DNA from: Paraburkholderia sprentiae WSM5005
Lineage (GTDB): Bacteria > Pseudomonadota > Gammaproteobacteria > Burkholderiales > Burkholderiaceae
Direction: 5' to 3'
DNA length: 64,000 nt
Assembly: GCF_001865575.2 (NCBI RefSeq)
Contig: NZ_CP017564.2
Location: forward strand, 26,988 to 90,987
Part shown: piece by piece, positions 1-64,000 of the stretch
How positions within the stretch are numbered: the stretch's first letter is position 1
Layout of the letters: every line of letters begins with the position of its first letter
Made by a program: the position numbers and the translations under genes
The notes under the pieces: generated by a model
What the model was told of the DNA's origin: nothing
Seen by the model: the letters and a program-made list of their open reading frames with translations, nothing else
Databases searched by the model: none

Positions 1-93
1 ACGGACGCGCCAGGCTATCGCTTCAAGATCGTGGCGACGAAAGACATCGTGTTCCCCGGTGCCTATGTTCCGCGTCCGGCGACCGTTCACTGA
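1..93 (+). CDS. C-terminal end of a truncated upstream gene
   Basis: Thirty codons are open from the window edge to a TGA at 91-93. The peptide contains KIVATKDIVFPGAY, which loosely resembles the last strand of VirB10/TrbI-type type IV secretion proteins, and a perfect terminator follows. The fragment is too short to assign a family; the VirB10 idea rests only on this short resemblance and on the conjugative context. Confidence 0.45.
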   Translation, partial: TDAPGYRFKIVATKDIVFPGAYVPRPATVH

Positions 94-113
94 AAGGGTA
101 CGGTGGGTGTAAG

Positions 114-140
114 GGGCCGCAGCTGCGGCCCTTTGTTTTT
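114..140 (+). terminator. Rho-independent terminator
   Basis: A perfect 9+9 palindrome (GGGCCGCAG/CTGCGGCCC, 114-131) is followed by TTTGTTTTT. It closes the transcription unit that ends at 93, and the 14-bp ACGT-core palindrome begins inside its T-tract. Confidence 0.85.
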
Positions 141-152
141 CCAACGTCAGAA
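139..152. repeat. 14-bp ACGT-core palindrome, copy 1
   Basis: TTCCAACGTCAGAA, matching TTCYRACGTYRGAA. It overlaps the T-tract of the preceding terminator and lies upstream of the gene at 320. Confidence 0.8.
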
Positions 153-319
153 AAATTCGTCCTAGTCCGCTAGAGCTGGCCGGATCGTGCGGTCAAAAAG
201 GGACAGGCGACCCGAGATATGTGTTTTTTATCACATCCGTGCATCTTTATGATTTGGCAAACCCCTGGTTGTCCAATAAGATACTCATATATTGATGGCT
301 CACATTTCTGATACGCGGA

Positions 320-985
320 ATGCAGGACACGGACACTCTCCCTATGAGTACGAAAAAGAGCACGACGGCACGACCATCGCGGCCGAAAAGTGCCGCACGA
401 CCCGCGACCGGGGTAAAGCGCCCACCTACCAAGTCGGCTGCAAAGAGCAGGGCCAGCGCATCGGAGCAGGGTTCCGCAAAGTCGGCGTCGAAGCGCTCGT
501 CGGCGGCTAAGAGCGTCGAGCGGGCCCGCAAAGCGGAACCAGTCGTCACTGACACGCGCCCTACAGGTGCGCGCGGTGGACGGATCGGCAGACCCAAGAC
601 GCGCCTCGAAGACCTTGAGGCAGTGCCGACACGCTGTCCCGCGCATATCTATACGTACCTCAAGGGCATTACACCCTTCCTGTATCCCTCGCTGACGGCG
701 ATGTTTGAGGACATGATTGGGCGGTTCCTCAACGAGCAGCCGTGGGAGCACGGCTTGCACTGGCGTAAGCCGAAAACCGCCATGACTTATGCCAACGGCA
801 TGGCGGGGACGACCGGCTGGTCGCAGGTGAACATTCAACTGACGCCTGAGTTGAAAGAGCGCGTCACGACGACCGCCGATATGTGCGGCGTGTCTAACGC
901 ATGTCTGTGCTACACCGCGATCTTTTGGTGGGTCCAATTTATTTTTCCACCCTCGAAGATGGTGGGTTCAGGCGCGAAGAAGTGA
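320..985 (+). CDS. Basic-tailed hypothetical protein, possible DNA-binding
   Basis: 221 residues. The first ~95 are a disordered Lys/Ala/Ser/Pro-rich tail like histone H1-type tails, expected to bind DNA non-specifically. The second half has two segments (about 100-145 and 165-210) with the strand-helix-helix look of ribbon-helix-helix modules; the second begins VNIQLTPELKERV. Family not recognised. The start is uncertain: ATG 320 and ATG 344 (MSTKKS) are in frame and neither has a good ribosome site. The gene has its own leader after the terminator at 114-140 and may belong with the ParAB maintenance block downstream. Confidence 0.6.
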   Translation: MQDTDTLPMSTKKSTTARPSRPKSAARPATGVKRPPTKSAAKSRASASEQGSAKSASKRSSAAKSVERARKAEPVVTDTRPTGARGGRIGRPKTRLEDLEAVPTRCPAHIYTYLKGITPFLYPSLTAMFEDMIGRFLNEQPWEHGLHWRKPKTAMTYANGMAGTTGWSQVNIQLTPELKERVTTTADMCGVSNACLCYTAIFWWVQFIFPPSKMVGSGAKK

Positions 986-1067
986 AGCGTGACGATATAG
1001 TTTGGAAAGTGGCGCGATAGTTAGGAAAGTCGCCGCAAACACAGGTGCTTCTGGAGGGGCGGTTAAG

Positions 1068-1409
1068 GTGGCCGATAAGAAGGAGTACATCCAAGTCTTG
1101 ACGGCATTGGACCGAATCGGTCCTCTCTCTGCGGCACTGAATCAACTGAGCGAAGTTCAGATGGCCACCGAGGACGCCAAGTTGCGGTCCGCGCTCGAAG
1201 CGGTCTGTTCATCTATAAGAGGGCAAAATCGCGAGTTGTCAGCGAAGTTGCGTCTTATGGATGATTTTTCCTATCTTGGTGTAGCGGAAGGCAGCTTGCA
1301 CGCCGGGATTGGAAAAATCGCTGCTTATTGTTCAAAGCAGCGCGATGCGTCCATGCAGCAATGGGAGATTTTGGCTAGGAGAGCCGGTTGGAAGCCGCCG
1401 ACCAGCTAG
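1068..1409 (+). CDS. Small hypothetical helical protein
   Basis: 113 residues from a GTG start at 1068, chosen because GGAGGGG lies 8 nt upstream; an in-frame ATG at 1002 would add 22 residues but has no ribosome site. The protein is soluble, mostly helical, with no signal peptide or membrane segment. No family recognised. It ends before the hairpin at 1531. Confidence 0.6.
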   Translation: MADKKEYIQVLTALDRIGPLSAALNQLSEVQMATEDAKLRSALEAVCSSIRGQNRELSAKLRLMDDFSYLGVAEGSLHAGIGKIAAYCSKQRDASMQQWEILARRAGWKPPTS

Positions 1410-1511
1410 GGAATTCCAGACTTTCGCGCGAAATGTTCGCGACTTTATTGTCACAGCAAAGAAGTCGTGGGAAGCGAGCCATCCCCATTTTCGCAGGGGC
1501 CGATTGCTTCT

Positions 1512-1525
1512 TTCCTACGTCAGAA
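1512..1525. repeat. 14-bp ACGT-core palindrome, copy 2 (variant)
   Basis: TTCCTACGTCAGAA differs from copy 1 at one base and directly abuts the terminator at 1531. This pairing with a hairpin recurs at 139, 5437 and 49118. Confidence 0.7.
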
Positions 1526-1530
1526 AAAGG

Positions 1531-1552
1531 GCCGCGCGTGCGGCTTTTTTTT
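1531..1552 (+). terminator. Rho-independent terminator
   Basis: GCCGC-GCGT-GCGGC (1531-1544) followed by eight T. The upstream A-run means it could also work on the minus strand. Confidence 0.8.
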
Positions 1553-1593
1553 GGCCGAGCACTAATATAAATAATTCATCGCTTGCATATGCG

Positions 1594-1611
1594 TTGATAC
1601 ATTGATATCAT
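1594..1611. promoter_or_regulatory. 18-bp palindromic operator, copy 1
   Basis: TTGATACATTGATATCAT, a slightly degenerate match to RTGATATNNNNATATCAY. It lies 26 bp before the first gene of the parAB group. The spacing of arms (7+4+7) is the same as in the copies at 16064, 23713 and 57378. Confidence 0.6.
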
Positions 1612-1636
1612 TGTTGCACGCTATAGAGGGGTAGAA

Positions 1637-2017
1637 ATGACCGATGCAAAAGAGCAGAAACAACCCGTTCTGATCAGGCTCCCTCTCCCGATCCAGGACT
1701 GGCTGTTTTCCGAAGCGGTCGAGGTGGCGAAGGTTCAACGAGTGCGGATCTCGGTGCCGTCAGTTATTGTCGCGAAGCTCATGGAGCCTTGCGGTGAGGA
1801 CCAAATCGGGCAAGACGAAGAGCCAGTACCGGATTCCGGCGCTGAGAAGAAGTCAGTGTTGGTCCGACTTCCGATGTCGCTGTACGAGAGGCTTTTCTCC
1901 GACTCAGTCGCACTCGCCGAGTCGCGGCGAGTGCGAATGTCCGTACCGTCGCTCGTTGTTGAGAAACTGAGTCGCCTGCACCGGCAGGCACAACGGAAAC
2001 AATCGGTTAGCCCGTAA
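1637..2017 (+). CDS. Tandemly duplicated small protein upstream of parA
   Basis: 126 residues made of two copies of the same ~45-residue module: VLIRLPLPIQDWLFSEAVEV at about 11-55 and VLVRLPMSLYERLFSDSVAL at about 75-120. The beta-strand followed by helices is compatible with a fused ribbon-helix-helix pair, so a DNA-binding autoregulator of the parAB unit is plausible. A GAGGGG ribosome site precedes the ATG, and the 18-bp palindrome at 1594 is in the promoter. The exact family is not recognised. Confidence 0.7.
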   Translation: MTDAKEQKQPVLIRLPLPIQDWLFSEAVEVAKVQRVRISVPSVIVAKLMEPCGEDQIGQDEEPVPDSGAEKKSVLVRLPMSLYERLFSDSVALAESRRVRMSVPSLVVEKLSRLHRQAQRKQSVSP

Positions 2018-2053
2018 CTACGGGCGAGCCTGACTAGATCGGGAAAGAGCCAA

Positions 2054-2803
2054 ATGCCGACGAAAATCATCACGGTGACGAACCAGAAGGGTGGCGTTGG
2101 GAAGACGACTTTGACGTGCCACCTTGCATTCGCTGCTGCGGAGTCTGGTGCGAAGGTGCTTGTGGTTGATTTCTGCGGACAGGGCAACTCGTCGCAATTT
2201 CTGACGCAAAACCTGCGGATCAACAAAGACCGAGGCGGGGCAGAGTTGCTGTTTGAGGGCGGCGACTTGAGGTACACGGACACACCGATGGAGAACCTGA
2301 AGGTGCTCCACGGCCATCTGCATCTCGAAGAACTTGATGCGCAAAAGGAAGCGTTGGTGCAACACGCCATCAAGATCCGGAGCCGCATCCGGTCCTTGCC
2401 ATTCGATTATGTGATCTTCGACACTCCACCAGCGCTCGGGCCGCGTATCGCGAGTCCGCTGATCTGGTCGGACACGGCTTTGCTGACGGTACAGCCGTTG
2501 CTGTCGGCTATTACCGGCCTAGATGACACCTTCGACACGATTCGCGGGGTGCAGCGCGTGAACAAGGCGCTTAACGTGCAGATGGTGGTCAACCTCTTCA
2601 CGAAGTCATCGAAAACGCAGCGCGAGTTTCGGGAGAAGTTGAAGCAGAAATTTGGCCGGACCATCGTTGAGGAATTCTCGCTTCGCACACCGGTGTCCGA
2701 CGCTCTGCAAAACTACCGTCCTGTCTGGAGCCATGCGCGCGACAAGAAGCTTGGCGCGCACTGGAAGGACTTCGCCAACCGTGTTTTGGATGTGACCGTT
2801 TAA
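2054..2803 (+). CDS. parA: ParA-type partition ATPase
   Basis: 249 residues. Deviant Walker A QKGGVGKTT (residues 11-19, with the signature lysine at 12) and a Walker B strand VIFDTPP near residue 120 identify the ParA/MinD superfamily. There is no long N-terminal DNA-binding domain, so it resembles IncC2/Soj-type ParA. It should bind nonspecific DNA as an ATP dimer and move ParB-parS complexes. The segment after strand 2 reads VDFCGQGNSS rather than the usual VDxDPQGN. parB begins 11 bp downstream, so the two are co-transcribed. Confidence 0.95.
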   Translation: MPTKIITVTNQKGGVGKTTLTCHLAFAAAESGAKVLVVDFCGQGNSSQFLTQNLRINKDRGGAELLFEGGDLRYTDTPMENLKVLHGHLHLEELDAQKEALVQHAIKIRSRIRSLPFDYVIFDTPPALGPRIASPLIWSDTALLTVQPLLSAITGLDDTFDTIRGVQRVNKALNVQMVVNLFTKSSKTQREFREKLKQKFGRTIVEEFSLRTPVSDALQNYRPVWSHARDKKLGAHWKDFANRVLDVTV

Positions 2804-2814
2804 GGGATTAATTG

Positions 2815-3927
2815 ATGGGTACGCTCGATTTTTTGAACAGCTTGGAAGCGCCGACGGCACAGGTCATCAGCATTGACATTGACCAGATTGAGCCGGACGA
2901 AAAGCAGCCTCGTAAGCGGTTTCACCCTGTCGACGGCAACATTGACGAAGAGGCGCAGACGGCTCTTGAAGAGTTGGCTGACGACATCGCTGCGGTCGGA
3001 CTAACGCAACCAATCATCGTCCGCGAACTGGACGACGGCCGGTACAACATCATTGCCGGCGAGCGTCGTTGGCGCGCGTTTCGGTTGAACCGCGACCGCG
3101 GATTACCGGACTCGCAAGAGATTCCGGCGATTGTCCGACAGGACCTGACCGGCTCAAAGCTGCGCCTCGTGCAGCTTTCGGAAAATCTCCAGCGCGATAA
3201 TCTCACTGACTTGGAAATCGCCCTGCATCTGCGCGAGACGCTCGAAGAGTATCCCGACCTTCAAAAGCAGGAACTCGCCAAGGTGATGAACAAAAGTAGT
3301 CAGTTCGTCTCGCGCGTGCTCGCGCTGCTTGATCCGAAGTGGTCCGATGTCGTGGACTCTGGAATGATTACCTACGCGTCGTTGCTCGAACAGTTCCGGC
3401 CGCTTCCTCCCGAAGTACAAGAGCAGTTGAAGGAAAAGGCTCGTGCAGAGGGTCGTCCGCTCACATCGGGCGACATCAGAACGGCCAAAGAGACAGCGAA
3501 GGGGCAGCTGAAAGCGCCGCCGAAGCCGACTGGCCCGGTGGGAGTGAATGCCGAGTTGGCGGCGAAGGTGGAAGAGTTGATCGCGCAGCAGGCGCCTGAG
3601 AACGAAACCTATCGCCCGAGCGCTGCGGCCAAAGCTGCGGCCCCTTCGCGCGACCGCATCAAAGACACGGGCGGTGAGGCAGTTATCCCGGCTGGCACGG
3701 GCGTGCTGAGTGCCGTTGCACAACAGAAGCGGGAAGCACGGCTGACGCTTCAGCAGCTCGCGACCATGCTGAACAACGGCGCACTTTCGGACCTTTCGCA
3801 CACGGTTGCTCTCTCGCTGCCCGTCGAGGAAATGAAACACTCGATCACCGCACTCGGAGGCACGCTGCCGGAAGACGATAGCCAATTGCCTACGGTCCTG
3901 GCTGCGACCATCAACAAACTAGCGTGA
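2815..3927 (+). CDS. parB: ParB/KorB-type centromere-binding protein
   Basis: 370 residues from ATG 2815 (a TTG at 2812 is also in frame; AGGGA lies upstream). The N-terminal ParB/Srx-type domain (about 15-130) contains GLTQPIIVRE, IIAGERRWRAF and LRLVQLSENLQRDNL, with GERRWR being the CTP-contact box of ParB proteins. A helix-turn-helix follows near 150-200 (ELAKVMNKSSQFVSRVL). The long C-terminal half resembles KorB-like plasmid ParBs more than chromosomal ones. In IncP plasmids KorB is both partition protein and global repressor with many dispersed operators, so this protein is the leading candidate to read the 14-bp ACGT-core palindromes; this is inference. Confidence 0.95.
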   Translation: MGTLDFLNSLEAPTAQVISIDIDQIEPDEKQPRKRFHPVDGNIDEEAQTALEELADDIAAVGLTQPIIVRELDDGRYNIIAGERRWRAFRLNRDRGLPDSQEIPAIVRQDLTGSKLRLVQLSENLQRDNLTDLEIALHLRETLEEYPDLQKQELAKVMNKSSQFVSRVLALLDPKWSDVVDSGMITYASLLEQFRPLPPEVQEQLKEKARAEGRPLTSGDIRTAKETAKGQLKAPPKPTGPVGVNAELAAKVEELIAQQAPENETYRPSAAAKAAAPSRDRIKDTGGEAVIPAGTGVLSAVAQQKREARLTLQQLATMLNNGALSDLSHTVALSLPVEEMKHSITALGGTLPEDDSQLPTVLAATINKLA

Positions 3928-3931
3928 TCTT

Positions 3932-3960
3932 AAAGCGGGCCGAAGAGGCCCGCTTTATAT
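3932..3960 (+). terminator. Rho-independent terminator after parB
   Basis: Perfect 10-bp arms AAAGCGGGCC and GGCCCGCTTT around a 5-nt loop, ending in an AT-rich tract. It separates parAB from the HerA-like gene. Confidence 0.85.
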
Positions 3961-3991
3961 TGCCGAAGTGATTTAAAAAAAGGATTCTGTT

Positions 3992-5284
3992 TTGCGTATT
4001 AGCTGGGGCAAAAACGTCGTCAATGGGGCCGATGTCGTATGGGAACCTGGCCGCATTGCGAATCCGCATATCGGGGTCTTTGCAGACAGCGGTATGGGTA
4101 AAACCACCATGCTTCGACGGATCGTCAGCGCAATGACGGCGACCGGTCATCCGCGCGTGCGCTTTCATGTCTTCGACGGGCACGGCGATGTCGATATCGA
4201 GGGCGCCTCTTCGGTCACGTTTCATGAGTCCTCGGATTTCGGTTTCAATCCTCTGGAACTGAGTGCCGATCCGGAATTCGGCGGTGTTCGCAAGCGGATT
4301 CAATCGCTCATCATGGCTCTCAATCAGACATCGGTTCGGCTCGGACCACGGCAGGAGCGCGCTCTGACGCGGCTGCTCGTGGCACTCTACCGGCGCGAAG
4401 GGTTCCTGATGGATGACTACACGACGTGGGCGGCGGACCCGGCGAACGGGAAGCGATATCCCACGTTGCAAGATGCAATTGAATACGGCCGGGAGCGCAT
4501 CAAGATCGTCGCGACGGGATCGAGCCAGCGGGCGGTGAGTGCGCTGCAAGACGTATTCAAGGCTGCAAAGCAGATACGGATCAAGGAAGCAGCGTTGTCG
4601 CGCCCAGGCGCAGACGACGAAGTGTTGGCGAAGCTGGAAAAAGAACTGGAGTCGGCTCGCGCTCGCGCGATCGACTCCTTCACCGAAGCGGTTTCGACTG
4701 CGCACACTGGCGACGAGTTCGAGGACGCGCTCGACGCGGACGGGCAAAAGGAAACGTTGGAATCCGTCATCGATCGATTAGAGAACCTCTACCAGATCGG
4801 GATCTATCGCAGCACCCCGCCGCCGTTGGATACTCGCGCTCGCGTGTGGCGTTACATCATCAAGTCGCTCAGCCGCGACGAGAAGAAGCTGTTCACGCTG
4901 ACGCGACTTGAAACTATCTTCACCCGAGCAATCGCACGGGGGATCAACAGTGAGCTGATGGACATCTGTGTGCTAGACGAGGCCCATTGGTTCGTGGACG
5001 GCTCAGACGATTCAGTCATCAATCGGATGGTGCGCGAAGGGCGAAAATTTGGCATTTGTATGATTTTTGCCACTCAAGCTCCGTCGGATTTTGCCGATAT
5101 CTTAATGGGCAATCTCGGCACGAAATTGCTATTGGGTCTCGATCACACCAACAGTTCATACGTTGTTCGCAAGTTGGGGTTCAGCGAGGCAAAGCTGAAG
5201 TCCATCATTCCGCATCGTCGGGTGCTCGTCCAAATGAAGGGAATTGGCGAGCTGGGAGCCGACGCAACGCTTGTCAGCGTGTAA
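3992..5284 (+). CDS. HerA/VirB4-like hexameric ATPase (DUF87 type)
   Basis: 430 residues from a TTG start preceded by AAAGGA. Walker A ADSGMGKTT lies at residues 31-39 and Walker B MDICVLDEAHW near 323-333, followed by a sensor segment IFATQAPSDFADILMGN. This order is that of the HerA/FtsK-clade ATPases that pump or process DNA. A charged helical insertion lies at about 185-260. It is transcribed alone, bounded by terminators, next to parAB. It could be a transfer, DNA-processing or defence ATPase; no HerA partner nuclease (NurA, SIR2 or similar) is adjacent. Confidence 0.8.
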   Translation: MRISWGKNVVNGADVVWEPGRIANPHIGVFADSGMGKTTMLRRIVSAMTATGHPRVRFHVFDGHGDVDIEGASSVTFHESSDFGFNPLELSADPEFGGVRKRIQSLIMALNQTSVRLGPRQERALTRLLVALYRREGFLMDDYTTWAADPANGKRYPTLQDAIEYGRERIKIVATGSSQRAVSALQDVFKAAKQIRIKEAALSRPGADDEVLAKLEKELESARARAIDSFTEAVSTAHTGDEFEDALDADGQKETLESVIDRLENLYQIGIYRSTPPPLDTRARVWRYIIKSLSRDEKKLFTLTRLETIFTRAIARGINSELMDICVLDEAHWFVDGSDDSVINRMVREGRKFGICMIFATQAPSDFADILMGNLGTKLLLGLDHTNSSYVVRKLGFSEAKLKSIIPHRRVLVQMKGIGELGADATLVSV

Positions 5285-5436
5285 CTCCAAGTCGACACCA
5301 AATATATTTATTTGCCATAGTTGTTACAAAAGATGTCTGATGTAACGAGTGGTATCAGGGCGTCGCCTCTGCGGTTTGAATGATTCATGTGGGTTCGTAT
5401 TGCAATCGTTTGCTGCTGTAGGGCAACGTCGCACGC

Positions 5437-5450
5437 TTCCAACGTCAGAA
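5437..5450. repeat. 14-bp ACGT-core palindrome, copy 3, inside a hairpin
   Basis: TTCCAACGTCAGAA flanked by CGCACGC (5430-5436) and GCGTGCG (5454-5460), so the site forms the loop of a 7-bp stem in the gap between two genes. Confidence 0.8.
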
Positions 5451-5580
5451 GTAGCGTGCGGCCAGGTGGGGGGAGTCGGCGAGTAAATAGCGACAACTCT
5501 TTACTTACTGCAAAGTTCGCGTATCATGTCGCTCAAGGGTGACGTGTGGATAGACCAGTTCTGCTCATTGGGGGTTTGTG

Positions 5581-5853
5581 ATGTTTAAGGCTTCGTCGTC
5601 GTCGTTCGTGGTTATGGATTCCGCTGTCTTCGCTGAAGAAGGTCACTATGTGCCGCCCGCCGACAAGGTGGTCGCATCGGAAGTGTTGGCACAAGTCTTC
5701 GCGGACAATCCGTTGCCCTTTCCGACGAACGCTGATGGGTCGGCGGATATGGCGACTTATATGCAGTGGTTGAGCGCGACGTGGGACGCCGGAATGGCCG
5801 CGTTTGACCGGATGTCGGAGATTCACGCGCCGCAAGGCACTGCCACGGCGTAA
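5581..5853 (+). CDS. Small hypothetical protein
   Basis: 90 residues from ATG 5581 (a GTG at 5578 is adjacent), with a G-run ribosome site upstream. Soluble, with a Pro/Ala-rich start and a helical end. No family recognised. It is the first gene after the parAB/HerA block and precedes the KorA-like repressor by 45 bp, probably in the same unit. Confidence 0.6.
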   Translation: MFKASSSSFVVMDSAVFAEEGHYVPPADKVVASEVLAQVFADNPLPFPTNADGSADMATYMQWLSATWDAGMAAFDRMSEIHAPQGTATA

Positions 5854-5898
5854 AGAGTTGGTATATAGTTCCGTGTAGTACACATTCACGGATACAGT

Positions 5899-6420
5899 AT
5901 GACCGAGCAGGATTTCACGGACCTCGTCCGGGATACGAAGCTGACCCAAGCGAACCGCGACGCGGCTCGTTTGGTCCTGGTGGACAACATGAAGCCGGTA
6001 GACGCGGCTGCTCAGTCCGGTATCTCGAAGCAGCGTCTCAGTCAGATTCTCACTGTCGTCCGCACGGCTGAAGAGAAGCGCAACGAATCGCAGCGCGCCG
6101 GAGCATCCGCCATCTCCGATTCGGTCGCCGCTGTCGACGCAAGCTACGCAGTGGCGGTCAAGTCCGCGCGTGACCTGTACGGCGACGATACCCTCATCCA
6201 GACGCCCAATCCCAACGGTCGCGCAGTCGGCGAGATTGTCGGCCGTACCGATTTTCACGCCGTGCAATCGGTGGGCCGCAGTGCTGTAGTCATTCACGAC
6301 CTCGCCAAACTGGACCGCGCGCCGGCAATCGGTCGCATTGTCGCGATCGACTACTCGCGAGGCATAGGTGTTGTGTCAGACCGGACCAAAGAGCAGGACC
6401 GCAGCGGCGTCACCCGTTGA
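5899..6420 (+). CDS. KorA/TrfB-like repressor fused to a KfrB-like domain
   Basis: 173 residues. The first ~55 match the KorA/TrfB repressor pattern of IncP plasmids: a helical N-terminus, LVLVDNMKPVDAA and then the helix-turn-helix AAQSGISKQRLSQILTVV. KorA proteins repress backbone promoters. Residues about 110-160 (GEIVGRTDFHAVQSVGR onward to YSRG) are a KfrB-like domain, which KorA normally lacks. An imperfect inverted repeat CCGTG/CACGG lies in the leader (about 5871-5891) and could be its own operator. The fusion links gene regulation to the KfrB-tagged protein set on this plasmid. Confidence 0.75.
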   Translation: MTEQDFTDLVRDTKLTQANRDAARLVLVDNMKPVDAAAQSGISKQRLSQILTVVRTAEEKRNESQRAGASAISDSVAAVDASYAVAVKSARDLYGDDTLIQTPNPNGRAVGEIVGRTDFHAVQSVGRSAVVIHDLAKLDRAPAIGRIVAIDYSRGIGVVSDRTKEQDRSGVTR

Positions 6421-6486
6421 TTGAGCGGAGCGACATTTCCGGCTGGTCAATGAAGCGCCGCTAAAACCCGGATTTATTGATGCAAT

Positions 6487-6504
6487 GTGATTTAATATAA
6501 TCAC
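6487..6504. promoter_or_regulatory. Promoter with 18-bp palindromic operator, copy 2
   Basis: GTGATTTAATATAATCAC contains a perfect -10 TATAAT (6496-6501), with TTATTG 16 bp upstream as a -35. The inverted repeat surrounds the -10, so a bound dimer would block polymerase. It drives the gene at 6520. Confidence 0.65.
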
Positions 6505-6519
6505 TAAGGAGCGAGTACG

Positions 6520-7665
6520 ATGGCTGACACCCTGACAGAAAAGGTAACGGCGGCAGAAGCTGCGGCACCGCGTAGGGCGCGTGCTCAGCGACGGCTCGAT
6601 CCCGATGTGAAGCGGCAGCGGCTCAGTCCACTTGATGGCGATTCCGATGGCGTGTCGATCACGTTCGACGGCAGCGATAGCTACGTCGTGCGGTTCGACT
6701 ATAACCCGGATCTCATCTCGCAGATCCGCAAGATTCCGGGCGCGCAGTTCGACGGCGCAGACGCCTGGCGGGTGCCGGTTGGTCAGTACGATGCACTGGC
6801 TGAGGTAGCGGTTTCGATGCGGAAGGAATACTTGCTCGATTCCGCGTCACATGACCGGATCGCGGCGCTGGCCGATCAGGCTGCGCGCGGCCGGCAGGCG
6901 ACACCCGACGCTACGCCTCTTCTCTCCGACTTCCATCCTCGCGGCGAGCCGCTGCTGGGCGAAATCATCGCGGTCAACGATCGCTACGCCGCTCAGTTCA
7001 CGGGTCTGGGCAAGCGGGATGGCGTCGCCTTCGTGACGCTGCACCGTCTGGCCGATCTGTCAGACGCGGTGCTGAAAGGCGACAAGGTTTCAATCGCGTA
7101 TGACCAAAAGGGACGCGCGAAGGTTGAGCAAAGACTCACGGCAGAGGAAAGGCTCGATGCTTCGTTGGGTACGTCGGTGGATGGTGTGAAAGTCACAGAG
7201 GAAGCGGGGCAGTACAAGATCGAGTTCGACTATAGCCCCGCGTTGAACGATCGCATTGCCCGAATCGACGGCGCTGAGTTCAAGCGTGACGAAAAGGTTT
7301 GGACCGCTGATGTGAACCTTAAGTCTTTCGTTGCGCGAGCAGTGAACGAGATGCGAGCCGAAGTGGTGGCGGATCGAGCAGACCGCGATCAGATAATGGA
7401 AGTCGCTGCGGAGCGCATTGATTCGCCCAAGGCGTATGACGCCTTCACCGGGGACGGCCACTCGTACAGTGGACGTGTGCTCGCGATGAATGACAGGTAC
7501 GTCTTGCAACACAGCGGCAAAGACCACGTGACGCTGCATCGTGCGCGCAGCTTCGAAGAACTGCCTGCGGCGGGACAGAACGCGCGGATCTCTTACAAGC
7601 AGGGCAAGGCCCAGCTGACTGAGCAATCGCGCGACCGAGAGCGAAATCAGCGCATTGCACGCTGA
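6520..7665 (+). CDS. Internally duplicated HARP-like plus KfrB-like protein
   Basis: 381 residues in two similar halves. Each half starts with a HARP-like module (FDYNPDLISQIRKIPGAQFD near 65-85; FDYSPALNDRIARIDGAEFK near 233-252, both ending in W-x-V/A) of the type found next to SMARCAL1-like and other DNA-remodelling helicases. Each then ends with a KfrB-like domain (about 147-205 and 312-365, DRYAAQ and DRYVLQ). There is no catalytic domain, so it is probably a DNA- or protein-binding adaptor. The ribosome site is AAGGAG, and a regulated promoter lies just upstream. Confidence 0.7.
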   Translation: MADTLTEKVTAAEAAAPRRARAQRRLDPDVKRQRLSPLDGDSDGVSITFDGSDSYVVRFDYNPDLISQIRKIPGAQFDGADAWRVPVGQYDALAEVAVSMRKEYLLDSASHDRIAALADQAARGRQATPDATPLLSDFHPRGEPLLGEIIAVNDRYAAQFTGLGKRDGVAFVTLHRLADLSDAVLKGDKVSIAYDQKGRAKVEQRLTAEERLDASLGTSVDGVKVTEEAGQYKIEFDYSPALNDRIARIDGAEFKRDEKVWTADVNLKSFVARAVNEMRAEVVADRADRDQIMEVAAERIDSPKAYDAFTGDGHSYSGRVLAMNDRYVLQHSGKDHVTLHRARSFEELPAAGQNARISYKQGKAQLTEQSRDRERNQRIAR

Positions 7666-7728
7666 TCTGTGGCGCGCCTAGCGTCGCAGAAATTGCACAA
7701 GTGAATTTATTAATCTAGGAGTCGCAAC

Positions 7729-7959
7729 TTGATCCAACCAGCGCAGGCGGTGCATCTGGCTCAGAGGACCGTGAAACGTCTCGATGTCTCTTTCAAAAAA
7801 CTGCACGAGGGCAGCGAGGAACGTGCACAGGCGCTGCTTTATGCAGCGTTCTTGTCCGACGTTCTGTCCGGAGCCATTCCGCCAAACCAGGGGGAAGTCA
7901 TCGACATGCTGGGCATGGTCGAGCAGTTTTGCCGGCTGGTCGAATCACGAGACGACTAG
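7729..7959 (+). CDS. Small hypothetical helical protein
   Basis: 76 residues from a TTG start with AGGAG 7 nt upstream. All-helical and soluble; no family recognised. It ends 9 bp before the LPD7 gene and is almost certainly co-transcribed with it. Confidence 0.65.
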   Translation: MIQPAQAVHLAQRTVKRLDVSFKKLHEGSEERAQALLYAAFLSDVLSGAIPPNQGEVIDMLGMVEQFCRLVESRDD

Positions 7960-7968
7960 GAGCGAAAG

Positions 7969-9891
7969 ATGAGCGATTTTCAGTCGAAAGCGGCTGGCAT
8001 ATTTGAGCGGTTCGCCGAAAAGCTGGCTGCTGTGGATCTTCGTACTGCGGCATCGGTGACTGCGATGGTTGGCGTGGGCGTCGTATTCGCGGGTATCGCC
8101 CGCGAGATGCAAGGGCAAGAGCACCTTTTGCAGTCGGGGGGCGCATTGGCCGTTGATGCGTACAAAGACGCGATGTCGCATGCACAACTCGGGCTAGGAA
8201 CTTGGGTTCGCGAGGGTGTTCTAGGGAAGCTCCACTCGTTCGGCGGAAACACTCAGGCAAAGGGGTTTGCGCTGATGGCGGGTGGCCCGGCGCTCGAAGC
8301 CGCTTCGGTGTCCCTTGCCCGTGGATTCACCAATATGCGCGAGTCCATTTCCACTGCTGGTCAGAAGTTTTCCCGTATCGCGGCGACGCGCGATGAAATC
8401 AACCCTTTGCAGGACAGACAGGAGCCGATCATGGCGAAACAAAACCAGCAAGACGTAGTTGCAGACGTAGCTCACGATCCTCTGGCGGGGTACTCGTACA
8501 CAGCTGGGAAAGAGCTGAAGACGGCGGGGGGCGAATACTTCGTCACAGCCGGTAGCGGCGGTTCGCGCGTCGGCTTCCTGCCTTCGTCCGGTTCGCTGGA
8601 CGGCGCTCTACAGTTCGAATCGGCTGAGCAGTTGGACGCGCACCTCGCCGGCGTTTCCGAAAAGGATCGGAGTGCGGTCAAGGCGTTCGTTCGCCAATCC
8701 GCGGAGCGGGCTAAAGAGCCCGTCGAAAATGCAATCGCACGCGCGCCGCTGGCGGGCGCTCAAACCGGCCTCGAGGACCGATTTGCGAAGGTTGATTGGT
8801 TTTACGCGTACTCGGACGATTCGTCGGTCCGTGCGGCCGGCGCCGCCCAGGTGCAGGAGGCGTTGAAAGATCTGGAGGCGCTTGCAAAAACCGATCCGGA
8901 ATCGGCCAAGGCCTTGTGGAGCCAGTATGGCCCGAAGACCATCAGTGCGCCCGAATTCCTGCGGGACGCGGGAAGCGAGTTGTCGGCAAGTGTCGCGCCC
9001 GTCGTCAGCACAGAGGCACCGCTGGGGGAGCAGGGTGGCGAAGCCAAAGACCGTGTGAACGAGGAAGCGGTCGAAAACTCTATCTCAGCCGCGCCGGGTC
9101 GTGCGCCGCGATCGCAGACGCCGGTTCAGGAAGACGCCTTCATGCGCGCCCCGCGACCGGGCCAGCCATCGCTGGCCACTGCCGCTGGGACTGGTCAAGC
9201 GAAGCCCGTTCCAGCGGCCGAGAAGGATGGGCCATCAACATTGCTCAACGGGCGTTTCGTTCGTCGCGACAATGGTGAGTATTTTCGGGTAGCGGACGGG
9301 GAAGAGAGCAAGCGCGTTGCCTTGGTCGATGAGAGCGACAAGATTCGTTTTGTCGACAAGCAGATGGACGCATTCCAAGCCGCTATCGAGCTGGCGAAGC
9401 ACAAGGAATGGGAAGCTATTCTTGTGACGGGAACTGAGAAATTCCGCGCCGAAGCGTGGCACCACGCGCGCATGGCCGGCCTCGAAGTCGTTGGGTATGA
9501 GCCGACCGAGAAGGATCTCGCGACGCTGGAAGCGGCGCAGAGCGCGGGTCGCACAGAGGGTGTGACGCCACGTCCGGCAGTATCCGTAAGGGGTGTTTCC
9601 GAGTCGAAGGCTGCGGCGGTCGATCACGCAGTCAAGGGTGGCTCTGTTGTACTGGCCACCAACGACGCCAATGGCCGGTATGCCGGGAAAGTCGTACACC
9701 AGACGGAGCATCACATCGTTCAGGACGTGGGCAAGAAAGCGGCGGTTATCCACGACAAATCCCGTTTCGATGCAGCGGCACTGAAACGCGGCATCGACCG
9801 GGGCGACAGTCTGCGCATCCAATACGAGAAAGGGCGGGCCGGCATCGACGCCGGACAGGATCGGGGTAAGTCGCAAGCCTTCTCGCGGTAG
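7969..9891 (+). CDS. LPD7-domain protein with C-terminal KfrB-like domain
   Basis: 640 residues. An N-terminal region has a short hydrophobic stretch (about 26-45). Low-complexity Ala/Pro/Glu linkers follow. Residues about 425-520 form an LPD7 domain (large polyvalent-protein domain 7): DKQMDAFQAAIELAKHKEW, then ILVTGTEKFRAEAWHHARMA and VVGYEPTEKDL. LPD7 is commonly attached to MOBP relaxases and TraC-like primases. A KfrB-like domain sits at about 568-625 (RYAGKVVHQTEHHIVQDVG). No catalytic domain is visible. Position between the HARP-like gene and the primase suggests a role with transferred DNA. Confidence 0.75.
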   Translation: MSDFQSKAAGIFERFAEKLAAVDLRTAASVTAMVGVGVVFAGIAREMQGQEHLLQSGGALAVDAYKDAMSHAQLGLGTWVREGVLGKLHSFGGNTQAKGFALMAGGPALEAASVSLARGFTNMRESISTAGQKFSRIAATRDEINPLQDRQEPIMAKQNQQDVVADVAHDPLAGYSYTAGKELKTAGGEYFVTAGSGGSRVGFLPSSGSLDGALQFESAEQLDAHLAGVSEKDRSAVKAFVRQSAERAKEPVENAIARAPLAGAQTGLEDRFAKVDWFYAYSDDSSVRAAGAAQVQEALKDLEALAKTDPESAKALWSQYGPKTISAPEFLRDAGSELSASVAPVVSTEAPLGEQGGEAKDRVNEEAVENSISAAPGRAPRSQTPVQEDAFMRAPRPGQPSLATAAGTGQAKPVPAAEKDGPSTLLNGRFVRRDNGEYFRVADGEESKRVALVDESDKIRFVDKQMDAFQAAIELAKHKEWEAILVTGTEKFRAEAWHHARMAGLEVVGYEPTEKDLATLEAAQSAGRTEGVTPRPAVSVRGVSESKAAAVDHAVKGGSVVLATNDANGRYAGKVVHQTEHHIVQDVGKKAAVIHDKSRFDAAALKRGIDRGDSLRIQYEKGRAGIDAGQDRGKSQAFSR

Positions 9892-9920
9892 TCCGATCTT
9901 TTCTGATGAGGGATTTAAAA

Positions 9921-11582
9921 ATGAGCGTATCGACGCCCGAAGCGACTTCGAAGCATGGTCCACTTCCAACGTCAGAAGTGACGGGGCAGGCGAGCAGCCG
10001 TCAAGGCCGTCGATACCTCTTCGTGCCCTTCGAAGAAAAAGACGAAGCACACAGATTGGGCGCGCGTTTTGACGGTAGGAAAAAGTCATGGTTCGTGCCG
10101 CACGGTGTTGACGATGCCCCATTTGCGCGTTGGCTCGACCCGAAGGAGATAGATGTCGAACAGCAATTCGCGGAGGCTTGCGCGAGGCTCGGTGTTGTCT
10201 ACCCAGGGGTGAAGGAGTCGGAAGGATGGATGGTCACTACGGTAACGACAAGCCGTGACCAAAAGGCATTGAAGGGAGCGTATCGGGTTGTATTTGGTGA
10301 CGCGCCCAATGGCTACATCTCCAATCACGATACTGGCGAGAGTGAAGCGTGGTTTCCGCGCGGCAAGGTACTGACAATCGAGGACCGCGAAAAGCACCGC
10401 AAATTGCTCGAAGAAAACCGCAAACAGCGCGAGGACACGACCAGTCAGGAGCGCGAGCGCGTCTCGCAACGTGCGACAGCGAAGTGGGCGACGCTGGAAA
10501 CGGCGCTGACGCACCCTTACGCTGAGCGGAAGCAGGTAGGTGTGTTCGGCCTGCGGCTCGATGGCGAGAGGCTGGTCACGCCGCTCGCAGACGTTGACGG
10601 GAAAATCTGGAGCCTTCAGTACATCGACGCACGCGGCGGCAAGCTCTATGAATCGGGCGGCCAGAAGACAGGAAACTTTCATGTGCTGGGAGACCTGCAG
10701 GCCGGTAAGACGGTTCTGTTCGGCGAGGGTTACGCTACCTGCGCGTCCCTGCATATGGCAACCAGACTGCCCGTTGTGGAAGTATTCGACAGCGGCAATA
10801 TCGCGCCCGTCATTGCGCAGCTCGCGCCACGACTTGAGGGAAAAACGCTCATCATCTGCGGCGACGATGATGTACTTACCCGCGACAGGATCGTGCGGAC
10901 GGTCAACAAGACCGCGCATTCCGAGTACGCGAAGGGGCGGCTGCAACTCAAGGGCGGCATTGCCGACGACGAAGTTCTAATCGACGGCGTTGCGCGTCCT
11001 CTTCGGGCAAATCCCGACTGCACGTTGCGGTTAGCCTATGAGCAAAGCCCGGAAGGCGTGCAACGCGTCGTGGGCGAATTCGTCCACAAGCGCGACAAGG
11101 TGGCCGTGAAAATCGCGAACGTAGGTCGCGAGAAAGCCTTGGCGGCTGCTGCCGCGCATGGTGCGCGGACGGTGTTTCCGGTATTTGAGTCGCTCGCAGA
11201 CGGTCCCACTGATTTCAATGATCTGCAAGCCCGCGAAGGCTTGGCGACCGTGCGGCGTCAGATCGGTATGGCGATGATCGGACAGACGCATCAGGCCACC
11301 CCTGAAAAAACCCCGGCGGAAGTGGCGCGCGCAGCGATCGGCGAGGGCGTAGTGCTCAACGAGGCGAAACACAACGGCCGATACGTGGGAGCGGTTGTCG
11401 GCAACACGACCTCGCACGCGGTGCAAGACGTCGGGCGTCAGACAGCCGTGGCTCACGATCTTGGCAAACTGGACCGCGTCCCGCGAGTCGGCGTCGACGC
11501 CAGAATCGTCTACAGCAATGGCCGCGGGGAAGTCGCTGTTAAAGACGCAGAACAGGAACGAGCCCACGCCAGAAGCCGTTAG
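9921..11582 (+). CDS. TraC-like TOPRIM primase with DUF5710 and KfrB-like domains
   Basis: 553 residues from ATG 9921; an ATG at 9906 is in frame but overlaps the ribosome site GAGGGAT. N-terminal DUF5710-type module (YLFVPFEEKDEAHRLGARFD, ending KKSWFVP). A coiled segment leads to a TOPRIM region: VLFGEGYATCASLH near 265-280, with the glutamate expected of TOPRIM, and IICGDDD near 310-316 giving the aspartates. A KfrB-like domain closes the protein (about 480-535). Such primases prime the transferred strand in recipients and are sometimes themselves translocated. The 14-bp ACGT-core palindrome lies inside codons 15-19. Confidence 0.85.
   Translation: MSVSTPEATSKHGPLPTSEVTGQASSRQGRRYLFVPFEEKDEAHRLGARFDGRKKSWFVPHGVDDAPFARWLDPKEIDVEQQFAEACARLGVVYPGVKESEGWMVTTVTTSRDQKALKGAYRVVFGDAPNGYISNHDTGESEAWFPRGKVLTIEDREKHRKLLEENRKQREDTTSQERERVSQRATAKWATLETALTHPYAERKQVGVFGLRLDGERLVTPLADVDGKIWSLQYIDARGGKLYESGGQKTGNFHVLGDLQAGKTVLFGEGYATCASLHMATRLPVVEVFDSGNIAPVIAQLAPRLEGKTLIICGDDDVLTRDRIVRTVNKTAHSEYAKGRLQLKGGIADDEVLIDGVARPLRANPDCTLRLAYEQSPEGVQRVVGEFVHKRDKVAVKIANVGREKALAAAAAHGARTVFPVFESLADGPTDFNDLQAREGLATVRRQIGMAMIGQTHQATPEKTPAEVARAAIGEGVVLNEAKHNGRYVGAVVGNTTSHAVQDVGRQTAVAHDLGKLDRVPRVGVDARIVYSNGRGEVAVKDAEQERAHARSR
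9964..9977. repeat. 14-bp ACGT-core palindrome, copy 4, inside a coding region
   Basis: TTCCAACGTCAGAA with outer bases extending the symmetry to CACTTC/GAAGTG. It lies 40 bp inside the primase gene, where a bound protein could block elongation. Confidence 0.75.
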
Positions 11583-11652
11583 GCGCTATGAGTCGATATC
11601 TTTTTACTGTACTATTCTGCTATAGATAAATCACAGTATAAGGATTGTCACC

Positions 11653-14172
11653 ATGCGTGCTGGCCAGAGTAATCGGTCCGTTCACTTCAGTGCCTCAATC
11701 ATCGTCGTTTTCCTTTTTGGAATGGCGCTGTCCTCGTGGGCTGCGACGCAGTATTTCGCGCATGCCGTCGAATACCAGGACGGACTTGGCGACTATGTGT
11801 GGAAGGTCGGTCCGACCGTGCGGATCTATCAGCCGTTTTCGTGGTTCGGATGGGCGGCGCAGTGGATGAGTTCCACGGGGCAGCTAGAAACATACGTCAC
11901 GCGCATGCTTCTGGTCCTGTGCGGCGGTGGAGTGCTGAGCCTGCTTGGCGGCTTTTACCTCTATTACCGGAGAAGTTTGAAAAGCGAGAAGCACGACGAT
12001 CTGCACGGGTCGGCTCGATGGGCGAACGAGCGAGACATCGAAAAAATGGGTCTGGTGACTTATGAGCGCTGGGAAGGTCCGCTTTTCCGCCGAAAGCGTG
12101 TCCACCGTAAGGCCACCGGGCCATACCTCGGTGCGTTCGATACAAGCGCTGGTCGCAAGGTCTTGCGGTACAGCGATCCCGCGCACTTGGCCTGCGCTGC
12201 TCCTTCACGAAGCGGTAAGGGCGTCGGGCCAGTATTGACCACTCTGCTTTCCTACCCGGCGAGTACGGCAGTCAACGACATCAAAGGCGAAAACTATGAA
12301 CTGTCGAGTGGTTTTCGCCACTCGGCTGGCTCGCTTGTTATCAAGTTCGATCCTACGTCCGTCGATCAAAAGAGCATCGACGGACGTTCGCGTTACAACG
12401 CTGCGGCCTATTGGAACGTGCTCGATGAGATTCGCACGTACACCGAGTATGACGTTATGGACGCGCAAAACGTGTCGCAAGCAATTGCGGACCCGGACGG
12501 CGAAGGGATGGACGATCACTGGGTGAGCACGTCCTACGAGTTGCTGGTCGGCGTGATTCTCCACGTGAAGTATTACGAGCGGGACAAGTCCCTAAGTGGC
12601 GTCTCGACGTACTTGGCCGATCCGAGCTTTAGCGATCCCGAGCAGATGTACACGCGCATGATGAATGCGGAGCATGATCCTGACGGAATTATGGGATGGC
12701 TCGATTCGGAAGGCAATCCGACGAAGACTCATCCGCAAGTCGCCATTGCTGCACGCGCCATGCTCAACAAGGAAGAGAAAGAACGCAACAGTGTCTTGTC
12801 GACTGCCAAGACGAAATTAAGTCTGTACACGGAGCCGATCGTGGCGCGCAACACGTCGCGTTCCGACTTCTGCGTGAATGACTTGATGAACCACGAGAAG
12901 CCAGTGAGTCTCTACATTGTGATTCCGCCGTCAGACAAGAATCGACTGCGTCCGCTGGTCCGCTTGTTCATCACGTTCCTCATTCTGCGTCTCACGCGAA
13001 GCATGGGGTTCGAAGACGGGCGCGGCGTGAAAGACTATCGCCATCGTCTGCTGCTTTTGGTCGATGAGCTTGCGTCGCTTAAAAAGATGGAGCAATTGCA
13101 AGATGCGTTGTCATACATGGCTGGCTACGGCATTACCGCGTTCCTGTTCTTTCAAGACTGGATTCAGCTGCGCGACGCATATGGCGACAAGGAGACGATC
13201 ACGGCTGGTTGCCAGCTGCGCATTGCCTACGCGCCGAACACTATTGACACGGCGGAAGACGTATCCAAGATGACGGGTATTACCACCGTCAAGCGGCAGA
13301 ACGTCTCCTACAGCGGCACGCGTATGGGCGCAATGCTGGGTCAAATGAGCGTCTCTGAAGAATTGGTTGAGCGGCCATTGCTGACAGCTGACGAAGCGAG
13401 CCGCCTGCCGCGCGACGAGATGTTGATCTTCAATACAGGCCATCCGCCGATCCGCGCAAAGAAGTTACGGTACTTCGAGATGCCTGTGTTTCAACAACGG
13501 GCGGCAATGGCCAGTCCCAGCCGAGTCTACATGACGTTCTCCGAAGGGAAAGGCGTAGGCGTCAAGTGGTTCATGGTGGCCGTTGAGCGCATCGACGGAG
13601 CCAAGGATCTCGCAGTGACCATCAATACGTACTCGGATTTTCCGGAGGTCGCGCTGGTCATCAAGCAGGAGCACGTCGAGCGCGAGTCGATTCTTGAATT
13701 CGAGTATGCGCTCTTCGATGGCGCAGGCAAGCCGGTGAATCGAGCACTCTCAATCGAAGACCTTAACTTTGTGGCCCGCCCGATCGGCGACTGCGCCGAT
13801 TTCGATCCGAATGAGGCGTTCGAACTTCATTTCATGGTCAGGGACGTATCGGACTACAAGCGTTTTTCGCAGTCGGGCTTCTATCGCGACATATCCGTTT
13901 TCGAGCGCGAAGCGCGACGCAAGGTGCGCAAGCTATTCCACGAATTCGAGGAAGCAGATGGGAAGCCGACCGAAGCGACGTTAGAACGCGTCGTCACGGA
14001 CGGAAAGTATGCAGGGAAGGTGCTGCTTGTGACGAGACACTACATTGCTATCCACAAACTGCACGATCGCGAGCAAGTGTCTCTGCACCGAATCTCGAAG
14101 CTGAACCGTTCTGCGAAGGTGGGCGAGTCGATCACGATTACCTACACCGGGAAGAAGGGGGTAGTAGCTTGA
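11653..14172 (+). CDS. traG: VirD4/TraG type IV coupling protein with KfrB-like tail
   Basis: 839 residues. Two membrane segments (about 13-32 and 83-105) anchor it in the inner membrane. Walker A APSRSGKGVG is near 182-191 and Walker B LLLLVDELASL near 466-476; FFQDWIQL and the C-terminal ATPase motifs follow. Coupling proteins bring the relaxase-DNA complex to the secretion channel. After the normal end there is a long extension whose last ~55 residues (KYAGKVLLVTRHYIAIHKL to the stop) are a KfrB-like domain, the same domain carried by the relaxase here. The next gene overlaps its stop codon. A short inverted repeat (TACTGT/ACAGTA, 11605-11638) brackets the likely promoter. Confidence 0.95.
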   Translation: MRAGQSNRSVHFSASIIVVFLFGMALSSWAATQYFAHAVEYQDGLGDYVWKVGPTVRIYQPFSWFGWAAQWMSSTGQLETYVTRMLLVLCGGGVLSLLGGFYLYYRRSLKSEKHDDLHGSARWANERDIEKMGLVTYERWEGPLFRRKRVHRKATGPYLGAFDTSAGRKVLRYSDPAHLACAAPSRSGKGVGPVLTTLLSYPASTAVNDIKGENYELSSGFRHSAGSLVIKFDPTSVDQKSIDGRSRYNAAAYWNVLDEIRTYTEYDVMDAQNVSQAIADPDGEGMDDHWVSTSYELLVGVILHVKYYERDKSLSGVSTYLADPSFSDPEQMYTRMMNAEHDPDGIMGWLDSEGNPTKTHPQVAIAARAMLNKEEKERNSVLSTAKTKLSLYTEPIVARNTSRSDFCVNDLMNHEKPVSLYIVIPPSDKNRLRPLVRLFITFLILRLTRSMGFEDGRGVKDYRHRLLLLVDELASLKKMEQLQDALSYMAGYGITAFLFFQDWIQLRDAYGDKETITAGCQLRIAYAPNTIDTAEDVSKMTGITTVKRQNVSYSGTRMGAMLGQMSVSEELVERPLLTADEASRLPRDEMLIFNTGHPPIRAKKLRYFEMPVFQQRAAMASPSRVYMTFSEGKGVGVKWFMVAVERIDGAKDLAVTINTYSDFPEVALVIKQEHVERESILEFEYALFDGAGKPVNRALSIEDLNFVARPIGDCADFDPNEAFELHFMVRDVSDYKRFSQSGFYRDISVFEREARRKVRKLFHEFEEADGKPTEATLERVVTDGKYAGKVLLVTRHYIAIHKLHDREQVSLHRISKLNRSAKVGESITITYTGKKGVVA

Positions 14173-14807
14173 TCGACTTCTTGGAGCGCTCTAAAGCGCC
14201 CGCAGCGCATCGTGGAATCAGTGTCCGTGTCCTGCCGGGACTTGACGCTGTCCAGATGTCGCGTGCCGCCGCATTGCACCTGTACATGCTGCTTCAGCGG
14301 TACAACTGGTGTCTGTCCAGCGTCAACGATTACCGCATCCGCTGGGCGGAATTCTGGCCAGCGCGAAAGCCAGTCGAGCGCGCGTTGCTCGTCCTGTTCG
14401 TCACAGCGAACAACGGCGGCGAGTTCGGCCGGCGAATGGTTGCCGTTGATGCACCTGTCGACTTCGAGGCGTTCGAGCTTTTGCCAAATGTCGCGCCCGC
14501 CAGTCCGGTCGTTGCTCGGGAATTCGATGCGCTGCTGGCTTTGCATTACAGCAGACTGGCCGACCAGGCAGATATTTGCGACTGGCTTCGGCGCCGATGC
14601 CCGAAAGAGTTCGCGTTGCTTGTCTCCATCGGTGGGCTCTCGCCGGCGTTTCGGAGCGGTCGCTTAGACCCGGAGCACGTCCGGCAATCGTCGCGTGCCC
14701 GCTTCATTGAATGCGGGTGGGATAGGAAAGGTGCGTCGGCTCTAGCGACGGCGATTTGCAGGCATTTGATGTGGTTCTACAAAACAAAAGAGGCGGCACT
14801 ATGCTAA
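14169..14807 (+). CDS. Hypothetical protein coupled to traG
   Basis: 212 residues from a TTG that overlaps the traG stop (TTGA), so translation is probably coupled. Soluble, Arg-rich and mostly helical with several Trp and Cys, no membrane segment. No family recognised; it also overlaps the start of the transglycosylase gene by 7 bp, making a tight traG-unknown-virB1 unit. Confidence 0.65.
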   Translation: MIDFLERSKAPAAHRGISVRVLPGLDAVQMSRAAALHLYMLLQRYNWCLSSVNDYRIRWAEFWPARKPVERALLVLFVTANNGGEFGRRMVAVDAPVDFEAFELLPNVAPASPVVAREFDALLALHYSRLADQADICDWLRRRCPKEFALLVSIGGLSPAFRSGRLDPEHVRQSSRARFIECGWDRKGASALATAICRHLMWFYKTKEAALC

Positions 14808-15478
14808 AAACTTTGGCCTCGCTCTGTGGCGGCGTCGTAGTGCTTCTGGCTGGCAGCGCACACGCGGAGGATCTGACGGCGATGATGCAGCGTTGCGCGC
14901 CCAACGTTCATCCGACGACACTCAGCGCGATCGTGAAAACGGAGTCCAGTGGTCGCATGTACGTGCTGCTGGATAATGGTCCCGCTAATCTGCCGTTCTC
15001 AGTGCGCAAGACGATGCTCCGCACGATCTATCCTGAGTCGGCAACCGAAGCGGCGTCGATCGCGCGCGATCTCATTTCGCGCGGGCACCTTGTGGACATG
15101 GGATTGACGCAACTCAATAACCGTAACCTCGCTGGCTTGGGCCTATCCGTCGAGCAGGCGCTCGATCCCTGCACGAATCTATGGGCGGGCAGCACGATCC
15201 TCTCCAATTTCTACGCGAATGCGTCGAAACAGTATCGCGATCAGCAGAGCGCATTGCTGGCCGCCATTTCCGCCTATAACACCGGCGACTTCGAAAGGGG
15301 TTTCAACAACGGCTACGTCAAGACCGTCATTCGCAATGCAGGTCAGCCGGTACCGGCGTTGCTCACAGCGGGGCCGCGCGTGAGCACGGGCGGGTCTTCA
15401 CGTTCGGGCGGAAGAGTCGCGCATCGCAGCGGTCTGCTTGACGCAAAGTTCTCGGAGCTTGAAGTTGAGTTCCGTTGA
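14801..15478 (+). CDS. VirB1-type lytic transglycosylase
   Basis: 225 residues from ATG 14801 (GAGGCGG upstream). A signal peptide with core VVVLLAGSAHA exports it to the periplasm. The SLT domain shows the catalytic glutamate in IVKTESSGR and the conserved AISAYNTGDF. It opens local peptidoglycan for the conjugation channel. The end is Gly/Ser/Arg-rich. Confidence 0.9.
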   Translation: MLKTLASLCGGVVVLLAGSAHAEDLTAMMQRCAPNVHPTTLSAIVKTESSGRMYVLLDNGPANLPFSVRKTMLRTIYPESATEAASIARDLISRGHLVDMGLTQLNNRNLAGLGLSVEQALDPCTNLWAGSTILSNFYANASKQYRDQQSALLAAISAYNTGDFERGFNNGYVKTVIRNAGQPVPALLTAGPRVSTGGSSRSGGRVAHRSGLLDAKFSELEVEFR

Positions 15479-15839
15479 ACGCATCGGCACTGCATCGGTG
15501 CCGCCTTCGCTTCTCCTGTCGGCGTTGAGACGGGTCGGAATGCGCTTGCCGATCGTTCACGACGTGGAGGGCTATTTCACTCCGAGCGACCAAGCCGCAA
15601 GCGGCTCGCGAATTTTTGGGACATTGGAAACGTCGGACGCTCGCGTACTTGTCGGTTTCGACCGCGCCAAAGTGGAGTTGCCTGCCGGGCCTGGACCGAT
15701 GCGCGTGAGCGGCAAGATGTGGTTGGGCGAGCGGACAAGCACGGTAACGCTCATGGTCAATCGCTACACCCTCCTGAAAGCCGCCCAGCTGCCGGCTGGT
15801 CAAACGGGCGACGCTCTCGCTGCTGTCGAGGACACTTGA
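15465..15839 (+). CDS. Hypothetical protein following the transglycosylase
   Basis: 124 residues from a TTG at 15465 with GGAG 7 nt upstream, overlapping the previous gene by 14 bp; TTGs at 15438 and 15459 are alternatives. The middle (GYFTPSDQAASGSRIFGTLE, then VGFDRAKVELP) looks like a small beta-barrel. No signal peptide. Family not recognised; operon position suggests a transfer accessory role. Confidence 0.6.
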   Translation: MSSVERIGTASVPPSLLLSALRRVGMRLPIVHDVEGYFTPSDQAASGSRIFGTLETSDARVLVGFDRAKVELPAGPGPMRVSGKMWLGERTSTVTLMVNRYTLLKAAQLPAGQTGDALAAVEDT

Positions 15840-15988
15840 TGTCTTATCTCACCGCGCTCGTATTCCCGTGGTTCACGTTTCTCGAACTCGGCCGCGTCCG
15901 CGATGCGCGTCTCTGTATGGCGTTGCAACTAACTGTCATAGGCTGGCTCCCCGCGACAATATGGGCGCTCCGCGCTCGCGCCGCGTAG
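15839..15988 (+). CDS. YqaE/Pmp3-like small membrane protein
   Basis: 49 residues, starting in TGATG overlap with the previous stop. Two hydrophobic segments, with QLTVIGWLPATIWALRA matching the second helix of the YqaE/Pmp3 family (usual pattern: LLTxLGWxPGxIxAxxx). Family members are two-helix inner-membrane proteins linked to membrane potential and stress. The first helix has Pro-Trp where the family usually has Pro-Pro. Confidence 0.7.
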   Translation: MSYLTALVFPWFTFLELGRVRDARLCMALQLTVIGWLPATIWALRARAA

Positions 15989-16063
15989 GCCCGCGTAAAA
16001 GAGTGGCAATTCGCACCAAAGAGGTCTTGCTACGCAGAAGATCGACGCGTATAGTCGAATACA

Positions 16064-16081
16064 ATGATATAAAAATATCAC
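16064..16081. promoter_or_regulatory. 18-bp palindromic operator, copy 3
   Basis: ATGATATAAAAATATCAC, one mismatch between arms. A TATAAA -10-like box lies inside it. It sits in the gap before 16128; a 12-codon reading frame (16084-16122) starts right after it. Confidence 0.6.
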
Positions 16082-16127
16082 TCATGGCAGATACGAGCGT
16101 TGATGCCTTCCACTTAGGTTAACAATT

Positions 16128-16622
16128 GTGACTGGACGAGATGACGACGACGGTTCGATGCCCATGATGCTTCGCTTGCCAGAACGGGCCAAGCGTCTCC
16201 CGGATCGCGGCGGCAATTCCTTTGTCACTGACCTTGAGCTACTAACGAGAAACCGGCTGACGGCTAGGGCTCGCGCATCGGCGGTCGGAAGGTTTTGGCG
16301 AGTGTCCGTGAGAGAGCCGAACCCGTCGCTTACGGCAGTAGTCGCGGTATGGCTGGATGACCCTGACCTCGAATTTTTCGCAATGTTGGTTGAGTCTCTG
16401 TTGCTACCTGCACACGCAGCACGAAGAATGACGAATCATGGATACCGACCATCAAACTCCGCGGCCAGTGGCCGAAAAGCGGTTGGCGCGATACAACGGC
16501 CGATACAGCAAGACGAAGCGGGGCTACGTCGTCGCGGTGGTGGAGCAGCGGGCCGGCGATCGGGTGTTAGTGGAGGGAATCGGACAAGATGGGTGGCTCA
16601 GGCGCTTTATAGTGAAGAGTGA
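16128..16622 (+). CDS. Doubtful hypothetical protein
   Basis: 164 codons from a GTG (ATG 16158 also in frame). The first ~105 residues look like a real helical protein, with LPERAKRLPDRGGNSFVTDL and a hydrophobic DDPDLEFFAMLVESLLLPA. From 16438 on it shares DNA with a better-supported gene in another frame and becomes Arg/Gly-rich, the look of a non-coding frame. Either the real gene was once shorter and has lost its stop, or it is spurious. Confidence 0.35.
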   Translation: MTGRDDDDGSMPMMLRLPERAKRLPDRGGNSFVTDLELLTRNRLTARARASAVGRFWRVSVREPNPSLTAVVAVWLDDPDLEFFAMLVESLLLPAHAARRMTNHGYRPSNSAASGRKAVGAIQRPIQQDEAGLRRRGGGAAGRRSGVSGGNRTRWVAQALYSEE

Positions 16623-16656
16623 GAATCTGCGACCGCTCGCAGGTGAATTGTTCTAG
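16438..16656 (+). CDS. Small hypothetical beta-rich protein
   Basis: 72 residues. The pattern GYVVAVVEQRAGDRVLVEG followed by RRFIVKSENLRP reads as a compact beta-barrel, similar in length to a KfrB-like domain but without its VQDVG-type motif. The 14-bp palindrome copy 5 follows the stop by 4 bp. Confidence 0.6.
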   Translation: MDTDHQTPRPVAEKRLARYNGRYSKTKRGYVVAVVEQRAGDRVLVEGIGQDGWLRRFIVKSENLRPLAGELF

Positions 16657-16660
16657 CGAC

Positions 16661-16674
16661 TTCTGACGTTGGAA
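16661..16674. repeat. 14-bp ACGT-core palindrome, copy 5
   Basis: TTCTGACGTTGGAA with flanking CGAC/GTCG adding symmetry. Located just after the 16438 gene and before the promoter region of the DarB-like gene. Confidence 0.8.
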
Positions 16675-16775
16675 ATGTCGGTACCGGCCTTGCGCTTCTA
16701 CCTTGAGTCACATATTTATATTACTATGTGGCCCATGTAGTACGGGGCTGGCGACCGCATGGTTTGCCAGAAATG

Positions 16776-16794
16776 GTACAGGTCGCGCCTGTAC
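16776..16794. promoter_or_regulatory. Inverted repeat in the leader of the DarB-like gene
   Basis: GTACAGG-TCGCG-CCTGTAC, perfect 7-bp arms, 67 bp upstream of the start. An AT-rich stretch (about 16711-16725) provides a possible -10. It could be an operator or a transcript hairpin. Confidence 0.45.
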
Positions 16795-16838
16795 CGCGAT
16801 CTGACCGATGCGCCGTAGGCGTGCGGACAGGCGATTTC

Positions 16839-16852
16839 TGCTGACGTTGGAA
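16839..16852. repeat. 14-bp ACGT-core palindrome, copy 6 (variant) at a ribosome site
   Basis: TGCTGACGTTGGAA. Its GGAA, with the next two G, forms the Shine-Dalgarno sequence of the DarB-like gene at 16861, so a protein on this site would cover the start region. Confidence 0.65.
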
Positions 16853-16860
16853 GGCGCACA

Positions 16861-19800
16861 ATGAAAAGACGTGCCGATGAGGCCCAACTCGGGTTTGACT
16901 TTACATTTAATGAGACGGTTGCCGCGATCGAGCGCATCAACGAAGATGCTGCGGCTGACCCAATAGACGAACAGACTGGAGCTAAAAATGCTGGAAGGCC
17001 AACTCAAACCACTGGACGTGGCCAAGCGCGTCCTCCAACCGGATACGATCTCTTCAGTGCGCCAGAGCCCGTTTCATCTGCGCGCGTGGACGATCCTCGA
17101 CCGCTGGGCGCTGAACTCGCCGCAGCGACTGAAGGCGCTGGAAACGCAGGGCGAAGTGATCTTGCTGGGCCGTCTGCTGGACCAGCAGACGGCGGAGCAC
17201 GAGGCGTTGATGGACGCGTCGGAGATGTTGCAAACGGGAGTGTCGGAGTCGGAAGTCCTGGCGCTGGCGAACATCTCGACCGAACTGAGCTAGAACAGAC
17301 AGCACAGCCGGCTCTCGCGCGCGCGCCGATCGACATTGAACCGCCGACCGACTACGTCATCAGTGACGCGGACCGACTGGGCGAAGGCGGCGCAAAGACG
17401 AAGTATCGCGAAAACGTCGCGGCACTTCGCCTGCTGGCAAAGCTGCGGGACGAAGACCGCGCCGCTTCGCGGGAAGAACAATCGGTACTCGTGCGATACG
17501 TCGGCTGGGGCGGCATTCCGCAGGCTTTCGATCATCGCAATACCGAATGGCGCACCGAGTTTGAAGAGCTGGCCTCACTGCTCGGAAAAGACGACTACGA
17601 GGCTGCGCGTCGATCGACGCAGGACGCTCACTATACGGCGCAGCCAGTGGTGGAAGCTGTGCACAGCGCAATGGTGCGCTTCGGTTTTGATGGGGGCCGT
17701 GTCCTCGAACCCTCGATTGGCAGCGGTAACTTCGTTGGCCTCATGCCTGCCTCGATGCGCGAACGGTCGAAGGTCACGGGCATCGAGCTTGACCACGTCA
17801 CGGCGCAAATCGCGCGTCACCTGTACCCGTCCGCTTCGGTCATCAACAAAGGGTTTCAGGAAGTCACCATTCCGGGTGGATACTTCGATGCCGCGATCGG
17901 CAATCCTCCGTTCGGCAATCAGTCAGTGTACGACGCGAACCATCGCGACATCTCGCAGTTCTCGATTCACAACTACTTCATCTCGAAGTCAGTCGACAAG
18001 CTGCGCGAAGGCGGCGTTGCTGCGTTTGTCGTCTCGAATTACTTCCTTGATGCACGCGACTCGTCCGCTCGGTCGCACATTGCCGACCAGGCTCACTTCC
18101 TCGGCGCGATCCGACTTCCCAACACGGCATTCAAAAAGAACGCGCTGACCGAAGTTACGACCGACATCGTCTTTCTCCAGAAAGCGAAGGCGGGCGAAGT
18201 GCCTGAGCGCAACTGGGTCGATGTGGTGGACGTTCCTGACCTTGCAGGCGGCGAAGATATGCCGCTGAATCAGTATTACCTCGACCGTCCTGAAATGATG
18301 CTCGGACGGATGGAGCGCGCCGGCACGATGTACGCGGGCGGCACGCCCGCTCTGATTGCGCCGGAAGGCCAAGACCTCGCGGTAGACCTGGCGACGGCCA
18401 TCATGCGCCTGCCGGAAGGCATCTACGTCGGCCGCGAGGCAGAGCGGACCATTGCTGAAGCTGCGCAGGAGCCGATCGAAGTTCCTGAGTCGGTCAAGAT
18501 CGGCGCGTATTTCGTCACCGAAAAGGGCAAGGTCGCGCAGCGTCTGGACGATCTGCTTGACGAACCGCAAGCGCGGCTCGTGACGGACAAGAACGAAAAG
18601 GGGCTGGAGCGGATCAAGGGCATGACGGATATCCGAAATGTCCTGCGCGACTTGATGCGCGCCGAACGGCGCGAGGACGTGCCCGAAGCGGATCTTGCGA
18701 TGCTCCGCGGCAAGCTGAACGTGGTCTACGACGCTTTCGTTAAGCGCAATGGCCACGTCAACTCGCTCGTCAACCGGCAGGCTATGAGCGAAGATCCCGA
18801 TTACCCGCTGCTTCAATCGCTCGAGCGCGACTACGACAAGGGCATCTCGAAGGAAGTCGCAAAAAAGAATGGCGTCGAGCCGCGCGACCCGAGCGCGCAA
18901 AAGGCTGCAATCTTCAATACGCGCGTCATGTCCCCGCGTCGCGAGGTCACGCACGTAGAAAGCGCGAAAGACGCTCTGGTCGTCTCGATGAACGAGACAG
19001 GCGGCGTCGATCTGGATTTGATGGTTCGGTTGTCCGGCCGCGACGAGGACGCAATCCTCCGCGAGCTGCAAGGACTCGTCTATCTGAACCCGGCATCGCA
19101 ACGGTGGGAAACGGCCGACCGTTACCTGACGGGCAATGTGAAGGACAAGCTGAAACTGGCCGAAGTCGCGGCGTTGGCTGATAACCGTTACGCCGGCAAC
19201 GTCGAAGCACTGAAAATTGTCCAGCCGCCGGATATTGAAGCCGTCGACATCTCGATCCAGCTGGGTTCGACGTGGGTTCCTGATCCGGTGGTCAATGATT
19301 TCGTGACCCACATCTTTGGTAACGTCCATCGCAATGTGACCTACCAGCCGAGCCTCGGCAAGTGGATCGCGAACATCGGCACGGGCGACGCGACCACAAT
19401 GCGCGTGACGTGGGGTACGGAAGACGCGCCGGCCAACAAGCTGCTCGAATCGGTCCTGACCAACAAGGCGATCGAGGTGCAGGACATCGTCGGCTACGAC
19501 GAATACCGCAATCCCATTCGAAAAACAAACGAAGCGAAGACGGCTGCGGCAAATCAGAAGGCGGATGAAATCCGCCAGGCGTTCTCCGACTGGGTATGGG
19601 AGGACAAGGACCGGCGCGAGATGCTGGGGCGACTGTACAACGATCGTTTCAACACCAACGTCGCGCCGCGTTACGACGGATCGCACCTGTCGCTTCCGGG
19701 CGCGTCGAGCGCTATCGAGCTTCGTCCGCATCAGAAGGATGCAATCTGGCGCGGCATCCAGGACGGTACCGAGCTGTTCGACCACGTGGTGGGGGCGGGT

Positions 19801-22800
19801 AAGACGTTCGCATGTATCGCGACGGCGATGGAAAGCAAGCGCATGGGCCTGACGAAAAAAGCCCTATTCGTCGTGCCGAACCATCTCTTGCTGCAATGGA
19901 AGGATGACATTTACAAGCTGTATCCCGATGCGAATGTGCTGATTGCTGAGAAGTCCGACTTCCAGAAAGAAAACCGGGAACGTCTTTTCGCGCGCATTGC
20001 CACGGGCGACTGGGACGCGGTTGTAGTGGGACATTCGAGCTTCAAAAAGATCGGCATGCCGCCGCAAATGCTCAATGAAATCCTCAACGAGCAAATTGAC
20101 GATCTGACGGACGCGATCCTTTCAATCAAGGAAGAGCGCGGCGATCGCGTCACCATCAAGGAGATGGAAAAGGCTCGCGACCGGATGAAGGCGAAGCTCG
20201 AACGTGCAGCAGAAACCGGCGCGAAAGATCGCGTCGTTACCTTCGATGAACTGGGTATCGACGCCATGTTCGTGGACGAGGCTGACGAGTTTAAGAACCT
20301 TTTCATCACAACGTCTCTCTCGCGAATTTCCGGCCTCGGCAACCTTCAAGGTTCCGACAAGGCTTTCGATCTGTTTGTGAAAGCGCGCTACCTCCAAAAG
20401 CAGAACGGTGGTCGTGGCGTCTATTTCGCGACCGGCACGCCCGTGGCCAACACCATCGCTGAAATCTACACGATGCAGCGCTACATGCAGTACGACGAGT
20501 TGAAGACGCGCGGCATTCACCACTTCGACGCGTGGGCTAGCACATTCGGGCAAGTCGTCACGGGTTGGGAGCTGGATGCTACCGGCGTGAACTACCGGCT
20601 CAACTCACGCTTCTCGAAATTCCAGAACGTCCCCGAACTGACCAATTTGTATCGCTCCTTTGCTGATGTCATCACGCGCGAGGATCTGCAACGGCAGGCA
20701 GCAGAACGCGGTACTCGCTTCCCGGTGCCGAAGGTGAAGGGCGGCAAGCCGACAAACATCGTGGTCGAGCGCTCGCCCATGCAGGCCCGGTACATGGGGG
20801 AACAGACGCCCGTGCTTGGAAGTGATGGAAAGCCAATCCGTCGTGCAGACGGCTCGACAGTCACGAACTGGACGGAGGGTTCGATCATTCATCGCATGGA
20901 GAATTTGCCAAAAGACCCCAGCGAGGACAATCCGCTCAAAATCACGAACGATGCGCGTAAGGCTGGTCTGGACTATCGGTTGATCGACCCGGACGCCCCC
21001 GACTTCGAGGGCAGCAAAACGAACGTCGCGATTGATGAGATGGTTCGCATCTATCACGCGTGGGATGACAAGCGCGGGACTCAGCTGGTGTTTTGCGACT
21101 TGTCTACGCCCAAGCTCGATCGCAACGCAGCAAACAATCAAGTCGCAGCAGTCGCGCGGGATAACGCCGCCGACGAGCACGATGCTCCGGGCGGCGACGA
21201 AGTTGCAGTGTCAATGGACGAGCTTCTCTCTCGCGGCAACGGTAAGTTCTCGGTCTACGACGACATTCGCTCGAAGCTCATAGCGCGCGGCATTCCCGCT
21301 GACGAAATTCGATACATTCACGAAGCGAAAACCGATCTGCAACGCGCGAAGCTTTTCGAACAAGTGCGACGCGGCGACGTTCGCTTCCTGCTGGGCTCGA
21401 CCGCGAAAATGGGCGCTGGTACGAACGTGCAGACCCGCCTAGTAGCGGAGCATCATCTGGACGCACCGTGGCGCCCGCGCGATCTTGAACAGCGCGAAGG
21501 CCGCATCGTGCGGCAGGGCAATGAACTCTACAAAGAAGACCCGGACGGTTTTGAAGTCGAGATTCTTCGCTATGCGACCAAGCAGACCTACGATTCGCGT
21601 ATGTGGCAAACCATCGAATACAAGGCGGGCGCGATCGAGCAGTTCCGGCGCGGCGATGGTATCTCGCGCGTGATTGAGGACGTGGCCGGCGAAGCAGCCA
21701 ACGCGGCAGAAATGAAAGCCGCGGCGACGGGAAATCCGCTGATCTTCATGCAGGTGCAGTTGTCAGCCGACCTGAAAAAAATGGAAGCGCTGCATTCGAA
21801 CTATAAGCGCAATCGTCATTCTCTCGAATCGAGCGTTGACTGGCTTTCCAAGGGAGACGAGCGCGCCGAGAAACGCATCAAAGCATATGAGTCTGACGCG
21901 GCGCTGCGTAACGCCAATACGACGGAAGAATGGCAGATGAAGGTGGGGCAGAACACGTTCAACGCCGACTCCAAGGATCATCTGATGGAATCGGTGCTGA
22001 GCGGCATGCAGCGCGCCATTGAAGGGCGCGCGAAGTCCGTGTCTGATAAACCGACGGTCGTGAACATCGGCAAATACAGAGGCTTTGTCGTGACCGCTGC
22101 GGCCGACAGCCGACATATTCAGTTCGCCCTGAAAGGTGCCGAGGTGTACACGCCGGGCAACCTGCGCTATTCCGTCGAGGACAAGTTCAGCGTAACGGGC
22201 TTTATTCAACGCATGGACAACGTTCTGGAAGATATCGAAGACAAGGTCTATTGGGAAAAGGATCAGGCCGAACGCGATCGCGCGGAGTTGGCCAAGGTAA
22301 AGGAGCAACTCGGAAAGCCGTTCGCGCAGCAACGCGAACTGGAACTGCTCCGCAAAAACAACGCCGATGTGATGGTCGAGCTCCGGAAGATGCAGGACGA
22401 TCCTGAATACATCTCGACGTGGGAACCCGCGACGATCGAATCTGTGCCGGCGCAAGACGGCGACCTGTTCGCGTCCGTCGATCCGCTGGCGTCCGAACGC
22501 GCGGCGCGCGAGACAGCGTATCGCTCGGAAGTGCGTGAGTCGATCGAGAAAGCTGCGGCCGACTACATCGCTGGCATGCAGGAGCCGCATCGTTCGGATG
22601 AGTTCTTCAACCGGCAGCACGACCGCCTGTTTGAAGGTGACGGTGCCAAGGACGTTCACGCTGGCCTCATCGAAAAGATCAAGTCCGATCGAGAACTTGC
22701 GTTGGCGGTCGTAACTGCGCCTGGCAAGCGGTTCGCCTCGCCCGAAATGCTCGAAGCCGCAGAGTCCGTTGTGCAGATCGCGGCGGCAGCCAAACAACAG

Positions 22801-23046
22801 GCAAGCGCGGTCGGTCTTACGCCCGAGATGCCGAACCGCGACGGTGGCACGTATTCCGGTCGAGTCGTGGCGCAGACCCCTCACTACCTTGTTCAAGACG
22901 CTGGCCACGGTAAGGGAGTCTTGCATCATCGCGGCGACGTGATCCAGACGAACGGGGTGAACATCGGCGACAACATTCGGCTCAGCTACAAGGCAGGACA
23001 TGCGCTGGCCCGCGCGAATGACGCAAATAATTCACTGACCCGATAG
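16861..23046 (+). CDS. DarB-like N6-adenine methylase / SNF2 helicase with KfrB-like tail
   Basis: 2,061 residues. Conserved part begins near residue 160 (DYVISDADRLGEGGAKTKY). An adenine-methyltransferase domain carries NPPFGN at 348. The SNF2-type helicase has Walker A VVGAGKTF (976), DEADEF (1139) and motif VI EGRIVRQGNEL (about 1545). Helical regions follow, and a KfrB-like domain ends the protein (about 1995-2050, TYSGRVVAQTPHYLVQDAG). The same methylase-helicase architecture occurs in phage P1 DarB, which is packaged and protects incoming DNA from type I restriction. An equivalent antirestriction job in new hosts is likely but inferred. Residues ~43-144 are a Gly/Ala-rich segment whose DNA also encodes a second, well-formed protein in another frame. 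Confidence 0.85.
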   Translation: MKRRADEAQLGFDFTFNETVAAIERINEDAAADPIDEQTGAKNAGRPTQTTGRGQARPPTGYDLFSAPEPVSSARVDDPRPLGAELAAATEGAGNAGRSDLAGPSAGPADGGARGVDGRVGDVANGSVGVGSPGAGEHLDRTELEQTAQPALARAPIDIEPPTDYVISDADRLGEGGAKTKYRENVAALRLLAKLRDEDRAASREEQSVLVRYVGWGGIPQAFDHRNTEWRTEFEELASLLGKDDYEAARRSTQDAHYTAQPVVEAVHSAMVRFGFDGGRVLEPSIGSGNFVGLMPASMRERSKVTGIELDHVTAQIARHLYPSASVINKGFQEVTIPGGYFDAAIGNPPFGNQSVYDANHRDISQFSIHNYFISKSVDKLREGGVAAFVVSNYFLDARDSSARSHIADQAHFLGAIRLPNTAFKKNALTEVTTDIVFLQKAKAGEVPERNWVDVVDVPDLAGGEDMPLNQYYLDRPEMMLGRMERAGTMYAGGTPALIAPEGQDLAVDLATAIMRLPEGIYVGREAERTIAEAAQEPIEVPESVKIGAYFVTEKGKVAQRLDDLLDEPQARLVTDKNEKGLERIKGMTDIRNVLRDLMRAERREDVPEADLAMLRGKLNVVYDAFVKRNGHVNSLVNRQAMSEDPDYPLLQSLERDYDKGISKEVAKKNGVEPRDPSAQKAAIFNTRVMSPRREVTHVESAKDALVVSMNETGGVDLDLMVRLSGRDEDAILRELQGLVYLNPASQRWETADRYLTGNVKDKLKLAEVAALADNRYAGNVEALKIVQPPDIEAVDISIQLGSTWVPDPVVNDFVTHIFGNVHRNVTYQPSLGKWIANIGTGDATTMRVTWGTEDAPANKLLESVLTNKAIEVQDIVGYDEYRNPIRKTNEAKTAAANQKADEIRQAFSDWVWEDKDRREMLGRLYNDRFNTNVAPRYDGSHLSLPGASSAIELRPHQKDAIWRGIQDGTELFDHVVGAGKTFACIATAMESKRMGLTKKALFVVPNHLLLQWKDDIYKLYPDANVLIAEKSDFQKENRERLFARIATGDWDAVVVGHSSFKKIGMPPQMLNEILNEQIDDLTDAILSIKEERGDRVTIKEMEKARDRMKAKLERAAETGAKDRVVTFDELGIDAMFVDEADEFKNLFITTSLSRISGLGNLQGSDKAFDLFVKARYLQKQNGGRGVYFATGTPVANTIAEIYTMQRYMQYDELKTRGIHHFDAWASTFGQVVTGWELDATGVNYRLNSRFSKFQNVPELTNLYRSFADVITREDLQRQAAERGTRFPVPKVKGGKPTNIVVERSPMQARYMGEQTPVLGSDGKPIRRADGSTVTNWTEGSIIHRMENLPKDPSEDNPLKITNDARKAGLDYRLIDPDAPDFEGSKTNVAIDEMVRIYHAWDDKRGTQLVFCDLSTPKLDRNAANNQVAAVARDNAADEHDAPGGDEVAVSMDELLSRGNGKFSVYDDIRSKLIARGIPADEIRYIHEAKTDLQRAKLFEQVRRGDVRFLLGSTAKMGAGTNVQTRLVAEHHLDAPWRPRDLEQREGRIVRQGNELYKEDPDGFEVEILRYATKQTYDSRMWQTIEYKAGAIEQFRRGDGISRVIEDVAGEAANAAEMKAAATGNPLIFMQVQLSADLKKMEALHSNYKRNRHSLESSVDWLSKGDERAEKRIKAYESDAALRNANTTEEWQMKVGQNTFNADSKDHLMESVLSGMQRAIEGRAKSVSDKPTVVNIGKYRGFVVTAAADSRHIQFALKGAEVYTPGNLRYSVEDKFSVTGFIQRMDNVLEDIEDKVYWEKDQAERDRAELAKVKEQLGKPFAQQRELELLRKNNADVMVELRKMQDDPEYISTWEPATIESVPAQDGDLFASVDPLASERAARETAYRSEVRESIEKAAADYIAGMQEPHRSDEFFNRQHDRLFEGDGAKDVHAGLIEKIKSDRELALAVVTAPGKRFASPEMLEAAESVVQIAAAAKQQASAVGLTPEMPNRDGGTYSGRVVAQTPHYLVQDAGHGKGVLHHRGDVIQTNGVNIGDNIRLSYKAGHALARANDANNSLTR
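16988..17293 (+). CDS. Nested overlapping gene inside the DarB-like gene
   Basis: 101 residues in the +1 frame of the large gene, with GGAG 8 nt before its ATG. The product is a normal-looking helical protein (HLRAWTILDRWALNSPQRLK; EVILLGRLLDQQTAEHEALM). Nearly every codon ends in G or C, as in the rest of the plasmid, whereas the large frame here has mixed third positions and yields low-complexity Gly/Ala/Pro sequence. Thus the coding signal belongs to this frame, although the large frame has no stop. No family recognised. Confidence 0.6.
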   Translation: MLEGQLKPLDVAKRVLQPDTISSVRQSPFHLRAWTILDRWALNSPQRLKALETQGEVILLGRLLDQQTAEHEALMDASEMLQTGVSESEVLALANISTELS

Positions 23047-23082
23047 CAGGCGTCGGCGCGGGCGTTGCACTCCGACGCCTGC
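23046..23082 (+). terminator. Hairpin terminator after the DarB-like gene
   Basis: Perfect 11-bp arms GCAGGCGTCGG and CCGACGCCTGC with a 15-nt loop directly after the stop. There is no U-run, so it may stabilise the 3' end rather than terminate fully. Confidence 0.6.
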
Positions 23083-23109
23083 GCCGCCACACGAGCTTGG
23101 GATGTGGAC

Positions 23110-23123
23110 TTCTGACGTTGGAA
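23110..23123. repeat. 14-bp ACGT-core palindrome, copy 7
   Basis: TTCTGACGTTGGAA, 13 bp before the start of the nuclease gene and adjoining its AAAGGAG ribosome site. Confidence 0.8.
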
Positions 23124-23136
23124 AAAGGAGAAACGT

Positions 23137-23697
23137 ATGAGGTTTGGTTCCCTCAGTAAAAGCGTTGCCGCCCTGGTGATTGCTGCGGTAGCGACGTACT
23201 GCGGCCCTGCAGGGGCTACGGAGGCAGTAAGCATCGAAGTAGGCTTCACGCCGGGAGGCAGTGCCGAAGCGCTGGTCCTCAAGACCCTAAATTCGTCGCG
23301 GCAGTCGATCCGCTTGATTGGCTATTCCTTTACTTCGCCCGAAGTCGTCGAGGCGCTCATCGACGCGAAGCGAAGAGGCGTCGATGTGGCAGTTGCTGTT
23401 GACTTCAAAAGCAATCTTGAAGAGGACCGCACGGGCAGGGGACGCGCAGCACTGGGGGCACTCGTGAACGCGGGCATTCCTACGCGGGTCGTAAGCGCAT
23501 TTCCAATAACCCACGATAAATATTTCATTGTGGACGGAAAAACGGTTGAGACGGGGAGCTTCAACTATACAAGGTCTGCCGCAAGGCGCAATGCGGAGAA
23601 CGCCGTCGTGTTGACGGGAGATCTGGAGCTTGTCCGAGCATACTTGAAGAACTGGCAGTACGTGTACTCACAGGGTGAGGACTACCGTCCTCGTTGA
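23137..23697 (+). CDS. Nuc-type phospholipase-D family nuclease, exported
   Basis: 186 residues. Signal peptide (hydrophobic core ALVIAAVATY, cleavage near 28). A single HKD motif, His126-Lys128-Asp133 in THDKYFIVDG, followed by GSFNYT, is typical of the Nuc endonuclease of IncN/pKM101-type plasmids, which acts as a dimer in the periplasm. It follows palindrome copy 7 and is monocistronic. Role in conjugation is not established for the family. Confidence 0.9.
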   Translation: MRFGSLSKSVAALVIAAVATYCGPAGATEAVSIEVGFTPGGSAEALVLKTLNSSRQSIRLIGYSFTSPEVVEALIDAKRRGVDVAVAVDFKSNLEEDRTGRGRAALGALVNAGIPTRVVSAFPITHDKYFIVDGKTVETGSFNYTRSAARRNAENAVVLTGDLELVRAYLKNWQYVYSQGEDYRPR

Positions 23698-23712
23698 ATT
23701 AGACCGCGAACA

Positions 23713-23730
23713 ATGATATGTTTATATCAT
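23713..23730. promoter_or_regulatory. 18-bp palindromic operator, copy 4 (best copy)
   Basis: ATGATATGTTTATATCAT, perfect; symmetry extends to CA/TG outside, giving 9-bp arms. Located 54 bp before the DUF1173 gene. Confidence 0.7.
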
Positions 23731-23783
23731 TGAATACAGGGCGTAGCGTTCGTTGCGCGGCTCATAGCGAAGGAGTTTAAAAA

Positions 23784-24989
23784 GTGTATCGAATTGCCGG
23801 AATAACATTTGCGCCCGACGATCAAAAGCTGAGTCAGGCGCTGGCCTCCGTCTACGGGACTGAAAAGCGTCCCCTCTGTATGTGTCGCGGCTCGGGTATC
23901 GAGATGTATGTGGCCAAGCTCGGGCATCAATACATCATCAAACGCATGCCGCATACCGGCGCACAACATGCGACCTCCTGTGACTCCTACGAGCCGCCTG
24001 CTGAATTATCCGGGCTCGGCGAAGTGATGGGCGGAGCGATCCAGACCAACATCGCGGACGGCGTTACGACACTCAAGTTTGACTTTGCGCTGTCCAAAAA
24101 TGGTTCGCGCGCCGCGCCCGCACCTAGCGGCGCAGAGCGCGATACTGTCCGAACCGATGGCAAGAAGCTGACGCTTCGCGGCTTGCTGCACTACCTGTAT
24201 GACGAGGGCGGGCTCACGCGTTGGTCGCCGGCGATGGCCGGCAAGCGCAGCTGGTGGGTCGTTCGCAAGTCTCTGCTACAGGCAGCAAGCGACAAGGTAG
24301 CGAAGGGCGCTGCTGTGGCCGATCTTATCTACATTCCGGAAAGCTTTTCGGTTGAGAAGAAAGACGAGATTACGCGTCGCCGGCTTGCGATCTTCAATCC
24401 GCTCGCGCAGGCTGACGGCAGCACACGCCGGCTGATGATGCTAGTGGGCGAAGTGAAGGAACTCACCGATGCCCGGTTCGGCAAGAAGATGGTGCTGAAG
24501 CATCTGCCCGATGCTCATTTTCTTATGAATGAAGACCTCTATAAGCGCATGCTCAAACGCTTCGAGCACGAGTTGGCGCTTTGGGGCGGCACGGAATCTT
24601 CGCACCTGCTGGTGGTTGGAACCTTCGGCGTGAGTGGCGCAGGCGTGGCGTCGCTGGAAGAGGCATCGCTGATGCTCGTCAACGAGAACTGGCTTCCCTA
24701 CGAAAGCGTTGACGAAAAGATGCTGCTCGATGCGCTGACGGCGCACAAGCGGCGGTTCGTCAAAGGGCTTCGATACAACTTGCCATCGACCACTCCGCTG
24801 GCCAGTGCAGTCCTGTCCGACACGGCCGACCCGGTCGCGATGTACATCACGTCATACGGGGCATCGGATGATTACCGCAAGCAGTTGCACGAGTTGATCG
24901 AAGAAAGCGAGCTGACCTCGTGGACGTGGGATACGGCCAACGAAGTGCCCGCATTCCCGGATGCGGATGCACGGCAGACCCGGAAATGA
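23784..24989 (+). CDS. DUF1173-like protein
   Basis: 401 residues from GTG 23784 with AAGGAG upstream. The early CMCRGSG and later HATSCDSYEPP (Cys-rich, possibly metal-binding) and the overall length fit DUF1173 proteins, which are found on many proteobacterial plasmids and ICEs and are uncharacterised. The central part, GKRSWWVVRKSLLQAAS to FSVEKKDEITRRR, is conserved-looking. The prepilin peptidase gene overlaps its stop codon. Confidence 0.75.
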   Translation: MYRIAGITFAPDDQKLSQALASVYGTEKRPLCMCRGSGIEMYVAKLGHQYIIKRMPHTGAQHATSCDSYEPPAELSGLGEVMGGAIQTNIADGVTTLKFDFALSKNGSRAAPAPSGAERDTVRTDGKKLTLRGLLHYLYDEGGLTRWSPAMAGKRSWWVVRKSLLQAASDKVAKGAAVADLIYIPESFSVEKKDEITRRRLAIFNPLAQADGSTRRLMMLVGEVKELTDARFGKKMVLKHLPDAHFLMNEDLYKRMLKRFEHELALWGGTESSHLLVVGTFGVSGAGVASLEEASLMLVNENWLPYESVDEKMLLDALTAHKRRFVKGLRYNLPSTTPLASAVLSDTADPVAMYITSYGASDDYRKQLHELIEESELTSWTWDTANEVPAFPDADARQTRK

Positions 24990-25687
24990 TGTCGACGCAG
25001 CTACTCGGAAGCGCTGCGGCGCTGGGCGCTTGCGCGGGTAGCTGCTTACCTTCGATCGCCCGTACTGCGACTCAAGTTGCCCTGCTGTCGGACGGTGCAG
25101 ACGAATCCGAGTGCGAAGCGGTGGCGATGCTGTTCCGCGGTTGCTGGACCCCGGCCTTCGTTGCCGGCGTGGCCGCGCTGTCGGTCGCGTCCGTGGCAAT
25201 CGAGGGTTGCACGATCAGGGGCGTTGCGTTGACGGGATTCCTGCTCGTTTTGGCAGTGCTCGCCGCCATTGACTTCGCGACGATGCTATTGCCGGATGTC
25301 TTGACTATTCCGCTGACTGTAGCTGGCATCGTAGTTAATGCGTGGGCAGTGGTCGTGCCTCTGCAAGATGCGGCGCTCGGCGCGACGATCGGATTCTTCG
25401 CCTTTGGCTGCTTGTACTGGGCGGTGCGGTTCGTGTGCGGTCGCGAAGGGATGGGGTTTGGCGACGTGAAGCTTGCTTGTGCGCTCGGCGCATGGCTGGG
25501 GTATCAGGCGCTGCCGCATATCGTCGCCGCCGCTTTGATTCTGGCTGGCCTATACGCATGCGCGCTCGTGATCGCAAGGAAAGTCGACGACGACAGGTTT
25601 ATTCCCTTCGGGCCATTTCTGGCAGCAGGCGCGGCATTGAGTGGGCTCTTGGGAACACCGCTATATGCACTTGCGATGCAAGCCTAA
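24986..25687 (+). CDS. Prepilin peptidase (A24 aspartic protease)
   Basis: 233 residues from ATG 24986 (or 24989), overlapping the upstream stop. Seven or so hydrophobic segments. The two catalytic aspartates are in IDFATMLLPDVLT and in GFGDVKL (Asp about 160), the GxGD signature. No N-methylation zinc domain is present, so it is the short CpaA/TadV-like form. It would cleave a pilin-like leader in the inner membrane, yet no pilin gene is visible nearby. Confidence 0.85.
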   Translation: MMSTQLLGSAAALGACAGSCLPSIARTATQVALLSDGADESECEAVAMLFRGCWTPAFVAGVAALSVASVAIEGCTIRGVALTGFLLVLAVLAAIDFATMLLPDVLTIPLTVAGIVVNAWAVVVPLQDAALGATIGFFAFGCLYWAVRFVCGREGMGFGDVKLACALGAWLGYQALPHIVAAALILAGLYACALVIARKVDDDRFIPFGPFLAAGAALSGLLGTPLYALAMQA

Positions 25688-25877
25688 GGATGGAGCACGA
25701 GGCCGGTTTTCCGATGAAGGCTGACTTCGTGCGGCCTTCGCGGCAATTTTCGCCCCTCTCGGTCAAGACTCTCTCGTAACGGGCGAGCCGAATAGATGTG
25801 TTACGAGGTCAAGAATTGTCCTAACGCCGCCGATATCAGGGTCGTGCGTCTCGCCTTGCGCCACCGTTCGATGCGAC

Positions 25878-25928
25878 TTGACACTGCCACGGATACGCCT
25901 ACAATGTACATGTCATGTCCATGTACAT
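25878..25928 (+). promoter_or_regulatory. Promoter with ATGTACATG operator
   Basis: -35 TTGACA (25878), 16-bp spacer, -10 TACAAT (25900). Directly downstream an inverted repeat ATGTACATG (25904-25912) / CATGTACAT (25920-25928) overlaps the transcription start. Likely autorepression by the ribbon-helix-helix protein encoded next. Confidence 0.75.
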
Positions 25929-25940
25929 AGGAGTAAAGAA

Positions 25941-26216
25941 ATGGCCACTGCAACGGATCGGATCGTGGTCCAGGTGACCCCGGTTCAGAAGCGGAGTATT
26001 GCGAGTACCGCGAAGCGCCTAGGAATTACCGTAAGCGAGTTGATGCGCCAAGCGGCGCAGGGCTTCACGCCGTCCGAGGATGAGCAGGACATGCATGCGC
26101 TGATCGCGCGCGTGAACGCGTCCACCAGTGAAGCGAACGAAGCGCTGGACGACGCGCTTGCGTTCGTCGCGGAGTCCAACAAACGAATCGCGGCGATGAC
26201 GGAAGGTAAGCACTGA
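25941..26216 (+). CDS. Ribbon-helix-helix DNA-binding protein
   Basis: 91 residues from ATG 25941 with AGGAG upstream. Residues 8-45 (RIVVQVTPVQKRSIASTAKR, then GITVSELMRQA) fit the Arc/MetJ-like fold. A C-terminal helix may oligomerise. Its promoter contains a strong palindrome, so autoregulation is likely. It heads the small-gene region and overlaps the next start (TGATG). Confidence 0.75.
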   Translation: MATATDRIVVQVTPVQKRSIASTAKRLGITVSELMRQAAQGFTPSEDEQDMHALIARVNASTSEANEALDDALAFVAESNKRIAAMTEGKH

Positions 26217-26410
26217 TGGGCGTCACAGACAAGGTGTGGGACGCGCTCACGACCGTTATCAAGATGAACGACAAGGTGGTGTCTCTGGCTGGCACCGTGA
26301 AAGAACAGCAGGCCAAGATTGAGGGCTTGACGGAGCGGGTTATTCGGCTCGAAGCAACGTTGGAACTCATGCTGCGTGCAGGCGGCGACACGAAAAAACT
26401 CCCGCGCTAA
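26216..26410 (+). CDS. Small coiled-coil protein
   Basis: 64 residues, translationally coupled to the RHH gene. One continuous heptad-like helix (VVSLAGTVKEQQAKIEGLTE onwards) suggests an oligomerisation partner for the RHH protein or membrane-associated spacer. No family recognised. Confidence 0.7.
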   Translation: MGVTDKVWDALTTVIKMNDKVVSLAGTVKEQQAKIEGLTERVIRLEATLELMLRAGGDTKKLPR

Positions 26411-26423
26411 CAGGAAAAGCGGC

Positions 26424-26753
26424 ATGGAACAGCACGAACTATTGTCGGTGATTGCTACGCTGGGATGCGCGTCGGTAGCTATCATCGGCGCAGCGCTCGC
26501 GGGATTCGCAGGCGCTCGCGCACGATCCGCCCGAACAGCCGACATGCGGAAGGCGTGGATGCTGGTTGCCATTCTAATTCTCGCGTCGGTCTTCGGACTT
26601 GCCCTTGGCTGCCTTGGCGTTCTGGGTCAGCGCGCGGTACCGGCGTTCAGTGGCGTTGCAATCTTTAGTTTCGCCTTGCTCGCGATGGTGAACGACCGGC
26701 TCCGTAGCTTCTTGGTCCGGGCCACTCGCGACGAAGGCGATGCGCGGCAGTAA
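26424..26753 (+). CDS. Small membrane protein
   Basis: 109 residues from ATG 26424, 4 nt after an AGGAAAAG element. Three hydrophobic segments (about 8-30, 45-65, 72-90) make it an inner-membrane protein. No family recognised. It is the first gene in the element-punctuated array. Confidence 0.7.
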   Translation: MEQHELLSVIATLGCASVAIIGAALAGFAGARARSARTADMRKAWMLVAILILASVFGLALGCLGVLGQRAVPAFSGVAIFSFALLAMVNDRLRSFLVRATRDEGDARQ

Positions 26754-26766
26754 CAACGGAAAACAA

Positions 26767-26952
26767 ATGGACAGCACGACGAACACACGCGCGCTCGATC
26801 TGACAGCGGGCCTCACCGATAAGCAATTGTCGCTGCATCCGTTTTGTGGAGCTTGCGGTTGGCGGAAGGGCGGTATCGACTCCTGGAGCGGCGGCGCTTG
26901 CAAGTGCGGTCACAGCGCACCGTCGTTTCGCGATTTACTCAAGCCACACTGA
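26767..26952 (+). CDS. Small zinc-ribbon-like protein
   Basis: 61 residues, ATG 2 nt after a CGGAAAAC element. FCGACGWRKGG and GACKCGHS provide four Cys in a CxxC...CxC arrangement, consistent with a single zinc knuckle. Function unknown. Confidence 0.7.
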   Translation: MDSTTNTRALDLTAGLTDKQLSLHPFCGACGWRKGGIDSWSGGACKCGHSAPSFRDLLKPH

Positions 26953-26975
26953 CCGCTGACGACAAGGAAAACATT

Positions 26976-27113
26976 GTGAACGTCGTAGAACTCACGCTTG
27001 AGCTAATCGCCATCGCCCTAGCCAGTTTTGCGCTTTGGGGACGGTGGTCGGTCAAACGGCAGAACAAACCGAAAGCCCATCGCAAAATGCAGCGCAATTG
27101 GCCTTGGGTCTGA
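26976..27113 (+). CDS. Single-helix membrane microprotein
   Basis: 45 residues from GTG 26976, 3 nt after an AGGAAAAC element. One membrane helix (LTLELIAIALASFALWG) followed by a strongly basic tail with Lys, Arg and Trp, implying N-out/C-in topology. Unrecognised. Confidence 0.6.
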   Translation: MNVVELTLELIAIALASFALWGRWSVKRQNKPKAHRKMQRNWPWV

Positions 27114-27135
27114 CACAACGGAAAACGTCGAAGCT

Positions 27136-27414
27136 ATGGAAGAATTCTTGTTAGGTCTCGTCGTAGGCGTAGTGCTTTGCGGCAGCGGACGCCGTTCGAG
27201 TCCCGGCATGCCGGTCTATGCGGCTGTCAATGGGTGGTTCAATCGACGCCGATACGCGAAACTTAGGATCAAGGCAGAGCGGCGTGGATTTAAGAGTCTG
27301 TTCGATGATGAGTACCGTCAATACGACCACATTCCGTTCGGATTGCAGAATCCAGCCTATTGCCTTCGGGCATTTCAGCGGGCACAGCTCCGGCGCAACG
27401 CCGACTCGGCGTAA
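27136..27414 (+). CDS. Small protein with N-terminal membrane segment
   Basis: 92 residues from ATG 27136, 9 nt after a CGGAAAAC element. A short hydrophobic N-terminus (FLLGLVVGVVLCGSG, with a possible lipobox cysteine) precedes a basic, aromatic soluble part. Unrecognised. Confidence 0.65.
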   Translation: MEEFLLGLVVGVVLCGSGRRSSPGMPVYAAVNGWFNRRRYAKLRIKAERRGFKSLFDDEYRQYDHIPFGLQNPAYCLRAFQRAQLRRNADSA

Positions 27415-27438
27415 CCACGGAAAACAAGGAGCATTGCT

Positions 27439-27852
27439 ATGAAGGTGAGAATCTCAACTGGGGCGTATGTCGCGGCGGCTGTTCTCGCGGCGTATGCCAG
27501 TTATGACCTCACGGTTGAAGTCGGCACCGCTTACCAGTTTGGCGCTGTGGCTCAAGCTTTGGGCGGTTTTGCGCTTTTCGCGGTTTTGACCGGAGCGCTG
27601 TGGACGACCGTCGCCCAAATCATGGCGTCGCTCGCGATTGAGCGGCAATATTCGTGGCCTGCGACCATCGTAAGAATCATCGGTCTATTGGGCGGAATCG
27701 TCGCTGCTTCGCTGGGCATGTGGAGTGTCTTGTACGGAACCGAATCGTGGAAAACGGTAGCCGAATTCGTTCTCGGTTTCCTCGGCGTCTACGCCTATGT
27801 GCACGCGTCCGTATTCGCTGCTGAGGCAACACCTGAAACATCGACTAGCTGA
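27439..27852 (+). CDS. Small four-helix membrane protein
   Basis: 137 residues from ATG 27439, with both a CGGAAAAC element and a separate AAGGAG in the leader. Four hydrophobic segments. Unrecognised; an integral inner-membrane protein. Confidence 0.7.
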   Translation: MKVRISTGAYVAAAVLAAYASYDLTVEVGTAYQFGAVAQALGGFALFAVLTGALWTTVAQIMASLAIERQYSWPATIVRIIGLLGGIVAASLGMWSVLYGTESWKTVAEFVLGFLGVYAYVHASVFAAEATPETSTS

Positions 27853-27870
27853 CGAATCGGAAAACTGGCT

Positions 27871-27915
27871 GTGAATCTACACACCATCCATACCCGTCAA
27901 CCATCGAAAAAATAG
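27871..27915 (+). CDS. 14-codon mini-gene in an array slot
   Basis: GTG 27871 lies 5 nt after a CGGAAAAC element and runs 14 codons (VNLHTIHTRQPSKK). The slot is preceded by the stop of the upstream gene, like its neighbours. It may be a leader peptide, a decayed gene or chance. Confidence 0.3.
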   Translation: MNLHTIHTRQPSKK

Positions 27916-27925
27916 GACTGAAAAA

Positions 27926-28180
27926 ATGCCTCCTGACTTTGGACACATGCTGTTCGTCTTCTTTGCCGTTCTGACTCCTGTAGTAGCCGTGTTTGTTTTG
28001 CTTTTCGTGCGAGAAAGCAAGCGAACGCCCAAGGAAACGTTTTTCCTGGGCGAATATGAAATTGACGCGCAAGCCGACCTGTCGGACGGTGCGTGGGTGC
28101 GAGTTAGGAAGAGCCAGGGAGACCGCAAATGGGGGCGAAAAATGGTCAAGATCATCGGCCAGCAGGTAACGTTTCTGTGA
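27926..28180 (+). CDS. Small membrane-anchored protein
   Basis: 84 residues from ATG 27926. One membrane helix (MLFVFFAVLTPVVAVFVLLF) then a soluble basic domain. Its leader has AGGACTGAAAAA, a poor version of the junction element, and the canonical copy lies before the 27871 mini-gene. Confidence 0.65.
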   Translation: MPPDFGHMLFVFFAVLTPVVAVFVLLFVRESKRTPKETFFLGEYEIDAQADLSDGAWVRVRKSQGDRKWGRKMVKIIGQQVTFL

Positions 28181-28243
28181 CTCGGAAAACATTGGCGCGA
28201 TTGCGCTCCGCGCGCTGGCCGGTAGCCAGCCGAGAACCGGCAA

Positions 28244-28504
28244 ATGAACAAGACACAAACTTTCGCTCCGACCGGCGCGGTCGACGTTAAGGCCGCTGAA
28301 TATGAAGCGCTCAAGCTCACCAACGACGAATATCTCAACCTGCTGTCGTGCGGGCATCCGGGCGGAACAATCTCTGTCGCACAGGCAGGCGCGCAGTTTG
28401 TCGTTGCGGGGGCAGATATGCGCCAGCTTCGCGACGCCTACACCGATGCTGACGCGGCGGCTTTGCTTGCGAATAGCAACGTCCGCTTTATCAAGCCTGA
28501 CTGA
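28244..28504 (+). CDS. Small soluble hypothetical protein
   Basis: 86 residues. The CGGAAAAC element directly after the upstream stop is 53 nt away, with a GC-rich inverted repeat between (GGCCGGTAGCCAGCC region), so the spacing differs from other slots. NDEYLNLLSCGHPGGTISVA and a helical end; unrecognised. Confidence 0.65.
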   Translation: MNKTQTFAPTGAVDVKAAEYEALKLTNDEYLNLLSCGHPGGTISVAQAGAQFVVAGADMRQLRDAYTDADAAALLANSNVRFIKPD

Positions 28505-28518
28505 TCGGAAAACAAGCG

Positions 28519-28812
28519 ATGAACAATCACCCACTCGACCAGACCATCGACAACGAGCGCGAGCGCTGGGCGGAGAATCTGTCGATTGCCTTCAGAACAC
28601 TGCGCAAGCATGGGTTTTACGTCATGCAAGACCCGGATGCCGCCAAGCAGAGCGACGATGCGCAGAAGCGCCAGTCGTTCGACGCTGCCTGTGTGTTGAT
28701 TGGGCTGCCGGCGACGCCTGAGAACGCTGGCCACCAGGTCGTACAGGCGCTTGGCCGTGAGCTTCTGGAAAACGCGGCCGTCGCTGCCGAGCGGCTAAGC
28801 GGTCGCCTCTAA
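28519..28812 (+). CDS. Small helical hypothetical protein
   Basis: 97 residues, ATG 5 nt after CGGAAAAC. Acidic, helical and soluble. Its last 11 codons and stop, plus the following junction element, form one copy of a 45-bp direct repeat whose second copy is at 31476-31520. Confidence 0.7.
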   Translation: MNNHPLDQTIDNERERWAENLSIAFRTLRKHGFYVMQDPDAAKQSDDAQKRQSFDAACVLIGLPATPENAGHQVVQALGRELLENAAVAAERLSGRL

Positions 28813-28824
28813 CGGGTCGGAAAA
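28780..28824 (+). repeat. 45-bp direct repeat, copy A
   Basis: Identical to 31476-31520. It covers the end of the 28519 gene, its TAA and the junction element up to GGAAAA; identity stops at the next base. Confidence 0.85.
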
Positions 28825-28828
28825 TAAA

Positions 28829-29029
28829 ATGCAAAGAATTTTTAAAGGGCGACACGCTGCGACGATTGCCGCCGCCGTACAGCAAACGAACGTTCAATGC
28901 TCCGTTGCAGAAGTCATCGTGCGGAAGGGGAAAAAGCGGGCTCGCCGGGTGGTGGTTGATGCGCCCGACACGACGATGGCGATCCTGCGGCTTTCTCTTT
29001 CGGATTCCAACCCTATCGGCGGCTGGTGA
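28829..29029 (+). CDS. Small basic hypothetical protein
   Basis: 66 residues, ATG 3 nt after CGGAAAAT. Strongly basic (VRKGKKRARRVVVDAPD), with a beta-rich look; nucleic-acid binding is possible. Unrecognised. Confidence 0.6.
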   Translation: MQRIFKGRHAATIAAAVQQTNVQCSVAEVIVRKGKKRARRVVVDAPDTTMAILRLSLSDSNPIGGW

Positions 29030-29074
29030 GTCGCCACGTGAAGGGAAATCCTCACCCCGGCAGGGAGAAAAGTA

Positions 29075-29425
29075 ATGTCGTTGGAGAAACTGGTTTTGGA
29101 AGTCGTTCGTGCTTTGGCACAAACAATCGAGTCGATAAACGGATGGCTGGCCGCTGGCGTCGGGTTAGATGGCGCGAACTATCGAACACTAACGACAGCG
29201 AGCAAGCTGGCGGATCGGATCGAGCACATTGCGCAATATGCGCTTGAGGGCGTGGACGACGCCGCACAGCGGCGATATCTGCGGGACGACATTGAATTTC
29301 TATCGGCTTTCCTAACCGAGTATCGAGACGCTATTTGCAAGGCGCGTCCGTGGCCGCTCCCTACAAATGACGGGCTCCGCATTCTGTTATCGGCGGCTGA
29401 ATCGCCGTCACTCACCGCACCGTAA
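29075..29425 (+). CDS. Helical hypothetical protein
   Basis: 116 residues from ATG 29075, preceded by CAGGGAGAAAAG rather than a canonical junction element. All-helical, soluble. Unrecognised. Confidence 0.65.
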   Translation: MSLEKLVLEVVRALAQTIESINGWLAAGVGLDGANYRTLTTASKLADRIEHIAQYALEGVDDAAQRRYLRDDIEFLSAFLTEYRDAICKARPWPLPTNDGLRILLSAAESPSLTAP

Positions 29426-29479
29426 GGTGCTACGGAAAACGGCGATGAAAGCACATGGCAACAACGGAAAACAAAAATC

Positions 29480-29677
29480 ATGGATGAAAAATACGTTGCC
29501 GGCGTTTTGACCGGCGTCGGCTGTACGGGAGCAGTTGCTTTCATCGTGTACGGCAACTGGCCGCTTGCCATCGCTTTGTTGGGCGTTTCGGCGCTGGGCA
29601 TGCTAGCAAATCGAGAAGCTACACGTCGCGATCTTTGGCTGAAAGCCATTTCGCGCACTCGCCGCCCGAAACTGTAG
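29480..29677 (+). CDS. Two-helix membrane protein
   Basis: 65 residues. Two hydrophobic segments, then a basic end. Two CGGAAAAC elements lie 32 bp apart just upstream (29433, 29465); the first has its own ATG at 29445 opening a 21-codon frame that overlaps this gene. That looks like a slot whose gene has been lost. Confidence 0.65.
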   Translation: MDEKYVAGVLTGVGCTGAVAFIVYGNWPLAIALLGVSALGMLANREATRRDLWLKAISRTRRPKL

Positions 29678-29737
29678 GAAAACAGCCGCTTGATGGATGC
29701 GCTCCCTGCCGTGGAGTGCATCCGTAAATCGACTCAC

Positions 29738-29759
29738 AGGCCGCTCGATGCGGCCTTTA
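29738..29759 (+). terminator. Hairpin terminator inside the array
   Basis: AGGCCGC-TCGAT-GCGGCCT followed by TT. It lies between the AGGAAAAC element at 29676 and the gene at 29774 and probably ends the first transcription unit of the array. Confidence 0.6.
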
Positions 29760-29773
29760 TCGCAGGTAAGCAG

Positions 29774-30004
29774 ATGGTTTCGAAGAAACAGGTTCCCCCC
29801 AACTACGACTACACCGGCAAGGATCGCGTGGAGCGACAGCGCAAGGCGCTGGCTGACGCGGGCGGTGGGCGCGTAGAGGCGCATCTGGACGCTGACGAAC
29901 TGGCGAAGCTCGATGCGTTGGTTGCAACCGGCGTGGCAGGCTCGCGGCGGGCCGCGTTGAAATACCTGGTGCAGCAGCTACCAGAGCCAGAAGAAAAGGC
30001 TTGA
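29774..30004 (+). CDS. RHH-like DNA-binding protein
   Basis: 76 residues from ATG 29774 (AGGTAAG upstream); an upstream ATG at 29693 would read through the hairpin. The C-terminal half (GRVEAHLDADELAKLDALVA, then GSRRAALKYLVQQL) fits a ribbon-helix-helix. Its stop codon overlaps the -35 of the next promoter, which has a perfect operator-like repeat. Confidence 0.65.
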   Translation: MVSKKQVPPNYDYTGKDRVERQRKALADAGGGRVEAHLDADELAKLDALVATGVAGSRRAALKYLVQQLPEPEEKA

Positions 30005-30028
30005 TACCGTAACCGGCTACGGTATAAT
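30001..30028 (+). promoter_or_regulatory. Internal array promoter with operator
   Basis: -35 TTGATA (30001-30006), 16-bp spacer, -10 TATAAT (30023-30028). The spacer is a perfect inverted repeat ATACCGTA-N6-TACGGTAT (30004-30025). Repression by the RHH protein encoded just upstream is a reasonable guess. Confidence 0.8.
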
Positions 30029-30077
30029 GTGGTTCATGGTCGGCGCACGGGTGCCGATAACCCGAAGGGGAGTGACG

Positions 30078-30308
30078 ATGCAAACGCGATATTTCGGAGA
30101 AACGAAGGCGCTCGGCTTCGATGGAAAGTGGTATCCCGACGAAGAAGAATTGCATAACGCTATCGTGCAAGCGGAATGGGCAAATGGGATTCTCGCCGGG
30201 CCTGACACCGTGTGGCCCAATGGTCGCCATTCTCACGAAGCGGCTCAAACGACGCTCGATGAATCGCTGGACACGCTCTGCGCCCACGAATTCTTCTTCG
30301 CAATCTAA
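30078..30308 (+). CDS. Small hypothetical protein
   Basis: 76 residues from ATG 30078, with AGGGGAG upstream in place of the junction element. Acidic and aromatic (FGETKALGFDGKWYPDEEEL). It is the first gene after the 30001 promoter. Unrecognised. A GCCCGC-TTCG-GCGGGC hairpin (30316-30331) follows its stop. Confidence 0.65.
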   Translation: MQTRYFGETKALGFDGKWYPDEEELHNAIVQAEWANGILAGPDTVWPNGRHSHEAAQTTLDESLDTLCAHEFFFAI

Positions 30309-30384
30309 CTACAGCGCCCGCTTCGGCGGGCATCGGAAAACGCTCACGCGGGTCGCGTGGGCCAGACATAAACGCGGAGAAAGA

Positions 30385-30675
30385 ATGGACGCCATGTATG
30401 CCGCTGACGCGGACCTTAAAGCGGCTGTGCCTGCGGCCGTGCGACGCCACCGGGCCGCTGGAACCCTCACGTGGGCGCTGATTCATAAGATCGAGGCGGA
30501 AGTCCTCGATGAAGTAGCGGCCACGGGAAAACACAGCGCTCGAATGCTCGGAATGCTGCGGGCGTCGCCCGCGATGGGCTATCCCAAAGACGACCGGCCG
30601 GTCTCGCTTGAGGGACACGAGGTTGTTCCCACGGTGTTTGGCGCGATCTACGCCGAGTGGAACCGCTTCAATTGA
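30385..30675 (+). CDS. Small helical hypothetical protein
   Basis: 96 residues from ATG 30385 with CGGAGAAAG as ribosome site. The canonical CGGAAAAC is 43 nt upstream, right after the hairpin at 30316. Ala/Arg-rich, helical. Unrecognised. Confidence 0.65.
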   Translation: MDAMYAADADLKAAVPAAVRRHRAAGTLTWALIHKIEAEVLDEVAATGKHSARMLGMLRASPAMGYPKDDRPVSLEGHEVVPTVFGAIYAEWNRFN

Positions 30676-30689
30676 CGACGGAAAACGAC

Positions 30690-30890
30690 ATGCCGCGCAC
30701 GACAAAATCAATTGACGACTGGAAGTGCCCTTGGTGCAAGCAACACAATCGCTTTGAAAGCGCAGCCGCAGGAGCGTGCGCCGAAGGTGATCTGTCCGGT
30801 TTTGTCGATCAGGTTACATGTCCGTCGTGTGGAAAGGATTCGATGGTTTCGTTGAGCATCGAATTCCGTGCCGAAGCCGTCACCGATTGA
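30690..30890 (+). CDS. Zinc-ribbon protein
   Basis: 66 residues, ATG 3 nt after CGGAAAAC. CPWCKQHNRFE and CPSCGKDSM give two CxxC pairs, a classical zinc ribbon with a beta-rich middle. May bind nucleic acid or protein; function unknown. Confidence 0.75.
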   Translation: MPRTTKSIDDWKCPWCKQHNRFESAAAGACAEGDLSGFVDQVTCPSCGKDSMVSLSIEFRAEAVTD

Positions 30891-30905
30891 CCAAGGAAAA
30901 CTGCG

Positions 30906-31163
30906 ATGAAGAAGCAAATCTTCGGCCGAAAGGTCGGCTCCGCGAATGACATGGTTCTCCTGATCGAGAGCGATGGAGTCTCGACAGGCGAGAAGTCGGT
31001 CGGGCCTGGCGTCCTTGACGAATTCGCCGTCGCGAGTGCCCACCGCAGCGTGCAAGCGCTCCGTGAGAACAACATCGAGGGTTATGTTGTGTTCGAAGGC
31101 GACCCGACCCGGTACGAATTCACGCCCGAAGCGGATTTTATGTATCCCGCGCGCGTCCACTAG
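30906..31163 (+). CDS. Small beta-rich hypothetical protein
   Basis: 85 residues, ATG 4 nt after AGGAAAAC. Alternating strands and one central helix; no motif recognised. Its own stop is followed at once by the next AGGAAAAC (31162), which overlaps the TAG. Confidence 0.65.
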   Translation: MKKQIFGRKVGSANDMVLLIESDGVSTGEKSVGPGVLDEFAVASAHRSVQALRENNIEGYVVFEGDPTRYEFTPEADFMYPARVH

Positions 31164-31229
31164 GAAAACTCTCCGTGCAGCGGGCGGTTACTGTCCGGCG
31201 CACGGTGCATAGAAAAACAGGAGAGATAG

Positions 31230-31430
31230 ATGACACCAACATACAAAGCACAGACGTGCCGGATCGTATCGGCTCTCGCCGCAGGTTCACTTGCTGGGGG
31301 ATTGTCGCTTGACGGGTTGGGTTTGCCTGCTCCGGTCGCCAGTACCATCGGCGGATCGGTGTCCGCAGCCATGTTCATGAGCGCTCGCGTTCACGCGTTC
31401 TGGCATCGCCAGTTCGGCATTGGCGCGTGA
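31230..31430 (+). CDS. Small membrane protein
   Basis: 66 residues from ATG 31230 with AGGAGAG. A Gly/Ala-rich hydrophobic core of two short segments (LAAGSLAGGLSL; PVASTIGGSVSAAMFM). The canonical element is 60 nt upstream. Unrecognised. Confidence 0.6.
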   Translation: MTPTYKAQTCRIVSALAAGSLAGGLSLDGLGLPAPVASTIGGSVSAAMFMSARVHAFWHRQFGIGA

Positions 31431-31463
31431 CGCGGCAAGCCCTATTTTGAATCGGAAAACATC

Positions 31464-31508
31464 GTGAACAAAATGGTCGCTGCCGAGCGGCTAAGCGGTC
31501 GCCTCTAA
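31464..31508 (+). pseudogene. 14-codon remnant carrying the tail of the 28519 gene
   Basis: GTG 31464 sits 3 nt after a CGGAAAAC element. After four unique codons (V-N-K-M) it is identical to the end of the 28519 gene, in the same reading frame. It is best read as an array slot whose gene has been deleted to a start and a tail. Confidence 0.65.
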
Positions 31509-31520
31509 CGGGTCGGAAAA
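31476..31520 (+). repeat. 45-bp direct repeat, copy B
   Basis: Identical to 28780-28824. The two copies are 2.7 kb apart, so homologous recombination between them would delete or invert-swap nothing but the intervening ten genes as one block. Confidence 0.85.
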
Positions 31521-31526
31521 CAGGAA

Positions 31527-31691
31527 ATGCGCGACATGCAAAGCAGCGAGCATAGAGTAGTTAAAGGTGTCATCGTCGCCACTGTGGTGATGCTCGTCGT
31601 AATGGGCGTGACGGACGTCGAGACGTATTCTTGGTTGAAGTCGCTCGCGAGCAATGCGTACAACGCAGCGAACCGTGCGTGGCACATGTAA
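31527..31691 (+). CDS. Single-helix membrane microprotein
   Basis: 54 residues, ATG 5 nt after CGGAAAAC. One membrane helix (VIVATVVMLVVMGV) between a short charged start and a periplasmic-looking end. Unrecognised. Confidence 0.65.
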   Translation: MRDMQSSEHRVVKGVIVATVVMLVVMGVTDVETYSWLKSLASNAYNAANRAWHM

Positions 31692-31708
31692 TGGGTCGGA
31701 AAACGGGA

Positions 31709-31921
31709 ATGAACATGAATATGCCCAAGAAGGTTGGCGCAGTGATGATGGCCGCAGGCGCAGTGGGATTCGCCTGCATTAGCGAAGTTGCAACGGCGCA
31801 CTACGAGGCATTGCCCGCTCCCGATCCGACCGCCATATTAGCCCTCAAAGGTGTCTGTCTCGTAACCTTTCTTGCGGGGATTTCCGGGCTCGCGTTTGGT
31901 ATCAGCAGCAGCAACGGTTGA
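31709..31921 (+). CDS. Two-helix membrane protein
   Basis: 70 residues, ATG 4 nt after CGGAAAAC. Two hydrophobic segments with a polar loop of about 20 residues. Possible lipobox-like GFACIS in the first helix. Unrecognised. Confidence 0.65.
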   Translation: MNMNMPKKVGAVMMAAGAVGFACISEVATAHYEALPAPDPTAILALKGVCLVTFLAGISGLAFGISSSNG

Positions 31922-31933
31922 ATCGGAAAAGAC

Positions 31934-32203
31934 ATGGGTAAGCGTCTCGAATTGAGGATTGTCGCTCAATCGGAAGATGACTTCGATGAGTTGTGCGATC
32001 AGGCGGAAGCGCTTTCCGGCGTGACGCTGAGGGCACGAAGGGCAAACAAAGAATTCGCGGGGAGGTTGGTCATCGGGTATCGATACGACGATTCGACCCT
32101 TGAGGTGACGTTCGAACTTGATGCCGACGTCGCCACTATGTTGGATCTCTCGATCAATGGCCGGGAAACGTTGTCGGCCATCGAAGGCTTGACGCAGCAT
32201 TAA
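31934..32203 (+). CDS. Small soluble hypothetical protein
   Basis: 89 residues, ATG 2 nt after CGGAAAAG. Alternating strands and acidic helices (SEDDFDELCDQAEALSG). Unrecognised. Confidence 0.65.
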   Translation: MGKRLELRIVAQSEDDFDELCDQAEALSGVTLRARRANKEFAGRLVIGYRYDDSTLEVTFELDADVATMLDLSINGRETLSAIEGLTQH

Positions 32204-32224
32204 CTCGGAAAACGAGGACAAAAG

Positions 32225-32542
32225 ATGCTTGACCTGATTTTGCTCATAGTCGCCGTGCCAGCGGTCATCGTCTGGATCATCGTGAAAATGATCGAGGACA
32301 TTCGCAAGGTGTTCGGCTACTGGATTTTTCCGGCTGCGTTGTCGCTTTACGGCGCTGTCCTGCTGTTCATCGCTGGCCCCGCTGCGCCCGATGCCGCCTT
32401 TGAGTCGATTTTCAATGCGCTGTCCGAGTGCGCCATCTTAGGCATGCGATTGCCGCTGTGGTTGCTCATCATTGGCGTTGCCTTGCTGGTTATCGGCGCA
32501 GGCTTGAGGCAGAGCCGACGCAGCAGCGCACGCGCCAACTAA
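32225..32542 (+). CDS. Three-helix membrane protein
   Basis: 105 residues, preceded by CGGAAAAC and GAGGA. Three hydrophobic segments and an Arg/Ser-rich end. Unrecognised. Confidence 0.65.
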   Translation: MLDLILLIVAVPAVIVWIIVKMIEDIRKVFGYWIFPAALSLYGAVLLFIAGPAAPDAAFESIFNALSECAILGMRLPLWLLIIGVALLVIGAGLRQSRRSSARAN

Positions 32543-32567
32543 CAACGGAAAACTGAAGGGCAGCGCC

Positions 32568-32942
32568 ATGACGCTTTATACCTATGTGAGCGACGCCCGC
32601 GACGAGCGTTACTCGCGTCCGCTACCAAATGGCGACGCTCCATACTTCGTCCTGTTGGAAACCGACGTACCGCCGCAAGAGATTCAAATTCGCAGGTTGA
32701 TGGCGGCGGTCGGTGTTTTCGAGGGGATCAAGCGTGGGTTCTCATTCGCTCACCGGCTCTTTGGTGGCTCTGAAGAGTATCGCGAGAACGAGAAGCGTCT
32801 CGATGCAGCGCTCGCGGAATTGCTCTCTGTCGCCAGATCGACGCCTGAACATACGGCGGCTTTGCGTCGCGTGCTGAATGCGGAGCTGGAGCGCGGCACC
32901 AGTCTCTGTCATTCCCTCGCCAATCTTGCTGAAAAGGCATAG
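32568..32942 (+). CDS. Helical hypothetical protein
   Basis: 124 residues, ATG 14 nt after CGGAAAAC. Soluble, helical with charged ends (SEEYRENEKRLDAALAELLS). Unrecognised; its TAG is followed directly by the next element. Confidence 0.65.
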   Translation: MTLYTYVSDARDERYSRPLPNGDAPYFVLLETDVPPQEIQIRRLMAAVGVFEGIKRGFSFAHRLFGGSEEYRENEKRLDAALAELLSVARSTPEHTAALRRVLNAELERGTSLCHSLANLAEKA

Positions 32943-32953
32943 GAAAACTCTTC

Positions 32954-33070
32954 ATGCGGAACGCGCAGAGTCACCTGATTTATCAACTCGTGGACGGTGC
33001 CGCGATTGTGTCGTGCGCGGCTATCGTGGCTCTTTTCATCGTCGGGCGCAAAGACGCGCTAATGACATAG
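32954..33070 (+). CDS. Single-helix membrane microprotein
   Basis: 38 residues, ATG 5 nt after AGGAAAAC. One hydrophobic helix (AAIVSCAAIVALFIVG), then GRKDALMT. Too short for usual gene callers, but it fits the slot pattern exactly. Confidence 0.55.
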   Translation: MRNAQSHLIYQLVDGAAIVSCAAIVALFIVGRKDALMT

Positions 33071-33105
33071 CGGGAAACCAGACGAACTTAAACAGGAAGG
33101 GAAAA

Positions 33106-33423
33106 GTGGCAGACAAAGAACTGAACCTGCGCGCGTGTATCGGTGCTTTCGCAGATGAGGATGGCAAGGCCGCCGTGGACATTCACGCGCTCGACGTGCT
33201 GAATAGGAACGAAGACCTACTCCATCTGCTGATCGCTACTGGAATCTCATTTACCCGTCCCGCCGACGATTTGATCGGCGCTGAAGCTGGCATGCAGGAG
33301 CCGCCGATTGTAGAGCGGATAGCTCAAGGTGATGTGCTTGCGACGGCGCGACGTGTCGCGGCGAGAGTCGCCGCCAGTTGGGTCACTGACGAAGACGTGG
33401 CACGGTTCAGCGCATCCGTCTAG
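33106..33423 (+). CDS. Helical hypothetical protein
   Basis: 105 residues from GTG 33106 with AGGAAGGG upstream; CGGGAAAC at 33071 may be a degenerate junction element. Acidic, helical, soluble. Unrecognised. Confidence 0.65.
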   Translation: MADKELNLRACIGAFADEDGKAAVDIHALDVLNRNEDLLHLLIATGISFTRPADDLIGAEAGMQEPPIVERIAQGDVLATARRVAARVAASWVTDEDVARFSASV

Positions 33424-33484
33424 TCATCGGAAAACACCGGATAGGTCGGCATAGCGAAAATAGCGAACGCCCTGAGAGGATTAT

Positions 33485-33667
33485 ATGCACGTTGACAAGC
33501 CGAAAGATGAACCCTCCTTCATTGAAGGGCGCGAGTCGTTCGAGGCTGACCGAGAGATTACCGACAACCCATACCCGGAGACGAGCATTGACTTCGAACT
33601 GTGGCGAAACGGATGGCTGGCGGCAAGCTTCGAGCTACTTGAGCGCCAACGACAAGAAAAAAATTGA
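33485..33667 (+). CDS. Small acidic hypothetical protein
   Basis: 60 residues from ATG 33485 with GAGAGGA upstream. Acidic with Trp (FELWRNGWLAASFELLERQR). The canonical element is 50 nt upstream. Unrecognised. Confidence 0.6.
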   Translation: MHVDKPKDEPSFIEGRESFEADREITDNPYPETSIDFELWRNGWLAASFELLERQRQEKN

Positions 33668-33709
33668 TTCGCGGCAAATGTGGCGCACTGTTGCGTGACA
33701 AGGAAAACA

Positions 33710-33934
33710 ATGAGCTATCAAAAGCGCTGGTCATATGCCCAAGTCACTCGCGAAGCGGAATCCGAAATCACACGCCTTATGCAACAAGAGACCGCGAACT
33801 CCGACGAGAGGCATTTGCTCACATGCATGGCGATGGGCGCTTTTGCTATGTGGGACCATCTGACAAGCGGATGGCAGAACGCAGGCGACCGTGAGCGCTT
33901 GCAGGCACTGTATCGACCCAGCGAGAGGGCATAG
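33710..33934 (+). CDS. Small helical hypothetical protein
   Basis: 74 residues, ATG 1 nt after AGGAAAAC. Helical, with CMAMGAFAMWDH as a mildly hydrophobic centre. Unrecognised. Confidence 0.6.
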   Translation: MSYQKRWSYAQVTREAESEITRLMQQETANSDERHLLTCMAMGAFAMWDHLTSGWQNAGDRERLQALYRPSERA

Positions 33935-33937
33935 AGA

Positions 33938-34156
33938 ATGAAGAACCAAAATGAAGGTGCGGGCTTTTTGCCAGGCTGGACGGTGCTCCTGTCTCTGGCG
34001 GGATGCGCGGCTGCTCTTGCGATTCTATGGACATGTCGAAGCGCGGGCTTGTCGTGGTGGGTTGGCGTGCCGGTAGCGGTAGCGGTAGTGGTCGGTGGCG
34101 TCTTTTTGGAGCGTGCCATCGAACGTAAATACTTGCCGTCAAGGCGTAACGATTGA
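33938..34156 (+). CDS. Two-helix membrane protein
   Basis: 72 residues from ATG 33938, with GAGAGGG inside the end of the preceding gene as ribosome site and no canonical element. Two hydrophobic segments and a basic end. Unrecognised. Confidence 0.65.
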   Translation: MKNQNEGAGFLPGWTVLLSLAGCAAALAILWTCRSAGLSWWVGVPVAVAVVVGGVFLERAIERKYLPSRRND

Positions 34157-34170
34157 CCTCGGAAAATGAC

Positions 34171-34359
34171 GTGGCGGCAAAAAAGCAAATACTTCCGCGT
34201 GGATACACCGTGGAGCATCAGGAACCGGTGACTCCGTTTGGTAATCCGTGGGTGATCCGCTTCAACAGCGAGCGAGTCGGTAGCGCGCCCACGAAAGCCG
34301 CTGCGTTGAAGCTTGCAAGCGAAGACGCGAAGAGTCGCAAGACGAAACATTCAAAGTAA
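34171..34359 (+). CDS. Small basic hypothetical protein
   Basis: 62 residues from GTG 34171, 3 nt after CGGAAAAT. Basic, Lys-rich C-terminus; the middle (PFGNPWVIRFNSERVGSAPT) then KAAALKLA resembles a short beta-beta-alpha fold. A TTG at 34153 in frame would place the element inside the gene. Confidence 0.6.
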   Translation: MAAKKQILPRGYTVEHQEPVTPFGNPWVIRFNSERVGSAPTKAAALKLASEDAKSRKTKHSK

Positions 34360-34368
34360 TCGGAAAAT

Positions 34369-34608
34369 ATGAAAACTCCCACGCAAAAAATGCAAACCGT
34401 TTGTCTTTGGGTTTTTGGCCTCTCTGGACTAGTTTTTGTCCCTTCAATGTTTATTGATATGGGACGCGGCAACGGCGGCTTCGACAATCTATCTTTCTCC
34501 ATCGCTACGATAGTGAGCTGCGCGGTGGGCGCAACGGCCCTTCTTTGCCTGGGCATGGCTGTCGAGCGAGAAAAAGCCGCGAAATACGACCACGGAAAAT
34601 CGACATGA
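34369..34608 (+). CDS. Two-helix membrane protein
   Basis: 79 residues; ATG directly follows CGGAAAAT. Two hydrophobic segments and a charged tail. Its last codons contain the next element (34593), showing the element is kept even where it must be coding. Confidence 0.65.
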   Translation: MKTPTQKMQTVCLWVFGLSGLVFVPSMFIDMGRGNGGFDNLSFSIATIVSCAVGATALLCLGMAVEREKAAKYDHGKST

Positions 34609-34862
34609 GCAACAAGTTACCCGCCCAGGATCGGAAGTGGACTATCAAAGAGTGCCTTTCCATCCTATTGCTTATCGCGTCGGCTGCGGCAAGCGTCCTT
34701 TGCCTATTGGTCGGCGCGCTTCGCCTGCTGGAAATCCATTCGTTTATTGACCGACTGTTGCCCGACTGGCCGGGGTTGGTGCTAGTCGTTGTGGCTTGTG
34801 TCGGCATGTGGGGCTGGCCCCGTATGAACGAAAGCCTGAAATCGTGCGCATGGAAAGAATAG
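34605..34862 (+). CDS. Two-helix membrane protein
   Basis: 85 residues from ATG 34605, overlapping the previous stop by 4 bp and 4 nt after CGGAAAAT. Two hydrophobic segments and Trp-rich end (CVGMWGWPRMN). Unrecognised. Confidence 0.65.
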   Translation: MSNKLPAQDRKWTIKECLSILLLIASAAASVLCLLVGALRLLEIHSFIDRLLPDWPGLVLVVVACVGMWGWPRMNESLKSCAWKE

Positions 34863-34894
34863 CTAGAGGGAACGGAAAACAAGGAGAAAGCACG

Positions 34895-35143
34895 ATGCCC
34901 GAGCTTTTCAAAAACAACGAACGGCTTGCCGAGGCCGAAACTGCGATTCGCGCGGTTGAGCCGACTGCAGCTGCTGTGGTGTCCGCCGTTCGCAGCTTTG
35001 CGCTTCCCGAACTCGGAATTGAAAGTGCGCTGTTCGCGCAGCTCGCCGATGGTTCTGAGTGGCGCATTGAAGCGCAGTCGGTGCGCCGGATGACGGCCGG
35101 CGAGATTGCTGAACGAAATCGTTCGCGCGAATCGTTTCTGTGA
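34895..35143 (+). CDS. Small helical hypothetical protein
   Basis: 82 residues with both CGGAAAAC and AAGGAG upstream. Helical start and a short beta segment (ADGSEWRIEAQSVRRMTAGE). Unrecognised. Confidence 0.65.
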   Translation: MPELFKNNERLAEAETAIRAVEPTAAAVVSAVRSFALPELGIESALFAQLADGSEWRIEAQSVRRMTAGEIAERNRSRESFL

Positions 35144-35161
35144 CGGATAGGAAAACACGAA

Positions 35162-35674
35162 ATGCCTAATGATTGGCTAATTTCAGCGATCCGAGACGAC
35201 TTCTACTACGCAGAGCACCAGCTTCCGAAGCCGGGTTTCACTGAGCCAAAAGTCAAACTCGATCTATCAGAGAGTCAGCTTGACGATGCTATTCGTGCGT
35301 TGTTCAGACGCAGTAGAGCGAAACGTCGACAGTGTGCAGTATCCACGCAGACGGCAACAGTCGAGCTATCTGTTATCACAGGTGCGAAACTGGAAGTGGT
35401 CTGGCCTGCCTGGACGGCAATCAAAGATGCATTGGCTCGTGGTCAGGAGGCGGTTCCAATCCTCGTTCTGTTTGATGATGCGACGGCAGATGGAGCGGTC
35501 TCGCTCCTTAATGTCCACTTGAGCTACGAGCTAAAGAGTGCGGCAGGCAGCGGTGGATTCGCACTATTCCCGAGCCTATCAGGACGGGGCGGCGGCGAAT
35601 TCGCCGTGGGCGTCAATTGGCATCTCTGGAAGGCAATCAGCAGCAGGAGCGCTGAGACACAGGAAAACAGATGA
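35162..35674 (+). CDS. Larger hypothetical protein of the array
   Basis: 170 residues, ATG 5 nt after AGGAAAAC. Mixed alpha/beta, soluble. It contains the next element near its end (35661). Unrecognised. Confidence 0.65.
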   Translation: MPNDWLISAIRDDFYYAEHQLPKPGFTEPKVKLDLSESQLDDAIRALFRRSRAKRRQCAVSTQTATVELSVITGAKLEVVWPAWTAIKDALARGQEAVPILVLFDDATADGAVSLLNVHLSYELKSAAGSGGFALFPSLSGRGGGEFAVGVNWHLWKAISSRSAETQENR

Positions 35675-35859
35675 GCGACGCGAAGGGCTGGATCGTAAAG
35701 ACGTTCGACGGGCAGTATCTTTGCCCTCGGGACGGCGACGTTAGTACTACTTCTGTCATGACTGAAGCGGGCGTATTCAAACACTATGGCGAGGCGTACG
35801 AAACCGCCGGTGAACACTGCGATCCGGGTTTCGTGGTTGTTCCGGCGCACTCGATTTAA
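35671..35859 (+). CDS. Small hypothetical protein
   Basis: 62 residues, overlapping the previous gene by 4 bp; ATG 2 nt after AGGAAAAC. Compact beta-rich sequence with WIVKTFDGQYLCPRDG. Unrecognised. Confidence 0.65.
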   Translation: MSDAKGWIVKTFDGQYLCPRDGDVSTTSVMTEAGVFKHYGEAYETAGEHCDPGFVVVPAHSI

Positions 35860-35892
35860 CCGCGCGACTCGAACATTTCACCAAGGAGAAAC

Positions 35893-36246
35893 ATGAAACA
35901 CATGAAACTGAAACAGGCGGTAATCGTATTGGCAGTCGCTCTCGTGGCTGCATCGCCGGCAGTGGCACAGCAGCAGGCAAGCGACCAATGTGAACAGAAC
36001 CCTGCATATCGCCACGGCCTCCAGAAGTATGTCAAAGGCGATTTCCAAGGTACGCTCGCAGACGTTCAACCACTAGCCGACGACGGGGACGCCTGCGGCC
36101 AGTGGTTGCTCGGACAGATGTACAACTTCGGCCAAGGGGTGCCCAAAGACCATTCCAAGTTTGTCGAGTTAGTCGGAAAGTCAGCCGCGCAGGGTTACAG
36201 CAAAGCTCGCGGACAAGCCTATGCGATGGGCTTGAACACGAAATAG
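35893..36246 (+). CDS. Exported Sel1-repeat-like protein
   Basis: 117 residues with AAGGAG. Signal peptide (VIVLAVALVAASPAVAQ, cleavage near 25). The mature part has a Sel1/TPR-like unit: GDACGQWLLGQMYNFGQGVP followed by AAQGYSKARGQA. Periplasmic, possibly a protein-interaction module. It is the only clearly exported member of the array. Confidence 0.75.
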   Translation: MKHMKLKQAVIVLAVALVAASPAVAQQQASDQCEQNPAYRHGLQKYVKGDFQGTLADVQPLADDGDACGQWLLGQMYNFGQGVPKDHSKFVELVGKSAAQGYSKARGQAYAMGLNTK

Positions 36247-36260
36247 GGCGGTTTCTGATT

Positions 36261-36294
36261 GCTCCGCGCCCCGTCATCAAACGGCGCGCGGAGC
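36261..36294 (+). terminator. Hairpin after the Sel1-like gene
   Basis: GCTCCG...CGGAGC arms with GC-rich inner pairing and one bulge; no T-run. A weak terminator or 3'-stabilising hairpin. Confidence 0.45.
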
Positions 36295-36313
36295 TTCGAA
36301 TCTAGGTGGACCA

Positions 36314-36523
36314 ATGAGTTCGACAACTATCAGCGATGGCCTCGCGGCCTTTTTCCAATGGCTCAACGCCGTTAATGGCATCTCATTAATCGCTCTTTTC
36401 GTCTCGGTTTTCAGCCTGCTGAGCGCCTGGAGAACCCGTCGCTGGGTAAAGCGTGGATTGCGTCAAAATAGCGACTGGAGAGGCGCAGTGTATAACCCAA
36501 AACAGTTCCGTTCTCGTAGGTAA
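36314..36523 (+). CDS. Single-helix membrane protein
   Basis: 69 residues from ATG 36314. One membrane segment (ISLIALFVSVFSLLSAW) and a strongly basic tail. AGGTGGA serves as ribosome site; no canonical element. Unrecognised. Confidence 0.6.
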   Translation: MSSTTISDGLAAFFQWLNAVNGISLIALFVSVFSLLSAWRTRRWVKRGLRQNSDWRGAVYNPKQFRSRR

Positions 36524-36533
36524 CCTGCTCAAG

Positions 36534-36878
36534 ATGAACACTAACTGTTCGGCATTGATGCAACAGGAAAACGACAAGCGTGCGGCCTTGCTCCTCGTTC
36601 TCGTGATTGGCCTGATGTTGTTGCAAATCATCGCCCTTGGCGCGATCGCCGTCGCTCGGGCGCACGAAGGCGCGTGGATTCGCGCTGCTGTTGCAACCGT
36701 TCCGGCAGTGCTGGCGATCGGTGCAAGCGTCAAGGCACTCGTGCGATCGTCTGGCGATCATGAGGGCACATTCAAGATTGCCGGCGTCGGGTTTCTAGCG
36801 TGGTCGGCCGGCGCCGCATTGCAGGCGGTCGCGATCGTGGCCGCGCCCGCTGTCGCGCAGTGGTTCGCCCACTTCTGA
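36534..36878 (+). CDS. Three-helix membrane protein
   Basis: 114 residues from ATG 36534. Three hydrophobic segments. Codons 11-13 contain an AGGAAAAC (36565), so the true start might instead be a TTG just after it (36588). Last gene at the edge of the array. Confidence 0.6.
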   Translation: MNTNCSALMQQENDKRAALLLVLVIGLMLLQIIALGAIAVARAHEGAWIRAAVATVPAVLAIGASVKALVRSSGDHEGTFKIAGVGFLAWSAGAALQAVAIVAAPAVAQWFAHF

Positions 36879-36991
36879 CTTGTGCCGTGGCTGGGCGATT
36901 TCGCGGGCCGGTTCTTCGGGGACGCGTCATCTGGACCGGACCAGCGCTTTTTGGCATACTAGAACAAACACATTCCGTTTCGGGTGTCAAG

Positions 36992-37192
36992 ATGGTACGG
37001 GTCAACGACTATCCGCAATTGCGCTTCATCGCATGGAATCGTCCGGGCGACGATGTTCTTAGCGATGCGGACGCGTTTGCGCTTTATGAGCGCAACTGGC
37101 GCTTTGTCGATCAGCGCGCGCTTGATCCTCACGAGCGCGCGCTGATTGAACGACTTACCAATGACGTGGGGCACGGGCACTTGCATGTTTAA
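36992..37192 (+). CDS. Small protein paired with an AbiEii-type enzyme
   Basis: 66 residues from ATG 36992. The pattern YPQLRFIAWNR ... ALYERNWRFVD ... LDPHERALIERL recurs, from memory, directly upstream of nucleotidyltransferase genes on proteobacterial plasmids, so an antitoxin or partner role is possible. The partner gene starts inside its last codons. Confidence 0.65.
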   Translation: MVRVNDYPQLRFIAWNRPGDDVLSDADAFALYERNWRFVDQRALDPHERALIERLTNDVGHGHLHV

Positions 37193-38174
37193 TCGCAAAC
37201 ACCATCAAAACATCATCCGGGTCCTCGATAAGCTGGACGCGGACGTGTTGGAGCGCGCCGGATGCTTTTTCGGGGGCGGCACGGCAATTGTGCTTGCGAC
37301 CAACGAGTACCGGGAGTCGGTTGATATCGACTTTCTTGTCGGCACGACAGAAGGCTATCGTCAGATCCGCGAGCTCGTTTCCGACAAAGATATAAATAAA
37401 CTAGCGAAGGAGCCGATACCGTTGCTCCGCGACGTTCGAAAGGACCGGGACAAGATTTCCGCCGTCCTTAATGCCGGCGAAGGAGAACGGCCGATCAAAC
37501 TGGAAATCGTTCTCGAAGGGCGCATCCCGCTTAGCGGGCAGAGGATTGCAGGCATTCCCGTGGCGACGCTGTCCCGAGTCGACCTCTATGCCGAAAAGAT
37601 GCTGGCGAACGCCGATCGGTGGAACGATGCAAGTGTGATGTATCGCGACGCCATCGACATCGCAATGATGATCGACCACTGGGGGCAAATTCCCTCCGAA
37701 GCCATCGAAAAGACAAGGCCGATATACGGCGACGCTGTCACGACGGATCTGCGGAAGGTGACGCAATTCCTTTCCTCCAACGAATCGGCGTTGAACAGGG
37801 CGCTCGCGTCCATGGCAATGGACCCTGAACTAGCACCCCGTATCACTGCGCTGTTGCAGGCTGAGGTTCGCCGGATTGAGGGCAAGCCGCTGTCCCAAGA
37901 GACGGGGCTTCCCGACGACATTACCCGCGAACTTGATGCGCGCGGTCTCGTTTCCCAAAGGCTCAATGTGGATCGCGGTCTCTATACGGGCAGCGTCCTG
38001 CTGGTCAGCGGGCGCCATGCGGTGCAAGACATCGGCCGCAAGACCGTCGCCGTTCACCAGCTCGCGGACGGCGAGGCAAGGCCCACTGTGGGCGGGCAGT
38101 ACCGGGTCCAATACCACTACGGTCACGCGGACTGGGAACCGAAAAACCGATCGGGCAAAGAACTGGGGCGGTGA
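37185..38174 (+). CDS. AbiEii-type nucleotidyltransferase with KfrB-like tail
   Basis: 329 residues from ATG 37185, overlapping its partner by 8 bp; an in-frame ATG at 37146 is less likely. FFGGGTAIVL (residues 28-37) and SVDIDFLV with Asp48/Asp50 match the nucleotidyltransferase core of AbiEii/AbiGii toxins, which modify tRNA. The C-terminal ~60 residues (LYTGSVLLVSGRHAVQDIGR) are a KfrB-like domain, not part of normal AbiEii. It may stabilise the plasmid or act in recipients; this is inference. Confidence 0.8.
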   Translation: MFNRKHHQNIIRVLDKLDADVLERAGCFFGGGTAIVLATNEYRESVDIDFLVGTTEGYRQIRELVSDKDINKLAKEPIPLLRDVRKDRDKISAVLNAGEGERPIKLEIVLEGRIPLSGQRIAGIPVATLSRVDLYAEKMLANADRWNDASVMYRDAIDIAMMIDHWGQIPSEAIEKTRPIYGDAVTTDLRKVTQFLSSNESALNRALASMAMDPELAPRITALLQAEVRRIEGKPLSQETGLPDDITRELDARGLVSQRLNVDRGLYTGSVLLVSGRHAVQDIGRKTVAVHQLADGEARPTVGGQYRVQYHYGHADWEPKNRSGKELGR

Positions 38175-38182
38175 TGGGCCGC

Positions 38183-38196
38183 TTCTGACGTTGGAA
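38183..38196. repeat. 14-bp ACGT-core palindrome, copy 8
   Basis: TTCTGACGTTGGAA in the 41-bp gap between the AbiEii-type gene and the 38216 gene. Confidence 0.8.
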
Positions 38197-38215
38197 ATCC
38201 ACAAAAAGGAAAAAT

Positions 38216-38524
38216 ATGTTGGCCTTCATTATCTTGGGTGGCCTTGCGCTCTTGGTCGCGGCCCTCGCCAGCCTTTATCTGTTCAGCGAACTCACGGCAT
38301 ACGGAATGGAGCAGCTAGACGAGTGCGCAAGAAATAACGCTGAGGCTCGCAGGTTCATCAGGCGGCAGATGGCGAAGGGAAAACCAATGCGCCAATGGGT
38401 CCTCGTCCGCGCGGAAAGAATGCTGGACGCGGCGAAGCGCGCAGACGAGACGCGCCGTAACGACGCCTCCGAAGCGCGCCGTCGCGCGGCTGCGGAAAAG
38501 CGACTGAGGGACACGCTCCGCTGA
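38216..38524 (+). CDS. Membrane-anchored helical protein
   Basis: 102 residues with AAAGGA. N-terminal membrane helix (FIILGGLALLVAALASLYLF) and then a long Arg/Ala/Glu-rich helix, likely cytoplasmic coiled coil. It lies between palindrome copy 8 and kfrA, so it may tether KfrA filaments to the membrane (speculative). Confidence 0.65.
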   Translation: MLAFIILGGLALLVAALASLYLFSELTAYGMEQLDECARNNAEARRFIRRQMAKGKPMRQWVLVRAERMLDAAKRADETRRNDASEARRRAAAEKRLRDTLR

Positions 38525-38545
38525 CCAGGCAGACGGCTCACATTT

Positions 38546-38585
38546 CATAACGTATCATAACGACCACGATAGGAGTTACGTTATG
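38546..38585 (+). promoter_or_regulatory. KfrA operator region
   Basis: Two direct CATAACG copies (38546-38552, 38556-38562) and an inverted CGTTATG (38579-38585) that covers the kfrA start codon. KfrA proteins are known to repress their own promoters, so these are its probable operator half-sites. Confidence 0.65.
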
Positions 38586-39407
38586 GCACGCGAGCCCAGC
38601 ATCACGCAGGAGCAAGTCAGTCGCGCCGCTGAGGCGATCCGCGATTCTGGTAGCAAGCCGACCGCGAGAGCGATCCGCGAGCGGTTAGGTGCTGGCTCGA
38701 TGGCGACCGTACTCAAGTTTTACCAGGCGTGGGCGGAGGCGCAGGTACGTCCGTCCGATCCTCCCGTAGTTCTGCCACCGCCCCTTCAAAAAGGCCTCCT
38801 GGACTTTGTTGCCGCCGAAGTGGCGCGCAGCAAGTCGGAGTTGAACGGTGAACTGGATGCAGCAAATCAGGCGAACGAAGATCTGATTCGGGAGAATGAG
38901 CGGCAAGCGCTTGTTGTCGATAATCTCACTAGCGCGCTAGAAACGGCGCATGCGGACAAGGCAACACTGGCGGGGCAGCTTCGGGAAGTGGAAGCTGAGC
39001 GCGACGTTGCACGGCAGGAGGCGACGGCGGAACGACAGGCGGCCGAAGCCGCCCGGACGGAGCTTGCGAAGGCACTGTTACGCCTCGAAAGCATGCCGCG
39101 ACTCGAAAAGGAACTTGACGAACTACGGCAGGAACTCCAACAGGAGCGCGACGCGCGGTTTGCCTCTGAGCAAACGGCCGCGGTCGCCGGTGCAAAGCTA
39201 GAAGGCGCGCTTCAGGCTAAAGCTGCGGCAGATACCGCGCAGTCCCGCGCGGTGGATGAGATGACCGCTGCGCGCGAGGAACTAAAAGCGGCACACGCGT
39301 TGAACGCGCAACTACAAGCCGATCTTCTCGCCGCAGTGCGGCCGGCGTCGGCCAAACCAATGACGCGCAAGCCGCTGAAGCCGCAGACCGCACAAAAGAA
39401 AGCTTGA
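38583..39407 (+). CDS. kfrA: KfrA-type DNA-binding coiled-coil protein
   Basis: 274 residues with AGGAG. N-terminal KfrA helix-turn-helix domain (about 8-55: ITQEQVSRAAEAIRDSGSKP, then TARAIRERLGAGSMATV). From ~85 to ~250 a continuous coiled coil. C-terminus is Lys-rich. KfrA of IncP-1 plasmids represses its own gene and forms long filaments that help plasmid maintenance, together with KfrB and KfrC. Its presence makes the many KfrB-like tags here functionally suggestive. Confidence 0.9.
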   Translation: MAREPSITQEQVSRAAEAIRDSGSKPTARAIRERLGAGSMATVLKFYQAWAEAQVRPSDPPVVLPPPLQKGLLDFVAAEVARSKSELNGELDAANQANEDLIRENERQALVVDNLTSALETAHADKATLAGQLREVEAERDVARQEATAERQAAEAARTELAKALLRLESMPRLEKELDELRQELQQERDARFASEQTAAVAGAKLEGALQAKAAADTAQSRAVDEMTAAREELKAAHALNAQLQADLLAAVRPASAKPMTRKPLKPQTAQKKA

Positions 39408-39416
39408 GCGCCCGGC

Positions 39417-40217
39417 TCACGTGGCCTGTCTGCCCGAGCCATCCTCGCTCTGCGGCCCACGATTCCCTAACACCCGCCGCAGTGCATCGGTCTGGCCACG
39501 CTCGCGGTCGAGCGCTTTTTCCGCCGTTTCGAGACGATTTTTGTAGTGACTGACTTGCTGCGAAAGTTCAGTCCTCAGCCGGTCGGTTTGCAGCCGCAGA
39601 TGTCGTTCGAGTCCCGCCAGTCTTCCCTCCGCAGCCATCAACGCGTCGACGCGCTCTGTGAGCGTCGCCGCGACTGCATCTTTCTCCGCTGCCACTTCAC
39701 GTAGGCGCCGTTCATTTTCGGCCACTCGAGCGTCGGCAGTCGCGAGGCGGCGCAAAGCTTCGTCGCGCTGTGTCTCGATCCGCTGGATTTGCCGGTAGGC
39801 ATCGCTGAGAGAAGCCTCCGCTACCTGCGTGCGGACCTTCCATTCCGCTGTCTCGCTGTTGCGCTCGTCCGCTCGTCCGGGCGGTAGCGCAAGGCGTTCG
39901 GCCATTTGTCCTTGTTCGGGTTGCACGATCGGCGGGGGCAGCGCTGTCTGCCGCGCCGGTGACGGGAGGCGCGCCCGGACGCGCGCGATCGCAGCCGACC
40001 ACGTCGGCGCAGACGGCCGGCGAGTGATGCCGGACGCGTCGAGCAGCCGAACGTAGGTCGGCTGGCCGTAGAGGCGGCCAGTTGCGTGCGCAACGCCCGT
40101 TATGAAATCGTCTAGGAAAGCGGCGTTATGGTCGGGAGACCGTGTTTGCGCCTGCGTGGCCGCGTCCAGGATGCCGCGCAGCTCATCGTCTGTGAAGGTT
40201 GTTCTCGGGCGCGCCAT
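39417..40217 (-). CDS. Second KfrA-like coiled-coil protein
   Basis: 266 residues, convergent with kfrA (stops 10 bp apart). The N-terminal ~95 residues have a KfrA-like DNA-binding layout (ELRGILDAATQ ... YGQPTYVRLLDASGITRRPS ... WSAAIARVRARL), then a Pro-rich linker and a coiled coil from ~125 to ~250. Smaller DNA-binding similarity than the first copy, so the KfrA assignment is by architecture. A palindromic GTAGTTATAATTAC (40281-40294) lies in its promoter. Confidence 0.7.
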   Translation of the reverse strand: MARPRTTFTDDELRGILDAATQAQTRSPDHNAAFLDDFITGVAHATGRLYGQPTYVRLLDASGITRRPSAPTWSAAIARVRARLPSPARQTALPPPIVQPEQGQMAERLALPPGRADERNSETAEWKVRTQVAEASLSDAYRQIQRIETQRDEALRRLATADARVAENERRLREVAAEKDAVAATLTERVDALMAAEGRLAGLERHLRLQTDRLRTELSQQVSHYKNRLETAEKALDRERGQTDALRRVLGNRGPQSEDGSGRQAT

Positions 40218-40912
40218 GGCTATCGCTGGTTGATCGAGAGGCGTTAGTCTAACGCCCGGCTGGTCCGCGCGTAAAGGTAACCGTAGTTATAATTACGCAT
40301 TGTTTGTACTTCGCATCATTACTCCAATAATGGTGCGTTCTGTGCGAAACGGGCATTCTGCGGCGCGCCTTGCCAGACTGCAAAGCCTGGCGGGCTTCTG
40401 ACGTTGGAAGTGCCCCATTTTTGTCGAGATTCAGTCAACTTTGAACTTTGTCCGCCAAAGTTTGAACTCCCACGCTGCGCTTGCCACCGTGGCGGTCAAA
40501 AATACCCTGCCTGCACAATCACTTACAGACAGACCTAGTTGGGCTCAGAGCGTCGAGCGCGCAACGCGACTCCGCAGCCGTTTCTAACGATAGTGGTCGG
40601 TTGCATGCGCGACAGCGAGCAGCTCGGCGATTTTTGCTGCGACGACCGCCATTGAATCTTCTGCGGTGTCTAGGCGGCTTCGGGAGGCGAGCAAGGGGGC
40701 TGACGTTCCGGAGAGCTGCAACGTCGTGTTGTAAACGTATGGTGATAGAGAGCGGAGCGCGTAGCACTGGGTACAGTGGCTTTGCTCACTTGTCAGCACC
40801 TAAGAGCCGGCCTGTCGCGCCACGCATCGAGGTTGACGGACAACGCCGCATCGCAAGTCCTACGCTGGATCCATGGGACGCACGTTGTCCCGCTTACACC
40901 AGAGTACCGACC
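40218..40912. other. Non-coding stretch of about 700 bp
   Basis: No credible gene. It contains the promoter of the second KfrA-like gene, palindrome copy 9 (40396) and an inverted repeat AACTTTG/CAAAGTT (about 40438-40466). The rest shows nothing I can interpret. Confidence 0.5.
40396..40409. repeat. 14-bp ACGT-core palindrome, copy 9
   Basis: TTCTGACGTTGGAA in the long non-coding stretch; symmetry extends by a C/G and T/A on each side in part. Confidence 0.8.
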
Positions 40913-41173
40913 ATGAAAGCCCCTTTGCTTGCGCTGGCCTTCGCGCTGACGGCGTTCGCGAATCACGGTGTCGCGCAGACAACGAACAACCAGGACACGA
41001 CCTGTAACGACGTGGGGCGTAGGACGGCCGACACGTGCGAAAAGGTCCATCAAAAGTCCACGTCAATGTGCGAGACTGATGGCATGAATTCCGAGAACGA
41101 CTGCTTGCGGCGCGCGCAGCAGCATAACAATACTTACGGTACCGGACAGAAACAGCAGAAAGGCATGGACTGA
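40913..41173 (+). CDS. Small exported Cys-rich protein
   Basis: 86 residues from ATG 40913, chosen because it opens a clean signal peptide (APLLALAFALTAFANHGVAQ). The mature part has four Cys and is Asn/Gln/Thr-rich, suggesting two disulfides. No clear ribosome site. Shares style with the next gene. Confidence 0.55.
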   Translation: MKAPLLALAFALTAFANHGVAQTTNNQDTTCNDVGRRTADTCEKVHQKSTSMCETDGMNSENDCLRRAQQHNNTYGTGQKQQKGMD

Positions 41174-41281
41174 AACCGGATGCAGGCCGCAACGCGTGGA
41201 CGTTCCTCATCGGTGGCTGCGTCGCACCGGGCTTGCTCGCGAATCGAGCGCAGGCGCAGCGGGTCAGCACGAGGTGAGGCG

Positions 41282-41659
41282 ATGGACACAAGCTACGGAC
41301 AGGGCTACATCGGACGCTTATTACGCATCGCGCTCGCACTGGTCGTCGTCGGTTGCATTGCTGAGACCGGTCACGCCGACTGCCACGACTACACCGAGCA
41401 AGCCTATGCCGCTGGTCGCGACCACCAAGACCGGGGGCAGCAGAATAATGAAGATACGAAACAGTGTCTCGCCGCTTGCGATCATGACACTCCCGAGGCA
41501 TTGCCCGACTGCAAGCGTTCGTGCATACACGACATGCACGTGGAATCACGCAACGCCAAGAAAGACTGGGACAATGCTGTAGTCGACATTCAGTCGCAAG
41601 CTGCTTCGCACGGATGCAGAGACAGTAACGGTAATCCCTATGCGCCAAGCTACAGATAG
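41282..41659 (+). CDS. Exported Cys-rich protein
   Basis: 125 residues from ATG 41282 with GAGG. A signal sequence (LLRIALALVVVGCIAETGHA) ends either at Ala or at the lipobox-like VVGC. The mature part has Cys in DCHDY, QCLAACDHD, DCKRSCIHD and GCRD; probably a disulfide-bonded periplasmic protein. A GTTCAG repeat begins at its stop codon. Confidence 0.6.
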   Translation: MDTSYGQGYIGRLLRIALALVVVGCIAETGHADCHDYTEQAYAAGRDHQDRGQQNNEDTKQCLAACDHDTPEALPDCKRSCIHDMHVESRNAKKDWDNAVVDIQSQAASHGCRDSNGNPYAPSYR

Positions 41660-41676
41660 TTCAGAGTTAAGTGAAT
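41659..41676 (+). repeat. GTTCAG repeat, copy 1
   Basis: GTTCAGAGTTAAGTGAAT. Four related copies lie at 42584, 42615, 42638 and 42692 in the same orientation; they bracket two small minus-strand genes. Confidence 0.7.
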
Positions 41677-41816
41677 TTCATATGACCAGTCACCGCCTGC
41701 AGGCGTGCGGTCAACAAGCGTCGCCAGTTCTGGCTCGATGACGGTGGGCATTTCGCCAGGTGCGCTAGCGGGCGGGCGGGTGCGACGCGGGCACGCCGAG
41801 TTCCAGCGGCCGGCAT

Positions 41817-42116
41817 TTATGGGCCTGCGTCAAACGGCGGCGCATCGGCCAGCCACTGGAACACTTCTGGTCGGAACTCGAAAACGGGGCTTGCAAGCCA
41901 TGCTTCCAGCGGCGGCTGCCATTCTTCCCACACGTAGTCGTCAAGGTCGAATTCTTCGTCCACCGAGCCAGATCCGTGCTCACAGAGAAAGGCGTAGACC
42001 ACGGCGTGACCGTCCCAGTAAGCTGCCAGACTGTCAGAAAGTAGCGCAATAGTGCCGGCCGTGCGCTGACGAAGCAAGGACGACAGTTCCCGCTCGAACA
42101 GCTCACGCGTCATCAT
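41817..42116 (-). CDS. Small acidic protein
   Basis: 99 residues from ATG 42116 (MMTRELFERE), overlapping the upstream gene's end. Acidic middle, and a C-terminus LEAWLASPVFEFRPEVFQWL-ADAPPFD that matches the end of the 43743 gene (LTDWFANPRFSHRPTLRNW-TLDAPPLE). The two are paralogues. Family unknown. Confidence 0.65.
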   Translation of the reverse strand: MMTRELFERELSSLLRQRTAGTIALLSDSLAAYWDGHAVVYAFLCEHGSGSVDEEFDLDDYVWEEWQPPLEAWLASPVFEFRPEVFQWLADAPPFDAGP

Positions 42117-42402
42117 CGTCCTCATCGTCTACGTCGCCTGCATCGTCCAGGTCCTCTGCCTCGCCCAGCTCCTCTGGTCTGATCGGCGCAAGCATCGGCT
42201 GTGTCGTATCGTAATCCGCGCCCTGCAGTGCCGCGTCAATCTCTGCCAGCAGGAATCCGAAATCAAGCGGCCACGATTTGCCCTCGGCGGTCACGGTCAT
42301 GCCGTCGTGAATCGTCAGATAGTATCGAGCCCTCAGCAGCGCGCGGACCAGCGGTGGCTCCTTGAGCGGATCACGGGTCGGTACATGTTCAGTCGTGTTC
42401 AT
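42103..42402 (-). CDS. Small protein with acidic tail
   Basis: 99 residues with AAGGAGG before the ATG. Globular first two-thirds (ARYYLTIHDGMTVTAEGKSW) and then a Glu/Asp tail. Translationally coupled to the 41817 gene. Acidic DNA-mimic proteins are one possibility, but there is no family evidence. Confidence 0.65.
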   Translation of the reverse strand: MNTTEHVPTRDPLKEPPLVRALLRARYYLTIHDGMTVTAEGKSWPLDFGFLLAEIDAALQGADYDTTQPMLAPIRPEELGEAEDLDDAGDVDDEDDDDA

Positions 42403-42556
42403 GGCGGCTACCTCCTTACTTTGAAGTCAGCAGCGCATGTGCCAGGCTCGTCAGGATCTACGCCAGCTTCCGCCGACGATCATGTTGCTCGGAAATCTTG
42501 GGCCCATTCTTTTACGGATGAGACAAGAGGTCTGTCGGGCCGGTTCGGTCTGCTAC

Positions 42557-42570
42557 TTCTGACGTCGGAA
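42557..42570. repeat. 14-bp ACGT-core palindrome, copy 10 (variant)
   Basis: TTCTGACGTCGGAA: the substituted base still obeys the Y-R pattern, supporting TTCYRACGTYRGAA as the consensus rather than a fixed string. Confidence 0.75.
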
Positions 42571-42583
42571 GTGACGGTGGATA

Positions 42584-42709
42584 GTTCAGAGTTAACTGAA
42601 CCAAAAGCCGGATAGTTCAGAATTAGGTGAACGAGCGGTTCAGAGTTAGACGAGCACTGTTGCGGCAAACGCTGGCCAGACCGCTACAACTGTTCAGACT
42701 TAAGTGAAT
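42584..42709 (+). repeat. Cluster of four GTTCAG repeats
   Basis: GTTCAGAGTTAACTGAAC, GTTCAGAATTAGGTGAAC, GTTCAGAGTTAGACGAGC and GTTCAGACTTAAGTGAAT. Multiple short terminal repeats of this kind are typical of IS21-family ends, but no istA/istB is present, so this may be a remnant end or an operator cluster. Confidence 0.6.
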
Positions 42710-42789
42710 CTCGACAATTTTTTTTGTTGTAGATTCGCCTCCTACCTGTGTGCGAACGCGCGGGGGCATGTTGGGCCTCGGAGGGCTGA

Positions 42790-43698
42790 ATGACTATTGC
42801 TATCGGAACCGCGAGCTGGACTGACCCGACCCTTATTGCGAGCAAGCGTTTTTATCCGCCTGGATGCACCAGCGCGGAAGCACGGCTACGTTTCTACGCC
42901 ACTCAGTTCCCTCTGGTCGAAGTGGATTCGAGCTATTACGCAATGCCAAGCGCCTCCAATTCGGTGCTTTGGGCTGAGCGCACGCCTGCTCACTTTACGT
43001 TCAACATCAAGGCGTTTCGTCTTTTTACCGGGCATCAAACCGACCGCACCAAGCTTCCGAAAGATATCCAGGCAGCGCTCCCGGCTAGCGACAAAAAAAA
43101 CCTGTACTACAAGGACACACCGGGGGAAATACTTCGCGAGCTATGGCGTCGCTATATCGAAGCGATAGAGCCTCTCAGGAAGGCAGGGAAGCTCGGTGCC
43201 GTTCACTTCCAGTTCGCACCTTGGGTAGTCAATAACGAAGACGGACGCGCTCATGTCGAGCATTGCGCCGACGTGATGGAAGGCTTCACGCTCGCAGCCG
43301 AATTTCGGCACCAGTCGTGGTTCTCCGACAGAGCGCGGGACGCCACGCTTGGGATGGAGCGCGAGCGCGGTCTGGTGAACGTCGTCGTAGACGAGCCAAA
43401 CACCTCGGCGAATTCGATACCCGCCGTATGGGAGACAACGAACCCCAGTCTCGCATTGATCCGTCTGCACGGTCGCAACCATGAGACGTGGAACATCAAG
43501 GATGCGGCGTCGGCCTCATCTCGCTTCAATTATGACTATAACGACGATGAACTAGGGGAGCTTGCCGGCCGGATTCAAGGCATTGCAGAGAAAGTAGAGC
43601 GAACGCATGTGGTATTCAACAACAACTTCGAGGATCAGGGCCAGCGCAACGCTCGGAGTTTGATCCAGATTCTCGGCGCGAGCGCCTTGCAACCCTAG
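42790..43698 (+). CDS. DUF72 (YecE-like) protein
   Basis: 302 residues. The start IGTASWTDPTLIASKRFYPP and LVEVDSSYYAMPS are hallmark DUF72 TIM-barrel segments, as are FTFNIKAFRLFTGH and the late VVFNNNFEDQGQRNA. Function of the family is unknown; some members sit beside DNA repair genes. Full-length for the family. Here it is near a DNA ligase and ImuA. Confidence 0.9.
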   Translation: MTIAIGTASWTDPTLIASKRFYPPGCTSAEARLRFYATQFPLVEVDSSYYAMPSASNSVLWAERTPAHFTFNIKAFRLFTGHQTDRTKLPKDIQAALPASDKKNLYYKDTPGEILRELWRRYIEAIEPLRKAGKLGAVHFQFAPWVVNNEDGRAHVEHCADVMEGFTLAAEFRHQSWFSDRARDATLGMERERGLVNVVVDEPNTSANSIPAVWETTNPSLALIRLHGRNHETWNIKDAASASSRFNYDYNDDELGELAGRIQGIAEKVERTHVVFNNNFEDQGQRNARSLIQILGASALQP

Positions 43699-43742
43699 CC
43701 GACTTTCGGCTCGTTTTCCCTACAGGTGCTCGCCGGCCGCCC

Positions 43743-44048
43743 TCATCCCACGGCGGATTCAAGTGGAGGCGCATCGAGCGTCCAGTTGCGCAGCGTTGGC
43801 CGGTGTGAGAACCGGGGGTTCGCAAACCAATCGGTCAGGTTCTCTTCTACCTGTCCGACAAACCACGCATCGACTGCGAACGGTTCATCGAGTCCCTCCG
43901 GTTCGTCCGCGCTTAGGAACACGCCTTTTATGCGGCCACCAACTAGGTACACGACAGCGCTGTCAGTTATGTCAGCCGTCGTGCATGGCGGCTCGTCGCG
44001 CAGCAGCATCCGAAGGTCTGCAATCGTCTGTTCGAAGGTTCTTTCCAT
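43743..44048 (-). CDS. Small acidic protein, paralogue of 41817
   Basis: 101 residues. Early ITDSAVVYLVGGRIKGVFLS and late LTDWFANPRFSHRPTLRNW correspond to segments of the 41817 protein. Acidic overall. Two copies flanking the DUF72 gene suggest local duplication. Confidence 0.65.
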   Translation of the reverse strand: MERTFEQTIADLRMLLRDEPPCTTADITDSAVVYLVGGRIKGVFLSADEPEGLDEPFAVDAWFVGQVEENLTDWFANPRFSHRPTLRNWTLDAPPLESAVG

Positions 44049-44099
44049 TACTTGTCCCCAAAATGAATAGCGCGGCGTGCGACGTACCTGAGCACGGCC

Positions 44100-44804
44100 T
44101 CATCGAAATCCCAGTGCCGCCTGACGGGAATAAGCCTGATTCTTCACCTTGACCCAATTGTTTGACCGTCCTCGCTGATATGGCGCATCGAGGCGCTTTC
44201 CAACCATCCCCTCGAAATCATGCGCGACAACCTGCTCGAATACCAGCTCACCGATGTCCGGAATGCCAGTGACGTAAAGCAGATTAGGCGTATCGTCAAA
44301 GCTGTCGCGTAATATCGGTTTGCGCTCACGCAGCGGCAACCCGCGCAAGTCGCGTTTGCCGATCGCAAGTATGTCGAAGGCGCAGACTCGCGCTGGATAA
44401 CGCTGAGCGGCCGCGCGCACGCGCGGCGCCACAGACATACACGCTCGTGATCGAACGCGCTCAAAGGCATCAGAGCCCCGCGCGGCTCCAATGGTCAATT
44501 CACAATCCCATACAAAACTGCCGTCCACTTCGGCGACGGCCTCGACCAACTCGGGGAATGCCCGATTCAGCAGGTTACCAGGCCTGGAAAACAATTCGAC
44601 TACCTCTCCGGTCTTGCTAACCAAGAGCCGGAACCCGTCGAGCTTCCATTCGTAGATCCACCCAGGAGCGGAGAAGGGAGCGCGGCGCAGCGTCGACAGC
44701 ATTAAGTCCGCCGGACGTATCGGGTGTAGGAGAGGGACGCCAGGCGATTTCTTACGCACAACGAGGCGCGACGCGTCCTCCGACGTTTTTAATTGGCGGG
44801 ACAT
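44100..44804 (-). CDS. Minimal ATP-dependent DNA ligase (adenylation domain only)
   Basis: 234 residues. Nucleotidyltransferase motifs in order: I YEWKLDGFR (Lys54), III LFSRPGNLL, IIIa/IV WDCELTI and FDILAIG, IV FEGMVGKR, V NWVKVKN. This is the LigD/Lig-B-like adenylation domain; the OB-fold domain that follows in full ligases is missing, so either a minimal ligase or a truncated LigD. No Ku gene is visible. Confidence 0.85.
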   Translation of the reverse strand: MSRQLKTSEDASRLVVRKKSPGVPLLHPIRPADLMLSTLRRAPFSAPGWIYEWKLDGFRLLVSKTGEVVELFSRPGNLLNRAFPELVEAVAEVDGSFVWDCELTIGAARGSDAFERVRSRACMSVAPRVRAAAQRYPARVCAFDILAIGKRDLRGLPLRERKPILRDSFDDTPNLLYVTGIPDIGELVFEQVVAHDFEGMVGKRLDAPYQRGRSNNWVKVKNQAYSRQAALGFR

Positions 44805-44844
44805 TTGTGGGCGACCGAATGGATAGATCGACCACGCAGCACGA

Positions 44845-44880
44845 AACGTGCGCGGCTCGGTTTGCCGGGCCGCGCACGTT
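44845..44880. terminator. Strong hairpin between ligase and 44958 gene
   Basis: Perfect 12-bp arms AACGTGCGCGGC and GCCGCGCACGTT with a 12-nt loop, in the divergent gap. Without a T-run it may be a regulatory hairpin rather than a terminator. Confidence 0.5.
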
Positions 44881-44957
44881 GTACAATCAAATACAAATAA
44901 TTGCCTTTATGAGCCTCTTTCGTCGCACTGACGCCCTTGACGGACTGATTTGGCTGT

Positions 44958-45446
44958 ATGCCTGTATCGAAGAAAAATCGGTCTAAACCCGCTCGCAATC
45001 GACAGAATAAGCGGCTGTATCTGCCGTTGGGAGCAGAGCATGCGAACCAGCTGTGCTTGCAAGCTCGAATCGCATTCGAGACGGTACGGCACGGAAAGTT
45101 TGACAGGACGGCTGCACTCGCGATGTCCTCTATTGTGCTCCTGTGCGAAACGCTCACGGAAGACGGGCACGGGATATTGCCGCTTGCACTGCTATGTGAG
45201 GCTAGGCAAGGCGTAGCTCGCATGCTTAACACGGGCGTCGCCAGTGGAACGTGGGCGTGTCCGCAAGCGCTTATCGACCAGCTGAACCGCATCGTGAACG
45301 AGTACGATCGGCAAATGCACGAGACGCGACTGCACGCGATCGTGGCCGCATCGGAAAAGGTTGACCGCATGTTGGCGGCGGGGAGAGGCAGAACGCTCGC
45401 CCGTGTGCAGGAGGGTGCCGAAAACCCCACGGCAGGCGAGTCCTAA
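44958..45446 (+). CDS. Hypothetical protein preceding the recombinase
   Basis: 162 residues. Basic start (KKNRSKPARNRQNKRLYLPL), then a helical body. No family recognised. It ends 17 bp before the recombinase start, so the two form one operon and it may be a directionality or accessory factor. Confidence 0.65.
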   Translation: MPVSKKNRSKPARNRQNKRLYLPLGAEHANQLCLQARIAFETVRHGKFDRTAALAMSSIVLLCETLTEDGHGILPLALLCEARQGVARMLNTGVASGTWACPQALIDQLNRIVNEYDRQMHETRLHAIVAASEKVDRMLAAGRGRTLARVQEGAENPTAGES

Positions 45447-45463
45447 ACAACAACCGTCAAACG

Positions 45464-46711
45464 ATGAACGTCACCATCCCGACGATCGAGTCATACGTGC
45501 TCGAACAGATGCCGACCTGCGCGCCGCGGAATCGCGGCGAGAGCCCGATTTTGCCCGGTGGCTTGACCGACGAGGACGCGGTTATCCGATGGCTGGCGAC
45601 AAAGGCGGCCGGCGACGGCAGACTAGCCGATTCAACCCTCGCGCAATATGTCGTAGAGGCTCGTCGCCTTTTTTGGTACGCGCGTTGGATCGCGCGGCCA
45701 ATCTCCGAATGGACGCTCGATGACGCCGGCAACTATTTGGCATTTCTTCGTGCGCCGGATCAACGCGCGATCTGTCAGACACGAGTCCGGCGCGACGACC
45801 CCGCATGGACGCCATTTCGCAAGGCCCTGTCGGCCGACTCGGCGCGGCAGTCACAGGTGATTGCCGGAAGCCTTTTCAAATGGCTAGTTGATATGCAATA
45901 CCTTCGCGCCAATCCCTTCTCTGGCTTCGGGCTAGCAGGAAAGCGCTCGCGCGCCGAGAAGAAGCAAAGCCGTTTCGTCGAGCCGACGGCGCTCGATTTG
46001 ACTCGTATGGCCATTGAAAATCGCGTCTGCCCGTCCGAGCGGCAGAGAGCAAAAAAGGTACGTGATCTTTTCGTCCTCGATCTTTTCGCCAAGGTAGGAC
46101 TGCGCACATCGGAAGCGACGGGCGCGACTATGGGCGCGATCCGCTACGCGTTGTTCACAACTGCGGAAAGGGATCGCGAGCCTGACGGGCCGGCAGGCGT
46201 TTGGGTCATCGACGTGACATCGGGAAAAGGTGGATATCCTCGGACGGTGTCGTTCGCCGCTGTCATGGGTCGATTGCAAGAATACAGGATCGCCTACGGG
46301 CTTTCGCCGCTCCCAGCAGCTGGCGAGTCGACGCCTTTGATCCTTGGAGCAAGGCGCCGGACTCCAACGATTAACGTTCAGCTTCCCCAGTGGCGACTGC
46401 GCAATCTGCGGCAAGATCTAGGGACATTTGACGGGGTCACAGACCGGTCCTCAATCTACCGACTCATCAAAGGAATCTTCCGCGAAGCGCTTGAATACTG
46501 GGACGCAAAGAGCCCGATTGACGCTGATAGCTTACGCCACGCTTCAACGCACTGGCTCCGACATACATTTGCGAAAAGCATGGTCGATGCGGGCGGGGGA
46601 GTCGTAACCGTGTCCCGCAATCTCGGGCACGCTGACATGAATACGGCGCTCACATACGTTGACGACGAAGAGTTGAAGCGCGCTCGCGAGACGGAGCGGT
46701 TGCTTCGATGA
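45464..46711 (+). CDS. Tyrosine site-specific recombinase
   Basis: 415 residues. Core-binding SAM-like domain (about 40-140) and catalytic domain with Arg214 in VGLRTSE, His363-x-x-Arg366 in HWLRHTF, His389 in NLGHADM and Tyr398 in TALTYV. This is the XerC/D-integrase class; it might resolve plasmid multimers or mobilise the 41.6-48 kb accessory block. No clear crossover site was found by eye in the following 370 bp. Confidence 0.9.
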   Translation: MNVTIPTIESYVLEQMPTCAPRNRGESPILPGGLTDEDAVIRWLATKAAGDGRLADSTLAQYVVEARRLFWYARWIARPISEWTLDDAGNYLAFLRAPDQRAICQTRVRRDDPAWTPFRKALSADSARQSQVIAGSLFKWLVDMQYLRANPFSGFGLAGKRSRAEKKQSRFVEPTALDLTRMAIENRVCPSERQRAKKVRDLFVLDLFAKVGLRTSEATGATMGAIRYALFTTAERDREPDGPAGVWVIDVTSGKGGYPRTVSFAAVMGRLQEYRIAYGLSPLPAAGESTPLILGARRRTPTINVQLPQWRLRNLRQDLGTFDGVTDRSSIYRLIKGIFREALEYWDAKSPIDADSLRHASTHWLRHTFAKSMVDAGGGVVTVSRNLGHADMNTALTYVDDEELKRARETERLLR

Positions 46712-47082
46712 AGGTAAGGCCTAGTGTCGGTAAACGGAATTCGTTGCACTAGTGCGCAGTTAGCTAGACTCGAAAGCACGGAATTAACTGGATTTTCGGG
46801 AAAGCGCGGAAGTTGAAGAACTGCCGCGCGGCGCAGTTGGCTCACGGCAACGTGCCGATGAGACTTTGATTAGAGAGGATGAGGGGCGCTTGACGACCCA
46901 ATGCGGGCGGTCGACCCGTCGCGGCTTAGAAGGCGGCCATCACGGTACTACGGACGTTCGACTAGTCGCAGCGAAATACGGCCGTTAGCCAAGTTAGTCG
47001 ACACTCGCAGCTCTCTAGCCCCGGTAGTCCACGTCCCGTTCGGCAAGGTCATGGCCATACACGGGACGCAAGCATGACTTCA
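46712..47082. other. Non-coding stretch after the recombinase
   Basis: No gene with coding character. A short CGGAATT occurs twice (about 46735 and 46781). It is a sensible place for a recombination site but I cannot define one. Confidence 0.4.
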
Positions 47083-47673
47083 TCAACCGAACATTCTAGA
47101 CAACACGAAGAGGACGAACACAGCCGCCGCGCCGAATTTGAGTGCGAATCTAACCTGGTCGCGCGTCTCAGGACGGTTCCGGTATTCCCCTGCGGCGTGG
47201 CTCTTCAACGCCTCGATCAGGGGCCTTCCTCTCGTCTCAGCCCGCTGTATTGCCGCGAGGCAACCCACGATCATCGCAGGACCCCATTCTTTCGGCATGT
47301 TGCGATGGTCCTTAGATAGCATGTGGAAGTTCTGGCGAAACGCACGAATGTTCTCATAAACGTAAGCAACGTCCCTCGCCGATTGCGGACCCAATAGACC
47401 GACCTTTGCAGCGTTCTCGTCAAACAGTGGACTCGGCGGAATCGGCCATTCAGTCAAGTCGAGCCCATTATCGGTCGCGATCGGAATCATGTTCTCAAGG
47501 CCGCGCTTTAGAAAATCGAACGCCTCAGCATGCGATTCGAGCTCGCCAGCCAGCGCACCAGCGAGCGCTTGACCATCGCGGAAGCGCCTGTAATCTTCAG
47601 CGAGGAAGTTATTGACGTATCCGCCCATCATAAGTCCGAGAAGGCCGATAAGAGCCGCATTGAGGTCAGCCAT
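47083..47673 (-). CDS. Membrane-anchored hypothetical protein
   Basis: 196 residues. N-terminal hydrophobic segment (LIGLLGLMMGGYV) and a C-terminal helix (FGAAAVFVLFVLSRMFG) enclose a helical cytoplasmic or periplasmic domain. No family recognised. Confidence 0.65.
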   Translation of the reverse strand: MADLNAALIGLLGLMMGGYVNNFLAEDYRRFRDGQALAGALAGELESHAEAFDFLKRGLENMIPIATDNGLDLTEWPIPPSPLFDENAAKVGLLGPQSARDVAYVYENIRAFRQNFHMLSKDHRNMPKEWGPAMIVGCLAAIQRAETRGRPLIEALKSHAAGEYRNRPETRDQVRFALKFGAAAVFVLFVLSRMFG

Positions 47674-48063
47674 GTTTATCCTTATTCGAAGATCCGATTG
47701 GGTGGCAGAATGGTCGTACCAGAATCATAAAATAAAGAGCAGTCCGGCGCGTGCGGTCGGGCGGTGATTCACATGCGGTTCCTACGGGACTATCAACTCA
47801 TCGAATGTCGCTTCACGGCCGCCGCAGCCTCTTGCAACCCGTGCTATCTCGCCTTCCGGCGAATCCAACAAATTCGCGTCGCAAATCCGACCAGTCCAAC
47901 TATTTCAGTACCGCTCTTGCAAAAGAGTCGAACCGATTTCGGTTTTCCCGCACTAGCAGCAGGAAGGGCGGGGGCGGGACAGCCGATTAGTTGCGTTTAG
48001 GACAGCGAGCAACAATGCGCCATATACTGTATAAATGTACAGTATCCATCGGGGGGCCGCATC
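47674..48063. other. Non-coding stretch with LexA-controlled promoter
   Basis: Nothing coding is convincing here. The right end carries the LexA box at 48025 in front of imuA. Confidence 0.5.
48025..48044. promoter_or_regulatory. LexA box (SOS operator)
   Basis: TACTGTATAAATGTACAGTA keeps the CTG-N10-CAG core with 6-bp symmetric arms, very close to the E. coli-type LexA consensus. It lies 20 bp before imuA, so the gene should be DNA-damage induced. Confidence 0.9.
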
Positions 48064-48768
48064 ATGCCTGCGCTACCAACGAACGTTGAGGACATCCATC
48101 CAGCGCTGTGGAAAGGCTCGCAACTCGGACGCGCGGCCGGCGTCACGGTTGAACCTGGCTACCAAGCGCTGTCGGCTGAATTGCCTGGCGGCGGCTGGCC
48201 CCTCGGCGCGCTGATAGACATGATGCCGCAACAAAGCGGGATTGGAGAATTGCGCATCTTAGCTCCCGCTCTCGCAAAGTTGGCGAGCAGGCCGATCGTA
48301 TTGCTGAAGCCCGTCCAAACGCCAAACATTCACGGGTTGGCGCACATCGGGTTGCCGCTGGAAAATCTAATGCTTCTTCGACCGTCCAATACGGCTGATA
48401 CGCTATGGAGCGCCGAGCAGATTCTCCGGGCGAAGACGTGCGGGGCGCTTCTCGTGTGGCAGCAGCACGTTCGCGAAGAATCGCTACGGCGCTTGCGTCT
48501 GGCAGCGAAGTCAGGTGACAGCTTGCTTGTGCTGTTTCGTCCGCTCGCGGCAGCCGCTGATGCGTCGCCCGCGGAACTGCGCTTGTGCCTCCGTCCAGTT
48601 GATAAAGGCGTGTCAGTCGATATCGTGAAGCGAAGGGGGCCGACGATGGACGGCCCGATTCAGATCGAGCTGCGACCATCGCCGATTCTACTAAGCCCGC
48701 ATGGCCGTTCTCGACGCGCAGCGCCAACGTTGGTGCCCCAATGGACGCCGTTAGGTGCCGATGCTTGA
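48064..48768 (+). CDS. imuA: ImuA-type SOS mutagenesis protein
   Basis: 234 residues. IHPALWKGSQLGRA, YQALSAELPGGGWPLGALID and the RecA/SulA-like core with IVLLKP and WSAEQILRAKTCGALLVW are typical of ImuA. ImuA works with ImuB and DnaE2 in translesion synthesis, yet neither partner follows; a different small gene does. It may modulate chromosomal ImuB/DnaE2, or be the remnant of a full cassette. Confidence 0.85.
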   Translation: MPALPTNVEDIHPALWKGSQLGRAAGVTVEPGYQALSAELPGGGWPLGALIDMMPQQSGIGELRILAPALAKLASRPIVLLKPVQTPNIHGLAHIGLPLENLMLLRPSNTADTLWSAEQILRAKTCGALLVWQQHVREESLRRLRLAAKSGDSLLVLFRPLAAAADASPAELRLCLRPVDKGVSVDIVKRRGPTMDGPIQIELRPSPILLSPHGRSRRAAPTLVPQWTPLGADA

Positions 48769-48832
48769 CCACTGAAGGCGGGAATGGCGGGAATCGTTTG
48801 TGCTCACACAGTGGTATCAAAGGAGTGCCGCC

Positions 48833-49057
48833 ATGTGCTACGGAAACCCTGTTGAAATGCTCGCGAATGTCCTGCCAGATCCCATGCCGCGAAACCGCTT
48901 GGGACATACCCCGCTCGATGACTTCGAGCACTTTTGCGCCTACTCGGGCCTTGTCGAACCAGAAGTCGGGTCGCTGGGATTTGCTTGGGCGAAGTGCGCT
49001 TACGTCGACGCCTGGATGCTCCGCTATGCCGTCGTGCCTGACGATTCGGGCCAGTAA
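48833..49057 (+). CDS. Small hypothetical protein after imuA
   Basis: 74 residues from ATG 48833, with AAAGGAG 6 nt upstream. Globular, with Cys near the start and several aromatics. No family recognised; possibly co-transcribed with imuA (65 bp gap). Confidence 0.6.
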   Translation: MCYGNPVEMLANVLPDPMPRNRLGHTPLDDFEHFCAYSGLVEPEVGSLGFAWAKCAYVDAWMLRYAVVPDDSGQ

Positions 49058-49117
49058 TTGCATTCCGGAACTACGGTCGGCCGGAAACGTGATAGGGCGC
49101 GCCTCTGCCTGTGGTAC

Positions 49118-49131
49118 TTCTGACGTTGGAA
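49118..49131. repeat. 14-bp ACGT-core palindrome, copy 11
   Basis: TTCTGACGTTGGAA immediately followed by the terminator at 49133, at the convergent end between the imuA unit and the relaxase gene. Confidence 0.8.
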
Positions 49132-49132
49132 A

Positions 49133-49160
49133 AGCGCCCGTGACACGGGCGCTCTCCTTT
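49133..49160. terminator. Bidirectional terminator at the relaxase 3' end
   Basis: AGCGCCCG-TGACA-CGGGCGCT (49133-49153) with T-rich sequence right and A-run left. It serves both convergent units. Confidence 0.75.
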
Positions 49161-49164
49161 GATG

Positions 49165-51339
49165 TCATCGGCCTTTCCCGCCTCGGTCTTTAGGTTGTGA
49201 AACAGCAGCCTTACCGCTTCTGTATTTGACGGTCACCCGCTGTCCATGCTCCGGCGTCAAATCAAACGCGCTCCGGTCGTGAACAACGACTCTGTTCTGT
49301 CCAACGTCCTGCGCAATGTGCTTCGCGTTCTGCGCGATAACCGTCCCGGTGTAGCTGTTGCGATCAGTGACGGCATTCACGACGCTCGCGTTGCGCTTGA
49401 CGCCCCGAATCAGCGCGTCCATATCGTCTTCGTTCAATGAGACGTTCCGAGTGACCGATGCGCCCTGCGTGCTCTGCGCGTGACCCTGCCCGATCGCGCG
49501 TACTTGCTCGCGTGCTGCGAGTTCGTCGCGGATCTGTTTTTCAAGCCCGCGAAGCTCGGCATTCTGGATCGCGATGCCATGCTCGACGGCCATGCGCACC
49601 ACTCGCTCCTTAAATGCGAAGTCGCCGCCGGCGATGCGCAATCCGTCTTTCCACTTCTCGGCCCCGTACTGAAGGGTAATTGCCAATGCGCTGTCCGACA
49701 CATCGGCGCGTCCGAACGTCAAACGCTCGCCTTCGTCACGGAATGCGGGTTGCCCGTTGGCAAAGTTGTAGTTCACTCTCCCGTTGTTCCCGACCTTCCA
49801 GATGAGATTGCCCAACGGCCGAATGGATGGATCGGTATCGGCGGCTCGCGCTGCCGTGATCGAATTCTCTGTCTCGGCGATCGCGTCGCGGGCCTCTTTC
49901 TTCTTTCGATCGCGACCGTCCTGATAGACCATGCCTCGCAGCGCGCTAATCGCGGCCTCGTTGCCAAGCTGAGCCTGCGCTTCGACCCATTCGCGCCACG
50001 ACGGTACAGGCGGAAGTAACTGATTGCGTTCGGCGCGCTCTGCCCGGACTTGCTGGACGAGTTGTTGCCGCGCACTGGCCATTGTTACCTTTGCGACCAT
50101 GTATGCCTGCTGCTTCTGCGCTGGACTCAGGAACGCATCGGCTTTAATTGCCGCGCGCCGAGCATCATAGGCTTTTCGCAGGTCCGCAAATCTGCGCTTG
50201 TCCTGATCTACGAACGGCGTCAATGCCTCACGTGCGATGTTCTGATGTTGACGCGCCTCCCGATCCGCCTGCTTGTATTGCTCATAGAGTGCGTCTCGTA
50301 CAGCTTTCCGGGCAAGGCGGGATTCCAGTCGCTTATGAGGATCGCGCTTATACGTGCGCTTCGGCTCGTCCGTGCTCAGATCCGCTGCCGGGGGTTGGTA
50401 CTTGCCCCACTTAGCCTCAAGTTCTCCGCGCTTCAGAAAGCGGAACGCCGCCGATGCGCTAACCGACATCGGCTTGCCCAACTTCTCCGGTCGGTCGTCG
50501 CTGATGTCCGTCACCTTCAGGCCGCCGCCGCCAGTCTCGCGCAGTTCGAGACCATACTTGGCCAGCACGCGGTGGACGTCCTGCCAGCTGTCAGTTTTCT
50601 CGTCAGCCAGAACGCGCTTCAAGTCCGCGGCCGGCTCGCCTTTGCACCATGTCTCCAGTGATTCCTCGCCGGACCAGACCTCGGCCTGCTTTGCACCGTG
50701 GCGCGTCGGAGCAATGTCGGGGTCCACATACTCGGTGTTGCGGACAATGTGCTTTTTCCCGGCGACCTCGACTACTTGGAAGATCCCGTCGTCGTGGTGC
50801 CATCCGTATTTGATTTCTATCTCACGCGCTGCTTTGTGCAGGGTGAGATAGTCTCGATAGGTGTCTACCGCACGGTACGTTTTCGGATGAACACGGTTCA
50901 CCTCGATGTGTGCGTGCAGGTTGTCAGTGTTCGCGTGAATCGCGATGATGTACTGATGCTCGGCCATCCCCAGCGCGGCCAGTGTCTCTCGCGCAGCGGC
51001 GAATATGTCCTCGGTCTTCGGCCGCTCGTGTTCCGGCCACGAAAGAATATAGTGGTACACAGGCTCTTTGACCTTGGGCGCCTGGCGGGCGACGGCATAC
51101 ATCTCCGCCGGCGCACTCGCGAGGGACTGGACATTGCCAATCTCCACGCCGATGGTCTTCTCGACGTTCTCGCCGAGGGCGTCCAGGACGCTTTCTTTCG
51201 TGATGTACTGCGTCAGATTTGCCCAACTGTGCTTTTCGGGTGGCTCGCCCGACTGCTTGATTCCGTTGGTCACGTAGGTGGCAAGTTGCTTGAAGGAGGA
51301 CTTTCCGTCTCTCCGGTTCGGAACAACCTTCGGGATCAT
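49165..51339 (-). CDS. traI: MOBP relaxase (TraI type) with KfrB-like tail
   Basis: 724 residues from ATG 51339, which overlaps the stop of the accessory gene (ATGA). Relaxase domain: catalytic Tyr22 in ATYVTNG and His135/His142/His144 in IHANTDNLHAHIEVNRVHP, the MOBP three-histidine motif. A long helical middle (about 330-470) and an LPD7-like segment (TADTDPSIRPLG; then LTFGRADVSDSALAITLQYG) follow. Residues ~660-717 (SYTGTVIAQNAKHIAQDVGQ) are a KfrB-like domain. It nicks oriT at 51.8 kb and pilots the strand. Confidence 0.95.
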   Translation of the reverse strand: MIPKVVPNRRDGKSSFKQLATYVTNGIKQSGEPPEKHSWANLTQYITKESVLDALGENVEKTIGVEIGNVQSLASAPAEMYAVARQAPKVKEPVYHYILSWPEHERPKTEDIFAAARETLAALGMAEHQYIIAIHANTDNLHAHIEVNRVHPKTYRAVDTYRDYLTLHKAAREIEIKYGWHHDDGIFQVVEVAGKKHIVRNTEYVDPDIAPTRHGAKQAEVWSGEESLETWCKGEPAADLKRVLADEKTDSWQDVHRVLAKYGLELRETGGGGLKVTDISDDRPEKLGKPMSVSASAAFRFLKRGELEAKWGKYQPPAADLSTDEPKRTYKRDPHKRLESRLARKAVRDALYEQYKQADREARQHQNIAREALTPFVDQDKRRFADLRKAYDARRAAIKADAFLSPAQKQQAYMVAKVTMASARQQLVQQVRAERAERNQLLPPVPSWREWVEAQAQLGNEAAISALRGMVYQDGRDRKKKEARDAIAETENSITAARAADTDPSIRPLGNLIWKVGNNGRVNYNFANGQPAFRDEGERLTFGRADVSDSALAITLQYGAEKWKDGLRIAGGDFAFKERVVRMAVEHGIAIQNAELRGLEKQIRDELAAREQVRAIGQGHAQSTQGASVTRNVSLNEDDMDALIRGVKRNASVVNAVTDRNSYTGTVIAQNAKHIAQDVGQNRVVVHDRSAFDLTPEHGQRVTVKYRSGKAAVSQPKDRGGKGR

Positions 51340-51671
51340 CGTTCTTCTCCCGACTCCCACACCCGATTGATGGCGTCGATGACAGCCCGCATCGGCTCGT
51401 CCAGCACTTCAGTAGCCAGCGCTCCAAGCTCGCTTCCTGCCGCCTTCAAAGTGGCATGAATCCCTCGTAGCTCGTCGGCGCAATCGCGAAGCAGATTGAT
51501 CGCGTCCACGTCGGCCCGCTGGCGTGCCGCCCTTCCGAGTCCCGCCCGCGTCAAATAGTCGGTAACACTCAGCTTGCGATCGGCCGCCTTTTCCTCGAAC
51601 GACCGCTTCGTGTCCGGCGTCACTCGGAGTATCACGACAGCGCTTTTGGGTTCGCTCACTTTTCTTGGCAT
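51336..51671 (-). CDS. TraJ/MobC-like relaxosome accessory protein
   Basis: 111 residues from ATG 51671. N-terminal ribbon-helix-helix (VVILRVTPDTKRSFEEKAAD then LSVTDYLTRAGLG) and a helical C-terminus. Position directly between oriT and the relaxase is that of RP4 TraJ, which binds the oriT inverted repeat and loads TraI. Coupled to the relaxase by ATGA. Confidence 0.85.
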   Translation of the reverse strand: MPRKVSEPKSAVVILRVTPDTKRSFEEKAADRKLSVTDYLTRAGLGRAARQRADVDAINLLRDCADELRGIHATLKAAGSELGALATEVLDEPMRAVIDAINRVWESGEER

Positions 51672-51724
51672 TTTTAAGTCACTCAAATACGGGTCTCGGG
51701 GCGAAGCCCTGAGTTCAACGGAAA

Positions 51725-51815
51725 GGACAAAAGGGCGAAGGGGGCCGAAGGCCACCGAGCGCTTTTGTCCGGTGTATATGCGCGACTCGTCGCGTATATA
51801 CATTCCCTATCCTGT
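51725..51815 (-). other. Origin of transfer (oriT) with nic site
   Basis: CTATCCTGTC contains TATCCTGT (51808-51815), matching the IncP/MOBP nic consensus YATCCTG|Y; the cut is predicted between 51814 and 51815 on this strand's sequence. Just before it lies a near-perfect inverted repeat GTATATGCGCG-N6-CGCGTATATAC (51774-51801), the position of the TraJ site in RP4. A second repeat GGACAAAAG/CTTTTGTCC spans 51725-51770. Confidence 0.85.
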
Positions 51816-51986
51816 CCTCAAGGTGTTAGGGGCTGTAGTACCCGAGTGCGTCACCTCTCGCGTCACCGACAGCGTGACCGGGTGCGCACACGGACGGGGT
51901 TAGTTCATCGGAGCTTGCGGAGATGAACTCCCGGTACTGCGCCCGGAGGGCGCCGCGACACATCGCTGCGCCAACCTTTCCGACAC

Positions 51987-52018
51987 CATTGTGATGATAT
52001 TATATGAGTTCCACAATG
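51987..52018. promoter_or_regulatory. Inverted repeat at the TraK-position promoter
   Basis: CATTGTG (51987-51993) and CACAATG (52012-52018), 18 bp apart, bracketing an AT-rich -10-like TATTATAT. Likely operator of the divergent gene at 52048. Confidence 0.5.
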
Positions 52019-52047
52019 TTATTCAGACCGTTCCGCGAGGCGTACAC

Positions 52048-52962
52048 ATGGCGTCCACCCGCAGAAGTATCGAAAAAAATGAAATTGAAGTGGCTCGCCA
52101 GAAACTTCTGGAAGCCATCTATAGCGAACTGCCCGACGACCGTTTCCTTGGACGGGACGCGGTGAAGCAACTGCTCAGCACGCTAATTGCCGCACGAGAA
52201 CGCGGACTCCCGTTCGAGCGAATCTCGGACATCCTCAAGCAAGCAGGGTTGGACCTCGCGCCAGTCACGTTGCGCCGCTACTTCTTCGAATTGAAAACCG
52301 ATGCCGAGCTGGCAGCAGAGAACGCGCGCCACGCAAAGAAGGTTGCCGACACGCGAAGGGCGATCCAAGACAAGGTTCTCGAGCTGCATACCGAGCACGG
52401 CAACGCTCTTGCGGCAAAGCGCGCCAGGCTAACCCAAGCTACCCCGAGATTCGCCAATGCCTTCGGCAGCGAAAGCACAACGCCAGACGTTCCGACCATC
52501 ACCCCAGCGGCGGTCCATTCGGCTGGCACGAAGAGCGTGATTTCGGAACGTGAAAACGCGCGACCGGCTTCGCCGGCCGCGCCGGTTCCGCCGCCTGCGG
52601 CGTCGGAACCGGCGCGGTTGGAAAGTGAAGGGGCGGTGCCCGGACCGATCCTCGATGTCAAATCCTCGTCAACGCTTCCAACGTCAGAAAAAGCAAATCG
52701 GGCTGCGCCCGATATTCAAAGTGATGGCGCGATGACTCTCGCCGACATCGAACGGGCTAGTCTTGCGACGGAAGAGCGAACGGAATTGATGGGAGACGTG
52801 GAGCTGAGGGCAGGGGAGTTGGTTTACTACGTGTCGGGGCAGCCGTTTCACGGGCTGCTTTCGCAACGGCAAATTCGGCTTCTAAGGACAGTGGGACGCA
52901 TCATCGCGCCCACAAAAGGCAAGTCGAGCAAAGACTTCGTGTCGATGCCGACCAAGTTGTGA
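52048..52962 (+). CDS. TraK-position DNA-binding protein
   Basis: 304 residues from ATG 52048 (ATG 51991 in frame would run through the operator). N-terminal helix-turn-helix-like domain: AVKQLLSTLIAARERGLPFE, then RISDILKQAGLDLAPVTLRRYFFEL. A Pro/Ala linker (about 150-225) leads to a C-terminal domain ending ELVYYVSGQPFHGLLSQRQI. Divergent from the relaxosome genes across oriT, as traK is in RP4; an oriT-binding role is inferred. Palindrome copy 12 lies within its linker. Confidence 0.7.
   Translation: MASTRRSIEKNEIEVARQKLLEAIYSELPDDRFLGRDAVKQLLSTLIAARERGLPFERISDILKQAGLDLAPVTLRRYFFELKTDAELAAENARHAKKVADTRRAIQDKVLELHTEHGNALAAKRARLTQATPRFANAFGSESTTPDVPTITPAAVHSAGTKSVISERENARPASPAAPVPPPAASEPARLESEGAVPGPILDVKSSSTLPTSEKANRAAPDIQSDGAMTLADIERASLATEERTELMGDVELRAGELVYYVSGQPFHGLLSQRQIRLLRTVGRIIAPTKGKSSKDFVSMPTKL
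52676..52689. repeat. 14-bp ACGT-core palindrome, copy 12, inside a coding region
   Basis: TTCCAACGTCAGAA within the linker of the 52048 gene, followed by a GGGC-TGC-GCCC hairpin; this is a terminator-like arrangement embedded in a gene, as if it had been inserted there. Confidence 0.75.
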
Positions 52963-52966
52963 TGGA

Positions 52967-53812
52967 TCAGGCGGCGTAGCGCACCAGTCCGCACAGATCA
53001 ACGTCGCTGCTGGCTTGCTGCGCGTCGCGCAGGCTCTCGTCAGCAGTAGAGAAGAAATCGTCCTGGCGCGAGGCTGCGTCGAGCTTCGGTAAGGTCTTCG
53101 CATAGCGGCTCACGCTCGTACCGTCGATGCTGTTCGCGCCTGCGGCGGCACAAATCTTAATACGGCGTACCGTATTGACCCGTCCGACATGAAGGTGGCA
53201 GTTGCGACGGCGAGCCAAGGAACCCCACGCACCTGCGGTGGCCTCCTTCCATTCGGTGGAGCCTCCAATAAAAATACCAACGGCGGGCGACAACTCGTGC
53301 GCTACGTCTTCCAGCTGAACCCCGTCCTGTACCGCGATCAGCACCTTCGTCGGAATTCCTCGCAGGCGCTCTTTCCACGCGAGAGAGAACTCCAGCGAGG
53401 CCATGCCGCCCTGCACAACGTCCGGCAGGACGATCCATTCTGCGCGTTCGCCGACTAGGTCCACAGCGCGCAAGAACGACCCTTCGTCAAACGGCTGGCC
53501 CTGCTGGTACGCGGTCCACGCGCCGTTGTCCAACGCGTAGGGCATGCCTTCCGATCGCAGGCTGCTTCCTTTAGGCGAAAGCAGCATGTGCCATCCGGCC
53601 TCCTTCATGGCCGCGAGATTGCGTTTGGTGCCGGTGTGGCTCGCGTATGCAACCATCGGTTGACGGTGCATCGTGAGGCGTTCTTCGATGCTCCAATCGT
53701 CATCGGCCGAGCCGTCGACGCAGTAATAGTCGGAATACGCGATTACAGCCTGCGACCATCCGGATTTTTCGCCAGCGGCGTAGGGTGCGATCCAAGCGGG
53801 AATGTTGTTCAT
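52967..53812 (-). CDS. tRNA-guanine-transglycosylase-like protein
   Basis: 281 residues from ATG 53812 (TTG 53842 also in frame). YALDNGAWTAYQQGQPFDEG, EWIVLPDVVQGGMASL, VLIAVQDGVQ and GIFIGGSTEWKEAT form a TIM-barrel pattern seen in phage and plasmid proteins annotated as queuine tRNA-ribosyltransferase-like. This resembles the DpdA branch that inserts deazaguanines into DNA, but that assignment is unproven. No queuosine-precursor genes are adjacent. It is on the leading side of oriT. Confidence 0.65.
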   Translation of the reverse strand: MNNIPAWIAPYAAGEKSGWSQAVIAYSDYYCVDGSADDDWSIEERLTMHRQPMVAYASHTGTKRNLAAMKEAGWHMLLSPKGSSLRSEGMPYALDNGAWTAYQQGQPFDEGSFLRAVDLVGERAEWIVLPDVVQGGMASLEFSLAWKERLRGIPTKVLIAVQDGVQLEDVAHELSPAVGIFIGGSTEWKEATAGAWGSLARRRNCHLHVGRVNTVRRIKICAAAGANSIDGTSVSRYAKTLPKLDAASRQDDFFSTADESLRDAQQASSDVDLCGLVRYAA

Positions 53813-53845
53813 TGCTGTTTCGTCTTTTGGCCTGCGTTCCAATCG

Positions 53846-54814
53846 TTAGGCGCAGAGCGGTTCAAACGCGTCGTCGCGGTCTGCGTAATCGTCCGTTTCG
53901 TCGTCGGCTTCGTCGTCCTGCTCGTTGTCCGCTCGATCGGCCAGCATTCGAGCGATCGAGTCAGCGGGCGGGCGGTCGTCAAAAACCTCGATGGCGCTTT
54001 CCAGCACGCACAGTTGGCCACGCACCTTCACGACCAGGCCGCGATCGTCGCCACGCTCGCGAATGCCGTCGTCCCAAGCCTTGCAGATCGACCGATACGA
54101 ATAGGTTTCTCCGTTCCAGTCAGCGATAGGGCAGATCCGCCATGCACGGCCATGCTCGATGCCGCGATATCCCGAGCCGCCCGTCTGCACGTATTCGCGC
54201 CCGCCCAGCTTGAACGTCGGGACCGACGCCACACCTGCACCCGACATCGCGATCTTGTCCGCGCAGTAGGCAGCTTTCCACGTCGCGTAGGGCACGCGCA
54301 CGACTGGCATGCCGTCGCGGTAGCTCGCCAGAAAGATCGAGTCCTTCCAGGGCGAATATGCGATGTGGCCGTTTCCGGTTATCGCCCAATGGCGGCCGAT
54401 GAGTGTGCCGACGCCTTCTACGAACACGGCACATTCCTTCATCTGCCCGTCGTCCCGCGACTTCATTTCGATCCCGGCAACGGGCGATTTCCCGAGCTGC
54501 TCGCACGTCTTGAAGAACGCGTCTAGGTCGCCATAAACCTCCGCGTCTACTTTCCTGCGACCCATGCGCATCGGCACATCGCCGCCTTCCTCGATCAACT
54601 CAGCGAGTTCGTCTTTTGCTGCATCGATGCCGCTTTGGTAGAGGCGCGAGAATTGGCCATCAACGCTCGCGACACGCCGCGCCGCAACTTCCAGCGCGCG
54701 GGTCCATTGCTGCGCGCTCCAGTCCGGGTCATGCCATGCGCCGAACTCTAACGCAAAGGAGTGCGAATCATTTGAAGTGAAATCAAAGCCTAACTGAGCG
54801 GCAAGTGCGGTCAT
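53846..54814 (-). CDS. Hypothetical protein with acidic tail
   Basis: 322 residues. Starts LAAQLGFDFTSND like the DarB-like protein's first residues (EAQLGFDFTFNE), an unexpected similarity. A central globular domain includes RHWAITGNGHIAYSPWKDSI. The last ~35 residues are Asp/Glu-rich. No family recognised. Transcribed from an operator-covered promoter at 54851-54879. Confidence 0.7.
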   Translation of the reverse strand: MTALAAQLGFDFTSNDSHSFALEFGAWHDPDWSAQQWTRALEVAARRVASVDGQFSRLYQSGIDAAKDELAELIEEGGDVPMRMGRRKVDAEVYGDLDAFFKTCEQLGKSPVAGIEMKSRDDGQMKECAVFVEGVGTLIGRHWAITGNGHIAYSPWKDSIFLASYRDGMPVVRVPYATWKAAYCADKIAMSGAGVASVPTFKLGGREYVQTGGSGYRGIEHGRAWRICPIADWNGETYSYRSICKAWDDGIRERGDDRGLVVKVRGQLCVLESAIEVFDDRPPADSIARMLADRADNEQDDEADDETDDYADRDDAFEPLCA

Positions 54815-54850
54815 CGTTGTTTCCGTCCTGAAAATTAATACTAAGACTCT

Positions 54851-54879
54851 ATTGTACCCAATGGGTACATTCAGGGCAA
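54851..54879 (-). promoter_or_regulatory. Minus-strand promoter with TGTACCCA operator
   Basis: On the minus strand -35 TTGCCC (54874-54879) and -10 TACAAT (54851-54856) are 17 bp apart. The palindrome TGTACCCA-A-TGGGTACA (54853-54869) fills the spacer and -10. Confidence 0.8.
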
Positions 54880-54902
54880 GGACTTTTATGCATTAGAATC
54901 GC

Positions 54903-54931
54903 TTGACGAACGTACCCATTGGGTACATAAT
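54903..54931 (+). promoter_or_regulatory. Plus-strand promoter with TGTACCCA operator
   Basis: -35 TTGACG (54903-54908) and -10 CATAAT (54926-54931) are 17 bp apart; GTACCCA-T-TGGGTAC (54912-54926) fills the spacer. The same operator thus controls both divergent units. Confidence 0.8.
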
Positions 54932-54943
54932 GGAGGCTGCTGT

Positions 54944-55231
54944 ATGGAACTTGATTTGAAGGTGGTTTTTTACCGTCCCGCCCGCTTCGGGCGTCACCGT
55001 AACCAGATGGTTTGGAGCAAAGCCATGCAAATGCAACAGGGTACGCCGTTCAAGATTCTCGCCTTCCCTGATATGGGTGTCTCGTTCTACGCGGTGTGGG
55101 ACGAGGATACAGAAACGTATTGGATTTACGACGGCGCGGATCAGGACACGGCAAACGCGATCGGCGAATCGGAAACGGTGGCGGGCGCGAAGCAAGTTGC
55201 CAAGGATGTCGCGGAAGCGTTGATGGCGTAA
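54944..55231 (+). CDS. Small hypothetical protein
   Basis: 95 residues with GGAGG. N-terminal beta strands (LKVVFYRPARFGRHRNQMVW), then a small acidic domain with a helix at the end. Unrecognised. First gene of the operator-controlled plus-strand cluster. Confidence 0.65.
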   Translation: MELDLKVVFYRPARFGRHRNQMVWSKAMQMQQGTPFKILAFPDMGVSFYAVWDEDTETYWIYDGADQDTANAIGESETVAGAKQVAKDVAEALMA

Positions 55232-55238
55232 CAAGAGA

Positions 55239-55261
55239 GTGGCCCGCCTCGTGCGGGCCAC
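55239..55261 (+). terminator. Hairpin between small genes
   Basis: Perfect 9-bp arms GTGGCCCGC and GCGGGCCAC with a 5-nt loop. Without a T-run; may attenuate or stabilise. Confidence 0.6.
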
Positions 55262-55280
55262 CCCCAATAAAGGCGAAAGC

Positions 55281-55466
55281 ATGGCTGCAAAAATCTACGC
55301 GACACTTCGCAAGCGTTACTGCACTGAAGCGCTTAAAAGCATGGGCTTTACGCGTGATGGCTCGATGCTTGTTAAGCGCGGCGCTTGTCGGAAAGTCTAT
55401 GCAACGGCAAGCAGCCTCGACGGCTATTTCTGGCGCGTTACACCGCTTGTTCGGCACTGGCGCTAA
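55281..55466 (+). CDS. Small basic hypothetical protein
   Basis: 61 residues, ATG 55281. Basic with several Cys and aromatics (FTRDGSMLVKRGACRKVY). Unrecognised. Confidence 0.6.
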   Translation: MAAKIYATLRKRYCTEALKSMGFTRDGSMLVKRGACRKVYATASSLDGYFWRVTPLVRHWR

Positions 55467-55505
55467 GGCCAGATTGTCAACCTCACTTGCCCAGGGGCAC
55501 CGAAG

Positions 55506-55730
55506 ATGGAAGGTACGAAACAGGTAGCGCAACGCATTGTGAACGCGGCCGAGCACTTCGTCGGGGTCGTGCAGCAAATCACCGGCTGCTCGCGCGAAGA
55601 AGCCCTCAAGGCGCTCGACACCATGCGCAAGCTGAAAGTGGCCAAGCTGGATGTTGCCGCAGGCCGCTACCAGGTTAAGCACGGCGCGTTCATGGAAGCT
55701 GACGCCCTCCGCGCCGCGATCGATTACTAA
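55506..55730 (+). CDS. Small helical hypothetical protein
   Basis: 74 residues. Helical (VAQRIVNAAEHFVGVVQQIT; EEALKALDTMRKLKVAKLD) and may contain a helix-hairpin; unrecognised. Confidence 0.6.
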   Translation: MEGTKQVAQRIVNAAEHFVGVVQQITGCSREEALKALDTMRKLKVAKLDVAAGRYQVKHGAFMEADALRAAIDY

Positions 55731-55758
55731 TCAAACACTGCTACGTAAGGAAATACGA

Positions 55759-55830
55759 ATGGAACTGCTCATTGCCGTACTCGCAACCCTCGCTCTCGTT
55801 GGCGCGTTCCAATTTGAATCCCGCGTCTAA
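55759..55830 (+). CDS. 23-residue membrane microprotein
   Basis: ATG 55759 with AAGGAA upstream, encoding ELLIAVLATLALVGAFQF and a short polar end: a single membrane helix. Short but with a good ribosome site and in the middle of a gene string. Confidence 0.5.
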   Translation: MELLIAVLATLALVGAFQFESRV

Positions 55831-55916
55831 TCGCGACCGTCACTTTTCAGCCCGCCCCGCGAGTACGCGGCGCAGTGGTGGCCTGATTTCGACTAATTTA
55901 AACAAAGGAGTTTGCA

Positions 55917-56150
55917 ATGATTCGAGGCAAGTACAAGGCAACCGCCCTTCGCGTGGGCCTGCGGGTCGGCGCTGCCTGTGGTCCGGGCGAGTTTCCTGAA
56001 GACCGTCCTGGCAGGATCACGGACAAGGAAGTCACGCGCTGGGGTACCACGTGGAAGGTGCAACTGGACGACGGCTCGCAAGAGTGGATCTCTGGTGTTC
56101 AAACCACTGCGATGGGCATTGGCTGGTACGCGATTGAGGAAGTGGCGTGA
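55917..56150 (+). CDS. Small beta-rich protein
   Basis: 77 residues with AAAGGAG. Sequence PGRITDKEVTRWGTTWKVQL then DDGSQEWISG looks like a small SH3-type barrel. Unrecognised. Overlaps the next gene by GTGA. Confidence 0.65.
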   Translation: MIRGKYKATALRVGLRVGAACGPGEFPEDRPGRITDKEVTRWGTTWKVQLDDGSQEWISGVQTTAMGIGWYAIEEVA

Positions 56151-56401
56151 CCTTCTGCCGCCCAGCCCCCTTGCTGAAAGACGCGCTCGTTAGCGAGCGT
56201 GTCCGGGCAGTGACGGCACGCGTAGTCGTCAAATACTCGCCCGCACTTACGCCCGAGTTCGTCTATGGGGATGTGCTGCCCGACGTTCAGACGTGTGCAG
56301 ATTGGCTCTCGGCAATGATCGAGTACTACTCGCGCACCGGATCGGCGCGCGTGGCGTCGCTCATACGCCTTCGGTCTATCGCTGCGCGGATCACCGCATA
56401 G
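56147..56401 (+). CDS. Small hypothetical protein
   Basis: 84 residues from GTG 56147, coupled to the preceding gene. Helical with two Cys. Unrecognised. Confidence 0.6.
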   Translation: MTFCRPAPLLKDALVSERVRAVTARVVVKYSPALTPEFVYGDVLPDVQTCADWLSAMIEYYSRTGSARVASLIRLRSIAARITA

Positions 56402-56407
56402 CCCGAT

Positions 56408-56421
56408 TTCCAACGTCAGAA
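56408..56421. repeat. 14-bp ACGT-core palindrome, copy 13
   Basis: TTCCAACGTCAGAA in the 47-bp gap between the 56147 gene and the membrane protein at 56449. Confidence 0.8.
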
Positions 56422-56448
56422 GCTGAAACCTACAAACCGAGATTTGCG

Positions 56449-56964
56449 ATGAACCGAAAACCTATTTCCGCTCCAACCGTTGCCCGCGAAGCTGCGCCGA
56501 ATCCGTTCACTGATTCTCTCGGCATCCTGTATGCACTCTCGTTCATCGCAGTCGCGCTCGCTGGCTGGCACGGTGGCATGCGTCATGCCGTAGGCGTTTT
56601 GCCGTTGTGGGCCGTCATAGCGGCCATCCTCGCGGCTGGCTGCGTGCTCATGCACTCTGTACGCTGGATGGCCGCTACATACGCTTGCGCGCTGGCGGTT
56701 ACATGGGCCTTTCTCGCAATGGACATGCTTGGCGCCGATATCGCATCACGTATCTACCCGCGTGTTGCATCCCTTACACCGTTGGCTGATCCCGCCGTTC
56801 TCCAATGGGGCAGCGTCGTTATTACGGTGGGTTTCGGTGCTGCCGCCGTGCTGAGTCACTTTCAGGCGCTGTTCGAGCGCGCGGCGCCACCGTTGGCTGC
56901 GACCGGCAATGCCTCGCTGGACGATACTGTGATCGGCTCTGCCGTGCGTGCGCGCGCCGACTGA
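56449..56964 (+). CDS. Four- to five-helix membrane protein
   Basis: 171 residues from ATG 56449. Hydrophobic segments near 24-42, 48-68, 70-95 and 118-140. Unrecognised integral membrane protein under palindrome copy 13. Confidence 0.65.
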   Translation: MNRKPISAPTVAREAAPNPFTDSLGILYALSFIAVALAGWHGGMRHAVGVLPLWAVIAAILAAGCVLMHSVRWMAATYACALAVTWAFLAMDMLGADIASRIYPRVASLTPLADPAVLQWGSVVITVGFGAAAVLSHFQALFERAAPPLAATGNASLDDTVIGSAVRARAD

Positions 56965-57051
56965 TCCATAGCTGCCTTCGCCTGTCCTGTAATATCGCGT
57001 CTTTCGACGGGGGCACTGAACCCCTCCAGACTGACTTAAAGGGAGTGTTGC

Positions 57052-57309
57052 ATGTCTATGAACCGGCCGATCGCGGAGCGCGTATCCGAGCCTAGCCCGG
57101 AGGAAGTCCGCGCAGCTAGAGAGTACGCCGGACTCACGCAGGAAGCCGCGGGGGCGTTGGTTTCGTCTTCAGACCAGCCTCGTCGCACTTGGGACAAGTG
57201 GGAAACGACCAACGAAACCAACAAGCGCAAGATGCCGTTGCCCACTTGGGAGTTGTTTCTTCTGCTCACGGGTCAGCATCCGAGCTTGGGGCTGGTGGAA
57301 AAAAAATGA
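57052..57309 (+). CDS. Xre-type helix-turn-helix protein
   Basis: 85 residues with AAGGGAG. Residues ~15-50 (SPEEVRAAREYAGLTQEAAG then ALVSSSDQPRRTWDKWE) form the Xre/Cro helix-turn-helix. Located at the head of the Stb-like block; candidate local regulator. Confidence 0.75.
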   Translation: MSMNRPIAERVSEPSPEEVRAAREYAGLTQEAAGALVSSSDQPRRTWDKWETTNETNKRKMPLPTWELFLLLTGQHPSLGLVEKK

Positions 57310-57377
57310 GCGTCCTCCCGGCAGACATCTTTTTTCAGCGTTGATATCGCCGGAACAACTGGAAAAAGCAAACCACT

Positions 57378-57395
57378 GTGATATATTGATATCAC
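57378..57395. promoter_or_regulatory. 18-bp palindromic operator, copy 5
   Basis: GTGATATATTGATATCAC, perfect, with a TATATT that could be the -10. It lies 22 bp before the DUF3717-like gene. Confidence 0.7.
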
Positions 57396-57416
57396 ATTAA
57401 CGGGCTAGGAGGTAGC

Positions 57417-57623
57417 GTGTCGGTCTTTTCGATCGCGGAGCTGGAAGTGGCAATCAATCACTGTCTCGCGTGCGAGCCGTCCGAGCACTATTCCCTCGGC
57501 CCGGACGGGAGCCAACTGGGCAATGTGTACGGGTCGATGATCTGGAACAAAGAGGGAAGCCGCAGTCTCGGGTCATTAAAAGAGGAAGAACGCATAGCGT
57601 TTATCCGTTGGCAAGTAATTTAA
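57417..57623 (+). CDS. DUF3717-like protein
   Basis: 68 residues from GTG 57417 with AGGAGG. SIAELEVAINHCLA at the start and the overall length fit DUF3717, a small family mostly from Burkholderiaceae; function unknown. It heads the operon with the two ParA-like ATPases. Confidence 0.7.
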   Translation: MSVFSIAELEVAINHCLACEPSEHYSLGPDGSQLGNVYGSMIWNKEGSRSLGSLKEEERIAFIRWQVI

Positions 57624-57638
57624 TTTTAGGAGTTTGAT

Positions 57639-58400
57639 ATGGCAGAAAAACCGAAAGCACCTACCGGCAAGCCGGTTTTCATTCTTCACGGCGACAAGGG
57701 CGGCGTCGGCAAAAGCACCTACGCATGCGTCCTAGTGGACTGGCTGCTGAAGCGAGAGGTTCCTTCGGCGCTGGTGGACGGGGATACGCGTAACCCCGAC
57801 GTGTCTCGTATGTTCGCGGACGCGATGCCGACCACGCAAGCGAACCTGCGCATCCACGAGGGCTGGATGGACCTTACCGACTTCATGATGCAACACCCGG
57901 ATCGCGCGGTCGTCATTTCCCTTCCCGCCGGCATCGGCGAGGAACTGAAGCGCGAAGGCGCTCGTTTCCTCCAGACAGTCAAGATGCTCGAACGTCCCCT
58001 GGTCATGTTCTGGGTCATCAACCGCCTCCCGGATAGCGTCAACCTGCTCAACGAAGCAATGAAAGTGATGGAATCTGGCCTGACCGGCAAGGTGGTGGTC
58101 AAGAACCTGTTTTTCGGGGATTCGGACAAGTTCAGTCGCTGGGAATCGAGCGCGACCAAGCAACGGTTCGAGCAGTCTGGCGGCGTTACTGTCTCGATGT
58201 CCGAGCTGCACGAGCGGACCGTCGACAAGCTGTTCGCAGACAACGACAACATCATGCCGTTCTCGCATGCGGCGGTGCCCGTCAGAGAAGCCCATACGTC
58301 GCCGCACAAGCTCACGCCGAGCGAAAACATGGAACTGGTGACTTGGGTTTCCGAAAACCACAAGACTCTCGACGGATTGCGCGGATTGCTCACTCTTTGA
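57639..58400 (+). CDS. StbB-like ParA-type ATPase
   Basis: 253 residues with AGGAG. P-loop GDKGGVGKST at residues ~19-28 and VDGDTRNPDVSR after strand 2. It lacks the N-terminal and the classical VDxDPQGN of partition ParAs and matches the StbB-type/CobQ-like ATPases of IncW/PromA-type stb operons, which affect stability and conjugation. Confidence 0.8.
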   Translation: MAEKPKAPTGKPVFILHGDKGGVGKSTYACVLVDWLLKREVPSALVDGDTRNPDVSRMFADAMPTTQANLRIHEGWMDLTDFMMQHPDRAVVISLPAGIGEELKREGARFLQTVKMLERPLVMFWVINRLPDSVNLLNEAMKVMESGLTGKVVVKNLFFGDSDKFSRWESSATKQRFEQSGGVTVSMSELHERTVDKLFADNDNIMPFSHAAVPVREAHTSPHKLTPSENMELVTWVSENHKTLDGLRGLLTL

Positions 58401-58411
58401 CCTGAAGCTTT

Positions 58412-58425
58412 TTCTGACGTTGGAA
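58412..58425. repeat. 14-bp ACGT-core palindrome, copy 14
   Basis: TTCTGACGTTGGAA in the gap between the two ATPase-associated genes, just before the AGGGAGG ribosome site of the 58445 gene. Confidence 0.8.
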
Positions 58426-58444
58426 AAAACAAGGGAGGCAGGGA

Positions 58445-59026
58445 ATGGCACAGAGGTTCAAGCGCGGTCAGGCAGTCATGTACTTCGAGGGCAAGACCGC
58501 AAAGCGGTGTTACTTCGGTGGAAAGATGGGAGCGTATCGCGTGCTGTCCTCTGTGCCCGAGGCAGATACCGGCTGGGCCGTCCCGCTTTCTGAAGTCGAT
58601 AGGCTCGTGTTCCCTGCACCCGGCGACGACGGTTCGTTCGATCGGTCCGTGTGCGAGATCATCCAGTATCGAGCAGACCGGACGTTTTTCGTCAGGTTGC
58701 AGTATGTGCAGGCTGGTCCGAGCGCGTGGGCTGTCGGCTATTCGTTGCGCATTGGCGACACGAAAGAATCGCTGCCCGTGGTCGCAAACCCGAGTTTCCC
58801 GACTTACGAAGAAGCGGTAAAGGAACGGCTCACTCCCCTGTTGCGCGAGTTAAGTGCGGTCGCTGCAGGAGTGCCAAAAAGATTTGCCACGCGCGGCACG
58901 GTCTCCGCGACGATGCAGCGACGCGCGCACGAAGCTATTTATGCGCTTCTAAGCCTTCTCCCGGCTCCGCTGCAAGATGATATAGTTATAGCATTATTGG
59001 GACGGTCGGGGGATATCCGTGGATAG
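58445..59026 (+). CDS. Hypothetical protein between the two ATPases
   Basis: 193 residues. Beta-rich N-terminus (GGKMGAYRVLSSVPEADTGW; VRLQYVQAGPSAWAVGYSLR) and a helical end. Unrecognised. Overlaps the next gene by 8 bp. Confidence 0.65.
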   Translation: MAQRFKRGQAVMYFEGKTAKRCYFGGKMGAYRVLSSVPEADTGWAVPLSEVDRLVFPAPGDDGSFDRSVCEIIQYRADRTFFVRLQYVQAGPSAWAVGYSLRIGDTKESLPVVANPSFPTYEEAVKERLTPLLRELSAVAAGVPKRFATRGTVSATMQRRAHEAIYALLSLLPAPLQDDIVIALLGRSGDIRG

Positions 59027-59729
59027 GGTTGTCTGGTTGATCGCCGGCAACAAAGGCGGCTGTGGAAAATCTGTCATGGCGAAGTGTCTTGTCGAGTGGC
59101 TACGCGCGTCATCGCATCCGGTAACGGTGGTTGACGGGGACACGAGAACACCGGACGTCGCCGCAGTGTTTGCCGACACTCTGCCAACGCATCGTTTTGA
59201 CCTGCACGATGCGAACGGGTGGCCTTCGTTCTCCGACTTCCTCTGCACTGCGGATCAGGATGGCGTGGTCGTAAGCGGACACGTCGTCACCAATCTGCCG
59301 GACGGCATCAACGATCGTGCGATGCTGTTTTTCGAGCGCTTCATCCGGCTCGTCCAGGCATACGGCTATACGGTGCGCGTGTTGTTCGTAATGAATACGT
59401 TGCCCGATGGGCTGCATTTTTTCGGCCGTCTCATCCAGAGCTTTCCGTCCGTGACGCCCGTTAAAAATCTGTGCTTCGGGCGCGTGCGGGAATTCGATCA
59501 CTTTGATGCCGCATACGGTGAGGAACATGGCGAGCGCTGCTTGCTATTGCCTGCCATGAACACCCGAATCATGCAGGTTGTTCGCGATTCCGTGCTCTCT
59601 TTTGCGGACTTTGTCGCGCAGGAAGGCGACGGAGAAGCGAAAAGCAATTTCGTCTACGCAAAGATCGTCGCGAGCGATTGGCGCGACAGCATGATCGAGG
59701 CGCTGGACGACGCTCTTTACACGGACTAA
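59019..59729 (+). CDS. Second StbB-like ParA-type ATPase
   Basis: 236 residues from GTG 59019. P-loop GNKGGCGKS, with Cys where the first copy has Val, and VVDGDTRTPDVA. The same layout as the 57639 protein, so an old duplication. A paired or heteromeric system is possible. Confidence 0.75.
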   Translation: MDRVVWLIAGNKGGCGKSVMAKCLVEWLRASSHPVTVVDGDTRTPDVAAVFADTLPTHRFDLHDANGWPSFSDFLCTADQDGVVVSGHVVTNLPDGINDRAMLFFERFIRLVQAYGYTVRVLFVMNTLPDGLHFFGRLIQSFPSVTPVKNLCFGRVREFDHFDAAYGEEHGERCLLLPAMNTRIMQVVRDSVLSFADFVAQEGDGEAKSNFVYAKIVASDWRDSMIEALDDALYTD

Positions 59730-59731
59730 CG

Positions 59732-60382
59732 ATGAAACCGATCGAACAAGCCCTACAGACGCTTATCGGACGCGAACCAACGCCCGACGAAGTCGCGAAG
59801 TTTTACAAGATCAAAGAGACGTGCGGTTTCTCCGAACACGACAGCGTTTGGGCGCTGCTGCTGGCCTTTGGCCACTTTGAAATCCTCTACGGCGAGATCC
59901 CTGAAAGGATCGCCGTCCAGACGCGTGGACTCATTGCCGATCACAAGCTGGCGCTGGAGGCAGCTGCGGAAGCTGCTGAGCGTGCCGTGCGCGGAAGCAT
60001 GATCGAGAACGTCACGAAGACTACCCGAGAGATGGCTGACAAGGCCATCGAGGCGGGGAAAGTGATTGCGTCGCATGAGCATCGCCGAAAGATCGTCCTC
60101 GCGATCATCGCAGCGTTTGCGGTATCTGTAGGCCTGTCCGGCGCCCTGGCATGGGGTGCATACAAAGTCGGAACCCGCTCGGGTGCTGTCGGCGTCATGG
60201 TGGATGCCGCGTGGTCGCAATCGGCTGAGGGTCGATCAGCCAAAGCGTTCGCGCAACTCAACAACGTCCAAAGCATGCTCGACTGCCCCTCGAACTACCA
60301 GACCCACAAGGAAGGGAATGCAACGTATTGCATTCCCTACGACGAGACGACCAGACGCAGTTTTGGGTGGCGAATTAAGTAG
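59732..60382 (+). CDS. Membrane protein of the Stb-like operon
   Basis: 216 residues starting 3 bp after the previous stop. Conserved-looking start (GREPTPDEVAKFYKIKETCG then FSEHDSVWALLLAFGHFEIL), a helical region and one membrane helix (about 118-140) followed by a periplasmic end with two Cys. Similar proteins follow StbB-like ATPases on other plasmids (from memory), a position called StbC or MobX. Confidence 0.7.
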   Translation: MKPIEQALQTLIGREPTPDEVAKFYKIKETCGFSEHDSVWALLLAFGHFEILYGEIPERIAVQTRGLIADHKLALEAAAEAAERAVRGSMIENVTKTTREMADKAIEAGKVIASHEHRRKIVLAIIAAFAVSVGLSGALAWGAYKVGTRSGAVGVMVDAAWSQSAEGRSAKAFAQLNNVQSMLDCPSNYQTHKEGNATYCIPYDETTRRSFGWRIK

Positions 60383-60408
60383 TTAACCAATTTTTTTTAA
60401 GGAGTGTG

Positions 60409-61263
60409 ATGATGTCTCTACTACCCGATCACGCCGTCGCCCAGCTCGTCATGCTGGAAGGCGACGCGTGCAGCATCGCCGAACAGTCGGTTTATCTGGA
60501 AACGTTCGGCTATCAGGAAGACCCGCATCAGGCTGGTATTTGGGCATTCAAAGGCGACGACGCCGAACATGCCGAATGCCGTCTCGTGGTCGAAAACGAA
60601 GGCGAGCTTTTCACTGTGTATGGTCAGGCGGTTGAACACTACACAAACGTCAACTACGTGCTGAACAAGTTTGGCTGGACCAAGTCCAGCGTGCTGGCTC
60701 GTGACAAGGATATCGAAGCCAAACTGCTCGCGCGTCTGGTGAGCGTCGATGTCGTCACGACCTCGGACGACATGCCTGCGAGCACCCTACAGGCGAGCAT
60801 GCCCGCGTCGACGGCTGTCGAGCGCACCGCGACGCCTGCGCCGGTCCTGCCCGAAGCAAACGAGCCTGTGGCCGTCGAGCAAGTGGACGCGACGCGCGAA
60901 CTCAACGACTCGCACCTGCGCATCGAGCAGTTGACCATCCGCTGCAATTCTGCTGAGGAACGGTTGGCCGAACTCGAAAGCGCTAACGCAACGCTCGCGA
61001 ACGAGAACAACACTCTGCGTTCGCAGCTGCGCGAAGCGAATGCAAGGCTCGCGAACATGCAGGCGGGTACGCCTGAAGCCGCACGGCGTGTCGAAGTGCC
61101 GGACAACCTCGGCGTCATGTCGGACGAGCAAAGATTGGTCGCTGTCATTGAACGTCATGCTTTGGCCCATATCGACCTTTCCGAATTCGGCGTATCGCCG
61201 TTGCTCGCCGGTCTTCGAGAAGTCGGATACGAGCCGCGTCTGCGGCTCATGAAAGTCGATTAA
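60409..61263 (+). CDS. Coiled-coil protein of the Stb-like operon
   Basis: 284 residues, AAGGAG. A globular N-terminus (about 1-100) with a Cys early, an Ala/Pro/Thr linker, a coiled coil (about 165-215: LAELESANATLANENNTLRS) and a small C-terminal domain. ATG 60409 and 60412 are equivalent. Unrecognised; may be the DNA- or filament-linking partner of the ATPases. Confidence 0.65.
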   Translation: MMSLLPDHAVAQLVMLEGDACSIAEQSVYLETFGYQEDPHQAGIWAFKGDDAEHAECRLVVENEGELFTVYGQAVEHYTNVNYVLNKFGWTKSSVLARDKDIEAKLLARLVSVDVVTTSDDMPASTLQASMPASTAVERTATPAPVLPEANEPVAVEQVDATRELNDSHLRIEQLTIRCNSAEERLAELESANATLANENNTLRSQLREANARLANMQAGTPEAARRVEVPDNLGVMSDEQRLVAVIERHALAHIDLSEFGVSPLLAGLREVGYEPRLRLMKVD

Positions 61264-61286
61264 AGCCAGCCCGCTCGGTGTGATTT

Positions 61287-61300
61287 TTCCAACGTCAGAA
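61287..61300. repeat. 14-bp ACGT-core palindrome, copy 15
   Basis: TTCCAACGTCAGAA, 5 bp before the 61306 start, covering its ribosome-binding region. Confidence 0.8.
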
Positions 61301-61305
61301 ACGCA

Positions 61306-61647
61306 ATGGTCATCCGATTCGCCGCCGAATTCGATCTGGAAAGAAGCACTGACCGGATTACCGATCTTTATCGCTCACTGACTGCGGCGATGGTGACGGT
61401 CGAGACGTTCTCGAGCGCCGCTATTGCTGAGCGGGAGGGAGGAGAACAGATTGCGGCGCAAATCCGCGATCTGTGCGAGCAACTGGAACGGTTGCTCGCG
61501 ACTGCCGAGGAAGGTGACGAGGCAAGCCGTGCAACGGTTCCGCGCCGGATAGGCGTACTCGAACGAGAAATAAAGACGTTGGTTGGCAAGGTGCAGGCGT
61601 TAGCTGGACGCCAACTGGATAAGGTGGATACCGGGTGGAAACGATAA
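61306..61647 (+). CDS. Helical protein upstream of traB
   Basis: 113 residues, all helical, soluble. It has no good Shine-Dalgarno other than the palindrome itself. Overlaps traB by 13 bp. Unrecognised. Confidence 0.65.
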   Translation: MVIRFAAEFDLERSTDRITDLYRSLTAAMVTVETFSSAAIAEREGGEQIAAQIRDLCEQLERLLATAEEGDEASRATVPRRIGVLEREIKTLVGKVQALAGRQLDKVDTGWKR

Positions 61648-62813
61648 AAGGACAAGCGCGGTTGCTCGCGGGGCCTCTGGTCGGTGCGTTTGTAGGCGTG
61701 ATGGCGTGGAACGGCGTTGTTTTGGCTCTGTGCGCCCTTCCCTTATTCGTCTTGTCCTGGCGCTGGGCTCCTTCTCGACGCTGGGCGTTCTTCACTGCCG
61801 CTGCGTATTATTTGGCCGCAGGCCGCGGGCTTTTGCTAGGCGCGGGTGTGTTCTTCGGAGCCAGCGACGCCCTGCCCGCATGGGTTTACGGCGCAGCCGT
61901 CTGGATCGTGCCGAACATTCTGCTTGCCGGCGTTTGGGCTGCGTTGTGGGGAAAAAGTCATCGCCCTCTTCGCTTGCTCGCTATTTTGTTCGTCATCTCA
62001 GTGCCGCCGATCGGCGTCATTGGATGGGCTAACCCCGTGACTGCGGCGGGTGCTCTCTTTCCGGGCACGGGTTGGTTCGGCTTAGTTCTGTGTATTGCCA
62101 CCCTAGCGTACTTAGCACACGCTCGCTGCCCTGCAATTTCGCTTGCTGGCGTTGCATTGGTTGCAGTGTTGTGCAACGCGGTTTATCACGACAGAAGTAA
62201 CCCGCAATGGTTGGCGCTGGAAACAAATCTCGGTGCGTCGCATGGTTCCGACGATGATTACGATCGGCTGCATGCCTTGCTTGATATGGTCGACCAAAGC
62301 TCTTCGGATCATCCCAACGTCAAGGTGTTCGTCCTGCCCGAGTTGGTCGGCGGGGATTGGTCGATGAACGCGCTCTGGTGGGAACGGACGGGTTCTGCAC
62401 TGCGGGCACGTGGGCAGACTGTGCTGATTGGAGCACTTAGACCCCTGGACCGAAATTCACACTACTTGAACGCTCTGTTTTCCGTCGGCGCGGACGGGAA
62501 CCGCGTATTTGTCGATCGCGTGCCAGTTCCGTATTCAATGTGGAAACCTTGGACATCGGGCGGTGCAGATGCGTTCTGGCTCGCATCGGGTGTGCACGAT
62601 TTCGCCGGCACTCGAATTACGACACTCATCTGCTACGAACAGCTTCTCGTGTGGCCGGTTCTCCGTAGCTTCCTAGAGGCTCCAAAGATCATCGTAGGCG
62701 CTGCTAACGACTGGTGGGCTCGCGACACCAGCATCTCACGAATTCAGAGGGAAGCGACGAAGGCATGGGGCCGACTCTTTGGCGTTCCAGTCGTGTGGGT
62801 GCGCAACGAATGA
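61635..62813 (+). CDS. traB: TraB-like carbon-nitrogen hydrolase (Lnt-type)
   Basis: 392 residues from GTG 61635. Six to seven membrane segments in the first ~190 residues, then a nitrilase domain with Glu in VFVLPELVGG (about 239), Lys in YSMWKPW (about 303) and Cys in TTLICYEQL (about 334), the Glu-Lys-Cys triad. This matches TraB of IncP plasmids, a relative of apolipoprotein N-acyltransferase needed for conjugation there. Confidence 0.85.
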   Translation: METIKGQARLLAGPLVGAFVGVMAWNGVVLALCALPLFVLSWRWAPSRRWAFFTAAAYYLAAGRGLLLGAGVFFGASDALPAWVYGAAVWIVPNILLAGVWAALWGKSHRPLRLLAILFVISVPPIGVIGWANPVTAAGALFPGTGWFGLVLCIATLAYLAHARCPAISLAGVALVAVLCNAVYHDRSNPQWLALETNLGASHGSDDDYDRLHALLDMVDQSSSDHPNVKVFVLPELVGGDWSMNALWWERTGSALRARGQTVLIGALRPLDRNSHYLNALFSVGADGNRVFVDRVPVPYSMWKPWTSGGADAFWLASGVHDFAGTRITTLICYEQLLVWPVLRSFLEAPKIIVGAANDWWARDTSISRIQREATKAWGRLFGVPVVWVRNE

Positions 62814-63550
62814 AAACGGTGCAGCCCACGCAAGGTGCCTCTTTGACGTCCACACACAGTGGATCTACGTATGCGCGAGCGCCGCCTGCTGATTGGGTTG
62901 CGTGAGGAAAAGGTGACGCTTCGTGGCCCGATCGCGTTAGCTTTCTGCGAACGGTGACATTTTGTGGCCTGCCTTGCTTCTCACGCAGTTCGCGAAAAAG
63001 CACTATAAAAAAACCCTGTTAAATCAAGCGCATCGCTCCAAAGGTGACGTTTCGTGGCCCGCCCGTCGCCCATGCACGGGCGATATCGGTGACGTTTTGT
63101 GGGCCGCCGCTGGTCGCGCATCAGGGAAAAGTGACACTTTATGGCCCGTCATCTCGAATGACTTGTGGCCTGTTTTCACGTTTTCGCATGAAAAGTGACG
63201 TCTTGTGGCCCGCCTCAACAAGTGACGTTTTGCGATGCGGGCGCGCTTCTTCGCAAAGATGACGGAATGTGGTCCGCCTGGGTGGCTCGATGTTGCTACT
63301 GGGGTACGCAAAAGTGACGTTTTGTGGCCTAGCGCGAGATGGTTGCGCAGCCACGCCCGATTGCTCGCGGCGAAAGGTGACGCCTTGTGGCCCGACGCCT
63401 CGCCCCGTCAATCTTCAAATGCGAGTTGTTGCCAACCGTTCCTCCCGGCCCGGCCACTCCGCAGCACTGAAGATCGATTTCGGCACGCTCGGCTAATTTA
63501 CCCTTGGTTTGGTCTTGGGTGTCTACGGGTCTATTTTTCAAAGACGGGCA

Positions 63551-63598
63551 TTTGTAAATCAGTTCGTAAAGCCGTTCGTAAAACCTTTTGTAAACGCG
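63551..63598 (+). repeat. Four tandem 12-bp repeats in oriV
   Basis: Units TTTGTAAATCAG, TTCGTAAAGCCG, TTCGTAAAACCT and TTTGTAAACGCG. AT-rich and regularly spaced, like a DNA unwinding element or a second binding array. Confidence 0.75.
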
Positions 63599-63773
63599 TG
63601 TGCATAACCCGGCAAATGGCCATCTGGCGTGCCTTTCGGCAAGGTTAGAAAAATCGAAATGTGACATCTGATGGCCGAGCGGTGACGTTTGACGGTCTAC
63701 AGTGGACGCATTGTGGTCTAGCTGTGACAGATTCTGGCCGTTATCCACATATCCACAAATTCGCAATGGTGAC

Positions 63774-63827
63774 TTGCAAAACTCACGTCACCTTTTATAA
63801 TAAGTGACGCCGACTATTGGCGTCACT
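63774..63827 (+). promoter_or_regulatory. rep promoter with autorepression site
   Basis: -35 TTGCAA (63774), 16-bp spacer, -10 TATAAT (63796). Directly downstream AGTGACGCC-N7-GGCGTCACT (63803-63827) is an inverted pair of iteron half-sites, the classic place for Rep dimers to repress their own gene. Confidence 0.85.
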
Positions 63828-63847
63828 CTTCTTCAAATGGGGGCTCC

Positions 63848-64000
63848 GTGGACGGAGAGATTTTTGAGGACCGGCTGGGCAGTGAGGAAGACGTACCGCT
63901 CGGATCTGCGGTCCAGATCGTCGAATCTCGACCGATCGAGCTTTCCGATCTCGAAGACGATATTCTTGAGGGCGACGGGCGGGTAAAGGGCACGGTAGCC
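63848..64000 (+). CDS. Replication initiator, N-terminal end (partial)
   Basis: GTG 63848 with a GGGGG ribosome site opens 51 codons to the window edge. The fragment is acidic (EIFEDRLGSEEDVPLGS ...). The call as Rep rests on position next to iterons and the autorepression site, not on homology of the short fragment. Confidence 0.7.
   Translation, partial: MDGEIFEDRLGSEEDVPLGSAVQIVESRPIELSDLEDDILEGDGRVKGTVA

Follow-up and report, generated by a model that had tools for sequence, protein, structure and literature searches.

A one-strand array of small genes divided by a short element

The window, i.e., the whole 64-kb stretch of DNA that was analyzed, carries on its + strand a run of small genes with a short recurrent element at their junctions. 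A palindromic sequence read from the DNA (25903..25929), possibly an operator, precedes head gene 1 (25941..26216, +), which encodes a NikA-like ribbon-helix-helix protein of 91 aa (PF21983, E 2.2e-6). Head gene 2 (26216..26410, +), an ORF for a 64-aa helical-looking protein, recurs together with head gene 1, and the pair (25941–26410) was found again in other genomes. Behind it, all on the + strand, lie ORFs for proteins of 109 aa (26424..26753, membrane-type, with an 89% cassette in locus L048), 61 aa (26767..26952, four Cys), 45 aa (26976..27113, membrane-type), 92 aa (27136..27414), 137 aa (27439..27852, membrane-type), 84 aa (27926..28180, membrane-type), 86 aa (28244..28504) and 97 aa (28519..28812, with a homologue in the D15 array). 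The 3′ end of this last ORF plus the core (28780–28824) is repeated at 31476–31520 as 45 identical nt. There follow a two-ORF unit (28829..29425; ORFs 28829–29029 and 29075–29425), a 65-aa membrane-type ORF (29480..29677) and another two-ORF unit (29690..30308; ORFs 29690–30004 and 30027–30308), the second part of which has an 88% copy on the D15 plasmid that finishes at an element.

The array continues with ORFs of 96 aa (30385..30675, present in many genomes), 66 aa (30690..30890, zinc-ribbon-like with Cys pairs), 85 aa (30906..31163), 66 aa (31230..31430), 54 aa (31527..31691, membrane-type), 70 aa (31709..31921, membrane-type), 89 aa (31934..32203), 105 aa (32225..32542, membrane-type) and 124 aa (32568..32942), a two-ORF unit (32954..33423; ORFs 32954–33070, membrane-type, and 33106–33423), a 60-aa ORF (33485..33667) and a further two-ORF unit (33710..34156; ORFs 33710–33934 and 33938–34156, the latter membrane-type). 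Its distal part holds ORFs of 62 aa (34171..34359), 79 aa (34369..34608, membrane-type), 85 aa (34605..34862, membrane-type), 82 aa (34895..35143) and 170 aa (35162..35674), and closes with a three-ORF unit (35671..36523; ORFs 35671–35859, 35893–36246 and 36314–36523, the last two membrane-type). By a simple hydropathy rule, 14/35 array ORFs checked contain a membrane-type stretch.

The element, (C/A)GGAAAA(C/T/G), is present in 32 copies on the + strand of 26412–36572 and in none on the − strand, which bears out the one-strand run of about 32 copies reported in the initial annotation. Most were located by the pattern count, and we refer to them by their first position. Element 1 (26412..26419) reads AGGAAAAG. 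The form CGGAAAAC occurs at 26757..26764, 27119..27126, 27418..27425, 27858..27865, 28183..28190, 28506..28513, 29433..29440, 29465..29472, 30334..30341, 30679..30686, 31453..31460, 31514..31521, 31697..31704, 32206..32213, 32546..32553, 33428..33435 and 34873..34880; AGGAAAAC at 26965..26972, 29676..29683, 30894..30901, 31162..31169, 32941..32948, 33701..33708, 35149..35156, 35661..35668 and 36565..36572; and CGGAAAAT at 28818..28825, 34160..34167, 34361..34368 and 34593..34600. Element 20 (31924..31931) is CGGAAAAG. The consensus (C/A)GGAAAA(C/T) given earlier therefore holds for 30 array copies and not for those at 26412 and 31924, which end in G and are gained, for a total of 32, once G is admitted at the last position.

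Across the window, MGGAAAAY was counted 36 times vs. 9.04 expected (sd 3.07; 0/100 shuffles reached that number), confirming the suspected enrichment; the + strand of 26757–36572 accounts for 30 of these copies. Outside arrays, the element follows the stop of only 10/1210 mechanically called ORFs of at least 200 aa and occurs in the 25 nt before the start of 10/1210, so it is not equally frequent before starts elsewhere. Genome-wide, on both strands, 1056 copies were counted in 7.84 Mb (372 for the control, the pattern in reverse), which is no excess over dinucleotide composition, since the window shuffle value scaled up is about 1100.

Placement was scored in the window by a mechanical rule on open frames. 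In 26/32 cases, an open frame that spans at least 30 codons ends no more than 8 nt before the element; likewise for 26/32, an ORF of 35 codons or more begins within 15 nt after it. The nearest such start is 0–60 nt away for 31/32 elements; it is 39–60 nt off for those at 27858 (60 nt), 28183 (53 nt, with a hairpin-like spacer), 29433, 30334 and 33428 (49 nt), and none was found within 60 nt of 31453. Three copies (29676, 31162 and 32941) overlap a TAG stop, while those at 30334 and 36565 lie 25 nt and 41 nt past a stop. As noted before, the elements at 34593 and 35661 sit within the 3′ ends of the preceding ORFs (34369–34608 and 35162–35674). When a start closely follows, the element's GGA can act as a weak Shine-Dalgarno.

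In array zones of many genomes, a preceding stop lay within −4..8 nt of 288/439 elements, compared to 37/436 in a shifted control, and a next start within −2..15 nt of 279/439, compared to 140/436. The element is thus bound more closely to the stop before it than to the start after it, and of its initial description, near a start and behind a stop, the second half is the stronger. In these zones, which were chosen by runs on one strand, 439 elements lay on the array strand and 10 on the other.

Homologous units often end at the element

Matches to the window array were found in 36/144 genomes of the genus Paraburkholderia, own genome counted. At least one end lay at an element in 22/43 foreign matches, and both ends did in 3/43. 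The match in G035 begins at the second base of element 26412, that in G048 at the first base of 27418, and those in G074 at the first bases of 28183 and 30679. Matches in G118 and G138 finish at the last base of 30334, and another in G138 at the last base of 30894; those in G118 and G032 stop 2 nt beyond 28818 and 34160, respectively. In G050, a 94% copy of the 85-aa ORF 30906..31163 is flanked by the element on both sides, the match running from the first base of 30894 to the last base of 31162.

Across Paraburkholderia, the element stood at the homology end in both partners for 54/132 ends inside array zones (0.02 on average, and never more than 2, in 500 null draws). Since L048 and L130 overlap, this count includes repeats of some events; the other 78/132 ends were not at an element. 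Part of this coincidence is expected from any gene-wise exchange, since elements sit at gene junctions. At 1471 homology ends, from loci picked via array cassettes and queries with at least four elements, the top 6-mer was GGAAAA (130, plus 71 as reverse complement), and the best 6-mer without overlap to it reached 14. Left homology ends shared element position 0 in a fraction of 0.33 and position 7 in 0.73; for right ends, the values were 0.92 and 0.48. Breakpoints stayed at the element even 17–25 nt from the stop (30334 and the A unit of L048) and, in the D unit of L048, roughly 20 nt away from the start. Two copies on one contig, ∼98% identical, differ as A|B|C|D vs. A|D by the presence or absence of a two-cassette block, and the joint is one element. 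The platform shared by L147 and L162 (93% identical) is conserved up to the first element and diverges there. A 3-kb difference between the PGU16 and 22B1P plasmids breaks about 100–140 nt away from elements.

The same was observed in five plasmids of Pseudomonas aeruginosa, whose flanks are 97.8–100% identical and whose cassettes differ. Inside the array, 21/21 breakpoints, partly non-independent, fell at GGAAAN in both partners; with L229 and L231 added to the set, 53/64 ends lay at the core and 11 did not. Changes in L230 and L235 extend past the array to core-less places, which lie upstream of the recombinase gene and at its end. The base N was identical in 8/11 pairs with a common upstream unit vs. 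4/18 with a common downstream unit. Because N travels mostly with the upstream unit, we place the crossover at GGAAAN|C, and the site would therefore be the 3′ end of the cassette, behind the stop codon. Together, these alignments show that homologous units often end at the core and that the flanking bases mostly stay with their own neighbors.

A short tyrosine recombinase gene precedes many arrays

Many such arrays come after a dedicated gene for a short tyrosine recombinase, often with a toxin-antitoxin pair in between. A protein search gave 33 recombinase genes, downstream of which same-strand element density was 0.75 and 0.72 per kb, about five times the upstream value of 0.14 per kb; on the other strand it was 0.10–0.25. 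The arrangement recurs in Beta- and Gammaproteobacteria, with the same layout in Aeromonas, Vibrio, Halomonas, Pseudomonas, Cupriavidus and Azonexus, and it occurs in plasmids of Pseudomonas, Aeromonas and Vibrio. Few cores were present despite a recombinase in Stutzerimonas (3 GGAAAA), Polaromonas (2) and Acidovorax (1). Type I recombinases keep the full catalytic set. Many array-linked enzymes are of type II, which no longer has the His, the Tyr or the first of the catalytic Arg residues; array density and layout are the same for both. Type II is nevertheless under purifying selection (dN/dS 0.06–0.18 for the four pairs that yielded an estimate). In L232, a recently changed P. aeruginosa array, the aligned enzyme is type II-like, so that a different enzyme must be at work there.

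Searches with types I and II detected no such recombinase beside the window array or elsewhere on its plasmid. The only matches in the genome were a piece on C5 corresponding to query residues 1–75 and a weak one on C3. The window array is thus an orphan array, without an adjoining recombinase gene.

Recombination between cores as the likely basis of the array

The array is likely a run of mobile gene cassettes swapped by recombination between GGAAAN cores; the gene-capture array with element-to-element swaps that the initial annotation suggested is supported by the comparison with other plasmids. Each cassette would hold one small gene that seems to lack a promoter (at times two or three such genes, and in rare cases a gene-less hairpin) and would close in the core just behind the stop codon. 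Recombination between cores, with crossover 3′ of N, would let cassettes be gained, lost and shuffled, and a short tyrosine recombinase, of the kind encoded upstream of many arrays, may catalyze the swaps; for the window array, it may have acted in trans or been lost later. A single promoter at the head, with the NikA-like ribbon-helix-helix pair here and often a toxin-antitoxin pair elsewhere, could drive the entire array. The core's GGA may also give the following gene a weak ribosome-binding site, and each insertion would thereby sustain expression.

GGA can pair with 16S rRNA, and a start follows within 15 nt of 26/32 window elements. The element might then be a plasmid-type ribosome-binding site (a GGA Shine-Dalgarno plus an A-rich tract) that merely fills a narrow intergenic gap while whole genes are exchanged by ordinary illegitimate or homologous recombination. 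We consider this unlikely, as six window elements have their start at least 39 nt off, the bond to the stop is tighter than that to the start, breakpoints remain at the element at the distances from stop and start given above, N is mostly kept with the upstream gene, and a matching recombinase family lies upstream. Nor does a pure Shine-Dalgarno element, at a fixed distance from the start, describe a sequence 0–60 nt from starts and no more than 8 nt from stops in 26/32 cases. Of the shared translation signal proposed earlier, at most a second role is left, given the six distant starts and breakpoints that track the element rather than the start.

A different account of the enzymology has somewhat more in its favor, although we doubt it: host XerCD or another recombinase would move the cassettes in trans, and the short recombinase linked to the arrays, type II in particular, would be no more than a regulator or site-binding partner. 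It accords with the selection acting on a type II lacking catalytic residues and with the type II-like enzyme beside the recently changed array; what speaks against it is type I, catalytically complete and tied to arrays of the same density and layout. A divergent integron, with an IntI-type integrase and degenerate attC sites, would share the logic of an integrase, a one-strand promoterless cassette array and a site at the 3′ end, and the recombinases do give weak profile matches to integron integrase. However, the three array recombinases score far under the TIGR02249 cut-off of 265 bits (37.5 and 52.3 for type I, 24.8 for type II). attC core pairs (RYYYAAC...GTTRRRY), sought within 70 nt by a regular expression rather than the published attC covariance model, were present at 0/32 window elements; there was no clear excess folding (z −0.67 for site plus 45 nt upstream vs. 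−0.47 mid-cassette), and GGAAAN differs from GTTRRRY. This origin is therefore highly improbable.

Relation to integrons and other systems

Integrons are the well-known bacterial system that gathers single genes as cassettes in an ordered array. They comprise IntI, attI and attC cassette arrays, with arrays lacking an integrase termed CALIN (PMC8618304). The likeness covers a gene for a tyrosine recombinase with an array behind it, all in one orientation, of small and mostly unknown genes that apparently lack promoters, a site at the cassette 3′ end, cassettes shuffled as units, toxin-antitoxin and defense-type genes, and the existence of recombinase-less arrays. Unlike in integrons, the recombinase, where present, is a short, catalytic-domain-only Xer-like protein, not IntI, and in many cases catalytically degenerate; the GGAAAN core comes without attC core pairs or a clear hairpin; and a toxin-antitoxin pair often lies between recombinase and array. 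The array appears to work like an integron, yet it does not qualify as one, having neither IntI nor attC by the searches above. With 32 to 0 elements per strand in the window array and 439 to 10 in the zones, it is not a shufflon or other invertible array either.

The parallel first drawn with start-associated sequences is inexact. Cluster K mycobacteriophages carry 11–19 copies per phage of the 13-bp GGGATAGGAGCCC, tied to starts; like the element, it is a short asymmetric repeat, mostly in one orientation, that precedes many unrelated genes and includes part of the Shine-Dalgarno, and cassette exchange at the repeat is not described in the portion available (PMC3203893). The core here is MGGAAAA, tied more to the stop and part of the 3′ end of the gene before it. 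Recombinases in Trio (RIT) and other such families are likewise plasmid-borne proteobacterial tyrosine recombinases of unclear role. They are described as families, pairs and trios, the trios from alpha- and betaproteobacteria; the portion of PMC3414803 available does not mention a downstream cassette array. The mosaic genomes of lambdoid phages offer another comparison.

There, short conserved boundary or linker sequences mark the gene junctions at which genomes recombine, to our knowledge without a dedicated recombinase and not as an array of one repeated core.

The arrays on this soil-bacterium plasmid and on plasmids of Pseudomonas, Aeromonas and Vibrio look like a second integron-like system, apparently with a little-studied recombinase. 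We lean toward a second natural cassette-capture system, whose enzyme subfamily and site are both unrelated to those of integrons and which is spread over Beta- and Gammaproteobacteria, on plasmids as well as islands. In it, a short Xer-like recombinase, joined by a toxin-antitoxin pair as stabilizer and promoter, would assemble operons of tiny genes by linking them at GGAAAN; this site would be both recombination core and ribosome-binding site for the gene that follows, and catalytically dead type II proteins would be control or docking subunits. If this is true, the long rows of tiny, uncharacterized genes on Pseudomonas, Burkholderiales, Aeromonas and Vibrio plasmids would find their explanation in an independent system that uses another enzyme and a core of 6 bp. 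The arrays would also illustrate how one site can serve both recombination and translation, and they would be a source of novel small proteins. Among 149 hand-picked proteins from cassette regions, only 18 Pfam families found a match, each in one protein except for a single family, and several of the matches were to abortive-infection or other defense-type families.

The conserved element marks cassette boundaries

The initial annotation had described a run of conserved elements on a single strand, and this run is real: between positions 26412 and 36572 of the window, (C/A)GGAAAA(C/T/G) occurs 32 times on the + strand and 0 times on the - strand, and across the whole window the 8-mer MGGAAAAY was observed 36 times versus 9 by chance. 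Of the two readings then offered, a shared translation signal or, more boldly, a gene-capture array in which recombination between elements exchanges cassettes, the latter proved right in essence. Within array zones, defined as runs of four or more elements, homology ends at the element in both partners at 54 of 132 ends (left 21/60, right 33/72), a count that some events enter more than once, versus a mean of 0.02 and a maximum of 2 in 500 draws in which the elements were displaced by 20-150 nt. Among the other 78 ends, which miss the element, are cases of fading homology and true exceptions.

When the 10.7-kb array was compared by BLAST with 144 genomes of the genus, matches were found in 36, its own genome among them. 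The 43 foreign matches span one or two genes each; an element is found at 8 of their left and 17 of their right ends, with at least one such end in 22 matches and both in 3 (for example, matches at query coordinates 4895-5170, 4680-4901, and 4675-4902, with elements at 4680, 4895, and 5163). Since two candidates were scored per genome, these counts are lower bounds. The surroundings of the matches contained 31 runs, each of at least five elements with four of these elements behind an open-frame end; the 31 include two duplicate records that were dropped later and a second run in locus L130 that coincides with part of L048. Counting every 6-mer at 1471 homology ends placed GGAAAA at the top with 130 occurrences (and 71 more as its reverse complement), the best 6-mer not overlapping it reaching 14; this is not a blind genome survey, because the loci were chosen via array cassettes, counted in both orientations, and queried with stretches of at least four elements. 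Clean present/absent blocks, searched for systematically, yielded 25 raw candidate junctions, 1 of them with the core.

The crossover most likely lies at the edge of the core

At base resolution, the base before the core (GGAAAN) goes with the upstream gene in Burkholderiaceae; the next base past the core keeps to the downstream gene. At left ends (n = 30), position 0 was common in 0.33 and position 7 in 0.73, and at right ends (n = 73) position 0 was common in 0.92, position 7 in 0.48, and position 8 in 0.21; because ends were picked for lying at an element, these figures inform only on where within it the switch occurs. One contig (G035 C9) holds two copies, ~98% identical, with the order A|B|C|D in one and A|D in the other. 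A single CGGAAAAT forms the A|D joint, its left side from A and its right side from D, and the two parental borders have only GGAAAAT in common. RecA-type recombination is thought to need far more identity than a match of this length.

In Pseudomonas, the core is AGGAAANC, with A in 0.85 and C in 0.87 of 60 distinct junctions, all selected because GGAAA follows the end of an open frame. The exchange of gene content between elements that a gene-capture array implies was borne out in five P. aeruginosa plasmids (L230 and L232-L235), in which flanks are 97.8-100% identical, the cassettes between them differ, and 21 of 21 in-array ends, not all independent, lie at GGAAA in both partners. This plasmid group also has one 297-bp stretch that is 100% identical in two places. 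There are counter-examples: the differences in L230 and L235 run past the array to core-less places that lie ahead of the recombinase gene and at its end, and adding two more P. aeruginosa plasmids (L229 and L231) put 53 of 64 ends at the core and 11 off it.

Base N agrees in 8 of 11 pairs with a common upstream unit versus 4 of 18 with a common downstream unit. Because this agreement follows the upstream unit, comparison of the sequences indicates that the crossover most likely falls between N and the next base (GGAAAN|C), the core belonging to the 3' end of the cassette. Such a position fits the close tie of the element to the stop codon: an open-frame end lies within -4 to 8 nt of the element in 288 of 439 cases versus 37 of 436 for shifted positions. 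In the window array, the element overlaps the stop codon at three sites (29676, 31162, and 32941), and a 45-nt repeat (28780-28824, identical to 31476-31520) comprises the end of a gene and its core. The nearest start lies 39-60 nt away for five elements, and one more has none within 60 nt. The core may also serve translation.

A short tyrosine recombinase precedes many arrays

When ORFs of 130 aa or more were clustered across 26 array loci, several of which stop short of the array head, one family emerged, present in 12 of the 26 and there always upstream of the array in the same orientation; tblastn added a recombinase in L048 and, partly, in L060. These tyrosine recombinases of ~220-230 aa consist of the catalytic domain alone. 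They are Xer-like, scoring far under the curated cut-offs of the families matched, and the solved structures matched by sequence include XerC-like, XerD, XerA, XerH, and IntI4 proteins. Type I keeps Arg, HxxR, LGH, and Tyr, and type II is without the first Arg, the His, and the Tyr. Type II frames are intact in those aligned (L188, L189, L192, L009, L064, L048, and L232), with dN/dS of 0.06, 0.09, 0.18, and 0.13 in four pairs (the last at a dS of 2.5, near saturation); a fifth pair gave no value.

In the reverse test, elements were counted within 7 kb of 33 of the 34 recombinase loci that a protein search had newly identified, several of them fragments and three (G093, G112, and G124) having also given a cassette match. 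Element density downstream on the same strand was 0.75/kb for type I (18 loci) and 0.72/kb for type II (15 loci), compared with 0.14/kb upstream for both types and 0.10-0.25/kb on the opposite strand.

Between recombinase and array, 12 of the 27 annotated recombinase records examined (L009 and L210-L235), equal to 8 distinct platforms, carry an annotated toxin-antitoxin pair, the kinds being HigBA, MazEF or ChpB, VapBC, and RelE with a partner. L147 and L162 share a recombinase and toxin-antitoxin platform that is 93% identical as far as the first element; beyond it, the two are unrelated. Several arrays are also flanked by a three-gene cluster encoding a longer tyrosine recombinase, a small hypothetical protein, and a 3'-5' exonuclease (L009:26795-29944 and L147:10522-13662, both at the far end of the array; L064:12721-15847, beyond the head).

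Relatives of type I were found in 35 of 398 genomes of the bacterial family (7 of 25 genera). Of 72,556 plasmid records, 129 contain one, including 59 from Burkholderia, 25 from Pseudomonas, 13 from Aeromonas, and 7 from Vibrio. All 21 of these plasmid records that were examined have at least three small same-strand genes, mostly hypothetical, downstream of the recombinase; in Vibrio, these come after two opposite-strand genes. Tallies of GGAAAA in hand-chosen stretches (array strand/opposite strand) were 13/2 in Aeromonas hydrophila, 12/0 in Vibrio harveyi, 9/1 in Halomonas, 9/0 in P. syringae, 13/3 in Cupriavidus, 9/2 in Azonexus, 6/1 in B. glumae, 12/4 and 6/3 in two Paraburkholderia plasmids, and 4/0 in P. 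aeruginosa pSE5419-1, with few in Stutzerimonas (3/1), Polaromonas (2/2), and Acidovorax (1/0).

A proposed mechanism and its relation to integrons

The units, their breakpoints, the position of the crossover, and the tie between recombinase family and arrays are established at the level of sequence. We propose that the short tyrosine recombinase would carry out cassette exchange, that cassettes probably circulate, and that a promoter at the head may drive the whole array. The largest gap in this mechanism is type II, which sits at clearly changing arrays yet should be unable to cut. At such arrays, type I, XerCD, or another recombinase might act in trans, or type II might be a partner protein.

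In its way of working the system resembles an integron, but two defining features that were tested, the integrase and attC, set it apart. Pairs and hairpins of the attC kind were considered and rejected. Among the matches listed from the open-access literature (titles and abstract openings), we found no description of such a cassette system.

A probable orphan array on a probable mobile plasmid

The contig C4 has 90,987 bases, of which the window covers 26988-90987, and its genome sits in a genus-level group with Paraburkholderia sp. D15. C4 encodes ParA and ParB together with a MobA/VirD2-type relaxase and a T4SS coupling protein, and so most likely represents a plasmid able to conjugate or to be mobilized. 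The 35 array ORFs checked are 38-170 aa long, 14 of them with a membrane-type stretch. At the head of the array lie a NikA-like ribbon-helix-helix gene and a 64-aa partner, with a palindrome in front; this pair was found again elsewhere, including places without an array.

No recombinase of the array-linked family adjoins the window array, which we read as an orphan array; in being without its own recombinase it resembles the CALIN, integron-free cassette clusters, as outlined in the integron literature (PMC8618304). The 415-aa integrase at 45464-46711 matches this family only weakly (32.7% over 52 aa). Elsewhere in the genome, a recombinase piece matching residues 1-75 is found on contig C5, and a weak match on C3. 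The C5 piece (125857-126081) is a truncated type I recombinase on another replicon of the host, and a cassette relative lies ~3 kb from it, at C5:122720.

A search of Rfam with window positions 24000-38000 (E up to 1) gave no match, nor did a comparison with phage records at the DNA level. In IMG/VR, no relative of the zinc-ribbon cassette was found, and the 96-aa cassette protein gave three distant ones, all without arrays.

The Burkholderia vietnamiensis plasmid pBVB_1 (L236) has a backbone partly like that of C4 (helicase gene 75%, relaxase gene 73%) and a separate array behind a Phd/VapC pair. Its 6.7-kb array holds 19 GGAAAA on the array strand (16 as [CA]GGAAAA) and 0 on the other, and the preceding 34.5 kb hold 13. 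No recombinase of the array-linked family was found in the 41 kb examined. The two arrays gave no DNA match at E up to 1e-4, and 16 window proteins tried on pBVB_1 gave one weak match of 21 residues.

Cargo and further features of the arrays

In an uncontrolled tally of 149 hand-picked array proteins, a few from units without their own element, 18 Pfam families were matched (E up to 1e-4), including Abi_alpha, AbiTii, Abi_C, HNH, and a transposase. Every family except one was matched by just one protein. PADLOC matches include AbiTii, AbiJ, and the candidate systems PDC-S47 and PDC-S57. When a simple hydropathy rule is applied, a membrane-type stretch appears in 96 of 283 cassette proteins. 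At L060:10146-10344, the zinc-ribbon cassette carries a frameshift, and in L064 it is only partially matched; some array cassettes are therefore decaying.

A 334-bp near-identical repeat (98.5%) in G035 C9 / L130 has copies inside and just before the array, with ends not at elements. Units without a gene, which are short stretches that form hairpins and lie either between two cores or behind one, appear to be of at least three recurring sequence types and occur in L009, L048, L055, L060, L061, L063, L151, L162, and L167, as well as at 28183-28243 and 30334-30384 of the window.

Outside the array, 8 of 20 C4 proteins scanned carry a KfrB domain (PF18790) close to the C-terminus. Apart from this domain, the proteins are unrelated (KorA-like, LPD7, DUF5710, T4SS coupling protein, methylase-helicase, AbiEii toxin, and relaxase); they are encoded in the regions 5899-14172, 16861-23046, 37146-38174, and 49165-51360. 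The domain may be a shared tag, for example for transfer.
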